DNA of 64,000 nt. It comes from Nocardioides sp. BP30. Its GTDB lineage: Bacteria > Actinomycetota > Actinomycetes > Propionibacteriales > Nocardioidaceae. Made by a program: the position numbers and the translations under genes. Every line of letters starts with the position of its first letter. Position 1 is the first letter of the stretch. Shown in pieces: positions 1 through 64,000 of the stretch. The notes below the pieces were generated by a model. The model was not told the origin of the DNA and ran no database searches. It was given only the letters and a program-made list of their open reading frames with translations. The DNA is taken from NCBI RefSeq assembly GCF_029873215.1, contig NZ_CP123620.1, positions 3,162,001-3,226,000 of the forward strand, written 5' to 3'.

Positions 1-676
1 CGATGCGCAGGTCGTTCTCGTTGATCTCGACGTCGACCTGCTCCGCCTCCGGCATCACCAGCACGCCGGCGGCCGAGGTGTGCACACGCCCCTGACTCTC
101 GGTCACCGGGACGCGCTGCACGCGGTGCACGCCGCCCTCGAACTTCAGCAGCGCGTACGGCGCCCGCCCCGGCTCGGGCGTGCCCTTGGCCTTGACCGCC
201 ACCGTGACCGACTTGTAGCCGCCGAGGTCCGACTCCGTCGCGTCCAGCAGCTCGACCTTCCAGCCCAGCCGCTCGGCGTAGCGGGTGTACATCCGCAGCA
301 GGTCGCCGGCGAACAGCGCCGACTCCTCCCCGCCCTCGCCCGACTTGACCTCGAGCAGGGTGTCCTTGTCGTCGGCCGGATCGCGGGGCACCAGCAGCCG
401 CCGCAGCCGCTCCTCGGCCTCGCCGCGGCGTACCGTCAGGGCCTCGGCCTCCTCGGCGAACGCCGGGTCCTCGGCCGCGAGGTCGCGGGCGGCCTCGATG
501 TCGTCGGCGAGCTGCTGCCACTCGCGCCACGCGCCGATGATGGCGTTGAGCTGGGCGTAGCGCTGATTGAGCCGCTTCGCGAGCCGTGCGTCGGCGTGCG
601 TCTCGGGCTCGGCGAGGCGCTTCTCCAGCGCGGCGTGCTCCTCGACGAGCCCCTCTACTGCCTCGAACTGCGCCAT
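1..676 (-). CDS. prfA: Peptide chain release factor 1 (3' end beyond window)
   Basis: The protein begins with [20 protein letters not shown] and runs off the left edge. About 225 residues are visible, roughly the N-terminal 60% of a class I release factor. The part seen includes the coiled N-terminal domain and the conserved segment around residues 115-130 ([20 protein letters not shown]). The GGQ loop that triggers peptidyl-tRNA hydrolysis should lie just past the edge, because the visible sequence ends at [10 protein letters not shown]1 reads UAA and UAG; RF1 rather than RF2 is inferred from rpmE and rho lying directly upstream, the usual actinobacterial order. The ATG has GGAGG-like sequence upstream. 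Confidence 0.93.
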
Positions 677-719
677 CTGCGCCTCCTGGACGTTGGACCC
701 TGTACGTGCAGAAATGACG

Positions 720-755
720 AGCGCCGACCTTCCCCGGACGGAGAAGGTCGGCGCT
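720..755 (-). terminator. Perfect 13-bp hairpin after rpmE
   Basis: The arms AGCGCCGACCTTC (720-732) and GAAGGTCGGCGCT (743-755) are perfectly complementary around a 10-base loop. The hairpin lies between the rpmE stop and the prfA start. It fits a terminator or attenuating hairpin on the minus strand. The following T-rich run is weak, as is common in high-GC actinobacteria. Confidence 0.7.
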
Positions 756-764
756 CGGAAGGCG

Positions 765-977
765 CTACTTGTTCTTCTTGCCGTAGCGAGCCTCGAAGCG
801 GGCCACGCGGCCGCCGGTGTCGAGGATCTTCTGCTTGCCGGTGTAGAACGGGTGGCATGCGCTGCAGACGTCGGCGCGAATGACGCCGTCGGTCTTGGTG
901 CTGCGGGTGGTGAACGTGGCGCCGCAGGTGCAGGTGACCTGGGTCTCCACGTAGGTCGGGTGGATGTCAGCCTTCAT
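765..977 (-). CDS. rpmE: 50S ribosomal protein L31 (zinc-binding form)
   Basis: This 70-residue protein ([16 protein letters not shown]...) matches L31 in length and pattern. Cys16 and Cys18 (CTC) with Cys38 and Cys41 (CSAC) form the zinc site of the C+ type of L31, as opposed to the Cys-lacking paralogue made under zinc starvation. L31 bridges the large and small subunits near the central protuberance. The gene sits between rho and prfA, the standard actinobacterial neighbourhood. Confidence 0.96.
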
Positions 978-1130
978 GGTGTCCTCATCTCTTGGGGTGC
1001 CGGGTCGCCTTCGCGGACTGCGAGACGTGAACCGGAACCGACGGGCAATCTTACGAACAACGACCGCCGCCCACCAATTCCCTCGCGGGTCCGATGTGCG
1101 GCGGCCGTCGCTCGCGCGGGCCGAGAACGG

Positions 1131-3200
1131 TCAGTCGCCGTCGGTGCCCGGCGTCGTCTTCTGCACCTGCATCAGGAACTCGACGTTGCTGTGCGTCTTC
1201 TTCAGCCGCTCGAGCAGCAGCTCGAGGGCCTGCTGGCCGTCGAGTCCGGAGAGGACGCGACGCAGCTTCCAGATGATCGCCAGCTCCTCCTTGCTCACCA
1301 GCAGCTCCTCGCGGCGGGTGCCGGACTGGATGGCGTCGATCGCCGGGAAGAGGCGCTTCTCGGCGAAGTCGCGACGCAGCCGGATCTCCATGTTCCCGGT
1401 GCCCTTGAACTCCTCGAAGATCACCTCGTCCATCTTCGAGCCCGACTCGATCAGCGCGGTGGCCAGGATCGTCAGGGAGCCGCCGTTCTCGATGTTGCGG
1501 GCGGCGCCGAAGAACTTCTTCGGCGGGTAGAGCGCGGCCGAGTCGACACCGCCGGAGAGGATCCGCCCACTGGCCGGGGCGGCCAGGTTGTAGGCGCGAC
1601 CCAGGCGGGTGATGCCGTCGAGCAGTACCACGACGTCGTGGCCCAGCTCGACCAGGCGCTTGGCCCGCTCGATCGCCAGCTCGGCGACGATGGTGTGGTC
1701 GCTGGCCGGACGGTCGAAGGTGCTGGAGATGACCTCGCCCTTGACCGAGCGCTGGAAGTCGGTGACCTCCTCGGGCCGCTCGTCGACCAGGACGACCATC
1801 AGGTGGCACTCGGGGTTGTTGATCGTGATCGAGTTGGCGATCGACTGCATGATCATCGTCTTGCCGGCCTTCGCCGGCGAGACGATGAGGCCGCGCTGGC
1901 CCTTGCCGATCGGCGCGGCGATGTCGATGACCCGACCGATCATGTTGGCCGCGTCGGTCTCCATCCGCAGCCGCTCGTTGGCGTAGAGCGGCGTCAGCTT
2001 GGCGAAGTCGACCCGGCTCGCGGCCTGCGCCGGGTCGGTCCCGTTGACGCTGTCGATGCGGACCATCGGGTTGAACTTCTCCTTGCGCTCGCCCTCGCGG
2101 GGCTGGCGCACCTGGCCGACGATCGCGTCGCCACGGCGCAGGCCGAGCTTGCGCACCATCGACAGCGAGACGTAGACGTCCTCGGGGCCCGGCAGGTAGC
2201 CGCTGGTGCGCACGAAGGCGTAGTTGTCGAGGACGTCGAGGATGCCGGCGGCCGGCACGAGGACGTCGTCGTCGCGGACCTCGGTGTCGAAGTCCCCCCG
2301 TACGGCGCCGGCCGGACGGTTGCGCTCACGGTCGCGACCGCGCCGACGGCGATTGCGACGGCTGCCGTCGCCGTCGACGTCGCCGGCAGCGTTGTTGTTG
2401 GCGGCGTTGTTGGCGGCGTTGTGAGCGCTGCCCTGGTTGTCCTGGTTGCCCTGGGTTCCCTGGGTTCCCTGGTTGCCCTGGGTTCCCTGGTTGCCCTGGT
2501 TGCCCTGGTGGTGCTGGTTGCCGGCGCGCTCGCCCGACGCGCGGCTCTGGCTCTGGCCCTGACCGTGCCCCTGGGTCCGGTTCTGGTTCTGGCGCGACTG
2601 GCGCTCGCGCTGCGGGCCCTCGTCGTGCTGCCCGTCGTCGTGCCCGGACTCGCGCTCACCGGCGGACCGGCTCTCGACGGGCGCGTCGGTGCGGCCCTCG
2701 GTGCCGCTGGACGATGCCGCAGCGTCGGCCTTCGGCTTGCGCTGCCGCTCGCGGCGCGGGCGGGTCTCCCCGGTGGCCGAGCCCTCGTTCGCACCGTCGC
2801 CCGACGGCGTGGCGGTAGGTGCCGTCGCCGCGGCCGTCGTCTCGCCGGCCGCCGCAGCAGCCTCGACACCGCGACCGGAGCGGGCGGCACGGGTCCGCGC
2901 CGGCTTCTCGACCGCTGCGGGCTGCTCGGAGGACGCCTGCTCGTCGGTCGACGCCGACTTCTCGGGCTTCTCGGGCTTCTCGGCCCTGGCACGCGCGGGA
3001 CGCTGCGTCGCCCGCTGGGTGGGGCGGCTGCCCTGCGCGTCCTTGATCGCCTCGACCAGCTGGGCCTTCTTCATGCTGCCCGAGCCGGCGATGCCCATGC
3101 CGCTGGCCATCGCCTTGAGATCGGCGAGCAGCATGGAGTTGAGTCCACCGGCGGCCTTCTTCTTCGGCGCTGCCTCGGTGGATTCGATGGTTTCCGTCAC
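1131..3200 (-). CDS. rho: Transcription termination factor Rho with long low-complexity insertion
   Basis: Rho is a hexameric RNA helicase that ends transcription. The GTG at 3200 is chosen because AAGGA lies 8 bases upstream; it gives 689 residues against about 420 in E. coli. A Rho_N-like helical domain (about residues 20-55) is followed by roughly 230 residues rich in Ala, Arg, Gln, Asn and Gly, including a GNQ/GTQ repeat. The conserved part then begins: the OB-fold RNA-binding domain near 295-370 (ILDVLDNYAFVRTSGYL), Walker A near 440 (SPAKAGKT) and Walker B near 525 (VVVLLDGITRLGRAYN). Insertions here are known in actinobacterial Rho and add RNA affinity. The 245 bases upstream hold its own promoter region. 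Confidence 0.96.
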   Translation of the reverse strand: MTETIESTEAAPKKKAAGGLNSMLLADLKAMASGMGIAGSGSMKKAQLVEAIKDAQGSRPTQRATQRPARARAEKPEKPEKSASTDEQASSEQPAAVEKPARTRAARSGRGVEAAAAAGETTAAATAPTATPSGDGANEGSATGETRPRRERQRKPKADAAASSSGTEGRTDAPVESRSAGERESGHDDGQHDEGPQRERQSRQNQNRTQGHGQGQSQSRASGERAGNQHHQGNQGNQGTQGNQGTQGTQGNQDNQGSAHNAANNAANNNAAGDVDGDGSRRNRRRRGRDRERNRPAGAVRGDFDTEVRDDDVLVPAAGILDVLDNYAFVRTSGYLPGPEDVYVSLSMVRKLGLRRGDAIVGQVRQPREGERKEKFNPMVRIDSVNGTDPAQAASRVDFAKLTPLYANERLRMETDAANMIGRVIDIAAPIGKGQRGLIVSPAKAGKTMIMQSIANSITINNPECHLMVVLVDERPEEVTDFQRSVKGEVISSTFDRPASDHTIVAELAIERAKRLVELGHDVVVLLDGITRLGRAYNLAAPASGRILSGGVDSAALYPPKKFFGAARNIENGGSLTILATALIESGSKMDEVIFEEFKGTGNMEIRLRRDFAEKRLFPAIDAIQSGTRREELLVSKEELAIIWKLRRVLSGLDGQQALELLLERLKKTHSNVEFLMQVQKTTPGTDGD
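2434..2520 (-). repeat. In-frame 9-base tandem repeats encoding GNQ/GTQ in Rho
   Basis: Nine-base units related to CCCTGGGTT and CCCTGGTTG run head to tail inside rho. They encode GNQ and GTQ triplets, followed by Asn/Ala-rich sequence. Every unit keeps the frame, so expansion or contraction would change protein length without breaking it. Confidence 0.85.
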
Positions 3201-3445
3201 GTGAGGTCCTTCCCACGTATCACAGCCGGGCGCACCGGACGGTCCGCCCATGGCTTGTCTTGTCGAAACCTCCCTCCCCGACGGCGGACCGGCCTGCGGT
3301 CTCGACGGTTGTGCAGAGCAGATCTGCACGGGAACTGGAGGGAAGTGCGCACCCTGCGTGCAGAAGGCCGATCAGGCGCTGCTGCGCGGTGGGTACGACG
3401 CCGGAAGCCCGGCGCCCGGACAATGTAGCACTGGTGTGGCGCGAA

Positions 3446-4351
3446 TCATTCCTCGACCCGCGCACCGGTCGGGTCGATGGCGAGGGCACGGCCCAGCCAG
3501 CCCTGCGGCGTACGGGCGAGGAGGGTGTCGGCGTCGTGGCCGCCGGTGAAGGCGAGGACCGTGGGCCCGGCGCCGGAGACGACGGCGGGCACCCCGTCGG
3601 CCCGGAGCGCGTCGACCAGGGCCAACGACTCGGGCATGGCCGGCCGCCGGAAGTCCTGGTGCAGGTAGTCGCGGGTGGCGCGCCACAGCTGATCGGGCCG
3701 GCCGGCCAGCGCCGCCACCAGCAGCGCGGTCCGGCCGGCGTCAGCGGCGGCGTCGGCGTGCGGCACCGTGCCGGGCAGCAGGCCCCGCGCGATGACGGTC
3801 TCCACCCCGCCCGGCGGGATGAGGACCACCGCACCGATGCCGGTGGCCACCGGCGAGGGGACGGAGTAGAACTCCTCACCCTCGCGGCCCGAGATGGTGA
3901 AGCCGCCGTACATCGCCGGGGCGACGTTGTCCGGGTGGCCCTCGAGCTCGGCGGCCAACCGGAAGGCGGCGTCGTCGTCGAGCCGGTCGGCGCCGCCGGC
4001 GACGAGGGCCCGCGCGAGCACGATGCCACCGACGATCGCGGCCGAGGAGGAGCCCAGGCCGCGGGCGTGCGGGATGACGTTGCGACAGCTCAGCCGCAGC
4101 CCGGGCGGCTGCTCCCCGAGTGCGGCGAACGCTGCGCGCATCGAGCGGACGACCAGGTGCGACTCGTCGCGCGGCACTGCCGCTGCGCCGGCCCCGTCGA
4201 CCTCCACCTCCAGGCCCGCTGGGAGCACCTCTGCGACGAGGGTGTCGCGCAGGTCGAGGGCAAGGCCCAGCGAGTCGAAGCCGGGACCGAGGTTGGCCGA
4301 GGTGGCCGGCACCGTGACGGTGACCGGTCCTGCGACGAACGTCTGTGCCAT
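3446..4351 (-). CDS. thrB: Homoserine kinase
   Basis: Phosphorylates homoserine with ATP to O-phosphohomoserine, the substrate of the adjacent threonine synthase. The 301-residue protein is a GHMP kinase. The N-terminal motif VPATSANLGPGFDSLGLAL and the ATP-binding loop GLGSSSAAIVGG near residue 107 are clear, as is the C-terminal SGAGPTVLAF motif. It is the last gene of hom-thrC-thrB, 13 bases after thrC. Confidence 0.96.
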   Translation of the reverse strand: MAQTFVAGPVTVTVPATSANLGPGFDSLGLALDLRDTLVAEVLPAGLEVEVDGAGAAAVPRDESHLVVRSMRAAFAALGEQPPGLRLSCRNVIPHARGLGSSSAAIVGGIVLARALVAGGADRLDDDAAFRLAAELEGHPDNVAPAMYGGFTISGREGEEFYSVPSPVATGIGAVVLIPPGGVETVIARGLLPGTVPHADAAADAGRTALLVAALAGRPDQLWRATRDYLHQDFRRPAMPESLALVDALRADGVPAVVSGAGPTVLAFTGGHDADTLLARTPQGWLGRALAIDPTGARVEE

Positions 4352-4364
4352 CGACGTCCGCCGG

Positions 4365-5450
4365 TCAGATCAGGCCGGCGGCCGCCGCGGCGGCGTCGAT
4401 GTCGGCATCGATGACCACGTCGGGCACCTCACCGAAGAACTCCAACGCAGTGACGGTGTCCTTGAGACCGTGACCGGTCACCGTGACGACGGTGACCTTG
4501 CCGACGTAGCCGCGGGCCACCTCGTCCCCCGCCGCGACGTCGTCGAGGAGGCCCGCCACGCCGGCTGCCGAGGCCGGCTCGACGAAGATCCCGTCCCGGC
4601 GCGCCAGCTCGGCCTGCGCCGCCAGGATCTGCTCGTCGGAGAGCGCCTTGAAGCGACCGCCGGAGGCGTCCTTGGCAGCCTCCGCGAGCTTCCAGGACGC
4701 CGGGTTTCCGATCCGGATCGCCGTCGCGCGGGTCTCCGGGTGCTCGACCGGGTGGCCGAGCACGAGTGGCGCGGCACCCTCGGCCTGGAAGGCGCGCATG
4801 ACGGGCGTCCTGGTCGCCCTGCCGGCCGCCAGGTACTGGGTGTAGCCGAGCCAGTAGGCGCTCAGGTTGCCGGCGTTGCCGATCGGCATCAGGTGGAAGT
4901 CGGGGGCATCGCCGAGCCGGTCGACGACCTCGAAGGAGGCGGTCTTCTGACCTTCCAGCCGGACCGGGTTGACGCTGTTGACCAGGGCGACCGGGTAGTG
5001 CTCGGCCAGACCGCGCGACATCTTGAGGCAGTCGTCGAAGTTGCCACGCACCCGCAGCACCTGGGCGCCGTGGACCAGCGCCTGGGCCAGCTTGCTCGCC
5101 GAGATCTTGCCGTCGGGGACGAGCACGATCGGGGTGATGCCGGCCTTGGCTGCGTACGCGGCCATCGACGCCGACGTGTTGCCGGTGGAGGCGCACACGC
5201 AGGCCTTCGCGCCCTCGTGCACCGCCACCGAGACCGCGGCGGTCATCCCACGATCCTTGAACGAGCCGGTCGGGTTCGCCCCCTCGACCTTGATCCAGAC
5301 CTCACCACCGGTGACGCCGGAGAGCCAGGCCGAGTGCACCAGCGGCGTACCGCCCTCGCCCAGCGTGATCGCGGGCGTCGCCGCCGGGATGTCGAGCAAC
5401 TCGCGGTACTCCTCGATGAGGCCGCGCCACTGGGCGCTGGTGGTGCTCAT
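4365..5450 (-). CDS. thrC: Threonine synthase
   Basis: A PLP enzyme that converts O-phosphohomoserine to threonine. It has 361 residues, the size of the compact actinobacterial form. The segment NPTGSFKDRGM near residue 60 carries the PLP lysine, and the phosphate-cradle segment near 185-190 is present. Its ATG overlaps the hom stop as ATGA at 5447-5450, so the two are translationally coupled. Transcription passes on into thrB. Confidence 0.96.
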   Translation of the reverse strand: MSTTSAQWRGLIEEYRELLDIPAATPAITLGEGGTPLVHSAWLSGVTGGEVWIKVEGANPTGSFKDRGMTAAVSVAVHEGAKACVCASTGNTSASMAAYAAKAGITPIVLVPDGKISASKLAQALVHGAQVLRVRGNFDDCLKMSRGLAEHYPVALVNSVNPVRLEGQKTASFEVVDRLGDAPDFHLMPIGNAGNLSAYWLGYTQYLAAGRATRTPVMRAFQAEGAAPLVLGHPVEHPETRATAIRIGNPASWKLAEAAKDASGGRFKALSDEQILAAQAELARRDGIFVEPASAAGVAGLLDDVAAGDEVARGYVGKVTVVTVTGHGLKDTVTALEFFGEVPDVVIDADIDAAAAAAGLI

Positions 5451-6784
5451 TCTTCTCCCTCCACGCGCATCACCGAGGTGACGTCGCGCACGATGTCCAT
5501 GGTGCGCAGCCGCTCCACCGTCGCGCTGAGCTGGGCGTCGGTGGCGGTGTGCGAGACGACCACGAGCTGGGCGTCGGCACCCCGCCCCTCCTGCCGCACG
5601 GTCTGGATGGAGACACCGTGCTCGGCGAAGGCCAGCGCGACGGCGGAGAGCACGCCGGCGCGGTCGTCGACGTCGATCGCGACGTGGTAGCGGGTCAGCG
5701 TCTCGCCCATCGGCAGCACCGCGCGGGCGGCGTACGCCGACGCGGCGACGCCCTTGGTCCCGGCGACCAGGTTGCGGGCCACCGTCACGAGGTCGCCCAG
5801 GACGGCGCTGGCCGTGGGGGCTCCGCCGGCGCCGCGGCCGTAGAACATCAGCTGCCCGGCGGCCTCGGACTCCACGAAGACGGCGTTGTAGGCGTCCCGC
5901 ACGCTCGCGAGCGGGTGCTCGCGGGGGATCATCGCGGGGTGCACCCGGGCACTGACGGCGCTCTGCCCGTCGGCGTCGTGCTTGAGCTCGGCGATGGCGA
6001 GCAGCTTGACCACGCAGCCCATGTCCTTCGCCGAGGCGACGTCGGCCGCGGTGACGTCCGAGATGCCCTCGCGGTGCACGTCACTGCCGGTCACCCGGGT
6101 GTGGAAGGCCAGGCTCGCCAGGATCGCCGCCTTCGCGGCCGCGTCGAACGCCTCGACGTCAGCGGTCGGATCCGCCTCGGCATAGCCGAGTTCCTGGGCC
6201 TCGGCGAGCGCCTCGGCGAAGCCCGCGCCGTAGGTGTCCATCTTGTCGAGGATGTAGTTGGTAGTGCCGTTGACGATGCCGATCACCTTGGTCACCCGGT
6301 CGCCGGCCAGCGAGTCCCGCAGCGGCCGCAGGATCGGGATGGCACCGGCCACCGCCGCCTCGTAGTACAGGTCGCGGCCCGCCTTCTCGGCAGCCTCGAA
6401 GAGCGTGGCGCCGTCCTCGGCCAGCAGCGCCTTGTTGGCCGTCACGACGCTGGCGCCGTTCTCCAGCGCCGACAGGATCAGGGTGCGGGCCGGCTCGATG
6501 CCGCCGATGACCTCGACCACGATGTCGACGTCGTCGCGGGCCACGAGCGCCGGCCCGTCGGTGGTGAGCAGCTCAGCCGGTACGTCGACCTCGCGGGGCG
6601 CGTCCAGGCGCCGTACGGCGACGCCCCTGAGCACGACCGGAGCGCCGATCCTCGCCGCCAGGTCGTCGGCCTGCTCCTCGAGCAGCCGGACCACCTGCGA
6701 GCCGACGACGCCGCAGCCCAGCAGGGCCACGCCCAGGGGGCGCGCGCCGGGGACGGAGGCGGAAGCCACGGGTTGAGTGCTCAC
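5447..6784 (-). CDS. hom: Homoserine dehydrogenase with ACT domain
   Basis: Reduces aspartate semialdehyde to homoserine, the branch point from lysine to threonine and methionine. The 445 residues hold an N-terminal Rossmann motif (GVALLGCGVVGSQ), the catalytic domain (YYEAAVAGAIPILRPL, NGTTNYIL) and a C-terminal ACT domain from about residue 355 (RYHVAIDVDDRAGVLSAV) that usually senses threonine. It is the first gene of the threonine operon. lysA, the final step of the lysine branch, lies upstream beyond the csbD-like gene. Confidence 0.96.
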   Translation of the reverse strand: MSTQPVASASVPGARPLGVALLGCGVVGSQVVRLLEEQADDLAARIGAPVVLRGVAVRRLDAPREVDVPAELLTTDGPALVARDDVDIVVEVIGGIEPARTLILSALENGASVVTANKALLAEDGATLFEAAEKAGRDLYYEAAVAGAIPILRPLRDSLAGDRVTKVIGIVNGTTNYILDKMDTYGAGFAEALAEAQELGYAEADPTADVEAFDAAAKAAILASLAFHTRVTGSDVHREGISDVTAADVASAKDMGCVVKLLAIAELKHDADGQSAVSARVHPAMIPREHPLASVRDAYNAVFVESEAAGQLMFYGRGAGGAPTASAVLGDLVTVARNLVAGTKGVAASAYAARAVLPMGETLTRYHVAIDVDDRAGVLSAVALAFAEHGVSIQTVRQEGRGADAQLVVVSHTATDAQLSATVERLRTMDIVRDVTSVMRVEGEE

Positions 6785-6897
6785 CGGCCAAGCGTATCGG
6801 CGAAGCGCCCGGGCGGCTGAACCGTGTCAGGACTCTGGACAGCCGCTGCGCCGCGACGCGCGAGCCCAGGACGGTGGGACCGCGGGCAGCGCGCATG

Positions 6898-6930
6898 GCA
6901 ACGGGCCCCGGCGGAACCGGGGCCCGTTGC
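6898..6930 (-). terminator. Strong 14-bp hairpin after the CsbD-like gene
   Basis: The arms GCAACGGGCCCCGG (6898-6911) and CCGGGGCCCGTTGC (6917-6930) pair perfectly around the loop CGGAA. The hairpin lies 65 bases past the csbD-like stop and before hom, and probably insulates the threonine operon from upstream minus-strand transcription. No clear U-tract follows. Confidence 0.65.
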
Positions 6931-6994
6931 CGGCGGAACGGATGAGGGTCGTCATCGACCCACGGCGGACCGCTCCGCTGCGATCTCCAGTGGC

Positions 6995-7165
6995 CTACTT
7001 GAAGGCGTCCTTGACCTTCTCGCCGGCCTGCTTGAGGTCGGCCTTCGCCTTGTCCATCTTGCCCTCGGCCTGCGTGCTCTCGTCGCCGGTGGCGCCGCCG
7101 TACCGCTCCTTGGCCTCGCCCTTCAGTTCCTCGGCCTTGTTGCCCAGCTTGTCGTCGAAACCCAT
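6995..7165 (-). CDS. CsbD-like stress protein
   Basis: A 56-residue, highly charged protein starting MGFDDKLGNKAEELKGEAKE, with the CsbD-family pattern of short amphipathic Lys/Glu repeats and a TGD core. The family is induced by general stress, often under SigB, but its biochemical role is unknown. AAGGAGG lies 7 bases before the ATG. It sits between lysA and hom, where many actinobacteria have no gene, and has its own strong downstream hairpin, so it looks like an inserted single-gene unit. Confidence 0.88.
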   Translation of the reverse strand: MGFDDKLGNKAEELKGEAKERYGGATGDESTQAEGKMDKAKADLKQAGEKVKDAFK

Positions 7166-7243
7166 CGGTTGCCTCCTTGCTGTCGGAGATCAACCGGTAC
7201 CCGATGCTCGACGTCCTATGAACGCTGTGGAGGCGTTACGGAT

Positions 7244-8629
7244 TCAGCCGACGTCGGTCGCCAGCAGGTCGTCCACGGTCTCGCGGCGCACGATCACCCG
7301 TGCGACACCGTCCTTGACCGCCACCACCGGCGGACGCAGCGCGTGGTTGTAGTTCGACGCCATCGAGCGGCCGTAGGCGCCCGTGCCGGGGACCGCGATC
7401 AGGTCGCCGGGGCCGATGTCACCGGGCAGGAACTCGTCCTTGACCACGATGTCGCCGGATTCGCAGTGCTTGCCGACCACGCGGGCCAGCACCGGCGCCG
7501 CGGTCGACGGCCGGGACGCGAGCGTGCAGGAGTAGTCGGCGTCGTAGAGGGCGGGTCGGATGTTGTCGCTCATGCCGCCGTCGACGCTGACGTAGGTCCG
7601 CCGGGCACCGCCGTCGAGGCTGACCTCCTTGACGGTGCCCACGGTGTAGACGGTGCACATCGCCGGCCCGACGATGGCGCGCCCGGGCTCGATCGAGAGG
7701 TGCGGTACGTCGAGGCCGAGCGCGGCGCACTCCCCCGTCACGATCCGGGTGATCTGCGCGGCCAGCTCGGCCGGTTCGGCCGGGTCGTCCTGCGTCGTGT
7801 AGGCGATGCCGAAGCCACCGCCGAGGTCGAGCTCGGGCATCGGGTGACCCAGCTCGGTCGCGACCCGGGCGTGCAGACCCAGGACCCGGCGCGCCGCGAC
7901 CTCCCAGCCGGAGGTGTCGAAGATCTGGCTGCCGATGTGGCTGTGCAGGCCGCGCAGCTCCAGGCTCGCCGCGGCGACCACGTGTCGCGCCGCCTCGAAC
8001 CCGTCGCCGGCGCTGATCGAGAAGCCGAACTTCTGGTCCTCGTGCGCTGTGGCGATGAACTCGTGGGTGTGCGCCTCCACCCCCGCCGTCACCCGGACCA
8101 TCACCGGCTGGACCACGCCGAGCTGGGCGGCGATGTCGGCCAGGCGCTCGATCTCGACGAAGGAGTCGACGATGATCCGCCCGACGCCGACGTGCACGGC
8201 CCGCCGCAGCTCCATCGCCGACTTGTTGTTGCCGTGGTAGCCGATCCTGCCCGGATCGATGCCGGCACGCAGCGCGACGCTCAGCTCGCCGTCGGAGCAG
8301 ACGTCGAGGAAGAGCTCCTCCTCGGCCACCCACCGGGCGACGGCCGTGCTGAGGAACGCCTTGCCCGCGTAGTAGACGTCGTACCCCTCGAACCCGTCGC
8401 GGAAGGCGCGCGCACGGGTGCGGAAGTCGTCCTCGTCGAGCACGTAGGCGGGGGTGTTGACGTTCGCCACCAGGTCGGCGACGGAGAGACCGCCGATGCG
8501 CAGGACACCGTCGACCTTCTGCGCCGTACGCGACCACAGCAGCGGCACGAGGGCGTTGACGTCGGCCGGCTCACGCAGCCACACCGGAGACGTGCCGGCG
8601 AAGTCGCCGGGCGGGACGCGGCCGCTCAT
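7244..8629 (-). CDS. lysA: Diaminopimelate decarboxylase
   Basis: Catalyses the last step of lysine synthesis, decarboxylating meso-diaminopimelate. The ATG at 8629 gives 461 residues; the open frame runs on upstream but there overlaps argS. The alanine-racemase-like barrel holds the PLP lysine in DVYYAGKAF near residue 83 and the SHIGSQIF and DLGGGFGI segments. The second domain has SVDGGMSDNIRPALY and the acceptor-site segment near CESGD. It starts 8 bases after the argS stop, the usual argS-lysA pair. Confidence 0.95.
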   Translation of the reverse strand: MSGRVPPGDFAGTSPVWLREPADVNALVPLLWSRTAQKVDGVLRIGGLSVADLVANVNTPAYVLDEDDFRTRARAFRDGFEGYDVYYAGKAFLSTAVARWVAEEELFLDVCSDGELSVALRAGIDPGRIGYHGNNKSAMELRRAVHVGVGRIIVDSFVEIERLADIAAQLGVVQPVMVRVTAGVEAHTHEFIATAHEDQKFGFSISAGDGFEAARHVVAAASLELRGLHSHIGSQIFDTSGWEVAARRVLGLHARVATELGHPMPELDLGGGFGIAYTTQDDPAEPAELAAQITRIVTGECAALGLDVPHLSIEPGRAIVGPAMCTVYTVGTVKEVSLDGGARRTYVSVDGGMSDNIRPALYDADYSCTLASRPSTAAPVLARVVGKHCESGDIVVKDEFLPGDIGPGDLIAVPGTGAYGRSMASNYNHALRPPVVAVKDGVARVIVRRETVDDLLATDVG

Positions 8630-8636
8630 CGGCCGC

Positions 8637-10349
8637 TCACATCCGCTCCGGCGCGGTGACGCCGAGCAGGCCCAGGCCGTTGCGGATGACGGTCTGGGTC
8701 GCCACCACGAGCACCAGCCGGGCGAGGTTCGCCGGGCCGACCGGCTCGTCGCCCTGCGGCAGCATCCGGCACTCCTTGGTGTCGTACCACTTGTTGAACG
8801 TCGAGGCGGTGTCCTCGAGGTAGCGGGCGACGCGGTGCGGCTCGCGCAGCTCGGCCGCGCTGGCGACCACGCGCGGGAAGTCCGCCAGCGCGCGCAGCAG
8901 CTCGCCGTCACGCTCGTGCGAGAGCTGGCTCGGGTCGAAGTCGTCCCCGGTCGGCAGCACCATGCCGAGGTCGGTGGCGTTGGCCACCATCCGGCAGGTG
9001 CGGGCGTGGGCGTACTGGACGTAGTAGACCGGGTTGTCGTTGGACGCCTTGGTGATCTCGGCGACGTCGAGCGTCAGCGGGCTGTCGGCGGGATAGCGCG
9101 CCAGCGAGTAGCGCAGCGCGTCGACGCCGATCTCCTCGGCCAGCTCGTGCAGCGTCACGATCGTCCCGGCCCGCTTGGAGAGCTTGAGCTCGGCGCCGTC
9201 GCGCAGGATCTTGACCAGCTGCCCGATCAGGACGTCGAGGGTCTGCGCCGGGTCGTCGCCTACGCAGGCGGCCATCGCCTTGAGCCGGCCGACGTAGCCG
9301 TGGTGGTCGGCGCCGAGCAGGTAGAGACACCTGTCGAAGCCGCGGGCGCGCTTGTTGAGGTAGTAGGCGGTGTCGGAGGCGAAGTAGGTCAGCTCGCCGT
9401 CGGACTTGATCAGGACGCGGTCCTTGTCGTCGCCGAAGTCGGTGGTGCGCATCCAGAGCGCGCCGCCCTCCTCGTAGACGTGGCCGAGCTCCTTGAGCCT
9501 CTTGAGCGTGTCGGGTACGCCGCCCGACCCGTCGCCGCTGTCGTGCAGCGACAGCTCGGAGAACCACACGTCGAAGTGGGTGTTGAAGAAGGAGAGCTGG
9601 TCCTGCTGCTCCTGGAGCTGGAGCTCGTAGCCCTTGGCCCGCACCGCGGTGCGGCGCTCCTCCACGCCGTAGCCGTCGGTCAGCTCGAAGATCCCGGGGA
9701 CGGCGTCGCCGACCGCCGTGGCCAGGTCGTTGATGTAGGCCCCGGCGTACCCGTCCTCCGGCTTGGGCTGACCGGTCGCCGCCGCGATGATCGAGTCCGC
9801 GAAGTGGTTCATCTGCACGCCGCGGTCGTTGATGTAGAACTCGCGGGTGACCTCCGCGCCGGCGGCCGAGAGCACCCGGCCGATCGCGTCGCCGAGCACT
9901 GCCCAGCGGGTGTGGCCGAGGTGGAGCGGGCCGGTCGGGTTGGCCGAGATGAACTCGACGTTGATCCGCTGGCCCTGCAGCGTGTCGGTGTGGCCGTAAC
10001 CGGCGCCGGCCGCGACGATCTGGGCCGCGAGCACGCCCTGCGCACCGGCCTCGACGGTGATGTTGAGGAAGCCCGGACCCGCGATCTCCACGTCGGCCAC
10101 CCCGTCGACGGCCTTGAGACCGGTCGCGATCAGCTCGGCCAGCGCGCGTGGGTTCGTGGCAGCGCCCCCGATCACGGCGCGCCGTGCCAGCTGCATCGCC
10201 ACGTTGGTGGCGTAGTCACCGTGACCCTTCTGCCGGGGTCGCTCCACCGTCACGCTGGTCGGGACGCCGTCGGGAAGGGCGAGCGCGCCATCTTCCGACA
10301 GCGTCGTCAGGACGTCGACGATCGCGGTGGAGAGCTGTTCAGGGGTCAC
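8637..10349 (-). CDS. argS: Arginyl-tRNA synthetase
   Basis: Charges tRNA-Arg. The 570-residue class Ia synthetase starts at GTG (VTPEQLSTAIVDVL). The HIGH signature appears as NPTGPLHLGHTRW near residue 131, and the KMSKS counterpart as KLSKRAGTIV near residue 392. The C-terminal DALR anticodon-binding domain ends in LLGVTAPERM. A tRNA-Arg gene lies only 205 bases upstream on the other strand, a suggestive but possibly chance pairing of enzyme and substrate. Confidence 0.96.
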   Translation of the reverse strand: MTPEQLSTAIVDVLTTLSEDGALALPDGVPTSVTVERPRQKGHGDYATNVAMQLARRAVIGGAATNPRALAELIATGLKAVDGVADVEIAGPGFLNITVEAGAQGVLAAQIVAAGAGYGHTDTLQGQRINVEFISANPTGPLHLGHTRWAVLGDAIGRVLSAAGAEVTREFYINDRGVQMNHFADSIIAAATGQPKPEDGYAGAYINDLATAVGDAVPGIFELTDGYGVEERRTAVRAKGYELQLQEQQDQLSFFNTHFDVWFSELSLHDSGDGSGGVPDTLKRLKELGHVYEEGGALWMRTTDFGDDKDRVLIKSDGELTYFASDTAYYLNKRARGFDRCLYLLGADHHGYVGRLKAMAACVGDDPAQTLDVLIGQLVKILRDGAELKLSKRAGTIVTLHELAEEIGVDALRYSLARYPADSPLTLDVAEITKASNDNPVYYVQYAHARTCRMVANATDLGMVLPTGDDFDPSQLSHERDGELLRALADFPRVVASAAELREPHRVARYLEDTASTFNKWYDTKECRMLPQGDEPVGPANLARLVLVVATQTVIRNGLGLLGVTAPERM

Positions 10350-10554
10350 CGGTCAACCCTATCGGCGCTCGCGCCCAACCCCCGCACCGATATCCCGCGG
10401 CCGGACGCCGTCGTGCACGCTCCCAGGACCCCGCCCCGCTCGACGGAGGCTCGGTGGAGGATCGGTAGAGGCTCGACGGGGCGCCCCGACGTGCCCGGTT
10501 TCACCCTCGTCGCCCGGGGGCTGTAGGGTCGCTCTCGCACTGCTCGCGGTGCAT

Positions 10555-10627
10555 GCCTTCGTAGCTCAGGGGATAGAGCACTGGTTTCCGGTACCAGGTG
10601 TCGCAGGTTCGAATCCTGCCGAAGGCG
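10555..10627 (+). tRNA. tRNA-Arg (anticodon CCG)
   Basis: A 73-base cloverleaf reads directly: acceptor stem GCCTTCG with CGAAGGC, D stem GCTC/GAGC, anticodon stem CTGGT/ACCAG with loop TTCCGGT, and T stem GCAGG/CCTGC with loop TTCGAAT. The anticodon CCG decodes CGG, a frequent arginine codon at this GC content. The discriminator base is G. CCA is not encoded. Confidence 0.96.
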
Positions 10628-10713
10628 CTCCGAGATGTCGCGCGACATCGGAAGCCGCCGGACCTGCGCATGCGGGGCCGGCGGTGGTGATTTCGGCAGC
10701 TCCGGCGGCCCGG

Positions 10714-13047
10714 TCAGACCTGCGGCTGCTCGAGGGCCGACTCCGATCGGAGCAGCGCCACCAGGTCCGCCAGCGGCATCGGCCGGTGCAGCAGGTAGCC
10801 CTGGACCATGCTGTACGGCGCGTCCTCGCAGATGATGTCGAGCTGTGAGGCGCGCTCGATGCCCTCGATCACCACGTGGAAGCCCAGCGTCCGGCCCATC
10901 TCCATCACCGAGCGCAGGAGTCCGCGGGCACGGTCGTCCTGGTCGATGTTCGCCGAGAGCGCCGCATCGGCCTTGATCACCCGCGCCGGGAGCTCGTGCA
11001 GGTAGCTGATCGAGGAGAAGCCGACCCCGAAGTCGTCGATCGCGAACCTCACCCCGAGGTCGGCGATCGCGCGCATCACGGCGAGGACCTCGCCGGTGAG
11101 GTCGACGCCCTGCCGTTCGGTGATCTCCAGGATCAGGTACATCCCGGCCGTGGCCCGGGCCGCGGAGCGGACGGTGTCGATGAAGCCCGGGCTGCGCAGC
11201 TGGGCGGCGGAGATGTTGACGCTCAGCGAGAACGGCTCGCCCTCGGTGACCAGCAGGGCGGCGGCGTCGGTGCCGACCCGGCGCAGCACCGCCTCGCCCA
11301 ACGCGATGATCAGCCCTGTCTCCTCGGCGATGCCGATGAAGGTGTCCGGCGGCACCGGGACCCCGGCGCGGTTCCATCGGGCGAGCGCCTCCGCGCCGAC
11401 GACCCGCCCGGTCGCCACCTGGACCACCGGCTGGTAGACGACCTCGATCTGGTCGGCCTCGACAGCGCCGCGCAGGTCGTCGATCAGCTCGAGCCGATCG
11501 ACCCGTGCCCGGCCCATCGCCGGCTGGTACTCCACGCAGCGGCCCTTCCCGCCGGCCTTGGCCTCGTACATCGCCAGGTCGGCGTTGCGCAGCAGGCTGG
11601 CGGCGGTGTCGTGACCGCGGTCGAAGGCGACACCGACGCTGACGCCGAGTCGGATCGCCTGACCGCCGACCACCGTGCCCTCCTCGACGGCGGCGAGGAT
11701 CCGCTGGCACATCGCCGGTACGCCGAGAGGGTCGACGTCCTCGACCAGCACCGCGAACTCGTCGCCGCCGAGTCGCGCCACCGTGTCGCCCTCGCGGACG
11801 CAGTCGCGCAACCGGCCGGCGATGTCGACCAGCACGAGGTCGCCGGCGCCGTGGCCGAACCGGTCGTTGACGGGTTTGAAGCCGTCCAGGTCCAAGAAGA
11901 GCAGCGCCGTCTGGGTGTTGGACTCCCGGGCCCGTTCGAGCGCCTGGGTGACCCGGTCGAGCAGGATGGCACGGTTCGGCAGGTCGGTCAGCGGGTCGTG
12001 CCGGGCCAGGTGCAGCATCTCGTCGATGAGATCGATGCGGGCCATGGCGTCCGAGGCGACAGCCGCCAGCGCACGCAGCGCCTGCTGGTCCCCGGTGACG
12101 GTGGCCCGGGCCCGGTGCGCCGCTCGGGCGACCACCCAGGCGGTCTCCTCCCCCAGCTGCACCTCCACCCCGATCTCGCCCTCGGCCGGGGCCGCACTGC
12201 GGATCTGCACGTCCTTCATCTGCAGCAGCTCGGCGGCGTCGCGCGCGAGCGCCTCGGCCACCGCCTGCCGGTCGGCCAGCGACTGCGCCCGGCCCGCGGC
12301 CCCGAAGAGCACCGTCAGCCGGCGGGCGTTCTCCCGGCCACGGGTCACCGCCCTGGTGGCGATCAGGAGCGTGACGAGCGGGATGCCGAACAGGATGAGC
12401 GTCCACGACGGTGTCGCCCGCGCGACCACCGCCGCGAGGTAGCCGAGCGAGTCGAGCGGGACGAAGCAGGCGATCGCCGGCACCGTGCCGGTCTGGACCA
12501 GTGTCGACCTGAGCGGGGAGCCGCTGGAGAGGGTGATCGCGACGGCCGAGAGCACGTAGTCGGTCACGAAGTAGGTCACGGCGGCCAGCGCCACGGCCAG
12601 CAGGCCGCGCGGTGACTCGATGGTGGTGCCGTCGATGATCGCGCCGTACACGACCGTCGCCAGCGCGCCGCCGACGATGCCGACGCCGATGTTGAACACC
12701 CGAGCCGCCGCGCGCTTCCCGGACAGCGCCTGGGTCGCCAGCACGCCGGCGCTCCACACGATCACCGCCTGGGCGCTCTCCATCGTGCAGAGCAGGAACA
12801 TGAGCACGGAGGAGTCGAAGCCGACCTCGATCCCGGAGGCCCCCGCATCGAGCACCATCGGGAAGCGGGCGATGACCACGATCAGCGGGACGCCGATCAC
12901 CGCCGCCGCGACGAAGTGCGTCCCGACACCGCCGCCCCGCGCGACCTCGGCGACCGCCGCCACGACGGCGACGATGCCCAGGGCCAGGATCAGCAGGTGG
13001 TAGGACCACTCGCGCACCTGCGCGGCGCGTGCGGATGAGGTCGGCAT
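10714..13047 (-). CDS. Membrane GGDEF-EAL protein (cyclic di-GMP turnover)
   Basis: A 777-residue protein. About six hydrophobic helices (residues 15-230) form an unassigned membrane sensor. A GAF-like linker spans about 240-345, a diguanylate cyclase domain about 345-515 (intact ARLGGDEFAVL near 427) and an EAL phosphodiesterase domain about 520-770 (GAEALARWNRAG near 552, IDDFGVGFSSISYL near 670). Both active-site signatures look complete, so it could make and break cyclic di-GMP. The net activity and the signal cannot be read from sequence. It is a single-gene unit, divergent from the cobN riboswitch. Confidence 0.92.
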   Translation of the reverse strand: MPTSSARAAQVREWSYHLLILALGIVAVVAAVAEVARGGGVGTHFVAAAVIGVPLIVVIARFPMVLDAGASGIEVGFDSSVLMFLLCTMESAQAVIVWSAGVLATQALSGKRAAARVFNIGVGIVGGALATVVYGAIIDGTTIESPRGLLAVALAAVTYFVTDYVLSAVAITLSSGSPLRSTLVQTGTVPAIACFVPLDSLGYLAAVVARATPSWTLILFGIPLVTLLIATRAVTRGRENARRLTVLFGAAGRAQSLADRQAVAEALARDAAELLQMKDVQIRSAAPAEGEIGVEVQLGEETAWVVARAAHRARATVTGDQQALRALAAVASDAMARIDLIDEMLHLARHDPLTDLPNRAILLDRVTQALERARESNTQTALLFLDLDGFKPVNDRFGHGAGDLVLVDIAGRLRDCVREGDTVARLGGDEFAVLVEDVDPLGVPAMCQRILAAVEEGTVVGGQAIRLGVSVGVAFDRGHDTAASLLRNADLAMYEAKAGGKGRCVEYQPAMGRARVDRLELIDDLRGAVEADQIEVVYQPVVQVATGRVVGAEALARWNRAGVPVPPDTFIGIAEETGLIIALGEAVLRRVGTDAAALLVTEGEPFSLSVNISAAQLRSPGFIDTVRSAARATAGMYLILEITERQGVDLTGEVLAVMRAIADLGVRFAIDDFGVGFSSISYLHELPARVIKADAALSANIDQDDRARGLLRSVMEMGRTLGFHVVIEGIERASQLDIICEDAPYSMVQGYLLHRPMPLADLVALLRSESALEQPQV

Positions 13048-13074
13048 CCGTGGGGCTCCCGATGGTCGGCTCGT

Positions 13075-13104
13075 GGGTAGGGGCTGGTAGAGCCCCCGTT
13101 ACCC
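13075..13104 (-). other. Hairpin in the presumed leader of the GGDEF-EAL gene
   Basis: GGGTA (13075-13079) pairs with TACCC (13100-13104) and GGGGCT (13080-13085) with AGCCCC (13091-13096), with a 3-base bulge. It lies about 28 bases upstream of the ATG. It could be a leader structure or part of an operator. It does not match a cyclic di-GMP riboswitch. Confidence 0.3.
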
Positions 13105-13284
13105 GGAATCACCCGGAGGCCCTGCGAACAGGATCCCTGTGTTCATCGGCGGGTGTGACCATTTCCTGCGACTCCCTGCGGCGCGTCGTGTGCCGAGACC
13201 CCGTGGCGGGAGGCGTGCGCGCCGCCGCCGCAGACGCGTTCCATGGTCGGCATGGGCGTGATGGCGGCACCCTCCCGTAGGCTG

Positions 13285-13450
13285 GCGGCGCTCGTGGCTG
13301 CAGGAACCCGGTGCGACTCCGGGGCGGTTCCGCCACTGTGATCCCTCCGGGGACAGCCAGACACTGGCCGCGGGCCGGGGGCCTCCGCACCAGCGGACGC
13401 ACCCGCCATCCGACCGCAAGCCGGGGCGAGAACCCCGGAGGAGGAGACCC
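13285..13450 (+). ncRNA. Cobalamin riboswitch upstream of cobN
   Basis: The AdoCbl riboswitch core is readable: GGAACCCGGTGCGACTCCGG, then GGTTCCGCCACTGT, the B12-box-like CAGCCAGAC near 13364-13372, and the closing GCAAGCCGGGGCGAGAACCC region. It ends just before the ribosome binding site of cobN (GGAGGAGGAG, about 13437-13446), so coenzyme B12 probably represses initiation of cobN and the coupled genes after it. Confidence 0.9.
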
Positions 13451-13454
13451 GGCC

Positions 13455-16400
13455 GTGCCGTCCCCTGCGCTGAACGCGACGCCGTCCCCCCGGATCGCGC
13501 TGCTCTCCACGTCCGACACCGATCTGCTCTCCGCCCGCGGCAGCGGCGCGGCCTACGCGTGGGCGAACCCCGCTCGCAGCAGCGACGCCGACCTGACGGC
13601 GCTCACCGAGGGCGCGGCGCTGGTCGTCGTACGTCATCTCGGCTCCCCGCACGACCTGTGGCCGGGTGTCGCGCAGGTGCGGGCGGCGGGCACGCCGGTG
13701 GTGGTGCTCGGCGGCGAGGTCACGCCCAGCGCCGAGCTGATGGAGCTCTCCACCGTGCCGGTCGGCCTCGCGGCGCAGGCCCATCGCTACCTCGCCGAGG
13801 GCGGCCCGGTGAACCTCGGCCAGCTGCACGCCTTCCTGAGCGACACCGTCCTGCTGACGGGTGAGGGCTTCGAGCCCCCGATGAGCGTGCCGGTCTGGGG
13901 CTACGCCGAGCGTCCGGACTCCCCGGAGCGTCCGCTCCCGCGCATCGGGGTGCTCTACTACCGCGCCCACGAGGTGAGCGGCAACGCCGGCTTCGCCCAT
14001 GCGCTGGCCGATGCCGTCGACGCCACCGGGACCGCCGTCGGCGTCCCGATCTTCGCCAGCTCGCTGCGCAGCGCACCCGAGGAGCTGTACGACGCGTTCG
14101 CCACCCTCGACGCGCTGGTCGTGACGGTGCTCGCGGCCGGTGGCAGCACCCCGGCCGCAGCGAGCGCCGGCGGCGAGGACGAGGCCTGGGACGTCGCCCG
14201 GATCGCCGCCCTCGACATCCCGGTGCTGCAGGGGCTGTGCCTGACGAGCAGCCGCGCCGAGTGGGCGGACTCCGACGACGGCGTCACGCCGCTGGACTCC
14301 GCCACCCAGATCGCCATCCCGGAGTTCGACGGCCGGATCATCACCGTGCCGTTCTCGTTCAAGGAGATCGACGAGCAGGGCCTGCCGCGCTACGTCGCCG
14401 ACCCCGAGCGCTGTGCCCGTGTCGCCAGGATCGCGGTGCGCCACGCGCGACTGCGGCACCTCCCCAACGCCGAGAAGCGGCTGGCCCTGGTGCTCTCGGC
14501 GTACCCGACCAAGCACGCGCGGATCGGCAACGCCGTCGGGCTCGACACCCCCGTCTCCGCGGTCCGGCTGCTGCGCCGGCTGCGCGCGGAGGGGTACGAC
14601 GTCGGCGACGGCTTCGGCGTGCTCGACCTGGCCGACGACACCGAGGCGGGCGATGCGCTGATCCATGCCCTGATCGCTGCCGGCGGGCAGGACGAGGAGT
14701 GGCTCACCGACCTGCAGCTGACCGAGGCGCACGTGCGGGTCAGCGCCGAGGACTACCGCAGCTGGACAGCTGATCTCGCCCCCGCCCTGCGGACGGCGAT
14801 GACCGAGCAGTGGGGCCCGGCGCCCGGATCGCTGTTCGTCAACGACCGTGACGAGCTCGTGCTGGCGACGCTGCAGGCCGGCAACGTGGTCATCATGATC
14901 CAGCCGCCGCGCGGCTTCGGCGAGAACCCGGTCGCGATCTACCACGACCCCGACCTGGCGCCGACCCACCACTACCTGGCCGCCTACCGCTGGCTCGCCG
15001 CGCCGATCGAGCAGCACGGCTTCGGGGCCGACGCGGTCGTGCACCTGGGCAAACACGGCTCGCTGGAGTGGCTGCCGGGCAAGAACGCCGCCCTCTCGGC
15101 CGCCTGCGGCACCGACGCGGTGCTCGGCGACCTGCCGCTGATCTACCCGTTCCTGGTCAACGACCCCGGCGAGGGGGCTCAGGCCAAGCGCCGCGCGCAC
15201 GCCGTCCTGGTCGATCACCTCGTCCCGCCGATGGCCCGCGCGGAGGCGTACGGCGACATCGCCCGCCTCGAGCAGCTGCTCGACGAGTACGGCAACATCG
15301 CCGCGATGGACCCGGCCAAGCTGCCGGCGATCCGCGGCGAGATCTGGACGCTGATGAAGGCCGCCGAGCTCCATCGCGACCTCGGCCTGGACGAGCGGCC
15401 CGAGGACGAGGAGTTCGACGACTTCATCCTGCACGTCGACGGCTGGCTGTGCGAGATCAAGGACGCCCAGATCCGCGACGGTCTGCACGTGCTCGGCGCG
15501 GCCCCGTCCGGCGCTGCGCGGGTCAACCTCGTGCTCGCCGTCCTGCGGGCGGCCCAGGTGTGGGGCGGTGTCGGGAACGCGGTGCCGGGGTTGCGTACGG
15601 CGCTGGGTCTGGCAGCGGAGGCCGGTGCCGTGGAGACCGACGCGTTCGAGGCGCAGGCCCGCGAGCTGGTCGAGGCGATGGAGAAGGCCGACTGGGACCC
15701 CGCCGCGGTCGCCGCCTTGCACGAGTCACCGGAGGTGGGCGCGGTGCTGACCTTCGCCGCCACCCAGGTCGTCCCGCGGCTGGCCCGCACGACCGATGAG
15801 CTCGACGCCGTGCTGCACGCCCTCGAGGGCGGCTTCGTCCGGCCCGGACCGTCCGGCTCGCCGCTGCGCGGGCTGGTCAACGTGCTGCCGACCGGGCGCA
15901 ACTTCTACACCGTCGACCCGCGGGCCGTTCCGAGCCGGCTGGCCTGGCAGACCGGCCAGGCGATGGCCGACTCGCTGCTGCAGCGCTACCTGGAGGAGAC
16001 CGGCGAGTACCCCGCCAGCGTCGGCCTCTCCGTCTGGGGCACCAGCGCCATGCGGACCAGCGGCGACGACGTGGCCGAGGTGCTCGCGCTCCTCGGCGTA
16101 CGTCCGGTCTGGGACGAGGCGTCGCGCCGGGTCAGCGAGCTCGAGGTGATCCCGCTCGAGGAGCTCGGCCGGCCCCGCGTCGACGTGACGGTCCGGATCT
16201 CCGGCTTCTTCCGCGACGCCTTCCCGCACGTGGTCGCGATGCTGGACGACGCGGTGCGGCTGGTGATCGACCTCGAGGAGCCGGCGGAGTCCAACTTCGT
16301 CCGCGCCCACGCCCGCGCGGACCTGGCCGAGCACGGCGACGCCCGCCGGGCGAGCACCCGGATCTTCGGCTCCAAGCCGGGCTCGTACGGCGCCGGCATC

Positions 16401-17075
16401 CTCCAGGCCGTCGAGTCCGGCTCGTGGCGCGACGACCAGGACCTGGCCGAGGTCTACACGGTGTGGGGCGGCTTCGCCTACGGCCGCGGCCTGGACGGCG
16501 CCCCGGCGGCCGAGGACATGCGGGCCAACTACCGCCGGATCAAGGTCGCGGCCAAGAACGTCGACTCACTCGAGCACGACATCGCCGACTCCGACGACTA
16601 CTTCCAGTACCACGGCGGCATGGTCGCCACGGTGCGGGCGCTGACCGGCAGCGACCCGAAGGCGTACGTCGGCGACTCCACCCGACCCGACGCGATCCGC
16701 ACCCGCACCCTGGCCGAGGAGACCGCCCGCGTCTTCCGGGCGCGGGTGGTGAACCCGCGCTGGATCGGCGCGATGCAGCGTCACGGCTACAAGGGCGCCT
16801 TCGAGCTCGCGGCGACCGTCGACTACCTGTTCGGCTTCGACGCCACCGCCGGCGTGGTGCACGACTGGATGTACGAGAAGCTGGCGCAGTCCTACGTGCT
16901 CGACGAGACCAACCAGGAGTTCCTCAAGCGGTCCAACCCGTGGGCGCTGCGCGGCATCGTCGAGCGGCTGCACGAGGCGGCCGAGCGCGGGCTGTGGCAG
17001 GAGCCGGACCCGGACGTGATGGCTCAGCTGCAGCAGGTCTACCTCGAGGTCGAGGGAGACCTGGAGGACCGATGA
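13455..17075 (+). CDS. cobN: Cobaltochelatase subunit CobN
   Basis: The large subunit that inserts cobalt into hydrogenobyrinic acid a,c-diamide with ATP, the committed cobalt step of the aerobic route. The GTG at 13455, behind a strong GGAGG, gives 1206 residues, typical for CobN. The family segment VVHLGKHGSLEWLPGKNAAL lies near residue 530 and AMRTSGDDVAEVLALLGVRP near 865. CobS/CobT-type ATPase subunits are not next to it; the ChlID-like protein at 35696-37804 is the likely partner, as in mycobacteria. Its stop overlaps the cobF start (ATGA). Confidence 0.96.
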   Translation: MPSPALNATPSPRIALLSTSDTDLLSARGSGAAYAWANPARSSDADLTALTEGAALVVVRHLGSPHDLWPGVAQVRAAGTPVVVLGGEVTPSAELMELSTVPVGLAAQAHRYLAEGGPVNLGQLHAFLSDTVLLTGEGFEPPMSVPVWGYAERPDSPERPLPRIGVLYYRAHEVSGNAGFAHALADAVDATGTAVGVPIFASSLRSAPEELYDAFATLDALVVTVLAAGGSTPAAASAGGEDEAWDVARIAALDIPVLQGLCLTSSRAEWADSDDGVTPLDSATQIAIPEFDGRIITVPFSFKEIDEQGLPRYVADPERCARVARIAVRHARLRHLPNAEKRLALVLSAYPTKHARIGNAVGLDTPVSAVRLLRRLRAEGYDVGDGFGVLDLADDTEAGDALIHALIAAGGQDEEWLTDLQLTEAHVRVSAEDYRSWTADLAPALRTAMTEQWGPAPGSLFVNDRDELVLATLQAGNVVIMIQPPRGFGENPVAIYHDPDLAPTHHYLAAYRWLAAPIEQHGFGADAVVHLGKHGSLEWLPGKNAALSAACGTDAVLGDLPLIYPFLVNDPGEGAQAKRRAHAVLVDHLVPPMARAEAYGDIARLEQLLDEYGNIAAMDPAKLPAIRGEIWTLMKAAELHRDLGLDERPEDEEFDDFILHVDGWLCEIKDAQIRDGLHVLGAAPSGAARVNLVLAVLRAAQVWGGVGNAVPGLRTALGLAAEAGAVETDAFEAQARELVEAMEKADWDPAAVAALHESPEVGAVLTFAATQVVPRLARTTDELDAVLHALEGGFVRPGPSGSPLRGLVNVLPTGRNFYTVDPRAVPSRLAWQTGQAMADSLLQRYLEETGEYPASVGLSVWGTSAMRTSGDDVAEVLALLGVRPVWDEASRRVSELEVIPLEELGRPRVDVTVRISGFFRDAFPHVVAMLDDAVRLVIDLEEPAESNFVRAHARADLAEHGDARRASTRIFGSKPGSYGAGILQAVESGSWRDDQDLAEVYTVWGGFAYGRGLDGAPAAEDMRANYRRIKVAAKNVDSLEHDIADSDDYFQYHGGMVATVRALTGSDPKAYVGDSTRPDAIRTRTLAEETARVFRARVVNPRWIGAMQRHGYKGAFELAATVDYLFGFDATAGVVHDWMYEKLAQSYVLDETNQEFLKRSNPWALRGIVERLHEAAERGLWQEPDPDVMAQLQQVYLEVEGDLEDR

Positions 17076-17806
17076 GCGCTTCGACCGTGCGGGTCATCGG
17101 CTTCGGGATGGGTCCGCAGCACGTCACGCCGGAGGCGGCCGACGCGCTGCGGTCCTGCGACTACGTCCTCGCCGCCGCCAAGGGTGCCGAGGACCCGCTG
17201 CTGGCGATCAGGCGGGCCGTGTGCGAGCAGTACGGCGCCGAGCTCGTCGCCGTACCCGATCCCGAGCGCGACCGCGACGCCGCGACCACCACCGCGACCG
17301 CCGGCTACGACAGGGCGGTGCGGGCCTGGCACACCGCCCGGGTGGAGTCCTACCGGGCGGTGCTGGAGGAGCGCGGCGGCACCGCCGGCTTCCTGGTGTG
17401 GGGCGACCCCGCGCTCTACGACTCGACGATCCGGGTCGTGGAGCAGCTCGGCCTCCCCTTCGACGTGATCCCCGGGATCAGTGCGCCCCAGCTGCTCGCC
17501 GCCCGGCACAGGATGGTCCTGCACGAGGTCGGCCGGCCGGTGCACCTCACCACCGCCCGCCGGCTGCGCGAGGACATCGCGGCCGGCCAGCGGAACCTGG
17601 TCGTGATGCTCGGCTCGGCACCGGATCTGGAGGGGCTGGAGGACTGGCAGGTCTGGTACGGCGCCAACCTCGGCGCGCCCGGCGAGCAGCTCGCGGCCGG
17701 ACGCCTCGGCGATGTCGGCGAGGCCTCGCTGCGGGTCGCCCGGGAGCACGCCCGCGCTATCGACGGCTGGGTGATGGACCTCTACCTCCTGCGGGGCCCG
17801 CGATGA
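17072..17806 (+). CDS. cobF: Precorrin-6A synthase (deacetylating) CobF
   Basis: An SAM-dependent methyltransferase that methylates C-1 of precorrin-5 and releases acetate, a step found only in the aerobic route. It has 244 residues. The methyltransferase glycine motif VRVIGFGMGPQHVT is at the N-terminus, WGDPALYDSTIRV near residue 110 and VIPGISAPQLLAARH near 132. It overlaps cobN upstream and the 2H phosphoesterase gene downstream by 4 bases each. Confidence 0.95.
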   Translation: MSASTVRVIGFGMGPQHVTPEAADALRSCDYVLAAAKGAEDPLLAIRRAVCEQYGAELVAVPDPERDRDAATTTATAGYDRAVRAWHTARVESYRAVLEERGGTAGFLVWGDPALYDSTIRVVEQLGLPFDVIPGISAPQLLAARHRMVLHEVGRPVHLTTARRLREDIAAGQRNLVVMLGSAPDLEGLEDWQVWYGANLGAPGEQLAAGRLGDVGEASLRVAREHARAIDGWVMDLYLLRGPR

Positions 17807-18384
17807 GCACCGAGATCCCGGCGGGGCACAGCGTGCTCGCCTTCCCGGTCCCGGAGCTGGACGCCTGGGTGCGCGACCGGACGCGGCACTACGACGCGTC
17901 CTTCGTCTCCGCCGACCCGGCCTTCGTGCACGCCCACATCACCGTGCTCGGGCCGTGGCTGGCCTCGCCGGGGCCGGACGACCTGGGCCGGGTGGCCGAG
18001 GTGCTGGCCGAAACCGAGCCGATCGACGTCACCCTCGGCGCGGTGCACGCCTTCCCCGACGGGTTGCTCCACCTGCGGCCGGTGCCCGAGGACCCGATCC
18101 GGGACCTCACCGCCAGGCTGACGCAGGAGTTCCCCGACCACCCGCCGTACGGCGGGGCCTATCCCGACCCCACCCCGCACCTCACGCTCGACCAGGTCTC
18201 GACCGGGTCGGCCGCCGGGGATCCGGTCACCGCCCACACGGTCAGCCAACGGCTGGGCGAGACCCTCCCGGTGACGGTCCGGCTCGATCGTCTCGACCTG
18301 CAGTGGTGGGCCAACCACGACTGCCGCCTGCTGCACTCCTGGTGGCTCGGCGAGCAGCCCGAGCAGCCGGAGCAGGCGTCATGA
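17803..18384 (+). CDS. 2H phosphoesterase / 2'-5' RNA ligase-like protein
   Basis: A 193-residue protein of the 2H superfamily. The two HxT signatures that define the fold are present: HAHITVLGP near residue 45 and PHLTLDQV near residue 125. Known members open 2',3'-cyclic phosphates or act on ADP-ribose 1'',2''-cyclic phosphate; no member has an established role in cobalamin synthesis to my knowledge. Here it is fully embedded in the operon, with ATGA overlaps to both cobF and cobQ, so it is co-translated with them. Its substrate is unknown. The clear operon membership makes a role in the pathway or in repair of an intermediate plausible. Confidence 0.85.
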   Translation: MSTEIPAGHSVLAFPVPELDAWVRDRTRHYDASFVSADPAFVHAHITVLGPWLASPGPDDLGRVAEVLAETEPIDVTLGAVHAFPDGLLHLRPVPEDPIRDLTARLTQEFPDHPPYGGAYPDPTPHLTLDQVSTGSAAGDPVTAHTVSQRLGETLPVTVRLDRLDLQWWANHDCRLLHSWWLGEQPEQPEQAS

Positions 18385-19829
18385 GCCGGCCGCACGGCCT
18401 GCTGGTCGCGGGCACGACCTCCGATGCCGGCAAGTCGGTCGTCACCACCGGGCTGTGCCGCGCGTTCGCCCGGCGGGGTGTGAAGGTGGCGCCCTACAAG
18501 GCCCAGAACATGTCGAACAACTCGATGGTCGTGCGGTCCGGGGACGGGTACGCCGAGATCGGGCGCGCGCAGTGGGTGCAGGCGCTGGCCGCCGGGGCGA
18601 CGCCCGAGCCGGCGATGAACCCGGTGCTGCTCAAGCCGGGCAGCGACCGACGCAGCCACGTCGTCCTCATGGGCCGGCCCGCCGGTGCCGTCTCCGCCGC
18701 CGACTGGGTGCACGGCCGGCGTCACCTCGCCCGCTCGGCGCACGAGGCCTTCGACGACCTGGCCACGCGCTACGACGTCATCGTCGCGGAGGGCGCGGGC
18801 AGTCCCGCCGAGATCAACCTGCGCGCCGGCGACTACGTGAACATGGGGCTGGCACGCCATGCGGACCTGCCGACGATCGTGGTCGGCGACATCGACCGGG
18901 GCGGCGTCTTCGCCGCGCTGTTGGGGACCGTGGCGCTGCTCTCGCCCGCCGACCAGGCCCTGGTCGCCGGGTTCGTGATGAACAAGTTCCGCGGCGACCT
19001 CGGGCTGCTGGCACCGGGGCTGGAGATGCTGGCCCGGGCGACCGGGCGACCCACCTTCGGCGTACTCCCCTGGGATCCGTCGCTGTGGCTGGACTCGGAG
19101 GACGCGCTCGACCTGGACGGCAGGCGGGCGGACGGTGCGGTGACGGCCGCCTCGACCCGGCGGGTGGCGGTGGTCCGGCTCCCCCGGATCAGCAACTTCA
19201 CCGATGTCGACGCGCTCGGCCTCGAGCCGGAGCTCGACGTCGTCTTCGCCTCCTCGCCACGGGACCTGGCCGACGCCGATCTGGTGGTGCTTCCCGGCAC
19301 CCGGGCCACCATCAGCGACCTGGCCTGGCTGCGCGCTCGGGGGCTGGATCGGGCCGTGGTCGCCCACGCCGAGGCGGGGCGGCCCGTGCTCGGCATCTGT
19401 GGCGGATGCCAGATGCTGGGCCGATCGATCAGCGACCCCGAGGGTGTGGAAGGCGTTGAGGGTGCCGCGGTGAAGGGCCTGGGCCTGCTCGACCTGACGA
19501 CCGCCTTCGAGGCGGAGAAGACGCTGCGGCTGCACGACCCGGCCGGCTACGAGATCCACCACGGCCGGATCAGCGGCGAGACCGCGTCCGGTGCTGTCAG
19601 CGGCACGATGGTGCACGGTCGGCTCGAGGACGACGACTTCCGCGCCGGCTACCTGCGCGCCGCCCTCGGCGTCGCCTCGCGGGCGTCGTTCCCCGCCGCC
19701 CGCGAGGCGCGGCTGGACCTGCTCAGCGACCTGGTCGAACAGCACCTCGACGTCGACGGCCTGCTCGAGCTGGCGATGAAGGGTGCCCCGGCGGGACTGC
19801 CCGTGCTGCCGCCCGGAGACGTGCTGTGA
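18381..19829 (+). CDS. cobQ: Cobyric acid synthase
   Basis: Amidates the b, d, e and g side chains of adenosylcobyrinic acid a,c-diamide using glutamine and ATP. It has 482 residues. The N-terminal P-loop-like [16 protein letters not shown] and the [13 protein letters not shown] segment mark the dethiobiotin-synthetase-like domain. The class I glutaminase domain carries its nucleophile in [10 protein letters not shown] near residue 340 and a histidine near EIHHGR. It overlaps neighbours by 4 bases on both sides. Confidence 0.96.
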
Positions 19830-20551
19830 GGCTGCTGCTGCTCGGCGGGACGGCGGAGGCGCGCGACCTGGCCGCCCGGCTCGTCGAGGGCGGCGTGGAC
19901 GTCACGTCCTCACTGGCCGGCCGGGTGGCACGACCCCGGCTGCCCCTCGGGCCGGTCCGGATCGGCGGCTTCGGTGGTGTGCCGGGCCTGGTCGCAGCGC
20001 TGGCGGACTACGACGCGGTCGTGGATGCGACCCATCCGTTCGCGCGCGGGATCTCGGTGAACGCTGCCTCCGCGTGCGCGGCGACCGGACGGCCGTTGCT
20101 GCGTCTGGAGCGGCCCGGCTGGGAGCCCGACGCATCCTGGCACTACGCCGACACCCACGAGGAGGCGGCCGCCCGGACGGCGGCTCTCGGCACCCGGCCC
20201 TTCCTCACCGTGGGCCGGCAGGAGCTCGCGCGCTTCGTCCCCGCGCTCGGCGCGCTGCCGACGCTCGCCCGGGTCGTCGACGAGCCGGCGTTCGAGCTGC
20301 CGCCGGCCTGGACCCTGATCTCCAGCCGCGGCCCCTACCCCCTCGCCGGCGAGCTGGCGCTGATGCGCTCACACGCCGTCGACGTGCTGGTCACCAAGGA
20401 CTCCGGCGGTCGTCACACCTGGGCCAAGGTGGAGGCCGCCGGCGTGCTGGGCGTGCCGGTGGTCGTGGTGCGCCGGCCGCCCGCCCCCGCAGGGATCCGG
20501 ACGGTCGCTGAGGTCGACGCGGCGCTCGCCTGGGTACGGGGGCTGGGATGA
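19826..20551 (+). CDS. cobK: Precorrin-6A reductase
   Basis: NADPH-dependent reduction of precorrin-6A to precorrin-6B. The 241-residue protein starts at GTG and shows the CobK/CbiJ pattern: [17 protein letters not shown], then [20 protein letters not shown] near residue 65, LLRLERPGW near 92, and [17 protein letters not shown] near 190. It overlaps cobQ and cobU by 4 bases each. Confidence 0.95.
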
Positions 20552-21066
20552 GGACCCTGGTCACCGGCGGCGTGCGATCGGGCAAGTCCCGGCACGCCGA
20601 GTCGCTGCTCCCCGCCACCGGCCCGGTGACCTACGTCGCGCCGGGCCCGGCGATCGACGACGCCGACTGGGCCGATCGCATCGCTGTCCATCGGGCAGCC
20701 CGCTCCGCGTCCTGGACGACGTTGGAGACCCACCACCTGGCCGTCGGGCTGGCGGTCGAGGGTCCCGTGATCGTCGACTGCCTCGGCACCTGGCTGACGG
20801 CGACCCTGGACGAGCGCGAGCTGTGGGAGGCGCCGCCGGCCGAGGTGACGGCGGTGGTCCGCCGGCTGGTGGCCGAGGCCGCCGCCGTCCTCACCCGACG
20901 CACGGCTGACACCGTGCTGGTGACCAACGAGGTGGGGCTCGGCGTCGTACCCGCGCACCGGTCGGGCCGGCTGTTCCGCGACCTGCTCGGCCTGGTCAAC
21001 CAGGAGCTCGCCGCGGTCTGCGACCAGGTGCACCTGGTGATCGCCGGCCGGGTGATGCGGCTCTAG
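20548..21066 (+). CDS. cobU: Adenosylcobinamide kinase / guanylyltransferase
   Basis: Phosphorylates adenosylcobinamide and transfers GMP to it, giving the substrate of cobalamin synthase CobS. The P-loop [14 protein letters not shown] is at residues 6-19, the histidine-containing segment [17 protein letters not shown] near 46, and [11 protein letters not shown] near 128. At 172 residues it matches the family (CobP in Pseudomonas nomenclature). It is the last gene of the first cob operon. Confidence 0.95.
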
Positions 21067-21114
21067 CCGGTCCTGGCGTCGGCTCGGGACAGGATGACGA
21101 GCGCCTCGTGCGCC

Positions 21115-22458
21115 TCAGCCGCGGGCCGCGCGCATCATGTCCTCGCGCGGCACCACCTTGATCCGCTCGCGTCCGGCGGCCTCGCCGAGCGAGACCTCGT
21201 GGGCGTCCAGCCGCTCCCAGTCCGACCACGTGACGACCTCGACACCAGCCTCGGCCAGCTGGCCGAGGATCGCGTCGGGGTCGGTGACCTCGGCCGGGGC
21301 GAGGCTGTCGAGGTCCTCCAGCAGGCAGGTGATGGTCTGGTTGGCGTCGGACTTGGTGTGGCCGATCAGGCCGACGGGACCGCGCTTGATCCAGCCGGTG
21401 ACGTAGACCCCCGGGACCTGGACGCCGTCGAGGTCGAGCACGCGGCCGGCCTCGTTCGGCACCACGCCGGCGTTGTCGTCGAACGGCAGGTCGGCCAGGT
21501 TGCTCGACAGGTAGCCCACCGCGCGGTAGACCGCCTGGACGGGCGTGTCGACGTACTCGCCGGTGCCGCGCACGGTGCCGTCGCCGTTGTACTCGGTGCG
21601 CTCGGTGCGGATCGCTACCACGTTGCCGTCCTCGCCGAGGATCTCGACGGGGTTCTGCATCATGTGGATGTGGATCCGGTGCGGCGCGCCGGTCGGCTCG
21701 GCCTCGAGGTACTTCAGCAGCGTGTCGACGACGAGCTTGGTGGCCTTGTGCGAGGAGATCTCCGACTGGCCGGCGTCGTCGATCTCGAAGCCCTCCTCGG
21801 TGACGAGCACGTCGACCGAGGGCGAGTGCGAGAGCTCGCGCAACTCCATCGGCGAGAACTTGATGTGCGCCGGGCCGCGCCGCGCGAAGACGTGCACGTC
21901 GGTGGCCCGGTTGGCCTTCAGACCCTGGTAGACGTTCTCCGCGATCTCGGTGGTCAGCTGCTCGTCGGCCGGCTTGGCCAGCATCCGGGCGACGTCGAGG
22001 GCGACGTTGCCCGCGCCCAGCACCGCCACGGACTCGGCCTCCAGCGGCCACTCGCGGGCGACGTCGGGGTGGCCGGCGTACCAGGACACGAAGTCGGCCG
22101 CGCCGAAGCTGCCGTTGAGCTCGATGCCCGGGATGTTCAGCGCCCGGTCGGCGGTCGCGCCGGTGGCGAAGATGACCGCGTCGTAGTAGCGCTGCAGATC
22201 GCTGAGCTTGAGGTCGGTGCCGTAGTCCACGTTTCCGAGGAACCGGATCCGGTCGTTGGACAGCACCCGCCGCAGCGCCTTGATGATCTCCTTGATCCGC
22301 GGGTGGTCGGGGGCCACGCCGTACCTGACCAGCCCGTACGGCGCGGGCAGCCGCTCGATGACGTCGACATGGGCCTGCTCGTACTGGCGAGTGAGGATGT
22401 CGGCGGCGTAGATGCCGGCCGGTCCACCGCCGACGACGGCGACGCGAAGGGAGCGCAT
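21115..22458 (-). CDS. fprA: Ferredoxin/adrenodoxin-type NADP reductase (FprA family)
   Basis: A 447-residue FAD enzyme of the adrenodoxin reductase type, moving electrons between NADPH and a ferredoxin. It shows the FAD dinucleotide motif VAVVGGGPAGIYAADIL, the family signature APYGLVRYGVAPDHPRIK near residue 41, the NADP-binding motif VAVLGAGNVALDVARML near 145 and GWIKRGPVGLIGHTK near 355. It is not part of the cob operon, which converges on it. A possible iron-repressor box sits just upstream of its start. Confidence 0.92.
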   Translation of the reverse strand: MRSLRVAVVGGGPAGIYAADILTRQYEQAHVDVIERLPAPYGLVRYGVAPDHPRIKEIIKALRRVLSNDRIRFLGNVDYGTDLKLSDLQRYYDAVIFATGATADRALNIPGIELNGSFGAADFVSWYAGHPDVAREWPLEAESVAVLGAGNVALDVARMLAKPADEQLTTEIAENVYQGLKANRATDVHVFARRGPAHIKFSPMELRELSHSPSVDVLVTEEGFEIDDAGQSEISSHKATKLVVDTLLKYLEAEPTGAPHRIHIHMMQNPVEILGEDGNVVAIRTERTEYNGDGTVRGTGEYVDTPVQAVYRAVGYLSSNLADLPFDDNAGVVPNEAGRVLDLDGVQVPGVYVTGWIKRGPVGLIGHTKSDANQTITCLLEDLDSLAPAEVTDPDAILGQLAEAGVEVVTWSDWERLDAHEVSLGEAAGRERIKVVPREDMMRAARG

Positions 22459-22482
22459 GAGTGTCAGAGCCTTTCCACGGAA

Positions 22483-22499
22483 CTAAGGCAAGCCTAATT
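22483..22499 (-). promoter_or_regulatory. Possible DtxR/IdeR iron box upstream of fprA
   Basis: Read on the minus strand, TTAGGCTTGCCTTA is an imperfect palindrome resembling the left and central parts of the DtxR/IdeR consensus. It lies 25-40 bases before the fprA ATG, a suitable place for an iron-dependent repressor. The right half is a poor match, so this is tentative. Confidence 0.45.
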
Positions 22500-22596
22500 G
22501 GGATCGGCCTCCCATCCGAACCGTCTCATCCCTCGGCACGATGAGATTCGTCACGCCGGGTGGGCGGACGGGCGCTGTTCGGTCCTCCGTGGAGCC

Positions 22597-23733
22597 TCAG
22601 TCCTCGGCGGAGCCCACGGCCACGCCGACGTGGCCCCACCTGTCCTCGACCTTGGCGATGTTCCAGTAGGCGATCGCCGCGGCCCAGATGGCGACGAACA
22701 GTCCGACGATGATGAAGCCGACGTTGTTGAGGTCGATGTCGCTGATCCAGTCGGTGACCGGGTTGGACCAACCGAGATTGCCGTCGAGGACGCCGACGAG
22801 CTCGATCGTGCCGATGAGCAGCGCGACGGTGACCGAGAGCGCGGTGATGGCGAGGTTGTAGTAGACCTTGCGGACGGGCTTGAGGAAGGCCCAGTCGTAG
22901 GCGATCGACATGAACAGTCCGTCGAGGCAGTCCAGCAGGCTCATCCCCGCGGCGAAGAGCAGGGGCAGGACGAGGATCGCGTACCACGGAACGCCGGCTG
23001 CCGCGCCGGAGCCGGCGAGGACCATCAGGGTGATCTCGGTGGCGGTGTCGAATCCCAGGCCGAAGAGCACGCCGACGGGGTAGGCCTGCCAGGGCTTGCG
23101 GATCGCTCGGGTGAGGCCGTTGAGGAAGCGCGCGAAGAGGCCGCGGTTGCTCAGGTGCTCCTCGAGCTCGCTCTCGTCGAACTCTCCGTGCCGCAGGCCC
23201 TGCCACACGCGCCAGATGCCGACCAGCGCGACGAGGTTCAGGATGCCGATCAGGTAGAGGAAGCTGCCCGAGGAGAGGGTGCCGACCGTGCCGATCGTCC
23301 GGTGGGCGCTCGAGTCGTCGTCGACCAGGGCTCCGACGGCGTGGGCGCCGACGGCCACGAGCGCTGCCATGCCGAAGACGATCGTGGAGTGGCCCATCGC
23401 GAACCAGAAGCCGACCGACTTGGGGCGGATCCCGTCGTTGCGCAGCTTGCGGGTGGTGTTGTCGATCGCGGCGATGTGGTCGGCGTCGAACGCGTGCCGC
23501 AGGCCGAAGGTGTAGGCGGTGATGCCGAGCCCGACGCTGAAGACCTGGGTCCCCAGGCTGTAGTGCTGCGGCGCCACCACGAGGATCAGGACGCCGAAGC
23601 CGACCACGTGCATCAGCACGATGAAGCCGAGCAGGCCACCGGCTTCGATCCAGTCCTTGGCGGTCCAGGTGGTCAGAGCACGGAGCAGGACGTGGCCTCG
23701 CGGGGGCGTGGCAGGGGAAACAGAAGGCGACAT
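22597..23733 (-). CDS. HoxN/NixA-type nickel/cobalt permease
   Basis: A NiCoT secondary transporter for Ni2+ or Co2+ with about eight membrane segments. The diagnostic motif RHAFDADHIAAIDN is in the second helix and GHSTIVFGMAALV follows. The ATG at 23733 (MSPSVS) is chosen because GAGGAGG lies 6-7 bases upstream; the ATG 6 bases earlier would touch the GAGGAGG. It has 378 residues. The cobalamin riboswitch in its leader indicates cobalt uptake for B12 synthesis, though it may also supply nickel for SodN. A divergent ArsR regulator lies next door. Confidence 0.94.
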   Translation of the reverse strand: MSPSVSPATPPRGHVLLRALTTWTAKDWIEAGGLLGFIVLMHVVGFGVLILVVAPQHYSLGTQVFSVGLGITAYTFGLRHAFDADHIAAIDNTTRKLRNDGIRPKSVGFWFAMGHSTIVFGMAALVAVGAHAVGALVDDDSSAHRTIGTVGTLSSGSFLYLIGILNLVALVGIWRVWQGLRHGEFDESELEEHLSNRGLFARFLNGLTRAIRKPWQAYPVGVLFGLGFDTATEITLMVLAGSGAAAGVPWYAILVLPLLFAAGMSLLDCLDGLFMSIAYDWAFLKPVRKVYYNLAITALSVTVALLIGTIELVGVLDGNLGWSNPVTDWISDIDLNNVGFIIVGLFVAIWAAAIAYWNIAKVEDRWGHVGVAVGSAED

Positions 23734-23764
23734 CGCCATCCTCCTCGGGACGGTCAGCGGCGAT

Positions 23765-23905
23765 CCGGGGGAGGCGACCGGGCTCGTCCCTGCGTGCATG
23801 CGCGCACGAGGGCTTTACCGTTGCGGGACAGCGCCGGGATCTCACCGGCTTCGCTCCGTCTGGATCATCCGGCCGTTGGCCGGACGGTTCGAACCTAGGG
23901 TCCAG
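23765..23905 (-). ncRNA. Cobalamin riboswitch upstream of the Ni/Co permease
   Basis: On the minus strand the core reads GAAGCCGGTGAGATCCCGGC, then GCTGTCCCGCAACGGTAA, with a 3' AGCCCGGTCGCC segment near 23765-23785. It matches the conserved AdoCbl aptamer. It ends shortly before the permease ribosome binding site, so coenzyme B12 would reduce cobalt uptake. Confidence 0.9.
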
Positions 23906-23930
23906 CGACTCGAGGCGTCAAGCCTTCCCA

Positions 23931-23948
23931 CCTGATGAGCTGATCAGG
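23931..23948. promoter_or_regulatory. Imperfect palindrome between permease leader and arsR
   Basis: CCTGATGAGCTGATCAGG reads almost the same on both strands, with one symmetric pair of mismatches. It sits in the gap between the permease riboswitch and the arsR start, where both divergent promoters must lie. Size and position fit an ArsR-family operator. No binding data are implied. Confidence 0.55.
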
Positions 23949-23993
23949 CGACAGGTTGCTGCGGGTCGGGCCCTCGCCTGGGAGGATGGCCCC

Positions 23994-24371
23994 ATGCACC
24001 TCGTCCCTGCAGAGCGCGCCGACCACCGGATCATCGACGCCGACCGCGTCTGCGACGCGATAGCGGTGCTCGCGGACGGCGCAGGGGTCCGCACCTGGTC
24101 CGAGCGCTTCGCCCTGCTCGGCGACCCGACGCGCCTCGCGCTGCTGGTGTGCATCCACCGGGTCGGTCCGATCTCGGTGTCGGATCTCGCTGTTGCCACC
24201 GGCCTCAAGGACACGGCCGTCTCCCAGGCGCTACGGCTGCTGCGCAACGCCGGCGCCGTCGCGGCGGGCCGCGAGGGACGCGTCGTGCGCTACCGGCTCC
24301 TCGACGCAGCGCTCGGGCCCCTCCTGGACCAGGTCGCACCCGCCGTGGCCACGACGCATCGACACGGGTAA
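23994..24371 (+). CDS. ArsR-family metal-responsive repressor
   Basis: A 125-residue winged-helix protein. The core is RFALLGDPTRLALLVCIHRV, then VSDLAVATGLKDTAVSQALRLLRNAGAV (recognition helix about residues 70-80) and a wing ending VVRYRLLD. Histidines at both ends (MHLVPAERADHR and TTHRHG) recall the Ni/Co sensor NmtR, whose termini bind metal, so a nickel/cobalt sensor that represses the divergent permease is a reasonable inference. It has GGGAGG 8 bases before its ATG. Confidence 0.88.
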   Translation: MHLVPAERADHRIIDADRVCDAIAVLADGAGVRTWSERFALLGDPTRLALLVCIHRVGPISVSDLAVATGLKDTAVSQALRLLRNAGAVAAGREGRVVRYRLLDAALGPLLDQVAPAVATTHRHG

Positions 24372-24380
24372 TCGCCACGG

Positions 24381-24434
24381 ACCCAGCGGACCCAGCGGAC
24401 CCAGCAAACCGAGCGGATCGAGCGAACCGGGCGG
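24381..24434 (+). repeat. Six 9-base tandem repeats after arsR
   Basis: Units ACCCAGCGG, ACCCAGCGG, ACCCAGCAA, ACCGAGCGG, ATCGAGCGA and ACCGGGCGG run head to tail from 24381, starting 10 bases past the arsR stop. Divergence increases toward the 3' end. No coding frame uses it convincingly. Confidence 0.8.
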
Positions 24435-24464
24435 GCCGCGGCACGGGCCTGCGACCGGCAACGT

Positions 24465-24479
24465 TCTACGTCTTGTAGA
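24465..24479. promoter_or_regulatory. Inverted repeat upstream of ycnI; possible BlaI/CopY operator
   Basis: TCTAC-GTCTT-GTAGA is a short dyad about 55 bases before the ycnI-like ATG. BlaI/CopY-family repressors bind dyads built on TACA/TGTA-like half sites, and such a repressor is encoded two genes on. The resemblance is partial. Confidence 0.35.
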
Positions 24480-24532
24480 GTCTGGCCGGCGCTCCCGATC
24501 CCCGGGAGCCAGATCACGATCCCGAGGAACCC

Positions 24533-25270
24533 ATGACGCGTCGTCAAGCCGTCCGGCTCGCTCTCGTCGCCGCCCCCGCACTCGCGGTGGTCGGCCTCGC
24601 CCTGCCGGCCTCCGCTCACGTCACCGTGAACCCGAGCACCGCGAGTGCGGGCGGATACACCAAGCTGACCTTCCGGGTGCCGACGGAGTCCGACACGGCC
24701 TCGACCACGAAGGTCGCCGTCTACTTCCCCACCGACCACCCGTTCGCCTCGGTGAGCGTCAAGCCGCACCCGGGGTGGAGCTTCAAGGTCACCGACGAGA
24801 AGCTGAAGACGCCGATCAGCAGCGACGACGGTCAGGTCACCCAGGCCGTCTCCCGGATCGTGTGGACAGCCGATTCGGCCGCCGACGCGATCAAGCCCGG
24901 GGAGTTCGACGAGTTCGACGTGTCGGTGGGTCCGCTGCCCGACTCCGGGACGGTGGAGTTCAAGGCGCTGCAGACCTACAGCGACGGCTCGGTCGTGCGC
25001 TGGATCCAGGACAGCGTCGCCGGTCAGGACGAGCCGGAGCACCCGGCCCCGGTCCTCACCATCACCCCGTCCGCCGCCGCCGACCCGAGTGCGACGGCGA
25101 GCAGCCCGGCCGGCGACTCCGGCACCGAGTCCGCCTCTCCCGGACCGGCGACGGTGGTCGAGAAGGAGGACTCCTCGCACGCGCCGCTGATCCTCTCGAC
25201 CATCGCCCTCGTCGTCGCGCTCGGCGCCCTCGGCGGCGCGGCGCTCTCCGTCGTCCGGCGTCGCGCCTGA
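24533..25270 (+). CDS. YcnI-like (DUF1775) secreted copper-associated protein
   Basis: A 245-residue protein with a signal peptide (residues 1-28) cut after ASA. The mature protein begins HVTVNPSTASAGGY, the YcnI N-terminus whose first histidine binds Cu(II) in the B. subtilis protein. The beta-sandwich domain runs to about 165 and is followed by a Ser/Ala/Pro-rich linker and a C-terminal membrane anchor (LILSTIALVVALGALGGAAL) with RRR. It should sit on the outer face of the membrane. It leads a run of copper-linked genes. Confidence 0.9.
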   Translation: MTRRQAVRLALVAAPALAVVGLALPASAHVTVNPSTASAGGYTKLTFRVPTESDTASTTKVAVYFPTDHPFASVSVKPHPGWSFKVTDEKLKTPISSDDGQVTQAVSRIVWTADSAADAIKPGEFDEFDVSVGPLPDSGTVEFKALQTYSDGSVVRWIQDSVAGQDEPEHPAPVLTITPSAAADPSATASSPAGDSGTESASPGPATVVEKEDSSHAPLILSTIALVVALGALGGAALSVVRRRA

Positions 25271-25354
25271 TAGCGGGCGGCCCCACGGCCGTCTTCGCCC
25301 CCGCGCTGCCATCGGTGAGAATGGCGGCGCGAGCAGCACGACCCGGGAGGACCG

Positions 25355-25738
25355 ATGACCACAGCGGAGCACGACGGCGGACGTCGCCGCCACGGCGCCT
25401 TGCGCGACGAGGTGCTCGGCGTACTCCTGCACTCCCCCGGCTCGCTGACGGCGCGCGAGGTCGCCGACCGCCTCGCCGAGGCCGGTGGCCCGGTGCCGGC
25501 GATCACCACGGTGCTCACCGTGCTGGACCGCCTGCGTCGCTCGGGCGAGGTGGAGAAGGCCAAGGTCGGCGGTGAGCTGCGCTTCAGCGTGGCACGCCAC
25601 GACGCCGACCTGACCGCCGACGACATGCTGGCCGCGCTGCTGCGCAGCAAGGATCGGACCGGCGCACTGCTCAGCTTCGCCGGCGCCCTGAGCGACGAGG
25701 ACCTCGCCGCGCTGCGCCGACTCGTCGGATCCGACTGA
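25355..25738 (+). CDS. BlaI/MecI/CopY-family repressor
   Basis: A 127-residue winged-helix repressor: LRDEVLGVLLHSPGSLTAREVADRL then VPAITTVLTVLDRLRRSGEVEKAKVGG, followed by a dimerisation helix region. Family members control beta-lactamase or copper genes and are inactivated by a partner M56 protease or by Cu(I). The adjacent M56 protease and CtaG genes suggest a copper/cytochrome oxidase regulon rather than antibiotic resistance. GGGAGGA precedes the ATG. Confidence 0.9.
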   Translation: MTTAEHDGGRRRHGALRDEVLGVLLHSPGSLTAREVADRLAEAGGPVPAITTVLTVLDRLRRSGEVEKAKVGGELRFSVARHDADLTADDMLAALLRSKDRTGALLSFAGALSDEDLAALRRLVGSD

Positions 25739-25745
25739 CCACGCC

Positions 25746-26582
25746 GTGGTCGCGGACCTGGTCAGCACCGGCTGCCTGCTCCTGCTCTACGCGGTGGCGG
25801 TCATGGTCGCGACCCCGCTGGCGGTGACCCGGCGGCGGTGGACCAGCCGGCTGCCGCGGCTGGCGATCATGATCTGGATCGGGGCGCTCGCGAGTGGCTG
25901 CACGGCGATGCTGGTCAGCTTCGGCTGCACGATCGGCGCGGCCGTCGCGCTCGCCCACCGGCCGCACGGCGTCCGCGAGCAGGTCACCTGGCACTCCGCC
26001 CTCAACAGCTTCGGGATCACCGCCGTCGCCTGCCTGGCGACGGCGGTGGGCGGCGCGATGATCGGCCTCGTCCTCTATCGCGCGGCCACCGGGAGCCTGC
26101 GCCGAAGCCACCTTCGGGTGCGCATCGCCGCCGCCCTCGGTCGTCGCGCGGCAGCGCCCGCTCGCCGGGTGACCACGGTGGTGGTCGACAGCGAGACGCG
26201 CAGTGCCATCAGCGTCCCCGGCCGCCGGCCGGTCATCGTGGTGTCCTCGCAGCTGCGCGACCTCCTCACGGCCGCCGAGCTGCGCACCGTCGTCGAGCAC
26301 GAACGAGGCCACCTGCTCCAGCGCCACCACCTCCTGGTCCAGCTCGCCGACCTGCAGTACCGGTGTGCGCCGCTGCTGCCGTGCGCTCGGGCGCTGGAGC
26401 GCTCGATCCACCTGCTGGTCGAGCTGGCCGCCGACGACCACGCCGTACGGCGGTGCGGCGCCGGCCTGACCGCGCGCGCCCTGCGGGCCCTGGGTGCGGC
26501 GAACCACGACGACGGGCTGCGTCTGAGGGCGCAGCGGATCGAGGCCCGCTCGTCCCGGGGCGAGGTGGCGCTCGGTGGATGA
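25746..26582 (+). CDS. M56-family membrane metalloprotease (BlaR1-like)
   Basis: A 278-residue protein starting at GTG 8 bases after the repressor stop. Three hydrophobic segments (about 1-25, 38-65 and 80-105) are followed by the zinc motif HERGH (in VVEHERGHLLQRHH) near residue 185 and a further hydrophobic stretch. It lacks the penicillin-binding sensor domain of BlaR1, so it is the short form often paired with BlaI in actinobacteria. It probably cleaves or inactivates the neighbouring repressor. Its 3' end overlaps ctaG by 8 bases. Confidence 0.88.
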   Translation: MVADLVSTGCLLLLYAVAVMVATPLAVTRRRWTSRLPRLAIMIWIGALASGCTAMLVSFGCTIGAAVALAHRPHGVREQVTWHSALNSFGITAVACLATAVGGAMIGLVLYRAATGSLRRSHLRVRIAAALGRRAAAPARRVTTVVVDSETRSAISVPGRRPVIVVSSQLRDLLTAAELRTVVEHERGHLLQRHHLLVQLADLQYRCAPLLPCARALERSIHLLVELAADDHAVRRCGAGLTARALRALGAANHDDGLRLRAQRIEARSSRGEVALGG

Positions 26583-27510
26583 CATGCCCGGGATGCAGGG
26601 TGCCGGCGGGATGTGGTCGATGACCGGTCCGATGTGGATGCCCGATCGCGCACCCTCCCTGTCCCGGCTCGTCGCGTTCCACCTGCAGCCGGTGCCGATC
26701 GTGCCGCTGCTCGGCCTGGTCGGACTGATCGGCTACCTGCTCGGCGTTGCGGTCGTGACAGGTAGCGGTGGGCGCTGGCCGCTGGGACGCACGCTGAGCT
26801 GGCTGGCCGGCATCGTGCTCCTCGAGGCGGTGACCACCACCGGCATCGAGGCCTACGGCATGATGCTGTTCAGCGTGCACATGGCCCAGCACATGGTCCT
26901 GGCGATGGTGGTGCCGATCCTGCTGGCCCTGGGCTCGCCCTACCGGCTGGCGCTCGCCGCGGCCCCCGAGGGCCCGGGCGGGGCGGCGGTCCGGCGGTTG
27001 CTGCCGGCCGCGGCCGGGAGTCGGGCGGCGGGCGTCCTGCTGAGCCTGCCGGTGCGATGGTGCCTGTTCCTCGCCTCGCTCTACGGCATCTACTTCACCC
27101 CGCTCTTCCAGGACCTGATGCACACGGTGTGGGGCCACAACGTGATGCTGCTGCACTTCCTCCTCACCGGCTGCCTCTTCTTCGGCCCGCTGGTCAGCGA
27201 GCCCCGCGCCCTCCCCCACGTCCGGCCGGCGCCGCGCCGGCTGGCGGAGACCTTCGCCTCCACCCCGTTGCACGCGGTGTTCGGGTTGATCATCATGTTC
27301 TCGACCGGGCCGGTGCTGCGGTTCTTCGACGACCCGGACCCGTCCTGGGCGGTCGATCCCCTCAGCGACCAGACCCTGGCCGGCAGCATCGCCTGGGCCA
27401 CCTCGGAGGCGGCGACGGTCCTGGTGATGGTGATCCTGCTGGCACGCTGGGCACGCACCACCCGGGCCGGCGGACCCGCCCGATCATCCGCTCAGGCGCG
27501 GATCACTTGA
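26575..27510 (+). CDS. CtaG-type cytochrome c oxidase assembly membrane protein
   Basis: A 311-residue caa3_CtaG-family protein with about seven membrane helices. The Met-rich N-terminus (MPGMQGAGGMWSMTGPMWM) and conserved SVHMAQHMVLAMVVPILLALGSP and WGHNVMLLHFLLTGCLFF could handle copper for oxidase assembly. It starts at GTG 26575 inside the M56 gene. Its stop lies inside the last codons of the convergent copCD gene; the two overlap by 8 bases. Confidence 0.92.
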   Translation: MDDMPGMQGAGGMWSMTGPMWMPDRAPSLSRLVAFHLQPVPIVPLLGLVGLIGYLLGVAVVTGSGGRWPLGRTLSWLAGIVLLEAVTTTGIEAYGMMLFSVHMAQHMVLAMVVPILLALGSPYRLALAAAPEGPGGAAVRRLLPAAAGSRAAGVLLSLPVRWCLFLASLYGIYFTPLFQDLMHTVWGHNVMLLHFLLTGCLFFGPLVSEPRALPHVRPAPRRLAETFASTPLHAVFGLIIMFSTGPVLRFFDDPDPSWAVDPLSDQTLAGSIAWATSEAATVLVMVILLARWARTTRAGGPARSSAQARIT

Positions 27511-29125
27511 TCGGCAGCGCGACCGATCCGGTCGCCTCGTCGACGGCCGTGGTCCGCAACGTCACCGAGAGCCGCCACGTTCCCGACACCGGTACGGCGA
27601 TGCTGCCCTGACGGTGACCCGTACCGGCGTTGACCAGCGTGACCGGCAGCGGCCCGACCGACCGTGCGGGCAGGCTCAGCGTGGCGTCGATCTCCTTGGG
27701 ATCGGTCGGCAGCTGGTCCTTGCCGAAGATGTAGAGGTGCAGCTCCATCCGGCGGTCCCCGGTGGGCACCGCCGAGACCTGCACCGTGTCGCCCTCGAGC
27801 ACGAGGTTCGCCGCGATGCTCGGGTGGTAGGCCGTCTTGGCGGGCTCGGTGGCCACCAGCGCCGAGGAGATGCCCAGGACCACGACGAGCCCGGCCGCCT
27901 CGGCCAGGACCGCACGCCGCAGGATCCGCGTCGAGCCGGCCGTCCGCCGCTGTTGCCGTACCCAGGCCCGCGAGCCGGCGGCGGCGACCAGCACGACCGC
28001 CACCACCCCGATCTTGACGAGCAGCTCGCGGCCGTAGGTGGTGCCGCCCAGCGCGGCCCAGGAGCCGACCTGCCGCACGGCCTGATAGGTCCCGCTGGCG
28101 ACGATCAGGAGCACCAGCACGGCGGCGAGCGCCGAGAAGCGCGCGACGACGGCCGCGGCGTTCTCGGCCAGCGGCAGGACCGCTACCAGGATCACCGCCA
28201 ACGAGCCCAGCCACATGCTCGCGCAGAGGACGTGCACGGTGTCGTTGAGCGCCGCCACGACGCGGCCCGAGCCCGCCGCGGCGTGACCGGACAGCGCGAA
28301 GCTCACCCCGACCAGCACCGCCCCGACACCGACGGGCAGCCGCGGCAGGCGCGAGAGCCGCAGGGTGAGTGTCAGGGCCGCCACCAGCACCAGCCGGGCG
28401 ATCGCCGCATGGCCGTACGTCGTGCCGAGCACCTCGCGCAGCAGCCGGCCCTGGCCCAGGCTGCCGAAGCCGAGCGCCGCGTCGTAGGGGCCCTTGAGGA
28501 GCACGTCTGCCACGGTGCCGAGGGCGAGCAGCCCCGCGCCGACGGCGGCGAGCCGCCGCACCCGTCGCAGCGACCAGCCCTCCGCCCAGCACCAGGCGAC
28601 GAAGAGCAGGGTGCCGACCAGGAGCGCGCTGCCGGCGTAGCCGACCAGCCGCGCGGCGCCCAGCGCCACGGCCACGCCCTTGTTCGTCGCATCGTCCGGG
28701 GCTACCGGCGCCGCGCTCGTCCGGCCGACCGAGAAGGTGTAGGCACCCGAGACCGGGTGGGAGTCGGCCGAGATCACCCGCCAGGAGACCAGGTAGGTGC
28801 CCTGGGCGCCGCCGCTGCGCAGGTGCACGCTGACGGCCTGACCCTTCCCGGCCGGGTGGGCCACGTCACCGGCGTCGACCCGGGCGCCGTCGGGTCCGTA
28901 GACGCGCAACGAGGTCGGCAGCAGGGTCACCGCCTCGTCGAAGCTCAGCGACACGCTGTCGGGAGCGGTCGCGAGGACGACGTCCGGTGGCGGCGTGCTG
29001 CCCTCCAGCACCGCATGGGCGGAGGCCGGAGCGGCCGCCGCCATGACCGCGAGCACCACCAGCGCACCGAGCGCCGCCGCGAACCTGACCCACCGGCCTC
29101 GCGGCTCGAGCACTCTGGACACCAC
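27503..29125 (-). CDS. CopC-CopD fusion copper protein
   Basis: A 540-residue fusion. The signal peptide ends in SAHAVLEGSTPP, exposing the N-terminal His of the periplasmic CopC domain (about 37-135, ending ISADSHPVSGAYTFSV). About eight membrane helices of a CopD domain follow (about 150-430) and then a C-terminal extracellular domain. Fused CopC-CopD proteins (YcnJ type) are linked to copper uptake or distribution. The GTG start faces the divergent gene at 29221. Confidence 0.9.
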   Translation of the reverse strand: MVSRVLEPRGRWVRFAAALGALVVLAVMAAAAPASAHAVLEGSTPPPDVVLATAPDSVSLSFDEAVTLLPTSLRVYGPDGARVDAGDVAHPAGKGQAVSVHLRSGGAQGTYLVSWRVISADSHPVSGAYTFSVGRTSAAPVAPDDATNKGVAVALGAARLVGYAGSALLVGTLLFVAWCWAEGWSLRRVRRLAAVGAGLLALGTVADVLLKGPYDAALGFGSLGQGRLLREVLGTTYGHAAIARLVLVAALTLTLRLSRLPRLPVGVGAVLVGVSFALSGHAAAGSGRVVAALNDTVHVLCASMWLGSLAVILVAVLPLAENAAAVVARFSALAAVLVLLIVASGTYQAVRQVGSWAALGGTTYGRELLVKIGVVAVVLVAAAGSRAWVRQQRRTAGSTRILRRAVLAEAAGLVVVLGISSALVATEPAKTAYHPSIAANLVLEGDTVQVSAVPTGDRRMELHLYIFGKDQLPTDPKEIDATLSLPARSVGPLPVTLVNAGTGHRQGSIAVPVSGTWRLSVTLRTTAVDEATGSVALPIK

Positions 29126-29220
29126 GGGGACCGACTGTAACGGGGGCCTCGTACCTCCCGATCCGTGAGGTGTGGACGGGGCGGCCTACCATCGCTGCAG
29201 ACCGTTGAAAGGACCCGTCG

Positions 29221-29853
29221 TTGCGTCGCTGTGCTGCCCTCCTGCTGGCCCTGGCCGTCCTCCTGCCCCTGCCCGCCCACGCCGACGGATTCTCCACCTA
29301 CGTCTCGACGTTCAAGGCCGTCGCCCCTGACATCTCCGGCATCCGGGTGCGGGTCCCCTCCAACGGCGAGGACATCAACGTCGCGAACACGGGTGCGACC
29401 CCGCTGATCGTCTATGGCTACCAGGGCGACCAGTACCTCAAGATCACCTCTGAGGGCGTGTGGCAGAACAAGCTCTCCCCGGCCACCTACCTCAACAAGG
29501 AGCAGACCATCGGCGCCATCCCCGCCGATGCCAACGCCACCAAGCCGCCCGTCTGGGTCAAGATCAGTGACACGAACCATGCCCAGTGGCACGATCACCG
29601 GATCCACTGGATGGGCGTCAGCAACGCTCCGGTGGTGCAGAAGGACCCCAAGCACGCCCACCTGATCAACAACTGGAAGATCCCGATCGCGTCGGGCACC
29701 CAGAAGGCCGACATCACCGGCACGCTCACCTACCAGCCCGGTGGCCACCTCGGGACCTACCTGACCTACGGCGCGATCGGCCTGGCGATCCTGGTCATCC
29801 TCGGCCTGCAGGTGATCATCCTGCGCCGGCGCAAGGCCGCCTCCGCGAGCTGA
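29221..29853 (+). CDS. Uncharacterised exported His-rich membrane-anchored protein
   Basis: I do not recognise a named family. The 210-residue protein starts at TTG, with AAAGGA 7-8 bases upstream. A signal peptide ends at AHA (about residue 21); a globular region follows to about 175 and a C-terminal helix (YGAIGLAILVILGLQVIIL) with RRRK anchors it facing outward. Histidines cluster in WHDHRIHWMG near residue 122 and KHAHLINNW near 143, which could bind metal. Divergence from copCD and the copper genes around it suggest a copper-related role; that part is inference. Confidence 0.85.
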   Translation: MRRCAALLLALAVLLPLPAHADGFSTYVSTFKAVAPDISGIRVRVPSNGEDINVANTGATPLIVYGYQGDQYLKITSEGVWQNKLSPATYLNKEQTIGAIPADANATKPPVWVKISDTNHAQWHDHRIHWMGVSNAPVVQKDPKHAHLINNWKIPIASGTQKADITGTLTYQPGGHLGTYLTYGAIGLAILVILGLQVIILRRRKAASAS

Positions 29854-29880
29854 GGGGCGCACCTGCCTGCCGCGCCGCGG

Positions 29881-30825
29881 TCAACGGCTCCTCCTGAGCA
29901 CGGCGAGGGCCAGGACGGCGGCCGCCCCGACCGCTAGCGCGGCTCCGTCGACCCGCCGGGCCAAGTGGGTCGCGCGCGCGATGTCGACCGGCTCCGGCGC
30001 CCGGCCCACCCCCATCACGGCGCGATGCTCGACCCGGTCACCGTGGTAGGTGTTGGTGCCCCCGAGCCGGATGCCCAGCGCGCCGGCGAAGGTCGACTCC
30101 ACCACGCCCGCGTTCGGGCTCGGATGCCGGCGGGCGTCGCGTCGCCACGCGGTGGCAGCGCTGCCCGGGTCCTCGCCCAGCGCGACCGCGAGCACACCGG
30201 CCAGCCGCGACGCCGGCAGGTTGACCACGTCGTCGAGCCGCGCGCTCGCCCAGCCGAACCTCTCGTAGCGGGCGGTGCGGTGGCCGACCATCGCGTCCAG
30301 GGTGTTGGCAGCCCGGTAGCCGAGCAGGCCAGGGACGCCGGCGACGGCCCCCCAGACCAGCGGCGCCACGACCGCGTCCGAGGTGTTCTCGGCGATCGAC
30401 TCCACCACGGCACGGGCCACCTCGCCCTCGTCCAAGGCCGCCGTGTCGCGACCGACCAGGTGGGTCAGCCGCCGTCGCGCACCGGGCAGGTCGCCGGCGG
30501 CCAGGCGCGCCCGGACGGCGGCTGCCTCCCGCTCGAGGCTGCGGCCGCCCAGCACTACCCAGGTCGCCAGGGCCGTCAGGGCGGTCCGGGCCAGCGGACG
30601 GGACGCCACGGCCCGTTCGGACGCGACACCCAGGGCCACCGCTCCCCCGACCAGGATCCCGGCGTGGAGCACGCCGCGAGCGCGGTCGTCGCCGTGGATC
30701 CGCCGCTCCAGCGCGCCGGCCAACCTGCCGAAGCCGGCGACCGGGTGGCCCCGCCGGGGATCGCCGAACGCCCGGTCGGCGGCGAAGCCGAGCACCAGTC
30801 CGCCCGCCCGGGCGAGCCCCGTCAC
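29881..30825 (-). CDS. cobD: Adenosylcobinamide-phosphate synthase CobD/CbiB
   Basis: A membrane enzyme that joins aminopropanol phosphate to adenosylcobyric acid. The 314 residues start at GTG 30825, which overlaps the cobS stop as GTGA. Several hydrophobic segments and the family motifs FADRAFGDPRRGHPVAGFGRL, ESIAENTSDAVVAPLVW near residue 135 and SPNAGVVESTFAGALGIRLGG near 235 are seen. It is the last gene of the second cob operon. Confidence 0.95.
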   Translation of the reverse strand: MTGLARAGGLVLGFAADRAFGDPRRGHPVAGFGRLAGALERRIHGDDRARGVLHAGILVGGAVALGVASERAVASRPLARTALTALATWVVLGGRSLEREAAAVRARLAAGDLPGARRRLTHLVGRDTAALDEGEVARAVVESIAENTSDAVVAPLVWGAVAGVPGLLGYRAANTLDAMVGHRTARYERFGWASARLDDVVNLPASRLAGVLAVALGEDPGSAATAWRRDARRHPSPNAGVVESTFAGALGIRLGGTNTYHGDRVEHRAVMGVGRAPEPVDIARATHLARRVDGAALAVGAAAVLALAVLRRSR

Positions 30826-31589
30826 GACAGGCCTACCAGGAGCGCGGCCAGCGCCAGCTCGACGGCGGCACCGAAGACGTCGCCGGTGACGCCCCCGAGC
30901 CGCCGGACGGCGTGGGCCACCAGCACCGCCACCGCCAGGGCGGCCGCGGCGACGGCGACCACGCCACGCCACCAGTCCAGGCCGGCGGCGCTCGCCGCCA
31001 GTGCCAGCACCGCGGCACCCGCCAGCCAGACCAGCGCCACGACCGGTCGCGGCACCGCCTGGGTGTAGGTGTCGCCGAGTCCGCCGGGCCGCGCGGACGG
31101 TACGCCGGCGGCGCAGCACAGGACCAGCGCGGCGCGCGAGACGCACACGCCCAGCCCGGCCAGCACCGCACCGCGCAGGGCGTGCGGCCCCGCGAGCACC
31201 GACGCCAGCGCGGCCGCCTGCAGACCGATCACCAGGACGAGGGCGACCACGCCCGCCGGCCCCGACGTACCGGTCTTCATCACGGTCAGCGCCCGCTCGC
31301 GGTCGTAGGAGGACGCGAGGCCGTCGACGGTGTCGGCGAGGCCGTCGACGTGGAAGGCGCGGTTGCCGAGCACGATCACCCCCACCGCGAGCAGCGCCAC
31401 CACCGGCGGCGGCAGGTCGAGGCGGATGCCGGCGTACCCGGTGATCGCGGCGGCCGCTCCGAGCGGGACCGTCGCGACCGGTGCCAGCACCATCGCCAGT
31501 CCCGCGCGGCGCCGATCGACCACCGTCGGCGGACGGACGGGCACCGCCGTGAGCGTGCCGACGGCGAGCCGCCAGGAGTCAGCGATCAT
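30822..31589 (-). CDS. cobS: Adenosylcobinamide-GDP ribazoletransferase (cobalamin synthase)
   Basis: Joins adenosylcobinamide-GDP to alpha-ribazole (or its phosphate) to finish the coenzyme. The 255-residue integral membrane protein starts MIADSWRLAVGTLTAVPV. The metal-binding segment FHVDGLADTVDGLASSYDRE near residue 70 and VMKTGTSGPAGVVAL near 95 are diagnostic. Called CobV in Pseudomonas nomenclature. It lies between cobT and cobD. Confidence 0.95.
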   Translation of the reverse strand: MIADSWRLAVGTLTAVPVRPPTVVDRRRAGLAMVLAPVATVPLGAAAAITGYAGIRLDLPPPVVALLAVGVIVLGNRAFHVDGLADTVDGLASSYDRERALTVMKTGTSGPAGVVALVLVIGLQAAALASVLAGPHALRGAVLAGLGVCVSRAALVLCCAAGVPSARPGGLGDTYTQAVPRPVVALVWLAGAAVLALAASAAGLDWWRGVVAVAAAALAVAVLVAHAVRRLGGVTGDVFGAAVELALAALLVGLS

Positions 31590-31597
31590 GACGCAGC

Positions 31598-32644
31598 TCA
31601 GGGCAACAGGTCGCTGAGCAGCGCGACGTCGCGCAACAGGGCGATCGCGCTGCGCACGACCGGTACGGCGGCGACGGCACCCGATCCCTCGCCCAGCCGC
31701 AGACCGAGGTCGAGCAGCGGCTCGAGGCCCATCTTCGCCAGCGCGAGGCTCTGCGCGGGCTCGGTGGAGCGGTGGCCGGCGGCGTACCAGGCCGCGGCGC
31801 CGGGCTCGATCCGATCCGCCGTCAGCGCGCACGCGACGCTCATCAGGCCGTCGAGCAGGACCGGCACCCCTCGGCGTGCCGCCTCCAGCAGGTAGCCGGT
31901 GGTGGCGGCGAGGTCGGCGCTGCTCAGCGCGGCGAGGGTCTCGACCGGATCCTCGGTGCGTGCACCCGCGCGGGCGACGGCAGCATCGACGACGCCGGCC
32001 TTGTGGGCGAGCGCGGCGTCGTCGATGCCTGTCCCCCGGCCGACGACCTCGCCGGCCGGCAGTCCGAGCGCCACCGCGACGAGCGCGGCGGCCGGGGTGG
32101 TGTTGCCGATGCCCATGTCGCCGCTGATCAGCAGGCGCGCACCGGCAGCGATCTCCTCACCGGCGACCGCCGCACCGGCGGCGAGCGCCTGCTCGGTCTC
32201 GGCCCGGGTGAGAGCGTCCTGGAGGTGGATGGCGCCGCTGCCGCGACGGACCTTGTGCCGCTGCAGCGCCGCCCTGAGGTCGCTGTCGAGGTCCTCGAAG
32301 TCGTCGTCGACGCCGAGGTCCAGCACGCGCACCTGCACCTGGTGGGCGCGGGCGAGAGCCGTGACGCCCGCCTTGCCGGCCAGGAACGTGCGGACCATCG
32401 CCCCGGTGATCGCAGGCGGGAACGCTGAGACGCCGTGCGCGGCGACGCCGTGGTCGCCGGCGAAGATGACCAGCCGCACGCTCTCGGCGCCGTCCAGTGG
32501 CTGCGGCGGCACCTGACCCTGGCAGGCCGCCAGCCACACGCCGAGCTCGCCGAGGCGGCCGAGCGCACCCGGTGGCGTCGCCAGGGCGGCCAGCCGCTTG
32601 GCGGCGTGGTCGCGGGTGATGGTGGAGGGCGGGACGAGGGTCAT
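31598..32644 (-). CDS. cobT: Nicotinate-nucleotide:DMB phosphoribosyltransferase
   Basis: Activates 5,6-dimethylbenzimidazole to alpha-ribazole 5'-phosphate. The 348-residue protein starts at the ATG overlapping the cobBC stop (ATGA). It has PPGALGRLGELGVWLA near residue 23, FAGDHGVAAHGVSAFP near 62, LLISGDMGIGNTTPAAAL near 170 and the C-terminal catalytic-glutamate motif LRLGEGSGA near 320. BluB in the third operon supplies its base. Confidence 0.95.
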   Translation of the reverse strand: MTLVPPSTITRDHAAKRLAALATPPGALGRLGELGVWLAACQGQVPPQPLDGAESVRLVIFAGDHGVAAHGVSAFPPAITGAMVRTFLAGKAGVTALARAHQVQVRVLDLGVDDDFEDLDSDLRAALQRHKVRRGSGAIHLQDALTRAETEQALAAGAAVAGEEIAAGARLLISGDMGIGNTTPAAALVAVALGLPAGEVVGRGTGIDDAALAHKAGVVDAAVARAGARTEDPVETLAALSSADLAATTGYLLEAARRGVPVLLDGLMSVACALTADRIEPGAAAWYAAGHRSTEPAQSLALAKMGLEPLLDLGLRLGEGSGAVAAVPVVRSAIALLRDVALLSDLLP

Positions 32645-35082
32645 CGGAGGGCTCCTTCGAGGGCGGTGAGCAGCTGGTCGGTGAGCTCGGGCGGCCGGAC
32701 AGCGATCCGGATCCAGGAATCGTCGAGACCGGGGAACGTGTCGCCCCGTCGTACGGCGATGCCCTGCTCGCGCAGCAGGCGATGGGTGCCGGCGCCGGCC
32801 TGGAGCAGGACGTACGGCGCCTGCGAGTCCACCGGCCGATGCCCGCGCTCGTGCAGCTGCGCGACGAGGTAGGTGCGCCACCGGGTCAGCTCGGCGGCGC
32901 GCCGCGCGGCCTCCTGCCGCGCCTGCGGGCTGCTGCACGCGAGCATCGCGGCGATGGCGGGCGTGCCGACCGACCAGGGGGTCTGCTGTGCGGCCAGCTC
33001 GCGGATCAGGGCGCTCTCACCGAGCACGTAGCCCGCCCGGATGCCGGGGATCGACCAGTGCTTGGTGAGGCTGCGCAGCACGAGCAGGCCCGCCGAGACG
33101 TCATCGCGTGGCACTCCAGGCGTCACTGCGTCGGCGAACGACTCCGGCTCCCCCGGGACGGCGTCCATGAACGCCTCGTCGACCACCACGACCCGGCCGG
33201 GGCGCAGCAGCGCAGCGATCGCCGCCCGGCGGTGCAGGACGCCGGTCGGGTTGGTGGGGTTGCCGACGACGACCAGGTCGGCGTCCTCGGGGATCCGGCC
33301 GGCGTCGAGTGCGAAGCCGTCCTCGGGTCGGGTCAGGACGGTGGCGACCGTGTGCCCCGCCTGCTGCAGCGCCGCGTGCGGCTCGGTGAACTGCGGGTGC
33401 ACCACCACCGGCCGCCGCCAGGGCCGCAGCCGGGCGATCAGGGTGAAGGCCTCGGCGGCCCCGGCCGTCGGCAGCACCTCGTCGGGCGCGCGGCCGTGAC
33501 GGGCGCCGATCGCCGCCGCCGCCGAGGTCGGGTCGGGGTAGGAGTCGATGCCCGCCAGGCTCTCGGTCAGCGCTGCGTCGAGCCAGTCGGGGCGGGCTGC
33601 GGCGTACACGTTCACGGCGAAGTCGAGGTGCCCGTCGCGAGCCTCCGCATCACCGTGGTGACGCAGCCCCGACTCGACCGGGACGCAGGCCCGACTCGAC
33701 GCGGCCTCGGCGAAGCGCTGGGCCAGCTGCGGGTGGCCGGCCCAATGCACGTGCAGGTACGACGCGTGCAGTCTCGGGCCACCGAAGCCGACGGCCTCAC
33801 CGTCCACCTCCCAGGCCGGCCCCCAGCCGGCACCCGCTCCGGCACCCGCTCCGGCACCCGCTCCGGCACCCGGTGTGGCGCGGGTCTTGTGGAACTCGTG
33901 CGCGGTGATCCGCTCGCCCGCTCGGGTCAGCAGCGAGTCGGCGGGAGCCAGCGCGACCGGGTAGCGCAGCGTGAGCCGCCCCATCGTTGCCGTGGTCGGC
34001 AGCACGCCGGCCATCGCCGTGCCCTCCAGCGACTCGGCCAGGTAGAGCAGGCCGGCGCACTCGGCGACCGTCGGCAGCCCGTCGCGGACGGCGGTGCGGA
34101 TCTCCTCCATCAGCGCCCGGTTGGCGGCCAGCTCGGGCGCGTAGACCTCGGGGAAGCCGCCTCCGAGGTAGAGACCGCTGGTCCCGGCGGGGAGCGCGGC
34201 GTCCGTCAGCGGGTCGAACGTCACCACCTCGCACCCGGCGGCGGTCAGCAGCTCCTCGGTCTCGGCGTAGCGGAACGTGAACGCCCGCCCGCCGGCGACG
34301 GCGATCCGCGGTCGGGCACCGTCGGCTCGCGCGACGGGTGTGGTCGGCGGCGCCCACGGCACGGCGTCGAGGGCGGGAGCCGACCGCGCGACCTCGAGCA
34401 CGGCGGACAGGTCCACCTGCGCGGCGATCTGCTCGCCGAGCAGGGCGACCGTCTGGGCCGACACCGAGCGCTCGGCCACCGGGACCAGGCCGAGGTGGCG
34501 CGACGGGGTCGCCAGCCGCTCGTCGCGCCGTACGACGCCGAGCACGGGGACCTCCCGGATCGACCGCACGACCTCGGCGACGTTGCGCTCCGAGCCTGCC
34601 TGGTTCAAGATCACGCCGGCGATCCGGACCGCCGGGTCGTAGGCGATCATCCCCGCCACGATGGCACCCGCCGAGCGGGAGAGCCGGCCGACGTCGAGCA
34701 CGAGCACCACCGGCGTCGCCGTCAGCGCCGCCACGTGCGCGGTGGAGGCGAAGCCGTCGGCGCCGATGCGTCCGTCGTACAGGCCCATCACGCCCTCGAT
34801 GACAGCGACGTCGGCGGGTACGGGCACACGCGCACCGTGCAGCAGCAGCGGCGCGATCAGGTCCTCGCCGACCAGGTGCGGGTCGAGGTTGCGGCCCGGC
34901 CGGCCGGTGGCCAGGGCGTGGTAGCCGGGATCGATGTAGTCCGGTCCGACCTTGTGACAGCTGACGGCGAGCCCTGGACCGTGCGGGCCGGCGGCGCGCA
35001 ACGCGGCCATCAGGCCGGTCGCGATGGTCGTCTTGCCCTGGCCGGTGGAGGGCGCGGCGACGACCAGGCGCGGCAGCCTCAC
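32641..35082 (-). CDS. cobBC: Fusion of cobyrinate a,c-diamide synthase (CobB) and threonine-phosphate decarboxylase-like CobC
   Basis: An 813-residue fusion. The N-terminal ~480 residues are CobB: P-loop VVAAPSTGQGKTTIATGLM, KVGPDYIDPGYHALATGR near 45, and a glutaminase domain with its Cys in TVAECAGLLYLAESL near 340. A Gly-Ala repeat interrupts the late CobB domain near 405-420. The C-terminal ~325 residues are a PLP aminotransferase-fold CobC: VVGNPTNPTGVLHRR near 610 and the PLP lysine in RSLTKHWSIPGIRAGY near 675. CobB amidates cobyrinic acid; CobC makes aminopropanol phosphate for CobD. The GTG at 35082 overlaps the cobO stop; an in-frame GTG one codon earlier is equally possible. Confidence 0.93.
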   Translation of the reverse strand: MRLPRLVVAAPSTGQGKTTIATGLMAALRAAGPHGPGLAVSCHKVGPDYIDPGYHALATGRPGRNLDPHLVGEDLIAPLLLHGARVPVPADVAVIEGVMGLYDGRIGADGFASTAHVAALTATPVVLVLDVGRLSRSAGAIVAGMIAYDPAVRIAGVILNQAGSERNVAEVVRSIREVPVLGVVRRDERLATPSRHLGLVPVAERSVSAQTVALLGEQIAAQVDLSAVLEVARSAPALDAVPWAPPTTPVARADGARPRIAVAGGRAFTFRYAETEELLTAAGCEVVTFDPLTDAALPAGTSGLYLGGGFPEVYAPELAANRALMEEIRTAVRDGLPTVAECAGLLYLAESLEGTAMAGVLPTTATMGRLTLRYPVALAPADSLLTRAGERITAHEFHKTRATPGAGAGAGAGAGAGAGWGPAWEVDGEAVGFGGPRLHASYLHVHWAGHPQLAQRFAEAASSRACVPVESGLRHHGDAEARDGHLDFAVNVYAAARPDWLDAALTESLAGIDSYPDPTSAAAAIGARHGRAPDEVLPTAGAAEAFTLIARLRPWRRPVVVHPQFTEPHAALQQAGHTVATVLTRPEDGFALDAGRIPEDADLVVVGNPTNPTGVLHRRAAIAALLRPGRVVVVDEAFMDAVPGEPESFADAVTPGVPRDDVSAGLLVLRSLTKHWSIPGIRAGYVLGESALIRELAAQQTPWSVGTPAIAAMLACSSPQARQEAARRAAELTRWRTYLVAQLHERGHRPVDSQAPYVLLQAGAGTHRLLREQGIAVRRGDTFPGLDDSWIRIAVRPPELTDQLLTALEGALR
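33826..33875 (-). repeat. 12-base tandem repeats encoding Gly-Ala in CobB
   Basis: Four to five copies of GGCACCCGCTCC (plus-strand reading) encode the alternating Gly-Ala tract within the CobB part of the fusion. All units preserve the frame. Such perfect repeats should vary in length between strains. Confidence 0.85.
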
Positions 35083-35693
35083 CACTCGATGCCTCGCTGA
35101 CCCTTCTGGCCCGCGTCCATCGGGTGCTTCACCTTGGTCATCTCGGTGACCAGGTCGGCGATCTCCACCAGCCGCGGGTCGGCCGCCCGGCCGGTGATCA
35201 CGACGTGCTGGAAGCCGGGACGGCTCGCCAGCGTCGCGACGACGTCGTCGACGTCGACCCAGCCCCACTTCATCGGGTAGGTGAACTCGTCGAGCACGTA
35301 GAGGTCGTGCGTCTGGGCACCCAGCCGGCGCTTGATCTCCGCCCAGCCCTCGGCGGCGGCGAGCGCGTGGTCCTCCTCGGAGCCCTCGCGCCGGCTCCAG
35401 GACCAGCCCGAGCCCATCTTGTGCCACTGCACCGGGCCGCCCTCGCCGGTCTCCTCGTGCAGCCGGCCGAGCCGCTCGAGCACCGTCTGCTCGCCGATGC
35501 GCCACTTGGCGGACTTCACGAACTGGAAGACCCCGATACGCCAACCCTGGTTCCAGCCACGCAGGGCCAGCCCGAAGGCGGCGGTCGACTTGCCCTTGCC
35601 GTCGCCGGTGTGGATGGCGAGCAGCGGGCGGTTGCGGCGCTGGCGGGTGGTCAGCCCGTCGTCGGGGACGACGAGCGGCTTGCCCTGGGGCAC
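35079..35693 (-). CDS. cobO: Cob(I)alamin adenosyltransferase CobO/BtuR
   Basis: Transfers the adenosyl group of ATP to cob(I)yrinic acid a,c-diamide. The 204-residue protein starts at GTG. The P-loop LLAIHTGDGKGKSTAAFGLA lies near residue 25, with RRLGAQTHDLYVLDEFTYPMKWGW near 122 and VVITGRAADPRLVEIADLVTEM near 165, all typical of the CobA/CobO type. It starts 3 bases past the ChlID stop and overlaps cobBC. Confidence 0.96.
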   Translation of the reverse strand: MPQGKPLVVPDDGLTTRQRRNRPLLAIHTGDGKGKSTAAFGLALRGWNQGWRIGVFQFVKSAKWRIGEQTVLERLGRLHEETGEGGPVQWHKMGSGWSWSRREGSEEDHALAAAEGWAEIKRRLGAQTHDLYVLDEFTYPMKWGWVDVDDVVATLASRPGFQHVVITGRAADPRLVEIADLVTEMTKVKHPMDAGQKGQRGIEW

Positions 35694-35695
35694 GG

Positions 35696-37804
35696 CTAGG
35701 CCACCTTCCCGGTGTGGGCGGTGACGGTCGCCGTCAACGCCTCGGCACTGACGTCCCCGACCGGCAGGTGCTCGGCGTGTAGGGCCTCGGCGAGTCGCTC
35801 CGCGAGGCCGAGCCGGATCGGCCCGGACTCGGAGTCGACCACGACGGTCGTCACGCCGAGCCCGGCGACGAACCGCGCCGCCTGCAGCGAGCGTGCGACG
35901 GCCGCCCTGGGTTCGGCACCACCCGTCGCACGGCCGTCGGTGAGGACCACCAGCAGCGGGCGCAGCCGCGGGTCGCGGAGCCGCTCGCGCTGCAGCACCC
36001 GGGCGGACTCCAGCAGCCCTTCGGCGAGGGGTGTGCGGCCGCCCGCCGGGAGCTCGTCGAGCCGGGCAGCGGCGATGTCGATGGAGTACGTCGGCGGCAG
36101 GGCGACCTCGGCACTCGCCCCGCGGAACGTGACCAGGCCCACCTTGTCGCGCCGGCGGTAGGCGTCGAGCAGCAGCGACAGCACGGCCGTCTTGACCTGA
36201 CCCATCCGCTTGCGCGCGGCCATCGAGCCGCTCGCGTCGACGCAGAACAGCACGAGATTGGCCTCCCGGCCCTCCCGTACGGCGACGCGCAGGTCCTCGG
36301 CGTGCAACGCCACCCGGCTGCCGACCCGCTCCCGGCCGCTCTGCTTCCCGGCAGCGGCGAGCAGGGTCTCGACCAGGTGCAGCGACCCGGTCGGACCGTC
36401 GGGACGGCGTGCGCCGACCCGTCGGCCGGTGCTGGCGGTGGCGCGGCTGCGGCGGCCCGGCTGGCCCTCCCCCAGGCCGGCGACCTGGAGGAGCTTGGGC
36501 CGGTACGGCGTGGCGGCACGCGCCGCGGTGGTCGAGGAGGTGGCTGCGGCTCCCGGGGTGTCTCCCGGTGTCTCGCCCGGTGTCTCGCCCGGTGTCTCGG
36601 GGTCGGGGACCTGCGGCGCGTGATCCTCGGGAGCATCCTGCTCGCCGGCACCGTCCTGCTCGCCGGGAGCATCCTGCGTGCTCGATGTCGCCGCCGGATC
36701 CTCGGGCGCGTCACCGTCGGGACCATCGGGGGCCGGGGGCGGCTCGGGCGGCAGCTCGTCCTCTCCGAGGATCCGATCGAGCAGCTCCTCGTCGAGCCCG
36801 GGAGCGTCGAACGGGTTGCGGCGCCGACGGTGCGGCAGCGCGAGCAGCGCGGCTCGACGGATGTCGGCCTTCGTCACCTCGCTCCGGCCTGACCAGGCGG
36901 CGTGCGCGACGGCGGTCCGGGCGGTGACGATGTCGGCACGCAGCCCGTCGACCTCGAACGCCGCGCACACCTCGGCGATCGTGAGCAGCGCGGCCTCGCC
37001 CAGCTGCACCGACGCCAGCCGCGACCGGGCGTCGGCGACGCGGGACCGCAGCTCCTCGTCGGCCGCCGCGTACCGCTCGGCGAACGCGGCGGGGTCGGCG
37101 TCGTAGGCCATCCGCCGGCGCACCACCTCCACCCGGAGCGCCGGATCGCGCGGCGCCGCGACCTCGACGGTGAGTCCGAACCGGTCGAGCAGCTGCGGGC
37201 GCAGCTCACCCTCCTCCGGGTTCATGGTGCCGATCAGCACGAAGCGAGCGGCGTACTCGACCGAGACGCCGTCCCGCTCGACGCTGACCCGACCCATCGC
37301 GGCCGCATCCAGGAGCAGGTCGACGAGGTGGTCGTGCAGCAGGTTGACCTCGTCGACGTAGAGCAGGCCCCGGTGGGCACGCGCGAGCAGGCCGGGCTCG
37401 TACTCCACCTTGCCGTGCGAGAGCGCGCGCTCCAGGTGCAGCGATCCGAGCACGCGGTCCTCGGTGGCGCCGACCGGCAGCTCCACCAGGCGCACGGGCC
37501 GGGTCTCGACCCTCGAGGCGGCGCCGAAGGCGCCGTCCGGGGAGACAGCGTCGGCATCGGCGGGGTCGATGGAGAAGCGGTCCCCGGCGTAGACCCGCAC
37601 CGGCGGCAGGACGCTGGCCAGGGCCCGCACCGTCGTCGACTTCGCGGTGCCCTTCTCACCCCGCACCAGGACGCCACCGATCTCCGGGGAGATCGAGGTG
37701 AGGAGCAGCGCGAGACCCATGTCGTCGAGGCCTGCGGAGGCCGGCCCGTCGGGCTCGCCCGGCGCGCAGCCGAGGACAGCAGAAAAGGGATAGTGCACCG
37801 GCAT
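35696..37804 (-). CDS. ChlID-like AAA+/VWA chelatase partner (putative cobaltochelatase ATPase)
   Basis: A 702-residue fusion of the two motor subunits of a class I chelatase. The AAA+ module (about 1-330) has Walker A in VRGEKGTAKSTTVRAL near residue 48 and Walker B in HRGLLYVDEVNLLHDHL near 145. An acidic Pro-rich linker with ETPG repeats (about 370-450) leads to a VWA domain whose MIDAS motif is FCVDASGSMAARKR near residue 525. Being first in a B12-riboswitch operon, with no CobS/CobT chelatase subunits in view, it is the likely ATPase partner of CobN. Confidence 0.92.
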   Translation of the reverse strand: MPVHYPFSAVLGCAPGEPDGPASAGLDDMGLALLLTSISPEIGGVLVRGEKGTAKSTTVRALASVLPPVRVYAGDRFSIDPADADAVSPDGAFGAASRVETRPVRLVELPVGATEDRVLGSLHLERALSHGKVEYEPGLLARAHRGLLYVDEVNLLHDHLVDLLLDAAAMGRVSVERDGVSVEYAARFVLIGTMNPEEGELRPQLLDRFGLTVEVAAPRDPALRVEVVRRRMAYDADPAAFAERYAAADEELRSRVADARSRLASVQLGEAALLTIAEVCAAFEVDGLRADIVTARTAVAHAAWSGRSEVTKADIRRAALLALPHRRRRNPFDAPGLDEELLDRILGEDELPPEPPPAPDGPDGDAPEDPAATSSTQDAPGEQDGAGEQDAPEDHAPQVPDPETPGETPGETPGDTPGAAATSSTTAARAATPYRPKLLQVAGLGEGQPGRRSRATASTGRRVGARRPDGPTGSLHLVETLLAAAGKQSGRERVGSRVALHAEDLRVAVREGREANLVLFCVDASGSMAARKRMGQVKTAVLSLLLDAYRRRDKVGLVTFRGASAEVALPPTYSIDIAAARLDELPAGGRTPLAEGLLESARVLQRERLRDPRLRPLLVVLTDGRATGGAEPRAAVARSLQAARFVAGLGVTTVVVDSESGPIRLGLAERLAEALHAEHLPVGDVSAEALTATVTAHTGKVA

Positions 37805-37844
37805 TGAGGCTCCCGCTCGCTCGCCATGGTCGTGGGCTGACGCG

Positions 37845-38000
37845 AGGCCGGTCTTCGGACTCACCCGGTCCCACTCATCGAGTGGGCCGGACTCACCGCA
37901 GCGGGCCTGTGCCGGAATCTCACCGGCTTCCCAGATTCTCCCCGCCGGTCTTCGCCACCGTTTCCGAAGGCTGGGCCGTAGGGGCACCTCGTGCCGGGCC
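37845..38000 (-). ncRNA. Cobalamin riboswitch leading the ChlID-cobD operon
   Basis: On the minus strand the aptamer reads GGGAAGCCGGTGAGATTCCG, then GGCCCGCTGCGGTGAGTCCG, an extra stem (CCCACTCGATGAGTGGG) and the 3' segment GTCCGAAGACCGGCC. It lies about 45 bases before the ChlID ATG and is divergent from cobL. Confidence 0.93.
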
Positions 38001-38020
38001 TCACGATAGCGTCTGAGCCC

Positions 38021-39253
38021 ATGTCCTCCGCCACCCCGTCGCCTGCCGGACGTCCGGTCGCGGTCGTGGGCGTCACCGCCGACGGCGACCTCGCCGATCC
38101 GGAGCTGGTCGCCCGGGCCGGCGTGGTCATCGGCGGCGCGCGCCACCTGGCGATGCTCCCGCCCGCCTCCGCGGCTGCGCCCGGGCAGGTCCGGGTGCCC
38201 TATCCCTCGCCCCTGCGAGCGGGACTCCCGGCGCTCCTGGAGGAGCACGCCGAGGCCGACGTGGTGGCCCTGGCCTCCGGCGACCCGCTCGTCTCCGGGA
38301 TCGCCGGCACCCTGATCGACCTGCTCGGCACCGACCGCGTGCAGGTGCACCCGGCCCTCTCCTCGATCGCGCTCGCCCGCGCCCGGATGGGCTGGCCGGC
38401 CGAGTCGTGCACGGTCGTCAGCCTGGTCGGTCGCGACCCCGCCCTGGTGCTGCGCGAACTGGCCCCGGGTCGCCGCATCCTGGTGCTCAGCTCGGACCAG
38501 CACACGCCGCACCGGGTCGGCGAGCTCCTGACCCGGGCCGGCTACGGCGAGTCGCTCCTCGACGTGCTCGGCGACCTCGGCACGTTGCAGGAGACCCGCT
38601 CGTGGTCGGTCGCGCACAACTGGGCCCAGTCACCGCCCTCCCACACGCCGCGGCTCAACGTCATCGCGATCAGCTGTGCGGGTCCCCTGGCCGCGGGCTG
38701 GGTAGCGGGCCTGCCGGACGAGGCGTTCGAGCATGACGGTCAGCTCACCAAGCGCGATCTGCGCGCCTCCGCGCTGGCGCGGCTCATGCCGGTGCCGGGT
38801 CAGCTGCTGTGGGACGTCGGCGCGGGAGCCGGCTCGGTGGGGATCGAGTGGATGCGGGCGCACCGCACCTGCCGGACCGTCGCGGTCGAGGCCGATCCCG
38901 GACGGGCCGAGCGGATCGCGGGCAACGCGGCGCGCCTCGGCGTACCCGGCCTGGAGGTCGTCGTCGGTCGTGCGCCCGATGCGCTGGTCGACCTGCCCGC
39001 GCCGGACGCGATCTTCGTCGGGGGCGGCGCCACCCGCGCCGGCGTGCTCGAGGCCTGCGTGGCGGCGTTGCGACCCGGCGGACGCCTGGTCGTGCACGGC
39101 GTGACCCTGGAGACCGAGGCGCTGCTGGCGGGGCACCATCGCGAACGGGGCGGCGAGCTGACCCGGATCTCGGTGGAGCAGGTCGACGCGATCGGCACCT
39201 TCCGCGGCTGGGCACCGCTGCGCACGGTGACCCAGTGGGCGCTGACCCGCTGA
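38021..39253 (+). CDS. cobL: Precorrin-6B C5,15-methyltransferase (CbiE-CbiT fusion)
   Basis: A 410-residue bifunctional enzyme. The N-terminal CbiE-type domain (VAVVGVTADGDLADPEL, then VVALASGDPLVSGIAGTL near residue 87) methylates one position. The C-terminal Rossmann methyltransferase (LTKRDLRASALARLMPVPGQ near 243, LLWDVGAGAGSVGIEW near 265) methylates and decarboxylates at C-12 of precorrin-6B. The ATG at 38021 is chosen; an upstream GTG at 37991 falls in the divergent leader. It is the only cob gene here not behind an obvious riboswitch. Confidence 0.94.
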   Translation: MSSATPSPAGRPVAVVGVTADGDLADPELVARAGVVIGGARHLAMLPPASAAAPGQVRVPYPSPLRAGLPALLEEHAEADVVALASGDPLVSGIAGTLIDLLGTDRVQVHPALSSIALARARMGWPAESCTVVSLVGRDPALVLRELAPGRRILVLSSDQHTPHRVGELLTRAGYGESLLDVLGDLGTLQETRSWSVAHNWAQSPPSHTPRLNVIAISCAGPLAAGWVAGLPDEAFEHDGQLTKRDLRASALARLMPVPGQLLWDVGAGAGSVGIEWMRAHRTCRTVAVEADPGRAERIAGNAARLGVPGLEVVVGRAPDALVDLPAPDAIFVGGGATRAGVLEACVAALRPGGRLVVHGVTLETEALLAGHHRERGGELTRISVEQVDAIGTFRGWAPLRTVTQWALTR

Positions 39254-39297
39254 CGGCAAGGATGACGGCGGGGCTCCCCGTGGCGCTGAACGGCTGT

Positions 39298-39918
39298 TCA
39301 GCCGCCGTACCGCTCCTGGTGCAGGACCGACGCGAGCGGCGAGCGGTGCCGCCAGCCGTGGCGCTCCAGGTCCGGTACGTCGGGCAGGTCGGCGACCGGA
39401 CCGACGCACAGCCACGCGACCGGCCGGACGTGCTCGGGCATCCCCACCAGCGAACGCAGGAACTCCTCCCGGTAGAACGACACCCAGCCGACACCGACGC
39501 CCTCGGCGGTGGCGGCCAGCCACAGGTTCTCGATGGCACAGACCGCCGAGTACAGGCCGGCGTCCGCGATCGCATGCCGCCCCAGCACGTTCGGCCCCCC
39601 GCGGGTGGGGTCGTAGCCCACCACCACGCCCAGCCCCGACTCGCGGATCCCCTCGATCTTGATCCGGTCGAAGGTCTCGGCCCGCTCGCCGCTCAGCGTC
39701 GCGGCGAACGTCTCGCGCTCCTGGGCCACATGCGTCGCGAACGCCTCGAGCGTCTGGGGCGAGCGCACCAGCACGAAGTCCCACGGCTGGCTCATCCCCA
39801 CGCTCGGCGCGCAGTGCGCGGCCGAGAGCAGCCGCGCCAGGACGTCGTCGGCGATCGGCTCGCCGGTGAACTCCCGGCGGGTGTCGCGGCGGCGGTTGAT
39901 GGCGTCGTAGAGCTCCAT
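39298..39918 (-). CDS. bluB: 5,6-Dimethylbenzimidazole synthase BluB
   Basis: Destroys reduced FMN with O2 to make 5,6-dimethylbenzimidazole, the lower ligand. The 206-residue nitroreductase-like protein has RRRDTRREFTGEPI near residue 9, HCAPSVGMSQPWDFVLV near 35 and AEGVGVGWVSFYRE near 140, matching BluB rather than generic nitroreductases. It ends the third cob operon; its ATG shares a base with the cobM stop (TGATG). Its presence means the organism can make its own DMB aerobically. Confidence 0.94.
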   Translation of the reverse strand: MELYDAINRRRDTRREFTGEPIADDVLARLLSAAHCAPSVGMSQPWDFVLVRSPQTLEAFATHVAQERETFAATLSGERAETFDRIKIEGIRESGLGVVVGYDPTRGGPNVLGRHAIADAGLYSAVCAIENLWLAATAEGVGVGWVSFYREEFLRSLVGMPEHVRPVAWLCVGPVADLPDVPDLERHGWRHRSPLASVLHQERYGG

Positions 39919-40685
39919 CAGTGCTGCCGCCCCCGCTTCGCGGTCCGGTCGCGCGTCGCGTCGTAGAGGTAGGACTCCCCACCGTCGCGGTCGAGCGCGC
40001 GGCCGACCATGATCACGGCCGCCTGCCGCAGGCCGGCGGCCTCGACCTGGTCGGCGATCGTCGCGACGGTGCCTCGCAGCACCAGCTCCCCGGGTTGGCT
40101 CGCGCGGTGGACGACCAGCACCGGGCAGCCCTCGCCGTACTCCCCCACGAGCTCGGCCATCAGCTGGCGGACCCGGGTGATCGAGAGGTGCAGCACGAGG
40201 GTGGAGCGGGTGGCGGCGAAGGCCGCGAGCGCCTCGGTCTGCGGCATCGCCGTCGACCGCGCCTGCGTCCGGGTCAGGACGACCGACTGCGCGACCAGCG
40301 GCACCGTCAGCTCGGCCCCCACCCGGGCGGCGGCGGCGGCGTAGGCCGGGACGCCGGGCGTGACGTCCCAGGGCACGCCGGCGGCGTCCAGGCGCCGGGT
40401 CTGCTCCTGCAGCGCGGAGTAGAGCGACGGGTCGCCAGAGGTCAGCCGGACGACCGTGCGTCCCTCGCCGACCGCGGCGACCATCCGCTCGGTCATCGCG
40501 TCCAGGTCCAGGTCCTGGGTGTCGACCAGGCGGGCTCGGGCTCCGGCGTGGGTGAGCACCTCCGGATCCAGGTAGGTGCCCGGGTAGAGCACCACCTCCG
40601 CCTGCGCCAGCAGCCGGGTCGCCCGGACGGTGAGCAGGTCGGCGGCCCCGGGACCCGCGCCGACGAAGTGGACGATGCCCGTCAC
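39918..40685 (-). CDS. cobM: Precorrin-4 C11-methyltransferase
   Basis: SAM-dependent methylation of precorrin-4 at C-11. The 255-residue enzyme starts at GTG, which overlaps the cobIJ stop (GTGA). It has the motifs VHFVGAGPGAADLLTVRA, VLYPGTYLDPEVL near residue 34, VRLTSGDPSLYSALQEQ near 80 and VTPGVPAYAAAAA near 107. It belongs to the tetrapyrrole methylase family and fits CobM/CbiF. Confidence 0.94.
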   Translation of the reverse strand: MTGIVHFVGAGPGAADLLTVRATRLLAQAEVVLYPGTYLDPEVLTHAGARARLVDTQDLDLDAMTERMVAAVGEGRTVVRLTSGDPSLYSALQEQTRRLDAAGVPWDVTPGVPAYAAAAARVGAELTVPLVAQSVVLTRTQARSTAMPQTEALAAFAATRSTLVLHLSITRVRQLMAELVGEYGEGCPVLVVHRASQPGELVLRGTVATIADQVEAAGLRQAAVIMVGRALDRDGGESYLYDATRDRTAKRGRQH

Positions 40686-42253
40686 CGCACGTACCTCGGC
40701 GTCCACACCTGACCGGCGCTCGTCACGCGGGTCGAGGAGGCGCCGACGATCAGCAGGCACTTCATGTCGATGCGGTCGGGATCCAGCTCGGCGAGCGTGG
40801 TGACGCTCAGCGACTCCTCGGCCCGGCCGACGTCGCGGCCCACGACGACGACCGTCTCGGGCTTGCGGTGGTCCAGCAGGACCTCCCGCAGCCGAGCCAC
40901 CTGCGTCGTGCGCGAGCGCGAGGCCGGGTTGTAGACGGCCAGCACGAGATCCGCCTCGGCGATCGCCCGCAGCCGCCGCTCCACCACCTCCCACGGCTTG
41001 AGCCGGTCGGAGAGCGAGACGACGGCGAAGTCGGCACCGATCGGCGCTCCGGCGCGGGCGGCGACGGCCTGGACCGCGCTCACGCCGGGCAGCACCCGCA
41101 CCGGTACGGCGGCACGCCCCGCGCGCTGATCGTCCTCGACGGCCTCGAAGACCGCCGCGGCCATGCCGAAGACTCCGGCGTCGCCACCGGAGACCACCGC
41201 CACCCGCTCGCCGGCACGGGCGAGATCCAGCGCGAACCGGGCCCGGTCCACCTCGACGGTGTTGCCGGAGGCGTGCCGCTGCAGGCCGGCGCGCTGCGGG
41301 ACACGAGCGACGTACGGCGCGTAGCCGACGACGTGCTCGACCTCCGCCAGGGCGGCGCTCGCCTCGGGGGTCAGCCAGCCGTCGGGCCCGGGCCCCAGTC
41401 CGATCACCAGCAGCTCGGCTCGCCGGTCCGGCGCCGTTCCGGGGCCGTCGGAGGGCTCGGGCACCTCGCTCAGCTCGGCTCTCGCGCTCGACTCGGCTGA
41501 AGCGCGCAGCCGCCCCGTGTCCGCCCGCGGCGCGCTGTCGCCGGGCACCACGATGAGGGAGAAGTACGGCACCGACTCCGGGTCCACGTCGGCGACCGGC
41601 AGCCACCGCTCCTCGGGCTGCGAGGCGCGCTCGACGTACCACGAGCCGTCGAGCCTGCCCGCAGCCGCCAGCGCACGCCGGACGGCGGGGAACCTCCGGC
41701 CCAGCTTCATCACGATGGCGCCGTCGGTGTCGGCCAGCCGGCGGGCCAGTTCGGGCTCGGGCAGCGTGCCCGGCAGCACCGTCAACACGTCGGTCTGCCG
41801 CACGAGTGGAGCGGAGACCGCCGCTGTGGCGGCCGCGAAGGACGGCACCCCCGGGACGACGGCCGTGTCGTAGAGATCGTTGAACCGGTCGTGCAGGTAC
41901 ATCGAGGAGCCGTAGAAGAGCGGGTCGCCCTCGGCGAGCAGCACCACGTCGCGCCCGGCGTCCAGGTGCACCGCGAGCCGCACCGCGCAGGCCTCGTAGA
42001 AATCGGCCAGCGCGCCGACGTACCCGCCCGGGTGATCGGTCGTGCCGGTCGTCACCGGGTAGCGCAGCTCCTCCTCGATCGCCCCCGCCGGGATGAGCCC
42101 CGCCGCGATGCGCCGGGCGTGCGACTGCTTGCGCACGCCTGCGTGGTAGGCCACGACGTCGGCCGTGCCGATCAGCCGAGCGGCCTTGAGGGTGATCAGC
42201 TCGGGGTCGCCGGGACCGATGCCGACGACGGTGAAGGTGCCGGGCGCGCTCAC
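40682..42253 (-). CDS. cobIJ: CobI-CobJ fusion methyltransferase
   Basis: A 523-residue fusion of two tetrapyrrole methylases. The N-terminal half is precorrin-2 C20-methyltransferase (FTVVGIGPGDPELITLKAAR, VLLAEGDPLFYGSSMYL near 100). After an acidic linker (about 245-275) the C-terminal half is precorrin-3B C17-methyltransferase (LLVIGLGPGPDGWLTPEA, VVSGGDAGVFGMAAAV near 350, AVYNPASRSRTTQVARL near 440). The same fusion is known from mycobacteria. It joins the reactions on either side of the CobG step; CobG is encoded two genes upstream. Confidence 0.94.
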   Translation of the reverse strand: MSAPGTFTVVGIGPGDPELITLKAARLIGTADVVAYHAGVRKQSHARRIAAGLIPAGAIEEELRYPVTTGTTDHPGGYVGALADFYEACAVRLAVHLDAGRDVVLLAEGDPLFYGSSMYLHDRFNDLYDTAVVPGVPSFAAATAAVSAPLVRQTDVLTVLPGTLPEPELARRLADTDGAIVMKLGRRFPAVRRALAAAGRLDGSWYVERASQPEERWLPVADVDPESVPYFSLIVVPGDSAPRADTGRLRASAESSARAELSEVPEPSDGPGTAPDRRAELLVIGLGPGPDGWLTPEASAALAEVEHVVGYAPYVARVPQRAGLQRHASGNTVEVDRARFALDLARAGERVAVVSGGDAGVFGMAAAVFEAVEDDQRAGRAAVPVRVLPGVSAVQAVAARAGAPIGADFAVVSLSDRLKPWEVVERRLRAIAEADLVLAVYNPASRSRTTQVARLREVLLDHRKPETVVVVGRDVGRAEESLSVTTLAELDPDRIDMKCLLIVGASSTRVTSAGQVWTPRYVR

Positions 42254-42930
42254 TCCGCCTCCTGGGCCAGGGCGTTGAGCGCCGAGGAGGTCATCGCCGA
42301 GCCGCCGCGCCGGCCGCGGACGGTGACATAGGGGATGTCGATACCGTCGTCGGCCAGGGCGATCAGCGCCTCCTTGGACTCCGCGGCCCCGATGAAGCCG
42401 ACCGGGCAACCGACGATCGCGGCCGGGCGGGGGCCGCCGTCGCGGAGCAGCTCGAGCAGGTGGAAGAGCGCCGTCGGCGCGTTGCCGATGGCGACCACGG
42501 CACCGTCGAGCAGCGGCTCCCACAGGGAGACCGCTGCAGCGGTCCGGGTGGTCCCCCACTGCTGCGCGAGCACCGGCACCCGCGGATCGCCGAGGAAGCA
42601 GCGCACCTCGTTGTCGGCGGGCAGCCGGCTGCGGGTGACGCCGGTGGCGACCATGGTGGCGTCGCACAGGATCGGTGCGCCTGCCTCCAGGGCGCCGCGT
42701 GCGGCGGCCACCAGGCCCGGGTGGATGGCCAGGTCGCGGACCAGGTCGACCTGCCCACTGCCGTGGATCATCCGCACCGCCAGCCGCTCCGCGTCCGCGG
42801 GCACGCCCGACAGGTCGGCCTCCCGCCGGATGGTGGCGAAGGAGTCGACGTAGATGTCGGCCCCGATCGTGACGTAGTCGTAGTGCCGACGCGGGCGTCG
42901 TACCGCCACGGTGGGGTCGTCGAGGGTCAT
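42250..42930 (-). CDS. cobH: Precorrin-8X methylmutase
   Basis: Moves a methyl group from C-11 to C-12 to form hydrogenobyrinic acid. The 226-residue protein carries the catalytic histidine in RMIHGSGQVDLVRDL near residue 55, plus APILCDATMVATGVTRSRL near 85 and AIVGCPVGFIGAAESKEAL near 170. Its ATG overlaps the cobG stop and its stop overlaps the cobIJ GTG. Confidence 0.95.
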   Translation of the reverse strand: MTLDDPTVAVRRPRRHYDYVTIGADIYVDSFATIRREADLSGVPADAERLAVRMIHGSGQVDLVRDLAIHPGLVAAARGALEAGAPILCDATMVATGVTRSRLPADNEVRCFLGDPRVPVLAQQWGTTRTAAAVSLWEPLLDGAVVAIGNAPTALFHLLELLRDGGPRPAAIVGCPVGFIGAAESKEALIALADDGIDIPYVTVRGRRGGSAMTSSALNALAQEAE

Positions 42931-43817
42931 CGGTCCTCCTCGGGTTCGGGAACGAGGACGCCGCGCCACGGCGTCACCACCAGCTCGTCGGAACGGTCGC
43001 GGAGCTCGGCGGCGAGCGCCGGCTCCACCCCGGTCGGTACGCCGACGTGGACGCCGCCGGCCACCCGCCCGAAGGGCAGCGCCGGCGAGGGCGCCGGGAG
43101 ACGTGGATCGGCGGGTGACGCGGGACCCAGCGGCGCCGAGAGCTCGGGGACGTGCCAGGCCGCCTCGGGTCCCTCACCGCGCCCCGCCATGAAGGCCGTG
43201 GCGAGCTCGACCAGCGCCGCGGCTGCCGCCTCGAGCGGCACCACCGGCCCCCAGCCCTCCCCGATCCGCAGCTGGGCCTCGCCCGCCGAGAGCACCACCA
43301 GACCGAGGTCGGCGGATCGGTCCAGGAGGTCGCCGCGACCGTCGTCGAGCACGAACAGGAAGCGTCCTGGCAGACCAGCCAGCAGCGGGTCGGCGCACAC
43401 CAGCCGGTCCAGGTCGGCTGCCAGCGGGCGCAGGTCCGCCCGTCCCCCGGCCAGGCCGGTCTGCGGCGAGACCAGCACGTTGCGCGCCAGCTCGTGGCTG
43501 CGCGAGGGGAGCAGGCCGGTGGCCTCGATCGCCGTCACGACCTCGGCAGGCAGCGCGGCCCCCGGCGAGGCCTCGGACGAGGCCCCGGAGGGGACACCGG
43601 AGGGGGCGGCGACGGCGGGCAGCGCCCGAAGCTGGAGGTTGGCGCGGGAGGTCAGGTGGACGCGCCCGTCGCCGTACTCGCGGGCGACGGCGCACAGCGC
43701 CGTCAGCGTCGAGGACGCGAGCCTGCCGCCGACGAGCCGCAGCCGGACCAGCAGGCCGTCGTCGGCGCGCCAGGGTCGCAGCACCCCGGGGCAGCGATCG
43801 GGACGAGTGCGGAGCAC
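42927..43817 (-). CDS. cobG: CobG-like precorrin-3B synthase (short, cluster cysteines not evident)
   Basis: The context and the ferredoxin-nitrite/sulphite reductase motif HLTSRANLQLRALP (residues about 54-67) with SRSHELARNVLVSP (105-118) identify CobG, which makes the ring-contraction lactone from precorrin-3A with O2. The GTG at 43817 is chosen because GAAGGAC lies 6-8 bases upstream; longer frames run back through the riboswitch. At 296 residues it is much shorter than Pseudomonas CobG (about 460). Only Cys9, Cys42 and Cys141 are present, so the paired cysteines of a [4Fe-4S] siroheme-type site are not seen. Confidence 0.85.
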   Translation of the reverse strand: MLRTRPDRCPGVLRPWRADDGLLVRLRLVGGRLASSTLTALCAVAREYGDGRVHLTSRANLQLRALPAVAAPSGVPSGASSEASPGAALPAEVVTAIEATGLLPSRSHELARNVLVSPQTGLAGGRADLRPLAADLDRLVCADPLLAGLPGRFLFVLDDGRGDLLDRSADLGLVVLSAGEAQLRIGEGWGPVVPLEAAAAALVELATAFMAGRGEGPEAAWHVPELSAPLGPASPADPRLPAPSPALPFGRVAGGVHVGVPTGVEPALAAELRDRSDELVVTPWRGVLVPEPEEDR

Positions 43818-43884
43818 GGTGGCGGTCCTTCGGTCAGGGAGCCCGTACGCGGGGCCCGCGGATGACCCGGCGGCGGGTGCCGCT

Positions 43885-44060
43885 AGGGCCAGCAGGTCTT
43901 CGGACTCGGGATCATCCGGCACGGAGCGCCTTCCCGGCCGGGCCTCTCGACCCGATCAGTGGCATGCTGCCCCGCCCGTCACCCTCACCGCTGCGCGTCA
44001 GTCCCGGAGTCGCACCGGGTTCCCTGACTCCACGAGGTGGAGCACGACTGGCGGCCCGAG
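43885..44060 (-). ncRNA. Cobalamin riboswitch leading cobG-bluB
   Basis: On the minus strand: GGAGTCAGGGAACCCGGTGC then GACTCCGGGACTGACGCGCAGC, GGTGAGGGTGACGGGCGG, and a 3' CGAGTCCGAAGACCTGCTGG box. The aptamer ends about 70 bases before the chosen cobG GTG. The apparent coding frame through this stretch is discarded. Confidence 0.92.
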
Positions 44061-44121
44061 ACTACCCGCATCCGGCGGCGATGCGACCCCGGACCCGGAC
44101 AAGACCTGCCATGCTGATCAC

Positions 44122-44817
44122 ATGCGTCTCATCCGTCACATCGCGCTGGCCGCCGCCGCCGTCGCCCTGACCGGCTGCGGGCTCAACTCCACGAGCGCCG
44201 ACAGCCCCACGAGCGACACGCCCGGCCCGAGCGGCACCAGCGACACGAGCGGCACAGGCAGTGCAGACGGCGCGGGCGGCACGGCGACGTCCCCCGCGCC
44301 GCCCGCCAGCACGCCGGCCGCCGAGCAGTCCACGCCGAGCCGGACCGCGACCCCCACCCCGAACGGGACCGCCACCTCGCGGGCGGCGACCTCGCCGCCG
44401 GTGGTCACCTACACCGACAAGACCGGCCTGCTCCAGCTCCCGGTGTCCAACGCCTCCATCCCCGACGCACCCGCGGGGCTGCGCGACTTCGCCCGGCTCC
44501 AGCTCAGGCAGATGTGGCACGACCAGTTCCAGAACGACCCGGGCTGCGAGGGCATCGGCCAGGTCCGGCTCAAGCGGGCCAGCATCGCGGCGGCGTACGT
44601 CCAGGTGAGCTGGGGCGCGACGACGCCGACCTGCCCGCAGTACGCCGGCAACCCGAGCGGCTGGCAGGTCTGGTCCGACGACGCCGGTCACTGGTCGGTG
44701 GCGCTCGACGGGGAGGGCACCGCCGCCTGCGCGGACCTGGTCGCCCACGCCATCCCGCGCTCGATCTACCCCACCTGCTCCGACGGCTCGAAGAAGGTCG
44801 CCAACCCCGTGACCTGA
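44122..44817 (+). CDS. Lipoprotein of unknown function
   Basis: A 231-residue predicted lipoprotein: the signal segment IALAAAAVALTGC ends in a lipobox with Cys19. About 75 residues of Ser/Thr/Pro/Gly-rich linker follow. The C-terminal domain (about 95-231) has four cysteines that may form disulphides (DPGCEG, TPTCPQ, TAACAD, YPTCSD). I do not recognise a family. It is monocistronic between the cobG leader and kgd. Confidence 0.8.
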   Translation: MRLIRHIALAAAAVALTGCGLNSTSADSPTSDTPGPSGTSDTSGTGSADGAGGTATSPAPPASTPAAEQSTPSRTATPTPNGTATSRAATSPPVVTYTDKTGLLQLPVSNASIPDAPAGLRDFARLQLRQMWHDQFQNDPGCEGIGQVRLKRASIAAAYVQVSWGATTPTCPQYAGNPSGWQVWSDDAGHWSVALDGEGTAACADLVAHAIPRSIYPTCSDGSKKVANPVT

Positions 44818-44982
44818 GCCATCGCAGGAGGCCCTTTCGACCCGCGGCGACACGCCGGGGTGTGGTCCTCACAACACGCGGGCTCAAAGTCCGACCCGGC
44901 CCGAGCATTTGGGACCTCCGGGGACTAGCCTTGAGCCCCGGAAGTCATCCAACGCGCGCATCCGGAAGAGGCGAGCCAAGCC

Positions 44983-48726
<3,744 letters not shown>

Positions 48727-48732
48727 GCAACG

Positions 48733-48787
48733 AACGCCGGACCGGCGCCGTCCCACCGTGGTGGGATGGCGCCGGTCCGGCGTTTGT
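48733..48787 (+). terminator. Long terminator hairpin after kgd
   Basis: AACGCCGGACCGGCGCC (48733-48749) pairs perfectly with GGCGCCGGTCCGGCGTT (48768-48784), with a further inner stem CCCACC/GGTGGG and a short TTTG tail. It begins 7 bases after the kgd stop and is among the strongest intrinsic-type terminators in the window. Confidence 0.88.
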
Positions 48788-48798
48788 AGGGTGCTGCC

Positions 48799-48975
48799 AT
48801 GTACTTCACCGACCGCGGCATCGAGGAGCTCGTCAACCGGCGCGGCGACGACGAGGTCACGCTCGCCTGGCTCGCCGAGCAACTGCAGGCCTTCGTGGAC
48901 ATCCATCCGGAGTTCGAGACGCCGATCGAGCGCTTCGCTACCTGGCTGGCGCGTCTGGACGACCCCGAGGACTAG
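48799..48975 (+). CDS. Small actinobacterial protein (DUF6104-like)
   Basis: A 58-residue acidic protein starting MYFTDRGIEELVNRRGDDEV and ending ARLDDPED. It matches my recollection of the conserved actinobacterial DUF6104 family, whose function is unknown. There is no signal or membrane segment. The stop TAG is followed one base later by the 22-bp repeat array. Confidence 0.8.
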   Translation: MYFTDRGIEELVNRRGDDEVTLAWLAEQLQAFVDIHPEFETPIERFATWLARLDDPED

Positions 48976-48976
48976 C

Positions 48977-49076
48977 CGAGGCGTCACCTTCCGTGGGTCG
49001 AGGCGTCACCTTCCGCGGGTCGAGGCGTCACCTTCCGCGGGTCGAGGCGTCACCTTCCGCGGGTCGAGGCGTCACA
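48977..49076 (+). repeat. 22-bp intergenic repeat array, locus 1 (four and a half units)
   Basis: Four head-to-tail units at 48977, 48999, 49021 and 49043, plus a partial unit from 49065. The first differs by one base and the next three are identical. The pattern is CGA-N3-GTCA-N6-GCGGGT. The array fills the gap between two convergent genes; the GTCA of the final partial unit supplies the stop codon of the minus-strand gene at 49072. Confidence 0.95.
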
Positions 49077-49296
49077 TCGTGTCGTCGTCCGGGTCGGCAC
49101 CGTCCTCGGCGGCCCGTCGCGCCGACTCACGCAGCTCGAACAGCTCGGTGGCCAGACCGCCGACCGAGGCGGCCACGTCCTTGACCGCCCCGGTCACGAT
49201 GCCGGTGACCTCCCCGACGGTCGAGGCCATCGCCTCGACGGCACCCTGGAGGACGTCCTTGCGGATCTCGAGCTTGCTCAGGCGCGGAGTCGTCAC
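49072..49296 (-). CDS. Small conserved hypothetical protein
   Basis: A 74-residue protein from GTG 49296 (TTPRLSKLEIRKDVLQ...), preceded by GGAG with good spacing; an in-frame GTG 15 bases earlier is an alternative. A charged N-terminus leads into an Ala/Val/Gly-rich stretch (about 20-50) that could be an amphipathic helix, then an acidic tail ending DDDTM. No family is recognised. Its stop codon lies in the repeat array. The gene directly upstream is the desaturase (gap 23 bases). Confidence 0.72.
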   Translation of the reverse strand: MTTPRLSKLEIRKDVLQGAVEAMASTVGEVTGIVTGAVKDVAASVGGLATELFELRESARRAAEDGADPDDDTM

Positions 49297-49319
49297 CTCT
49301 CCAGTCTCCACGTTCTGAC

Positions 49320-50423
49320 TCAGGCCGCCACCGCGCCGTCCGGGACCCGGTCCGGGGCGGTGTCCTTGCGACGCCCCGGTCGACCCGGGAGGGCGAGCTT
49401 GAGGATCTTGCCGAAGACGCCGCCGAGCTGGCGGTGCAGCGGGCCGGTGTTGTACGGCAGGTCGTACTTCTCGCAGATCCGGCGTACCTCCTCGGCGATC
49501 TCCGGGTAGCGACGCGCCGGGATGTCCGGGAAGAGATGGTGCTCGATCTGATGGCTCAGGTTGCCGCTCATCACGTGGAAGAGACGGCTGCCGGTGATGT
49601 TGGCCGAGCCGAGCAGCTGCCGGTAGTACCACTGCCCGCGGCTCTCGTCCTCGGTCTCCTCGATGGAGAACGTCGCGACGCCGGTCGGGAAATGGCCGCA
49701 GAAGATGATGTTGAAGGCCCAGATGTTGCGCACGAGGTTGGCCGTCGCGTTGCCGGCGAGCGTGAGCGGGAACAGCGGACCGGTGAGCGCCGGGAACAGC
49801 AGGTAGTCCTTGAGCGCCTGTCGCCTGACCTTGCGCATGATGCCGCGGTGCAGCGGCTTGTTGTCCTCGAACGTACGGCGGCCTGCGACCAGGTTCTCCA
49901 CCTCGAGGTCGTGCAGAGCCACGCCCCACTCGAAGAAGATCATCAGCAGGAAGGCGTACAGCGGGTTCCCCAGGTAGTAGGGATGCCACGGCTGGTCCTC
50001 GTCCATCCGCAGGACGCCGTAGCCGATGTCGCGGTCCTTGCCGAGGATGTTGGTGAAGGTGTGGTGGATGTAGTTGTGCGAGTACTTCCACTGGTCGCTG
50101 GGGCAGACGTTGTCCCACTCATACATCCGGGAGTTGAGCCCGGGATCGCCCATCCAGTCGTACTGGCCGTGCATCACGTTGTGGCCGATCTCCATGTTGT
50201 CGAGGATCTTCGACACCGAGAGGGCGGCGACGGCCGCCGGCCACAGCGGCGGCAGGTAGAACATCGAGCGACCGGCGACCTCGAAGCCGCGCTGGTACTT
50301 CACGATCCTGCGGATGTAGTCGGCGTCGGCCTCGCCGAGGTCGGCCACGATCCGTCGCCGGATGGCGTCCATCTCGGCGCCGAACTCCTCGAGCTGCTCG
50401 GGCGTGAGCTTGATGCTGTGCAT
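49320..50423 (-). CDS. Membrane fatty acid / acyl-CoA desaturase (DesA3-like)
   Basis: A 367-residue di-iron desaturase. The three histidine boxes are intact: GHNVMHGQ (His81, His85), SHNYIHHTFTN (His116, His120, His121) and HQIEHHLFP near 305. Family members introduce a double bond into stearoyl-CoA-type chains at the membrane, as DesA3 of M. tuberculosis does with its NADPH oxidoreductase Rv3230c. The reductase gene just upstream is that partner. The two should form one electron-transfer unit and one operon. Confidence 0.94.
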   Translation of the reverse strand: MHSIKLTPEQLEEFGAEMDAIRRRIVADLGEADADYIRRIVKYQRGFEVAGRSMFYLPPLWPAAVAALSVSKILDNMEIGHNVMHGQYDWMGDPGLNSRMYEWDNVCPSDQWKYSHNYIHHTFTNILGKDRDIGYGVLRMDEDQPWHPYYLGNPLYAFLLMIFFEWGVALHDLEVENLVAGRRTFEDNKPLHRGIMRKVRRQALKDYLLFPALTGPLFPLTLAGNATANLVRNIWAFNIIFCGHFPTGVATFSIEETEDESRGQWYYRQLLGSANITGSRLFHVMSGNLSHQIEHHLFPDIPARRYPEIAEEVRRICEKYDLPYNTGPLHRQLGGVFGKILKLALPGRPGRRKDTAPDRVPDGAVAA

Positions 50424-50472
50424 GGTTCCTCAGTCATCCTTCTTCGCACGGCAAGGTGCGGAAGTAGTGGTC

Positions 50473-51558
50473 TCAGAGATCGATCGCGCAGTCGCCCTCG
50501 GGCGAGCTCACGCAGATCCGGATCTCCTCGTCGGGACGGTCGGAGGTCTCACCGGTCAGCACGTTGCGGACCTTCCCCTCCGTCTTGGTCGCTGTGCAGC
50601 TGAAGCAGATGCCCATCCGGCAGCCGAAGGTCGGGCTCAGACCGGCCGCCTCGGCCTGCTCGAGGATGCTCTGCCCGGAGTTGTCGGCGACGACCCCGGA
50701 TCTGTCGAACGCGAGCCGGCCGCCGGCGAGACCGCTGGTCCTCGGTGGCTTGAAGTACTCCACCCGGAGCCGGTCGTTCGGCACGCCGTCCACCTCGTAC
50801 GCCGGACGCACCGCCTCCACCAGACCCGCGGGTCCGCACAGCCAGGTGTCGACCTCGCGGAAGTGGGGCACGATCCGCTCCAGCTCCATCGGGGAGAAGT
50901 TGCGACCGCCCTGCTCGGGGTAGACCAGGTGCAGGTCCACGCCGTACCCGGTGGTGCCGATCTCCTCGAGCTCGGCGCGGAAGATCTGGTGCTCCGCGGA
51001 GCGGGTGTAGTGCAGGAAGGTGACCCGGCCGCGGTGGGTGCGCAGCAGCAGGCTGCGCAGCATCGCCATCGCCGGCGTGATGCCGGAGCCGCCGGTGATG
51101 AACAGGACGTGCTCGGGGACCGCGTCGGGCAGGACGAAGTCACCAGCCGCCTGGGACAGGTGCACGACCTGCCCGACCGCGGCCTGATCGACCAGGTAGC
51201 GCGAGACCTCGCCGTCGGGGTTGGCACGCATCGTGACGCTGAAGCGCTCGCCGGGACGCGAGCCGGCGCTGGAGAGCGTGAAGCACCGGGTGAGCCGGCG
51301 GGCGCCCGGCAGGTCCACGGCGAGCTGCACGTACTGCCCGGGACGGTGACCGCGCCAGGTGCTGGTCGGCTGGAACGTCAGGGTCGCGACCGCCGGCTCG
51401 CCGGGGACGTCGACCTCGCGACGGATCTCGACCAGGCGGGCCCGCACCTCGTGCGCAGCCCACATCGGGTTGACGAGCTCGAGGTAGCGGTCGATCCCGT
51501 GCGGCGAGGCAAGGGCGGCGACGGCCCGTGATCTCAGCAGGGTGCCGGCGATGCTCAT
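50473..51558 (-). CDS. Ferredoxin-domain oxidoreductase, electron donor to desaturase (Rv3230c-like)
   Basis: A 361-residue reductase with an FAD-binding barrel (RPGQYVQLAVDLPGARRLTRCFTLSS region near 80-100), an NAD(P) domain (LFITGGSGITPAMAMLRSLL near 160) and a C-terminal plant-type [2Fe-2S] domain (CRMGICFSCT near 315 and a final Cys near 352). It should pass NADPH electrons to the adjacent desaturase. The ATG at 51558 follows GAGGAGG. A dyad matching the one before tetR lies 19-36 bases upstream of the start. Confidence 0.93.
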   Translation of the reverse strand: MSIAGTLLRSRAVAALASPHGIDRYLELVNPMWAAHEVRARLVEIRREVDVPGEPAVATLTFQPTSTWRGHRPGQYVQLAVDLPGARRLTRCFTLSSAGSRPGERFSVTMRANPDGEVSRYLVDQAAVGQVVHLSQAAGDFVLPDAVPEHVLFITGGSGITPAMAMLRSLLLRTHRGRVTFLHYTRSAEHQIFRAELEEIGTTGYGVDLHLVYPEQGGRNFSPMELERIVPHFREVDTWLCGPAGLVEAVRPAYEVDGVPNDRLRVEYFKPPRTSGLAGGRLAFDRSGVVADNSGQSILEQAEAAGLSPTFGCRMGICFSCTATKTEGKVRNVLTGETSDRPDEEIRICVSSPEGDCAIDL

Positions 51559-51576
51559 CGGAACCTCCTCGCTTTC

Positions 51577-51594
51577 GGTGAACATGCGTACACC
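51577..51594. promoter_or_regulatory. Operator-like dyad A upstream of the desaturase reductase
   Basis: GGTGAACATGCGTACACC (plus strand) has GGTG...CACC ends and, read on the minus strand, contains GTACGCATGTTCAC. It shares the pattern GTGyACGCATGTkCAC with dyad B 79 bases away, on the other side of the intergenic gap. Confidence 0.65.
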
Positions 51595-51653
51595 GAAACT
51601 ATCGCAAGCGCGGACGCGGCAAGGCAAGGGCAGAAAAGGTGAGGCGGGCCACT

Positions 51654-51675
51654 CGAGTGCACGCATGTGCACTCG
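51654..51675. promoter_or_regulatory. Operator-like dyad B upstream of the FabR-like regulator
   Basis: CGAGTGCA-CGCATG-TGCACTCG has perfect 8-base arms. Its core matches dyad A at 51577-51594. It ends 27 bases before the regulator GTG. The size fits a TetR-family operator and E. coli FabR sites have a related layout. Confidence 0.68.
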
Positions 51676-51702
51676 ATGACGCGCACCCACTAGGCTGGAT
51701 CG

Positions 51703-52323
51703 GTGAGCGAGACCCGTGCCGAACAGAAGGAGCGCACCCGCCGGGCGATCCTCGACGCGGCGCTGGAGCTCACCGCGGAGACGGGGCTCGCCGGGCTCTC
51801 CCTGCGAGGTGTGGCCAAGCGGGTCGGCATCGTGCCCACCGCCTTCTACAGGCACTTCGACTCCATCGACGCGCTGGGGCTCGCGCTGGTCGAGGAGTCC
51901 CTGGTCTCGCTGCGGGCGATGCTGCGCGCGGTCCGTCAGCCCGAGGCGCTCGACAGCCTCGTCGGCGTCGCCGACGCCTCCGTCGACGTCCTGGTCGAGC
52001 ACGTGCACGCCCAGCGGGCGCACTTCGCATTCCTCGCCCGGGAGCGCGGCGCGGGCCCGGCGACCGTCCGGGAGGCGATCCGGCGCGAGATCGAGCTGTG
52101 CGAGCACGAGCTGGCCACCGACCTCGCCCGCCTCACCGATGCCGGCACCTGGTCGGCGCGCGACCTTCGCGCCGTCTCAGGGCTGATCGTGATGCTGATG
52201 GTCGCCGGCACCGAGGAGCTCCTGGCCGCCCGCCGCGAGCAGGAGGCGGCGGTGGCGGAGACGACCCGGACCCGGCTGCGGATGGTGCTCATCGGTGTGC
52301 TGCACTGGCAGTCGCGCGCCTGA
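51703..52323 (+). CDS. TetR-family regulator, FabR-like
   Basis: A 206-residue regulator starting at GTG. The helix-turn-helix (LSLRGVAKRVGIVPTAFYRHFDSIDALGLAL, residues about 33-63) is close to FabR of E. coli, including APTxFYRHF-type spacing, and the ligand domain keeps RGAGPATVREAIRREIE. FabR represses unsaturated fatty acid genes. Divergence from a desaturase reductase and desaturase makes control of membrane unsaturation the likely role. Confidence 0.9.
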   Translation: MSETRAEQKERTRRAILDAALELTAETGLAGLSLRGVAKRVGIVPTAFYRHFDSIDALGLALVEESLVSLRAMLRAVRQPEALDSLVGVADASVDVLVEHVHAQRAHFAFLARERGAGPATVREAIRREIELCEHELATDLARLTDAGTWSARDLRAVSGLIVMLMVAGTEELLAARREQEAAVAETTRTRLRMVLIGVLHWQSRA

Positions 52324-52327
52324 CCGT

Positions 52328-52371
52328 CGAGCCGTCAGTTTCCGCGGGTCGAAGCGTCAGTTTCCGGGGCG
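52328..52371 (+). repeat. 22-bp intergenic repeat, locus 2 (two units)
   Basis: A unit at 52328-52349 and a more diverged unit at 52350-52371 follow the tetR stop by 4 bases. They keep CGA-N3-GTCA and GCGGGT (second copy degraded) but have GTTTCC in the variable part. The GTCA of the second unit supplies the stop codon of the convergent SDR gene (52357-52359). Confidence 0.88.
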
Positions 52372-53031
52372 GATCGAGATCTCCGGCACCGTCGCGTCCC
52401 GCGGCAGTTCGATCGCGCCGAGGACGGCGTCAGCGACGGTCTCGGGCCTGATCCACCTGCCCTCGTCGTACTCCTTGCCCTCCTGGGCGTGCACCTTCTC
52501 CTGCATCGCCGTCGCGGTCCGGCCCGGGAAGACCGAGGTGACCCGGATCAGCGGCTCCTCCTCGCGCAGGGCGTCGGCGAGGGCGCGCAGGCCGAACTTC
52601 GAGGCCGCGTACGCCGCCCACGCGGGGTTGGCGCGCAGGCCGGACCCGCTGTTGACGAGCACGACCGTGCCCCGCGCCGCGCGCAGCCGCGGAAGCAGCG
52701 CACGGGTCAGCAGGGCCGGGGCGACCAGGTTGACGGCCAACTGGTCCTGCCAGGCGGAGGCGCTCAGCTCGGCGACGGGGCCGAGCTCCACGACGCCGGC
52801 AGCGTGCACGGCACTGTCGAGACTCTCGGGCCATCGCTCCGCCTCGCCGATCGCTTCGAGCGTCTGCGCGTCGGCGAGATCGGCCAGCACCTCGACGCAG
52901 CCCTCCGGGGCGCGACCGCGGGTGCGGACCACCGCCCACACCCGATCGCCGCGCGCGAGCAGGCGCTCGGCGACGACCCGTCCGATGCCGGAGCCGGCGC
53001 CGGTGACCAGATGGTTCGATGGACCGGTCAT
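52357..53031 (-). CDS. Short-chain dehydrogenase/reductase
   Basis: A 224-residue classical SDR: cofactor motif VTGAGSGIG at residues 9-17, a HAAGVVELGP segment in place of NNAG near 77-86, VNSGSG with the catalytic serine near 127, and YAASK near 140. The C-terminal part is short and the substrate is not predictable. Its ATG overlaps the stop of the quinone-oxidoreductase-like gene (ATGA), so the two are co-translated. Confidence 0.9.
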   Translation of the reverse strand: MTGPSNHLVTGAGSGIGRVVAERLLARGDRVWAVVRTRGRAPEGCVEVLADLADAQTLEAIGEAERWPESLDSAVHAAGVVELGPVAELSASAWQDQLAVNLVAPALLTRALLPRLRAARGTVVLVNSGSGLRANPAWAAYAASKFGLRALADALREEEPLIRVTSVFPGRTATAMQEKVHAQEGKEYDEGRWIRPETVADAVLGAIELPRDATVPEISIRPGN

Positions 53032-53996
53032 CGGGTGAGCACGATCTTGCCGAACACGTCGCCCGAGGCGATCGCCTCGAAGCCCTCGCGCGCCCGTTCC
53101 ATCGGCAGCACCCGGTCGATCAGCGGCTTGGTGCCTGTCGCATCGAGCAGCGAGACCAGCGAGGCGAGCTCGGTGCTGGTGCCCATCGTCGAGCCGATGA
53201 CCCGCAGCTGCAGGAAGAAGATGTGCGTGAGCATCGCGTTGTCGACGTCGGGGCCCGACGTCGTACCGCTGATCACCAGCGCACCGCCCGGTCGCAGCGA
53301 GCGGATCGAGTGCTCCCAGGTCGCCCGGCCGACCGTCTCCATGACCGCGTCCACCTTCGCCGGCAGCCGTTCGCCGGAGGCGAACACCTCGTGCGCGCCG
53401 ATCTCGAGGGCGCGGGCGCGCTTGGCCTCGTCGCGCGAGGTCGCCCAGACCCGCAGCCCGGCGGCGCGCGCCAGCGTGATCAGCGCCGTGGCGACGCCGC
53501 CACCGGCACCCTGCACGAGCACCGAGTCGCCGGCCTTGAGGCCGCCTTGGGTGAAGAGCATCCGATAGGCGGTCAACCACGCCGTCGGCAGGCAGGCCGC
53601 CTCCTCGAAGGAGTAGCCCTCCGGCAGCGCGATGGCGTTGCGCCGCGGCACCACCACCTTCGCGGCGAAGGTGCCCTGGTGCAGCTCGGAGAGCAGCGAC
53701 CGCCGGGGATCGAGCGTCTCGTCGCCGACCCAGTCGGGGTCGCTGATGACGGCGTGCACCACCACCGGACGGCCGTCGGCGTCGATCCCGGCGGCGTCGC
53801 AGCCCAGGATCATCGGCAGCCGGTCCTGCTTCAGCCCCTGGCCCTTGAGCGACCACAGGTCGTGATGGTTGAGGCTGGCGGCCTTGACCGTCACGGTCGT
53901 CCAGCCGTCGGGGGCGACCGGATCGGGGCGCTCCCCCACCACCAGGCCGCTCAGCGGGTCCTCACGGCTGATCTTCTCGGCGTAGACGGCGAACAT
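53028..53996 (-). CDS. Zinc-less MDR-family (quinone oxidoreductase-like) dehydrogenase
   Basis: A 322-residue medium-chain reductase. LNHHDLWSLKGQGL near residue 43 and the cofactor segment VLVQGAGGGVATALITLARAAG near 157 are typical. The structural and catalytic zinc cysteines of alcohol dehydrogenases are missing, so it is quinone-oxidoreductase-like. The ATG at 53996 is preferred over a GTG 9 bases earlier. It is paired with the SDR; the substrate is unknown. Confidence 0.88.
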   Translation of the reverse strand: MFAVYAEKISREDPLSGLVVGERPDPVAPDGWTTVTVKAASLNHHDLWSLKGQGLKQDRLPMILGCDAAGIDADGRPVVVHAVISDPDWVGDETLDPRRSLLSELHQGTFAAKVVVPRRNAIALPEGYSFEEAACLPTAWLTAYRMLFTQGGLKAGDSVLVQGAGGGVATALITLARAAGLRVWATSRDEAKRARALEIGAHEVFASGERLPAKVDAVMETVGRATWEHSIRSLRPGGALVISGTTSGPDVDNAMLTHIFFLQLRVIGSTMGTSTELASLVSLLDATGTKPLIDRVLPMERAREGFEAIASGDVFGKIVLTR

Positions 53997-54016
53997 GCTC
54001 ACCAACCTAACAAGGT

Positions 54017-54140
54017 CGAAAGGTCACAAACGGCGGGTCGAGAGGTCAGGTACGGCGGGTCGAGTGGTCACCCCACCCGCGAGACCTGACCAGTCGACCC
54101 GCGAAAGGTGACGTCTCGACGCGCAGAAGGTGACGTCTCG
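54017..54140. repeat. 22-bp intergenic repeat, locus 3: two facing arrays
   Basis: Two plus-oriented units (54017-54038, 54039-54060) and a partial one (54061-54074) meet three minus-oriented units (54075-54096, 54097-54118, 54119-54140). Each complete unit is exactly 22 bases and fits CGA-N3-GTCA-N6-GCGGGT with small changes. The array fills the gap between the malic enzyme stop (2 bases away) and the MDR start region. Confidence 0.93.
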
Positions 54141-54142
54141 GC

Positions 54143-55318
54143 TCAACGACGGGCGACACCGTCGCGGCGCGCCGCATCGGCGACAGCCGCCGCGACCGCC
54201 GGCCCGACCCGGGGGTCGAACGGTGCCGGGATGATGTAGTCCTCCGTCAGCGCGTCGCCAACCAGGTCGGCAAGCGCCCGCGCCGCGGCCAGCTTCATGC
54301 CCTCGGTGATCGCGCTCGCCCGCGCGTCGAAGGCGCCGCGGAAGATGCCGGGGAACGCCAGCACGTTGTTGATCTGGTTGGGGAAGTCCGAGCGCCCCGT
54401 GGCGACCACCCGCGCGTGCTGGTGGGCCAGGTCGGGGTGGATCTCGGGGTCGGGGTTTGCCATCGCGAAGATGATCGCGTCGGAGGCCATCGAGGCGACG
54501 ATCGCGGGCTCCACCGAACCGCCGGAGACGCCGATGTAGACGTCGGCACCGGCCATCACGGCCGCCAGGTCGCCGCGGCGACCGGTCCGGTCGGCCGTCA
54601 GCGCCGCCAGCGCGCGCTTCGAGGGCGTGAGGTCCTCGCGTGAGCCGTGCAGCACGCCCTTGCGGTCGAGTACGGCGAGATCCTGCACGCCGTACTCCAA
54701 CAGGATCTTGGCGACCGCCACCCCCGCGGCCCCCGCGCCCGAGATCACCACCCGGGTCGACCCCGGCGAGCGCCCGGTCAGCCTCAGCGCGTTCTCCAGC
54801 GCCGCCAGGGTCACGACGGCGGTGCCGTGCTGGTCGTCGTGGAAGACCGGGATGTCGAGGCGCTCCTTGAGCCGGTCCTCGATCTCGAAGCAGCGCGGCG
54901 CGGAGATGTCCTCCAGGTTGATGCCGCCGAAGCTCGGTGCCATCGCGGCGACCGTGGCGACGATCTCGTCCACGTCGGTGGTGTCCAGGCAGATCGGGAT
55001 GGCGTCGACGCCGCCGAACTCCTTGAACAGCACCGCCTTGCCCTCCATCACCGGCATCGCCGCCGTGGGACCGATGTCCCCCAGGCCCAGCACGGCGGTG
55101 CCGTCGGTGACGACAGCGACGGTGTTGGGGATCCAGGTGTAGGTCTCGGCCAGCTCGGGGGCCTCGGCGATCGCGGTGCAGACCCGGGCCACGCCCGGGG
55201 TGTAGGCCTTGGACAGCGCCTCGCGGTCGTTGACGGAGGCGGTGGCGACGATCGCCATCTTGCCGCCGACGTGCAGGTCGAAGACGGGGTCGCCGGCGAA
55301 GGGTCGGGTATCAGTCAT
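54143..55318 (-). CDS. NAD(P)-dependent malic enzyme
   Basis: Oxidatively decarboxylates malate to pyruvate. The 391 residues match the short bacterial form. The catalytic Tyr-Pro region [14 protein letters not shown] is near residue 33, the metal-site segment [17 protein letters not shown] near 138 with [13 protein letters not shown] near 160, and the Rossmann motif [17 protein letters not shown] near 192. The cofactor preference cannot be called. Confidence 0.94.
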
Positions 55319-55497
55319 GGGAGCGCAGCTTCTCGAATCTCGGGCGGGCGGAAAGGCGTCGCGCGAAGGGTCGAGCGCGGAACAGTCGCTGCCGAGAGGG
55401 TCGCCCCCGGTCCGCGTCAGTCTGGCACAGCCGTGCCGACCGCTGCAGCACCGTCCCGCGATGGCCTACGTCACATCCGGTCTCGCTCCGGCGGTGG

Positions 55498-55890
55498 TCA
55501 GAGCAGCCGTGGCCGCGGCCACAACCGGGCCAGCGGTACGGCGATGACCTCGGCGTGCCCGACCACCCCACGGTGACGCGAGTCGACCCCCTCCGCGGCG
55601 TTGTCGCTGAGCAGCCACCAGCCCGGCTCGCCGGTGCGGGTCTGGCGCTCCTCGGCGGCCCGCTTGACGGCGATCGTGCCGTCGGCGAAGCGAGCGACGA
55701 CGAGCCCGCCGACCGCCGGCGGCCGCCGGTAGGAGACCAGCAGGAGGTCGCCGGCACGCAGGGTGGGCTGCATCGAGGCTCCGACCACCCTGGCCAGGCC
55801 CAGAGCCGGACGGGCGGCACGGCCCGGTCGGGCCGGTCGGGCGGGTCGGGCGGGTCGAGGAGTGGGTACCCGTGGAGAGCGCTGCGACAC
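55498..55890 (-). CDS. sodX: Nickel-SOD maturation protease SodX (S26-like)
   Basis: A signal-peptidase-like protease that should cleave the SodN leader to free its N-terminal His. The Ser of VVGASMQPTLRAGDLLLVSY and the Lys of GTIAVKRAA form the catalytic pair. No membrane anchor is seen, as usual for SodX. The GTG at 55890 (130 residues) is chosen because longer frames overlap sodN, but no good ribosome site is visible; an ATG at 55944 is possible. A Pro-Ala-Arg repeat marks the N-terminus. Divergence from sodN supports the call. Confidence 0.85.
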   Translation of the reverse strand: MSQRSPRVPTPRPARPARPARPGRAARPALGLARVVGASMQPTLRAGDLLLVSYRRPPAVGGLVVARFADGTIAVKRAAEERQTRTGEPGWWLLSDNAAEGVDSRHRGVVGHAEVIAVPLARLWPRPRLL

Positions 55891-55906
55891 GCGAGTAGTG
55901 TCGCAG
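55882..55906. promoter_or_regulatory. Perfect 9-bp inverted repeat between sodX and sodN
   Basis: CTGCGACAC-N7-GTGTCGCAG is a perfect dyad 37 bases before the sodN ATG, where a promoter is expected. It could be the operator of a nickel or redox regulator. It does not match the Streptomyces Nur box as I remember it. One arm contains the chosen sodX GTG. Confidence 0.6.
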
Positions 55907-55942
55907 TCAGGACGATCCGTTCGACGACGAAAGAGGACCCGC

Positions 55943-56344
55943 ATGTTTGCGCGCATGTTCGCCCCCACGCTCGAGGTCTCGGCCCACTGCGACCTGCCGT
56001 GTGGCGTCTACGACCCGGCCCAGGCCCGCATCGAGGCCGAGTCGATCAAGGCCATCATCGCCAAGGTCGCCGACAGCGACGACCCCGACTTCCGCACCCG
56101 CGCGGTGATCATCAAGGAGCAGCGCTCCGAGCTGGTCAAGCACCACCTGTGGGTGCTGTGGACCGACTACTTCAAGGCCCCGCACTTCGAGAAGTACCCC
56201 CAGCTGCACACCCTCTTCAACGAGGCCACCAAGCTGGCCGGCGCCTCCGGCACCAAGGGCACCCTCGACGGCGAGGTCGCCGACCAGCTGCTCGCGAAGA
56301 TCGACGAGATCGCCGAGATCTTCTGGGAGACCAAGAAGGCCTGA
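55943..56344 (+). CDS. sodN: Nickel superoxide dismutase
   Basis: Dismutates superoxide. The 133-residue precursor has a 14-residue leader (MFARMFAPTLEVSA) followed by the nickel hook HCDLPCGVYDPAQ, in which the new N-terminal His and Cys2/Cys6 bind nickel after SodX cleavage. The helical bundle core (RTRAVIIKEQRSELVKHHLW) is complete. GAGGA precedes the ATG. Nickel may come through the HoxN-type permease elsewhere in the window. Confidence 0.96.
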   Translation: MFARMFAPTLEVSAHCDLPCGVYDPAQARIEAESIKAIIAKVADSDDPDFRTRAVIIKEQRSELVKHHLWVLWTDYFKAPHFEKYPQLHTLFNEATKLAGASGTKGTLDGEVADQLLAKIDEIAEIFWETKKA

Positions 56345-56380
56345 GCGCCTGTCCCGGGTCGCCGACCTGGACAACCTCTC

Positions 56381-56447
56381 ACTCGACGCCGCCTCGAGCC
56401 CGCACGGAGTCCCACCGGGACCCAGTGGGCCGAGAGCGGCGTCGAGT
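56381..56447 (+). other. Long stem-loop after sodN
   Basis: ACTCGACGCCGC (56381-56392) and GCGGCGTCGAGT (56436-56447) form a perfect 12-bp stem enclosing 43 bases with a second hairpin (CCCAC/GTGGG). It starts 36 bases past the sodN stop. It may be a terminator or a processed 3' RNA. No U-tract is seen. Confidence 0.55.
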
Positions 56448-56529
56448 TCGTTCCGGGTCCGGCGCTCCCCGCGCACGTCCGTCCGATCGCCAGGTTTCGT
56501 CAAGGAAGCTGCGGGGCAGGCTGGCGGGT

Positions 56530-56880
56530 GTGAGTATCCGAGCACGCGGCGTTCTCGCCGCCCTGGTCCTGCCCGCCACCCTGACCGTCACCCTGAGCGC
56601 CTGCGGCAGCGGCAGCTCCTCGAACGACCGGCCCACCACCGCCGAGATCTCGAAGTCCCTGCAGAGCGGCAAGGCGGCCGAGCTCCTCGGCAGTACCAGC
56701 GCCATCTCCACCCAGGCGGCCGACTGCCTCGCCACCGCGCTGCACGACTCGAAGCTGTCGAACAAGACCCTCCAGGCCTTCGTCGACGGGGACAAGAACT
56801 ACAAGGGCTCCAAGGCCGACGAGTCGGCACTGGACGACGTCGGCACGAAGGTCACCAGCTGCCTCAGCACTGCCCAGTGA
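56530..56880 (+). CDS. Small lipoprotein of unknown function
   Basis: A 116-residue protein from GTG 56530. The hydrophobic signal (GVLAALVLPATLTVTLSAC) ends in a lipobox with the Cys of LSAC, then a Ser/Gly linker and a helical domain with two cysteines (ADCLATAL and TSCLSTAQ) that may pair. I do not recognise a family, and the neighbours give no clear hint. Confidence 0.75.
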   Translation: MSIRARGVLAALVLPATLTVTLSACGSGSSSNDRPTTAEISKSLQSGKAAELLGSTSAISTQAADCLATALHDSKLSNKTLQAFVDGDKNYKGSKADESALDDVGTKVTSCLSTAQ

Positions 56881-56933
56881 CCATCGCGCCGCGGGAGGTG
56901 TGGCGACCGCGGCGATAGGGAAGGATGGCCGCC

Positions 56934-57332
56934 ATGTCCCACCCCTCACGTCGCGCCGACGTCGAGCTGCGGCTGCCCGCCGACTCGGCCTACGTCTCGG
57001 TGCTCCGCACCGCCAGCGCCGGCCTGGCGGCGCGCCTCGACTTCACCCTCGACGACATCGAGGACCTGCGGATGGCCGTGGGCGAGGCCAGCGCCCTCGT
57101 GCTCGAGGCAGCCGATGTCGACACCGACCTGACGGCCGCGTTCTGGCTCGAACAGCGCGCCATCACCCTGCGGGTCTCCGCGCCGGGCACCACGCCGGAG
57201 CTCGCCGCCGAGGAGGACTTCGCCTGGCAGGTCCTCACCACGCTGGCCACCGAGGCCTCGGTCACCAGCACCGAGGGCACGTTCGCCATCACCCTGCTGC
57301 TCAGCGCCGCGCCGCTGGAGACCGGCGTCTGA
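56934..57332 (+). CDS. Anti-sigma factor, RsbW/HATPase-like
   Basis: A 132-residue protein with the serine-kinase anti-sigma fold: VELRLPADSAYVSVLRTASAGLAARLDFTLDDIEDLRMAVGEA. The N-box asparagine usual in RsbW kinases is not evident (EASALVLEA), so kinase activity is uncertain. The ATG at 56934 has AAGG at good spacing. Its stop is one base before the sigma factor ATG, so the two are translated together and it should bind that sigma factor. Confidence 0.88.
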   Translation: MSHPSRRADVELRLPADSAYVSVLRTASAGLAARLDFTLDDIEDLRMAVGEASALVLEAADVDTDLTAAFWLEQRAITLRVSAPGTTPELAAEEDFAWQVLTTLATEASVTSTEGTFAITLLLSAAPLETGV

Positions 57333-57333
57333 G

Positions 57334-58149
57334 ATGTCCACCGACTCGTCTCGGGACGACGACATCGCCGACGTCCCCCGCAATGCGGCCGTCGAGGAGA
57401 CCCGGCGCCGCAGCGCCGAGCTCTTCACGGTCCTGCACGGTGGTGGCTCGGTGGCCGAGCAGCAGGAGGCCCGCGACCAGCTGATCGGCCTGCACCTGCC
57501 GCTGGTCGAGCATTGCGCGCGTCGCTTCCGCAACCGCGGGGAACCACACGAGGACCTCGTCCAGGTGGGCACCATCGGCCTGCTCAAGGCGGTCGACCGC
57601 TTCGATGCCGAACGGGGCGTGGAGTTCTCGACGTACGCCACGCCCACGGTCATCGGGGAGATCAAGCGGCACTTCCGTGACAAGGGCTGGGCGATCCGGG
57701 TGCCGCGCCGCCTGCAGGAGCTGCGCCTCCAGATCGGCAGCATCAGCGGCGAGCTCACCCAGTCACTGGGCCGCTCGCCGACTCCGCGCGAGCTGGCCGA
57801 GCGGATCGGCTGCACCGTCGAGGAGATCGTCGAGGGACTGGAGTCGGGCAACGCCTACACCACGCTCTCGCTCGACGCCGGGGAGGACGGCGAGGACGGC
57901 GGTTCGGCGACGATGCTCGACGCGATCGGTGCCGAGGACGAGCACCTGGAGCATGTCGAGATCCGCGAGTCGATCAAGCCGCTCCTGGACGCGCTGGACG
58001 CCCGTGAGAAGAAGATCCTCATGTTGCGCTTCTTCCGCAACATGACGCAGTCGCAGATCGCCGAGGAGGTCGGCATCTCGCAGATGCACGTCTCCCGGCT
58101 GCTCAACCGCACCCTGCTGCACCTGCGGACAGCGCTCGACCAGGACTGA
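57334..58149 (+). CDS. SigB/SigF-family sigma factor
   Basis: A 271-residue group 3 sigma factor. Region 2 (EDLVQVGTIGLLKAVDRFDAERG then FSTYATPTVIGEIKRHFRD) spans about 70-120, region 3 about 128-200, and region 4 with its helix-turn-helix (MTQSQIAEEVGISQMHVSRLLNRTL) about 235-265. Such factors drive general stress, osmotic or developmental responses and are held by an RsbW-like anti-sigma factor, encoded directly upstream. No anti-anti-sigma gene is adjacent. Confidence 0.92.
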   Translation: MSTDSSRDDDIADVPRNAAVEETRRRSAELFTVLHGGGSVAEQQEARDQLIGLHLPLVEHCARRFRNRGEPHEDLVQVGTIGLLKAVDRFDAERGVEFSTYATPTVIGEIKRHFRDKGWAIRVPRRLQELRLQIGSISGELTQSLGRSPTPRELAERIGCTVEEIVEGLESGNAYTTLSLDAGEDGEDGGSATMLDAIGAEDEHLEHVEIRESIKPLLDALDAREKKILMLRFFRNMTQSQIAEEVGISQMHVSRLLNRTLLHLRTALDQD

Positions 58150-58171
58150 TCCGCCTCGGAGCCGGACGGGC

Positions 58172-58531
58172 TCAGTGCACCTCGTCGACGGAGAGCGCCT
58201 CGAGGCTGGCCGGGTGCAGCACGCATGCCAGCGTGACGAGTGCGACGACGCCGAGCACGATCGCGACAGCGACGTTGGAATGTCGCGAGTCCCACGCGAG
58301 CCCCAGCGTGATCAGCTGCGTCAGCACGATCGGGGCGCGCGACCACGAGCGCAGCCGCCACAGGCCCACGGCGCACACCCCGAGGGCGGCGGCGTAGGCC
58401 AGGAAGAAGATCGCTGTGGTGACCGACATCGTCGACACGTTCACCAGGACGAGCACCGCCCACACGGCCAGGACGACGCCCTGGAGTGCGACGAGGGCAG
58501 CGGCTACAGTCAGGAAGACGGGGCGGGGCAC
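58172..58531 (-). CDS. Small integral membrane protein
   Basis: A 119-residue protein from GTG 58531 with four hydrophobic segments (about 6-30, 36-58, 65-82 and 88-108). There is no recognisable catalytic motif. It converges on the sigma factor gene. An actinobacterial integral membrane protein of unknown role. Confidence 0.75.
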   Translation of the reverse strand: MPRPVFLTVAAALVALQGVVLAVWAVLVLVNVSTMSVTTAIFFLAYAAALGVCAVGLWRLRSWSRAPIVLTQLITLGLAWDSRHSNVAVAIVLGVVALVTLACVLHPASLEALSVDEVH

Positions 58532-58564
58532 CGCGCCAGCCTACGAGTCGGGCGATCGCGGTGA

Positions 58565-58590
58565 GGAATCCCACCCCTGCAGGCCTTGTT
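58565..58590 (+). promoter_or_regulatory. SigR-like promoter motif upstream of whiB
   Basis: GGAAT (58565-58569) and GTT (58588-58590) are separated by exactly 18 bases, matching the SigR/SigH consensus GGGAAT-N18/19-GTT. It would start transcription about 115 bases before the whiB ATG. A three-base -10 element makes chance matches likely, so confidence is moderate. Confidence 0.4.
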
Positions 58591-58716
58591 TAACGCTCCA
58601 ATAGTTGGAATCCTTGGGTCTGCGCGTGTGAAGGCGTTCACACAACTACGCCCGCGCGCAGGTTCGGCACGGATCGTGCCCATCGAGACGTTGTAGGAAG
58701 TAGGGATCCCCCGGCC

Positions 58717-58971
58717 ATGGATTGGCGCCACCGTTCGGCTTGCCTCGACGAGGACCCGGAGCTGTTCTTCCCCATCGGGAACACCGGCCCCGCGATTCTT
58801 CAGATCGAGGAGGCCAAGGCCGTCTGCCGACGCTGCGACGTACGCGAGCAGTGTCTGCAGTGGGCGCTCGAGGCTGGTCAGGACCACGGGGTCTGGGGTG
58901 GCCTGTCGGAGGACGAGCGACGCGCCCTCAAGCGGCGCAACGCCCGCTCGCGGGTCCGCTCCACCGCCTGA
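58717..58971 (+). CDS. WhiB-family iron-sulphur transcription factor (WhiB1-like)
   Basis: An 84-residue Wbl protein. Cys9, Cys37, Cys40 and Cys46 bind the [4Fe-4S] cluster, GVWGG follows near residue 58, and the basic tail RRALKRRNARSR can contact DNA. Length and the neighbouring pdtaS match WhiB1, which is sensitive to nitric oxide and binds the housekeeping sigma factor in mycobacteria. The 146-base leader region is long for such a gene. Confidence 0.93.
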   Translation: MDWRHRSACLDEDPELFFPIGNTGPAILQIEEAKAVCRRCDVREQCLQWALEAGQDHGVWGGLSEDERRALKRRNARSRVRSTA

Positions 58972-58994
58972 CCGCTTCCATCACCCGGTCGCGC

Positions 58995-60485
58995 TCACTC
59001 CTCCAGCGGTACGTCGATGGCAGCGCTCGCGCCCGGTCCGCCGGCACGCGGCGCGAGGCGCAGGGTGCCCTTGAGCTCCGACTCGACCAGCGTCTTGACG
59101 ATCGAGAGTCCGAGGTTGGTGGAGCGCTCCAGGTCGAAGTCGTGGGGCAACCCGTGGCCCTGGTCCTCGACGGTGATCCGCAGTCTGCCCTGCGGCCGGC
59201 TGACGCGGACCTCGATCCGGCCGATGCCACCCTCCGGCATGCTGCCGCCACCGCCGTAGCCATGCTCCACGGCGTTCTGGAGGAGCTCGGTGACCACCAT
59301 CGCCAAGGCGGTGGCCATCTCGCTGGGCAGCGACCCGAAGGACCCGTCGCGGTGCACGCGCACCGGAGTGCCGACCGCCGAGACCTCGCTGACCATCGTG
59401 CCGAGCCGGTCGGCGATCTCGTCGAAGTCGACCCGCTCCTCGACGGCCTGCTGGCTGAGGGTCTCGTGGACCAGCGCGATGGAGCCGACGCGGCGCACGG
59501 CCTCGTCGAGGGCCGCCTTCGCGCTGGGCTCGCCGATCCGCCGTGCCTGCAGGCGCAGGAGCGCTGCCACTGTCTGCAGGTTGTTCTTCACCCGGTGGTG
59601 GATCTCGCGGATGGTGGCGTCCTTGGTGACCAGCTCCCGGTCCCGTCGACGAAGGTCGGTGACGTCACGGACGAGCACCAGGGCGCCGATGTGACGTTCC
59701 TGGGGCCGTAGCGGGATCGCGCGCACGATCAGGGAGACCCCCTGCGACTCGATCTCGGTGTCGCGATAGGCCCTGCCGCCCAGCACGGCGCTCAGCGTCT
59801 CCTCGTCCGGCCGGTCGCGGGGCGGCACCAGCTGCCGGGTCAGCTCGGCCAGCGAGCTGCCGGTCAGGTCCCCGGACAGGCCGAGCCGGCGGTAGACCGA
59901 GAGTGCGTTCGGGCTGGCGTAGTCGACGACCCCCTCGGCATCAACCCGCAGGAACCCGTCCCCCACCCGCGGCGTGTCGGCGTGGTCGCTGCGCTGCCCG
60001 GCCGAGGGGAACTGGCCGCCGGCGATCATCTGGGTCAGGTCGGCGGCGGTCTGGAGATAGGTCAGCTCCAGCCGGCTGGGGGTGCGGACGCCGAGCAGGT
60101 TGGTGTTGCGGCTGACCACGGCGATGACGCGCTGCTGGCGGCGCACCGGGATGGTCTCGACCCGGACGGGTACGTCGTCGCGCCACTCCGGGTCGCCCTC
60201 CCGCACGAGCCGGCCCTGGGTCAGCGCCTCGTCGAGCACCGGGCGGCGGCCGGTGGGCAGGAAGGTGCCCACGACGTCGTCGACGTACGCGGTGGGGCCG
60301 GTCGTCGGACGCATCTGTCCCGCCGCCCACAGGCCCTTGCCCTCGCGGTCCGGCAGCCACAGCACGAGGTCGGCGAAGGACAGGTCGGCGACGATCTGCC
60401 AATCCGCCATGAGCAGCTGCAGCCAGCTGACGTCGTCGGCATCCAGATCCGTGTGGCTGCGGGCGAGCTCGGGCAACGAGGGCAC
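58995..60485 (-). CDS. pdtaS: Histidine kinase PdtaS-like
   Basis: A 496-residue soluble sensor kinase. A GAF-like domain (about 30-160) is followed by a PAS-like domain (about 175-285) and a HisKA_2/HATPase module with the phospho-His in IREIHHRVKNNLQTVAALL near residue 305 and ATP motifs VVTELLQNAVEHGYG near 395 and EDQGHGLPHDF near 440. Its partner is normally the antiterminator response regulator PdtaR, not present here. No membrane segment is seen. Next to whiB1, as in mycobacteria. Confidence 0.92.
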   Translation of the reverse strand: MPSLPELARSHTDLDADDVSWLQLLMADWQIVADLSFADLVLWLPDREGKGLWAAGQMRPTTGPTAYVDDVVGTFLPTGRRPVLDEALTQGRLVREGDPEWRDDVPVRVETIPVRRQQRVIAVVSRNTNLLGVRTPSRLELTYLQTAADLTQMIAGGQFPSAGQRSDHADTPRVGDGFLRVDAEGVVDYASPNALSVYRRLGLSGDLTGSSLAELTRQLVPPRDRPDEETLSAVLGGRAYRDTEIESQGVSLIVRAIPLRPQERHIGALVLVRDVTDLRRRDRELVTKDATIREIHHRVKNNLQTVAALLRLQARRIGEPSAKAALDEAVRRVGSIALVHETLSQQAVEERVDFDEIADRLGTMVSEVSAVGTPVRVHRDGSFGSLPSEMATALAMVVTELLQNAVEHGYGGGGSMPEGGIGRIEVRVSRPQGRLRITVEDQGHGLPHDFDLERSTNLGLSIVKTLVESELKGTLRLAPRAGGPGASAAIDVPLEE

Positions 60486-60518
60486 GGCGCCACGATAGAT
60501 GTCTGAAACAATGGGCCC

Positions 60519-61337
60519 ATGTCCGGGTCATATTGGGAAGCCGTGCGCGAGACGGGGCTGAGTGTGCCCTCCGACCGCCCACTCGACGAGCTCACCGCCG
60601 AGCTCACCCGCATGCTCGGCGACCCCGATCCCGAGATCCGGGAGGCGTTGGCCCATCCGGCCCTGTCCACCTGGATCGCGCAGGGGGTGTACGACGACCT
60701 CCTCTCCGGGCTCGGCGACGGCATGGCCGCGGGCCTCGTGGTCGGCCTGGGCGACGCCGACTCCGACAGCGTCTTCCGTCGCAGCTACTCGGCCCTGGTG
60801 CTCGGTGCCTGCATCGCGCGCGACAACGAACGCCCGCTCGTCCCCGGTGGCAAGGTGCTCGAGTGGGGCGATCGGGTCGCCACCTGGCTGCTGCGCGAGC
60901 GTGACCTGCGCGGGTTCGTGGTGGGCAAGGGCTGGGCCCATGCCGTGGCACACGGTGCCGACGCCCTGGCCACGCTGGCGTCCTCCCCGCACGTGGCCAC
61001 GCCCGAGCTCACCGTGATCCTGGACGTGGTGGCCGACCGGGTGCTGGCGCCGGTCGCCGCGGCGTACGGGCAGGGTGAGCCGGATCGGCTCGCGCGCGCC
61101 ACCATGGCCGTGCTGCGGCGCGACCTCGTGCCGCTCACCGTGGTCGAGCCGTGGGTCGCTCGGATCGGCGCCTCGACCGCCGTCCCGGCGCCGGACGCCG
61201 GCAACGCCGAGGCGTTCCTGCGCGCGCTCTACCTCCAGCTCGCGCTCGGCCCGCACCCGCCCGAGGTGCGGGCCGACCTGCTGCTCACCCTGGTGGAGGT
61301 GCTCCGCCGCCGCAACGCCGACCTGCGCCGCCGCTGA
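60519..61337 (+). CDS. DUF2785 family protein
   Basis: A 272-residue, largely helical protein. The conserved stretches GVYDDLLSGLGDGMAAGL near residue 55, LVPGGKVLEWGDRVATWLLRERDLRGFV near 108 and GKGWAHAVAHGADALATLA near 137 match DUF2785 as I recall it. The function is unknown. There is no signal peptide or membrane segment. It diverges from pdtaS. Confidence 0.82.
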   Translation: MSGSYWEAVRETGLSVPSDRPLDELTAELTRMLGDPDPEIREALAHPALSTWIAQGVYDDLLSGLGDGMAAGLVVGLGDADSDSVFRRSYSALVLGACIARDNERPLVPGGKVLEWGDRVATWLLRERDLRGFVVGKGWAHAVAHGADALATLASSPHVATPELTVILDVVADRVLAPVAAAYGQGEPDRLARATMAVLRRDLVPLTVVEPWVARIGASTAVPAPDAGNAEAFLRALYLQLALGPHPPEVRADLLLTLVEVLRRRNADLRRR

Positions 61338-61375
61338 TCCCGGGCAGGCGCCGGTTCGTCTGGTCGCATCGTGGC

Positions 61376-61404
61376 CACTCGACCCGCGATGGGTGACGCC
61401 TCGG
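61376..61404 (-). repeat. 22-bp intergenic repeat, locus 4 (single unit)
   Basis: One minus-oriented unit at 61382-61403, with GTCGAGTGG from a following unit's start, lies between the convergent DUF2785 and bL37 genes. On its strand it keeps CGA-N3-GTCA-N6-GCGGGT exactly. Confidence 0.88.
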
Positions 61405-61415
61405 CGAAATGCAGC

Positions 61416-61443
61416 GAGCCCCTGGCCGGAAGGCCGGGGGCTC
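61416..61443 (-). terminator. Hairpin after the bL37 gene
   Basis: GAGCCCC-T-GGCC pairs with GGCC-G-GGGGCTC around GGAA, one mismatch in a 12-bp stem. It lies 17 bases past the bL37 stop on the minus strand. It could also act on DUF2785 transcripts. Confidence 0.75.
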
Positions 61444-61460
61444 GTGTGCTTGAGTTGCGC

Positions 61461-61535
61461 TCAGGCGTTGGGGCGCTTGCCGTGGTTCGCGCCCTTCTTC
61501 TTGCGAGCGCGGCGCTTGCGGCCGGTCTTGCCCAT
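61461..61535 (-). CDS. Ribosomal protein bL37
   Basis: A 24-residue, very basic peptide (MGKTGRKRRARKKKGANHGK, then RPNA). The ending ANHGKRPNA matches the small mycobacterial large-subunit protein bL37. GGAGGAC lies 4-10 bases before the ATG. It is easily missed by gene finders because of its size. It stands alone between hairpin 61416-61443 and rsrA. Confidence 0.88.
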   Translation of the reverse strand: MGKTGRKRRARKKKGANHGKRPNA

Positions 61536-61623
61536 GGTGTCCTCCTGGATCGATACGTCGCCCACGAAGGGCAGGGGCCAGTCTCTCAAACTCGACCCGG
61601 GAGGGCGAATCTGGGGCGCGAGG

Positions 61624-61905
61624 TCACCGCTCGGTGATCTCCACGCGGACCTGCTGCAGCCGCAGCATGATCTTCGCGCGCAGCTCGCCGGGTGCCGTCT
61701 CCGAGCACGAGCGCGCCACGACCTGCTTCACCGTGCGCTGCAGGTCGTACTTCGCCAGGCACGGGTTGCAGGAGTCGAGGTGCTCGCGCACCGCCGAGCA
61801 GTCCGCCTCGTCGAGCTCGTTGTCGATGAAGTAGACGATCTGCTCGAGGTAGTCGGCGCACTCCGCTGCCGAGATCTCGACGTCGTGGACGTGGTCCTGG
61901 CTCAT
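61624..61905 (-). CDS. rsrA: Zinc anti-sigma factor RsrA
   Basis: A 93-residue ZAS-family protein. His42, Cys46 and Cys49 form the HxxxCxxC zinc motif (EHLDSCNPC), with Cys16 or Cys36 as a further ligand. Disulphide stress oxidises the thiols, ejects zinc and releases SigR. Its ATG overlaps the sigR stop (ATGA), fixing the two in one operon. Called RshA in mycobacteria. Confidence 0.94.
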
Positions 61906-62570
61906 GACGCTCCCCCGTCGCGCCCGGCCGAGGCCAGGTCGTTCTTCTGCGCATAGTCGGACAGCAGGTCGCGCAGCTGGCGCCGACCGCGGTGTAGGCG
62001 TGACATCACGGTGCCGATCGGCGTCTCCATGATCTCGGCGATCTCCTTGTAGGCGAATCCTTCGACGTCGGCGAGGTAGACGGCCAGCCGGAACTCCTCG
62101 GGCAGCCGCTGCAGCGCATCCTTGACCTGCGAGTCGGGTAGGTGCTCGAGCGCCTCGGTCTCGGCTGACTTCAGCCCGTGCGAGGTGTGCGACTCGGCGC
62201 GCGCGAGCTGCCAGTCCTCCACGTCCTCCGACATCGACTGCTGCGGCTCCCGCTGCTTCTTGCGGTAGCTGTTGATGAAGGTGTTGGTGAGGATCCGGTA
62301 CAGCCAGGCCTTGAGGTTGGTGCCCGGCTTGAACTGGTGGAAGGAGGAGTACGCCTTGGCGAACGTCTCCTGCACCAGGTCCTCGGCGTCGGCCGGATTG
62401 CGCGTCATCCGCATCGCGGCGGAGTAGAGCTGGTCGAGGAACGGCAGCGCGTCGCGCTCGAACCTCAGCGCACGCTCCCCGTCCGTCTCGGGGGCAGCGG
62501 TCACAGCCGCGTCGGCCGCGCTCTCGTCGTGCGAGAGCCCGGCGGTCAGGTCATCGAAGGTGTCACTCAT
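61902..62570 (-). CDS. sigR: ECF sigma factor SigR/SigH
   Basis: A 222-residue redox-responsive ECF sigma factor. Region 2 ([42 protein letters not shown]) and region 4 ([32 protein letters not shown]) are close to mycobacterial SigH. The ATG at 62570 gives the usual length. The frame extends 24 codons to an ATG at 62642 that could yield a longer isoform from the SigR-type promoter. It is controlled by RsrA from the same operon. Confidence 0.95.
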
Positions 62571-62650
62571 CGTGCTCAAGACTACGCGGCCGGAACCGGG
62601 ATCGGTGTCCGTCACCGAAGGGCGGTCGAGGCAGGTGATCATGTCGAGTC

Positions 62651-62678
62651 AACGCATCGCCGGTGTGGCTTCATTCCC
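62651..62678 (-). promoter_or_regulatory. SigR-type autoregulatory promoter of sigR
   Basis: On the minus strand GGGAAT (62678-62673) and GTT (62653-62651) are separated by 19 bases, matching GGGAAT-N18/19-GTT. The start would fall about 8 bases further on, next to the in-frame ATG at 62642. The -35 overlaps the 3' end of the hydrolase gene. Confidence 0.75.
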
Positions 62679-63318
62679 GGGCGCCCGCCACCTCGCGCAC
62701 CAGCCACTCCAGCGTCGACTCCACCAGGATCGCATCCGCCTCCTCCTGGCTCACCGGTCCGCGCTTGGCCACCCGCAGGGAGTGGTCGGCACCCGGTACG
62801 ACGACGAGGTCCATCGACCCCAGCTCGCCGGGGAACTCCTCCGGGCCGCCCATCGGGTCCCGCTCCCCCTGGATCACCAGCGTCGGCACGCCGGCACCCT
62901 CCAGCTCCTGGGCTCGGCTCCTCTCGGGCCGGCCCGGGGGGTGCAGCGGGAAGGCGAGCGCGAGGCACCCGGCGGCCCCCAGGCCCCGGGCGGTGCGGGC
63001 CGCCGATCGCGCACCGGCCGAGCGCCCGCCGACCACGAGTGGCGTGCGCAGCCGCAGGTGGTCGACGGCGGCGGTCAGGGCGGCGTCGAGGCTGGCGGGC
63101 GGCGAGGCGACCCGCCGCCCGGCGACCCGCCACGGCTGCTCGAAGAGCAGCACGGTGAATCCCTCGGCGGGCAACGCCGAGGCCAGCGCCTGGAGATCGT
63201 GCGTCTCGATCCCGTTGCCCGCGCCATGGCTGAGCAGCACGGTCGCGATGGTCGAGCGCGCTCGCCTGGCCTCCAGGCGCCCCTCACCGTACGGCGTGGC
63301 GATCATCTGGGTGCTCAC
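62671..63318 (-). CDS. Alpha/beta hydrolase (KANL3/Tex30-like)
   Basis: A 215-residue hydrolase from GTG 63318. LSHGAGNGIETHDLQALASALPA near residue 29 forms the oxyanion region; the nucleophile Ser sits in VVGGRSAGARSAARTARG near 98, the Asp in GERDPMGGPEEF near 155 and the His in GADHSLRV near 182. The substrate is unknown. It overlaps the SRAP gene (GTGA) and precedes sigR. Confidence 0.88.
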   Translation of the reverse strand: MSTQMIATPYGEGRLEARRARSTIATVLLSHGAGNGIETHDLQALASALPAEGFTVLLFEQPWRVAGRRVASPPASLDAALTAAVDHLRLRTPLVVGGRSAGARSAARTARGLGAAGCLALAFPLHPPGRPERSRAQELEGAGVPTLVIQGERDPMGGPEEFPGELGSMDLVVVPGADHSLRVAKRGPVSQEEADAILVESTLEWLVREVAGARE

Positions 63319-64000
63319 AGCAGGGACTCCTCCAGCGGCAGCGGTTCGACGAGCTCGGGACCGTTGTTGCGTACGTTGCTGACCAGACTGCTCACCGGGT
63401 AGGCCTCGAGGAGGCCGGGCAGGGCGGGCTGCAGGAGATCGACGGCGGCCGGGTGCAACGGGTCGAGCCAGGCTCCCCAGCGCTCCTGCGCGACCATGAG
63501 CGGCATCCGGTCGTGGATACGGCCCAGGTCGTCCTCGGCGGTGGTCGTGATGACGGTGCAGGTCCAGCGCCAGGCGGCCGGGTCGTCGTCGGCGAGCGTG
63601 CGATCGCGCCAGATCTCGTAGAGCCCCGCCATCGCGAGCACGCCGCCGTCGCGGGGGCGGATGAAGAAGGGCTGCTTGCGCGGCTTCCCCTTGGCGTCGG
63701 TGCGGGAGGTCGCGTACCACTCGAAGTAGCCGTCGGCGGGCAGCAGGCAACGGCGGGAGGCGAACGCCTTGCGGAAGGCGGGCTTGTCGGCCACTGTCTC
63801 CATCCGCGCGTTGATCATCCGCGAGCCGATGCCGGGGTCCTTCGCCCACGACGGCACCAGTCCCCACCGCAGGGTGCGCAGCTGGCGTTGCTGCGGCCGT
63901 TCCTCCCGCGCCGGCCGCTCCAGCACGGCGTACACCTCGTCGGTGGGTGCGACGTTGTACGACGCGGGCAGGCGCTCCGCGAGGTGGGTCTCGGCGACGT
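63315..64000 (-). CDS. SRAP-domain (YedK/HMCES-like) protein, 5' end beyond window
   Basis: At least 227 residues are visible and the start lies past the right edge, so the catalytic N-terminal Cys2 cannot be checked. The visible part includes LPASYNVAPTDEV, WGLVPSWAKD, INARMETV, RRCLLPADGYFEW and IHDRMPLMV, all SRAP signatures. Such proteins form a thiazolidine crosslink with abasic sites in single-stranded DNA. A homologue also lies near sigH in M. tuberculosis. Confidence 0.92.
   Translation of the reverse strand, partial: VAETHLAERLPASYNVAPTDEVYAVLERPAREERPQQRQLRTLRWGLVPSWAKDPGIGSRMINARMETVADKPAFRKAFASRRCLLPADGYFEWYATSRTDAKGKPRKQPFFIRPRDGGVLAMAGLYEIWRDRTLADDDPAAWRWTCTVITTTAEDDLGRIHDRMPLMVAQERWGAWLDPLHPAAVDLLQPALPGLLEAYPVSSLVSNVRNNGPELVEPLPLEESLL

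Follow-up and report, generated by a model that had tools for sequence, protein, structure and literature searches.

Why should short repeats, stepped at exactly 22 bp, gather where genes end in the chromosome of a Nocardioides, a genus of soil bacteria? The question arises from a 64-kb stretch of DNA (the window, meaning the whole stretch analysed), for which a sequence-only reading had described such units at four intergenic loci and had offered three guesses as to their nature: a mobile element, part of a terminator or attenuator, or a protein-binding site. To our knowledge, the way transcription ends between convergent genes in high-GC actinobacteria, which have few U-tract terminators, is poorly understood, and a fixed geometry with drifting words is a testable handle on actinobacterial transcription ends. 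The repeats would represent one of two things: a new system of termination or insulation whose reader co-evolves with it, or a new kind of selfish repeat that lodges at stop codons with no RAYT involved. Both outcomes would alter the annotation of intergenic repeats in these genomes.

Repeat arrays in the window

Scanning the window with a matrix, at a threshold of at least 8 bits, gave 11 units, all within the four array loci, as the sequence-only reading had claimed; with two mismatches allowed there were 14 matches against a shuffle mean of 6.0, and 14 was reached in 1 of 100 shuffles. Direct reading of all four loci likewise bore out the exact 22-bp step (Table 1). The array at 48977 begins 1 nt past the TAG (ending at 48975) of the 48799-48975 gene, that at 52328 begins 4 nt past the TGA ending at 52323, and the 54075..54140 half-array has its outer end 2 nt away from the TGA that closes the malic enzyme gene on the minus strand. 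These stop codons, and the facing TGA codons at 49072 and 52357, are as originally described, and the new gene calls again make three of the four gaps convergent. Adjacency to gene ends had been claimed for every locus and holds at three; the stops on either side of the unit at 61382..61403 are 44 and 57 nt away, and this unit is hence not stop-adjacent. The two copies reported at 52328-52371 proved to be one full unit and a second that keeps its first half only. A six-base middle shared within each locus was not found at 54017-54140, where the middles are CAAACG, GGTACG, GGTCTC, CCTTTC and CCTTCT; genome-wide, adjacent tandem units are nonetheless more alike than permuted ones, agreeing at 6.20 of 9 variable positions versus 5.17 (35 pairs; p printed as 0.00000 with 20000 permutations).

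Table 1. Repeat arrays and neighbouring genes in the window
Feature	Position	Strand	Description
Solo tandem array	48977..49074	+	Four 22-bp units, at 48977, 48999, 49021 and 49043
Terminal core of this array	49065-49074	+	CGAGGCGTCA; gives TGA of facing gene at 49072
Array	52328..52359	+	One full unit (52328-52349) and a second core
Second core of this array	52350-52359	+	CGAAGCGTCA; gives TGA of facing gene at 52357
Left half of inward-facing pair	54017..54070	+	Two units, then core CGAGTGGTCA (54061-54070)
Right half of inward-facing pair	54075..54140	-	Three units
Single unit	61382..61403	-	Degenerate inner core TGGCCACTCG at 61372-61381
DUF6104 gene	48799..48975	+	Host gene, 58 aa; ends 1 nt before first array
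Facing gene	49072..49296	-	74 aa, no Pfam match; stop within array
TetR-type regulator gene	51703..52323	+	Host gene
Short-chain dehydrogenase gene	52357..53031	-	Facing gene; stop codon from array
Zinc-type alcohol dehydrogenase gene	53028..53996	-	Downstream of paired array, co-directional gap
Malic enzyme gene	54143..55318	-	Host gene, 391 aa

Arrays across the source genome

The source genome (G000, 4.28 Mb) contains 72 exact units and none of the reversed-pattern control; with weaker units counted, its retrieved regions hold 54 arrays, equivalent to 77 half-arrays. A same-sense stop codon lies upstream of 62 of the 77 half-arrays and is lacking for 15, and 49 of the 62 are tight on the stop, with 45 starting 1-8 nt past it and 4 using the TGA of their first unit. 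Of the 77, 8 extend more than 10 nt into a predicted gene. Among the 50 array-bearing gaps, 32 are convergent and 16 co-directional; the convergent baseline, taken from other genomes, is 121 of 721 gene pairs. Because any array in a convergent gap necessarily shares its sense with one or the other flanking gene, we discarded orientation by itself as evidence and regard only distance to the stop as informative. By this measure, solo convergent arrays have their outer end within 7 nt of the stop of their own gene in 14 of 15 cases, and their inner end within 7 nt of a stop in 6 of 15 (four at 7 nt, two overlapping). Same-strand units are spaced by 22 in 35 of 36 instances. All 23 opposed arrays face inward. 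The unit CGAGACGTCACCTTTCGCGGGT is not palindromic, and inverted repeats arise only from opposed arrays. Stop abutment, gene-end placement, preference for convergent gaps and scarcity within genes are seen throughout the genome and also in other genomes. The outcomes that had been named in advance as fatal to a functional interpretation, such as random placement or absence from other strains, were thus not what we found.

Two further readings were rejected in the course of this analysis. One was a repeated coding peptide, as the 22-bp step shifts the frame with each unit. The other was a cargo transposon with arrays as its ends: the genes enclosed between separated inward arrays (five proteins scanned) gave a weak AAA match, a PemK-like match, the release factor acVLRF1 and weak MTES_1575/AbiEi matches, and their diversity leads us to read them as ordinary neighbours.

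Distribution and retention among relatives

Among the 341 Nocardioidaceae genomes, 42 contain the core GTYGA-N3-GTCA at a 22-bp step, 13 of them with at least five matches. Strains rich in arrays include Nocardioides sp. J54, N. nematodiphilus and N. dokdonensis. Its distribution in the genus is patchy, the strict pattern being present in 4 of 215 genomes, and families A and B of the arrays, as searched, are missing from most of the 215 scanned Nocardioides. Core spacings in G149 and G352, the loci of the latter preselected for a 22-bp pair, are 22 in 171 of 183 cases and 44 in 8. Family B is a sister family with another core and a fixed 31-bp step, in which six positions beyond the search pattern carry 1.75-2.00 bits and positions 19-27 only 0.09-0.91. 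The combination of conserved core, fixed step and more variable spacer is clear in family B, and is recognised in family A by step and core; part of the family-A spacer is conserved within a genome (GGC in J54). Spacers are largely common within a genome and different between genomes, among the matches listed; the architecture stays constant while the sequence differs. Starts 1-8 nt past a stop were seen in just 11 of 24 same-sense arrays of family B, and starts within 8 nt in just 2 of 22 arrays of J54. Among ten other Nocardioides sampled, six have arrays at 22 or 32 bp, four of these being known carriers. A position-blind survey of periods 20-40 gave 22 or 32 in 14 of 17 intergenic rows versus 2 of 74 genic rows, from genomes that were not drawn at random and with rows within one genome sharing descent; the four known carriers supply 11 of the 14, and the remaining six genomes give 3 of 5. 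The array families may be related to one another, and with shared descent their periods cannot be counted as independent origins.

Arrays are retained at common gene ends. For 17 of 37 half-arrays of G148 (11 loci) and 9 of 22 of G119, the matching host gene of G000 also has an array, and the unit sequences of these retained arrays show no orthologous likeness between species. At the end of the malic enzyme gene, G000 and G148 have family A, and G001, G015, G061 and G217 the family-B repeat, whereas G119 has no array. As siblings may lack an array, at this gene in G119 and at era in J54, no single array site is essential. Plain stem-loops were seen by eye at the same gene ends in some relatives. 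Unit likeness is greater within than between genomes in G148 and in G119, but is 5.38 within G000 against 5.62 between G000 and G148, and as such the description of one word per genome fits the first two and not clearly the third. Some copying must occur, given this within-genome likeness and that of tandem neighbours.

RNA structure, DNA topology and mobility as explanations

The arrays might act at the RNA level: a long hairpin just past the stop codon could terminate transcription with no need of a U-tract, shield the 3' end of the mRNA or delay the ribosome as it terminates. Post-stop RNA at paired loci has a median z of -7.0 relative to shuffles (94% of 33 below -2), with 47-pair stems at L240 (z -17.2) and L101 (z -12.0) and a z of -5.18 for the window pair at 54017..54140, while array-free gene ends have medians of -0.2 and -0.4 (17% and 13% below -2); printed examples of family B also place opposed cores 4 nt apart, in keeping with such a hairpin. 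Solo arrays, however, have a median z of only -1.2 (43% of 28 below -2), and at none of the other three window loci is folding better than in shuffles (z -0.62, -0.22 and 1.33). The excess over permutation is equally large for facing arms and for tandem neighbours, although the latter have no such way of pairing, and copying alone could produce this equal homogenisation. Opposed arms at family-B locus L249 differ by eye in their spacers with the core fixed, and runs of at least four T are present at just 3-4% of array ends, so that the arrays lack the intrinsic-terminator layout of a G+C-rich hairpin followed by a U-tract. A hairpin as the sole function was set aside because 57% of solo ends fold no better than z -2, and an RNA-level element of any of these kinds appears distinctly unlikely to us. 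A known structured RNA family was rejected, Rfam giving no match at gathering score at the arrays of five sources (the window, L094, L101, L197 and L240). An alternative at the level of DNA topology, as proposed for BIMEs, is that gyrase or a nucleoid protein binds the arrays where positive supercoils accumulate under convergent transcription. The strong convergent bias and the phased sites are in agreement with this, as is the enrichment of positive supercoiling signal between convergent genes reported by a GapR study (PMC8360656). Abutment of individual stops and the arrays in co-directional gaps are left unexplained, and we consider a topological role very improbable.

The main rival is a REP-like element without host function, selfish and non-autonomous, which would propagate its own copies and survive only where it is least harmful, in gaps after stops that are mostly convergent. 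Convergent gaps require no promoter, and the genome-specific spacers among the matches listed, the within-genome likeness of units in G148 and G119, the patchy occurrence in the genus and the malic enzyme gap occupied in G148 and empty in G119 are all consistent with such a repeat. No mobilising enzyme of the RAYT kind was found, however: PF01797 (Y1/RAYT transposase) gave no hit in G000 at E 0.001 and a hit in 1 of 215 genus genomes, in a search that was positive in 5 of 14 control genomes, and mobilisation of the REP/RAYT type was therefore rejected. Searches limited to the family of the window array turned up neither a phage match nor any viral contig bearing three phased cores; the single plasmid match, partial and 44 bp long, was to a plasmid of an archaeon. 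A phage or plasmid origin was rejected for that family. Tolerance in a safe haven would by itself explain neither outer ends 1-8 nt from a stop nor a fixed 22-bp register over diverged units, and retention at the 11 loci common with G148 is high for useless DNA. We regard a selfish repeat as a serious possibility, although on balance a rather doubtful one.

Proposed role of the arrays

The reading that we prefer, tentatively and with less than even confidence, is that the arrays are punctuation at gene ends, consisting of phased sites for a putative factor that stops or insulates transcription. Each site is a short core (GTYGA-N3-GTCA in G000) repeated every 22 bp, or every 31 or 32 bp in sister families, and steps of about two or three helical turns would place a sequence-specific bound factor roughly on one face of the DNA. 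At 10.5 bp per turn, 22 bp is not exactly two turns, which counts against this reading. An array typically starts at or a few bases past a stop codon and reads in the sense of that gene, with two arrays often opposed and facing one another between convergent genes. Bound arrays may then stop transcription from entering the neighbouring gene or insulate against it, probably assisted at paired loci by the long transcript hairpin. Anatomy, register, placement, inward orientation, a constant architecture over sequence that differs between lineages and retention at shared gene ends are direct observations; we infer that a factor exists, that it binds DNA and not RNA, and that it affects transcription. 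Constant spacing and placement, with letters that differ between lineages, suggest an undescribed marking of gene ends. Among the three original guesses, the evidence favours a phased array of the binding type, that is, sequence-specific and evenly phased recognition rather than a plain hairpin terminator, and speaks against REP/RAYT-type mobility. A fuller claim, that these are gene-end marks of the Nocardioidaceae whose fast-evolving, phased, lineage-specific cores at stops are read by a co-evolving factor that blocks RNA polymerase, is in our estimate unlikely.

Comparison with known systems

No account of these repeats was found in the open-licence literature, mostly at the level of titles and the openings of abstracts. 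REP and BIME repeats are described as dispersed, mostly extragenic, abundant, clustered with inverted partners and species-specific, with GTAG-type REP heads and alternating orientation in BIMEs (PMC2817692). Our arrays resemble these repeats and REPINs, which RAYT transposases mobilise, in being mostly extragenic, in many copies and with genome-specific spacers. They differ in their unit, a non-palindromic core that recurs head-to-tail every 22, 31 or 32 bp and has no GTAG-type head, and in that opposed G000 arrays only face inward and do not alternate; a PF01797 transposase is also missing from G000 and from 214 of 215 genus genomes. Mycobacterial MIRUs are similarly short intergenic actinobacterial repeats abutting coding ends; a review places their insertion at start codons, with coupling of translation (PMC12548453). 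In contrast, the arrays follow stops, mostly in convergent gaps, and shift frame with each unit.

The iterons of plasmid origins lie head-to-tail at intervals of about two helical turns and hold a protein on one DNA face; the arrays share this order and step but are chromosomal and lie at gene ends, in 50 gaps of the retrieved G000 regions. The DNA-uptake-sequence pairs of Neisseria and Haemophilus are inverted copies of a genome-specific word after genes and can act as terminators; the likeness lies in inverted pairs of a short genome-specific word at gene ends, and the difference in that uptake words are far more numerous and are not known to form phased tandem arrays. At the polymerase I terminators of eukaryotic ribosomal DNA (Sal box/TTF-I, Reb1), a protein bound to oriented, repeated sites stops RNA polymerase. 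The arrays are likewise repeated, oriented short sites downstream of genes, although their host is bacterial and their factor and stopping effect are putative. If the roadblock reading is true, bacteria would have their own version of termination at a protein roadblock, one that preserves spacing, orientation and position as the word changes between lineages, and whose step may shift by about one helical turn, from 22 to 31 or 32.

Array units in the window and along the chromosome

The sequence-only reading had described a 22-bp repeat at four places of the window and nowhere else in it. Direct reading bore out all four, with the stated coordinates and an exact step of 22 bp, and a position matrix (at least 8 bits) found 11 units, all at the four places. 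At 52328 one full unit stood, and the second copy proved to be a half only. Stop adjacency did not hold for the unit at 61382, whose flanking stops lie 44 and 57 nt away, and the six-base middle thought to be shared within a locus differs between the units at 54017-54140. In RNA folding, this pair alone was better than its shuffles (z -5.18; the other three places -0.62, -0.22 and 1.33). The same 64 kb holds three cobalamin riboswitches.

Across the single 4,278,108-bp contig of Nocardioides sp. BP30 (G000), in which the window spans 3162001-3226000, the exact pattern gave 72 matches and its reversed control none. Regions were fetched around exact-pattern and junction-pattern places, window places being read in the window, and genes were called with our own codon model, not taken from public annotation. 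With a cut-off of 13 bits they contain 54 arrays, or 77 half-arrays when split by strand; for the genome this is a lower bound, to which a relaxed pattern adds places such as 564345 and 2160420. Two strict patterns gave no site in the opening 644 kb or the final 83 kb of the contig, where the relaxed pattern, among the plus-strand sites listed, places 564345; avoidance of 648 kb by 54 arrays has p ~1e-4. One locus (L084, 1170567-1170683) carries a 95-bp tandem duplication including one unit.

A same-sense stop lies upstream of 62 of the 77 half-arrays (TGA 48, TAG 13, TAA 1), and the proposed abutment of stops extends genome-wide: 45 of the 62 start 1-8 nt past the stop, in four the first unit's own TGA is the stop (distance -3), and the remaining 13 lie at -25 (three), -7 (one) and 10 to 345 (nine). 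For the other 15 the upstream gene is opposite-sense (12) or absent (3). Scarcity inside genes was likewise borne out, with predicted-gene overlap above 10 nt in 8 of 77.

Array-bearing gaps in the fetched regions (n=50) are convergent in 32 cases, co-directional in 16 and divergent in two, against convergent baselines of 8/59 gene pairs in the window and 121/721 in 800 kb of other Nocardioides (binomial p ~1e-13). Orientation alone proves little, because any array in a convergent gap shares the direction of one flanking gene; the informative measure there is distance to the stop. Among 15 solo convergent arrays, the outer end is at most 7 nt from the stop of its own gene in 14, and the inner end comes as close to the facing gene, or overlaps it, in six. 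Opposed arrays at most 150 bp apart face inward at all 23 G000 loci, 10 of which have 26 nt between the two arrays, and same-strand units are spaced by 22 in 35/36; an exception to this anatomy, L238 of the relative G014, has overlapping cores on both strands. Facing arms agree at 5.96 of 9 variable positions (permuted 4.94, p 0.00015) and tandem neighbours at 6.20 (permuted 5.17, 35 pairs), a similar excess, so that local copying explains both.

Folding of the 100 nt past the stop, scored against shuffles, gave a median z of -7.0 at paired loci (n=33; 94% below -2), -1.2 at solo loci (n=28; 43%), -0.2 at array-free convergent ends (n=35; 17%) and -0.4 at co-directional ends without arrays (a sample of 45 from 169; 13%). 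Four or more consecutive T are present at 3-4% of array ends. At L240 of G014 (2017-2114) the facing arrays fold into a perfect stem of 47 pairs closed by a 4-nt loop (z -17.2).

Occurrence in related genomes

The strict tandem pattern of this repeat (family A) was found in 4/215 genus genomes, G000 included, and in 45 stretches of a named collection, comprising 14 single matches in other taxa and 31 from Nocardioides and MAGs (Nocardioides sp. J54, N. nematodiphilus, Nocardioides sp. Iso805N and two MAGs). A pattern in which the spacer may vary, YGAN3GTCAN10GTYGAN3GTCA, matched 42/341 family genomes in 10/26 genera (reversed control 1 match); 13 carriers have at least five matches (for example G149, which is J54, 164; G352 108; G000 62; G148 54), and another 13 have a single match that may be due to chance. 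Outside the family, 2/357 sampled class genomes gave one match each (reversed control one). Among the matches listed, the ten spacer bases vary between genomes and are largely common within one. Successive cores in 15 G149 and 20 G352 loci are spaced by 22 in 171/183 cases and by 44 in eight, a count not independent of the choice of G352 loci, which had been picked for a 22-bp pair. A same-sense stop precedes 37/48 half-arrays in G148, 22/23 in G119 and 22/28 in J54, as well as 23/31 arrays in G352 and 17/23 in G014. The J54 stops are farther off (5-158 nt), and tight abutment is thus not universal.

Host genes shared with G000, taken as reciprocal best matches of at least 50% identity among array-bearing host genes only, account for 17/37 half-arrays (11 loci) in G148 and 9/22 (6 loci) in G119; about 0.6 is expected for G148 assuming 4000 genes, half-arrays that share a locus count as dependent observations, and paralogs may account for a few matches. 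Units resemble each other at shared ends no more than they do at unshared ones (G000-G148 5.66 vs 5.62 of 9; G000-G119 4.20 vs 4.58; G119-G148 5.81 vs 5.71); array position is thus kept without sequence memory. Units are more alike within G148 (7.02, 6.47) and G119 (6.29, 6.53) and not clearly so within G000 (5.38, 4.86); by this sequence comparison, 'one word per genome' is clear for the former two and weak for G000. A 221-aa gene lies between the same two array-bearing genes at L086 (G000) and L176 (G148), where L185 (G119) has only 153 bp.

By eye, among the 30 closest orthologs, the malic enzyme end carries family A in G000 and G148, lies 9 bp from the next start in G119, and bears a different repeat, family B, in G217, G015, G001 and G061. 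Family B, GYCGAGTCGGCTCGTYCTGAC at a 31-bp step, occurs in 8/215 genus genomes (G001 72 matches; control zero); in 20 fetched loci, a same-sense stop precedes 24/30 arrays, by 1-8 nt in 11 cases. Outside its search pattern, six positions hold 1.75-2.00 bits, one holds 1.35, and three at which two letters occur hold about 1; positions 19-27 range from 0.09 to 0.91. The era end, likewise by eye in its 30 closest orthologs, has family A in G000, G148 and G119, other tandem repeats past the stop in G208, G228 and G120, a plain stem-loop in G126, G217 and G011, and no array seen in J54; the downstream gap is at most 52 nt in 13/30.

Forty 20-kb stretches at fixed coordinates in 10 genomes, not randomly drawn and including four known carriers (G228, G120, G208, G083), gave 37 intergenic tandem repeats of period at least 15, 17 of them of period 20-40. 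Periods of 22 or 32 make up 14/17 intergenic rows vs 2/74 genic rows (Fisher p 7e-12), some rows being overlapping pieces of one array; the known carriers supply 11 of the 14, and the other six genomes 3/5 (G168, G147), the rest being 21. Arrays occur in 6/10 genomes, two newly recognised as carriers, and none was seen in the surveyed stretches of G184, G066, G100 and G189. Of nine gaps whose two flanking genes are known, six are convergent. Most of the surveyed units start GYYGA-N2-C (by eye), so the families may be related.

Inward-facing arrays flank a likely nuclease gene in four genomes and, at L209 of G352 (2078-2717), an acVLRF1-type release factor gene.

Other features of the window and of fetched loci (L-numbers)
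Feature	Location	Strand	Basis
L31-Actinobacteria ribosomal protein leader	window 996-1041	-	
Cobalamin riboswitch	window 13278-13386	+	
Cobalamin riboswitch	window 37829-37969	-	
Cobalamin riboswitch	window 43888-44052	-	
Likely nuclease gene	L094 3075-3999 (G000)		Pfam MTES_1575/AbiEi_4 match below curated cut-offs
Likely nuclease gene	L226 1114-2020 (G352)		Pfam MTES_1575/AbiEi_4 match below curated cut-offs
Likely nuclease gene	L184 2157-2541 (G119)		likeness only
Likely nuclease gene	L194 2323-3244 (G149)		likeness only

Discussion

Cores that are conserved at a fixed step while spacers drift, together with placement that persists without sequence memory, suggest recognition of phased sites in trans. 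A task at gene ends is indicated by the closeness to stops, the preference for convergent gaps and the ordinary stem-loops that some relatives have at these ends. We tentatively favour the reading that the arrays are phased sites for a putative trans-acting factor which, most simply, would stop or insulate transcription at gene ends. An RNA hairpin can add to this task at paired loci, and is weak or missing at 57% of solo ends. A bolder and rather improbable form of this reading has the arrays as lineage-specific gene-end marks with a putative co-evolving factor that would block RNA polymerase. Both gene-end readings are held slightly less strongly, and the alternative that follows slightly more so, because the survey genomes were non-random and G000 lacks clear within-genome homogeneity. 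This serious, if somewhat unlikely, alternative is a selfish REP-like repeat without function, moved by an unspecified enzyme.

Iterons, Pol I terminators and uptake sequences offer comparison systems, and a literature search of partial coverage found no description of these repeats. MIRUs are said to insert at start codons (PMC12548453). REP/BIME elements have a defining transposase and a palindromic unit, both missing here (PF01797 is absent from G000 and from 214/215 genus genomes); like those elements (PMC2817692), the present arrays are abundant, extragenic, clustered and species-specific.
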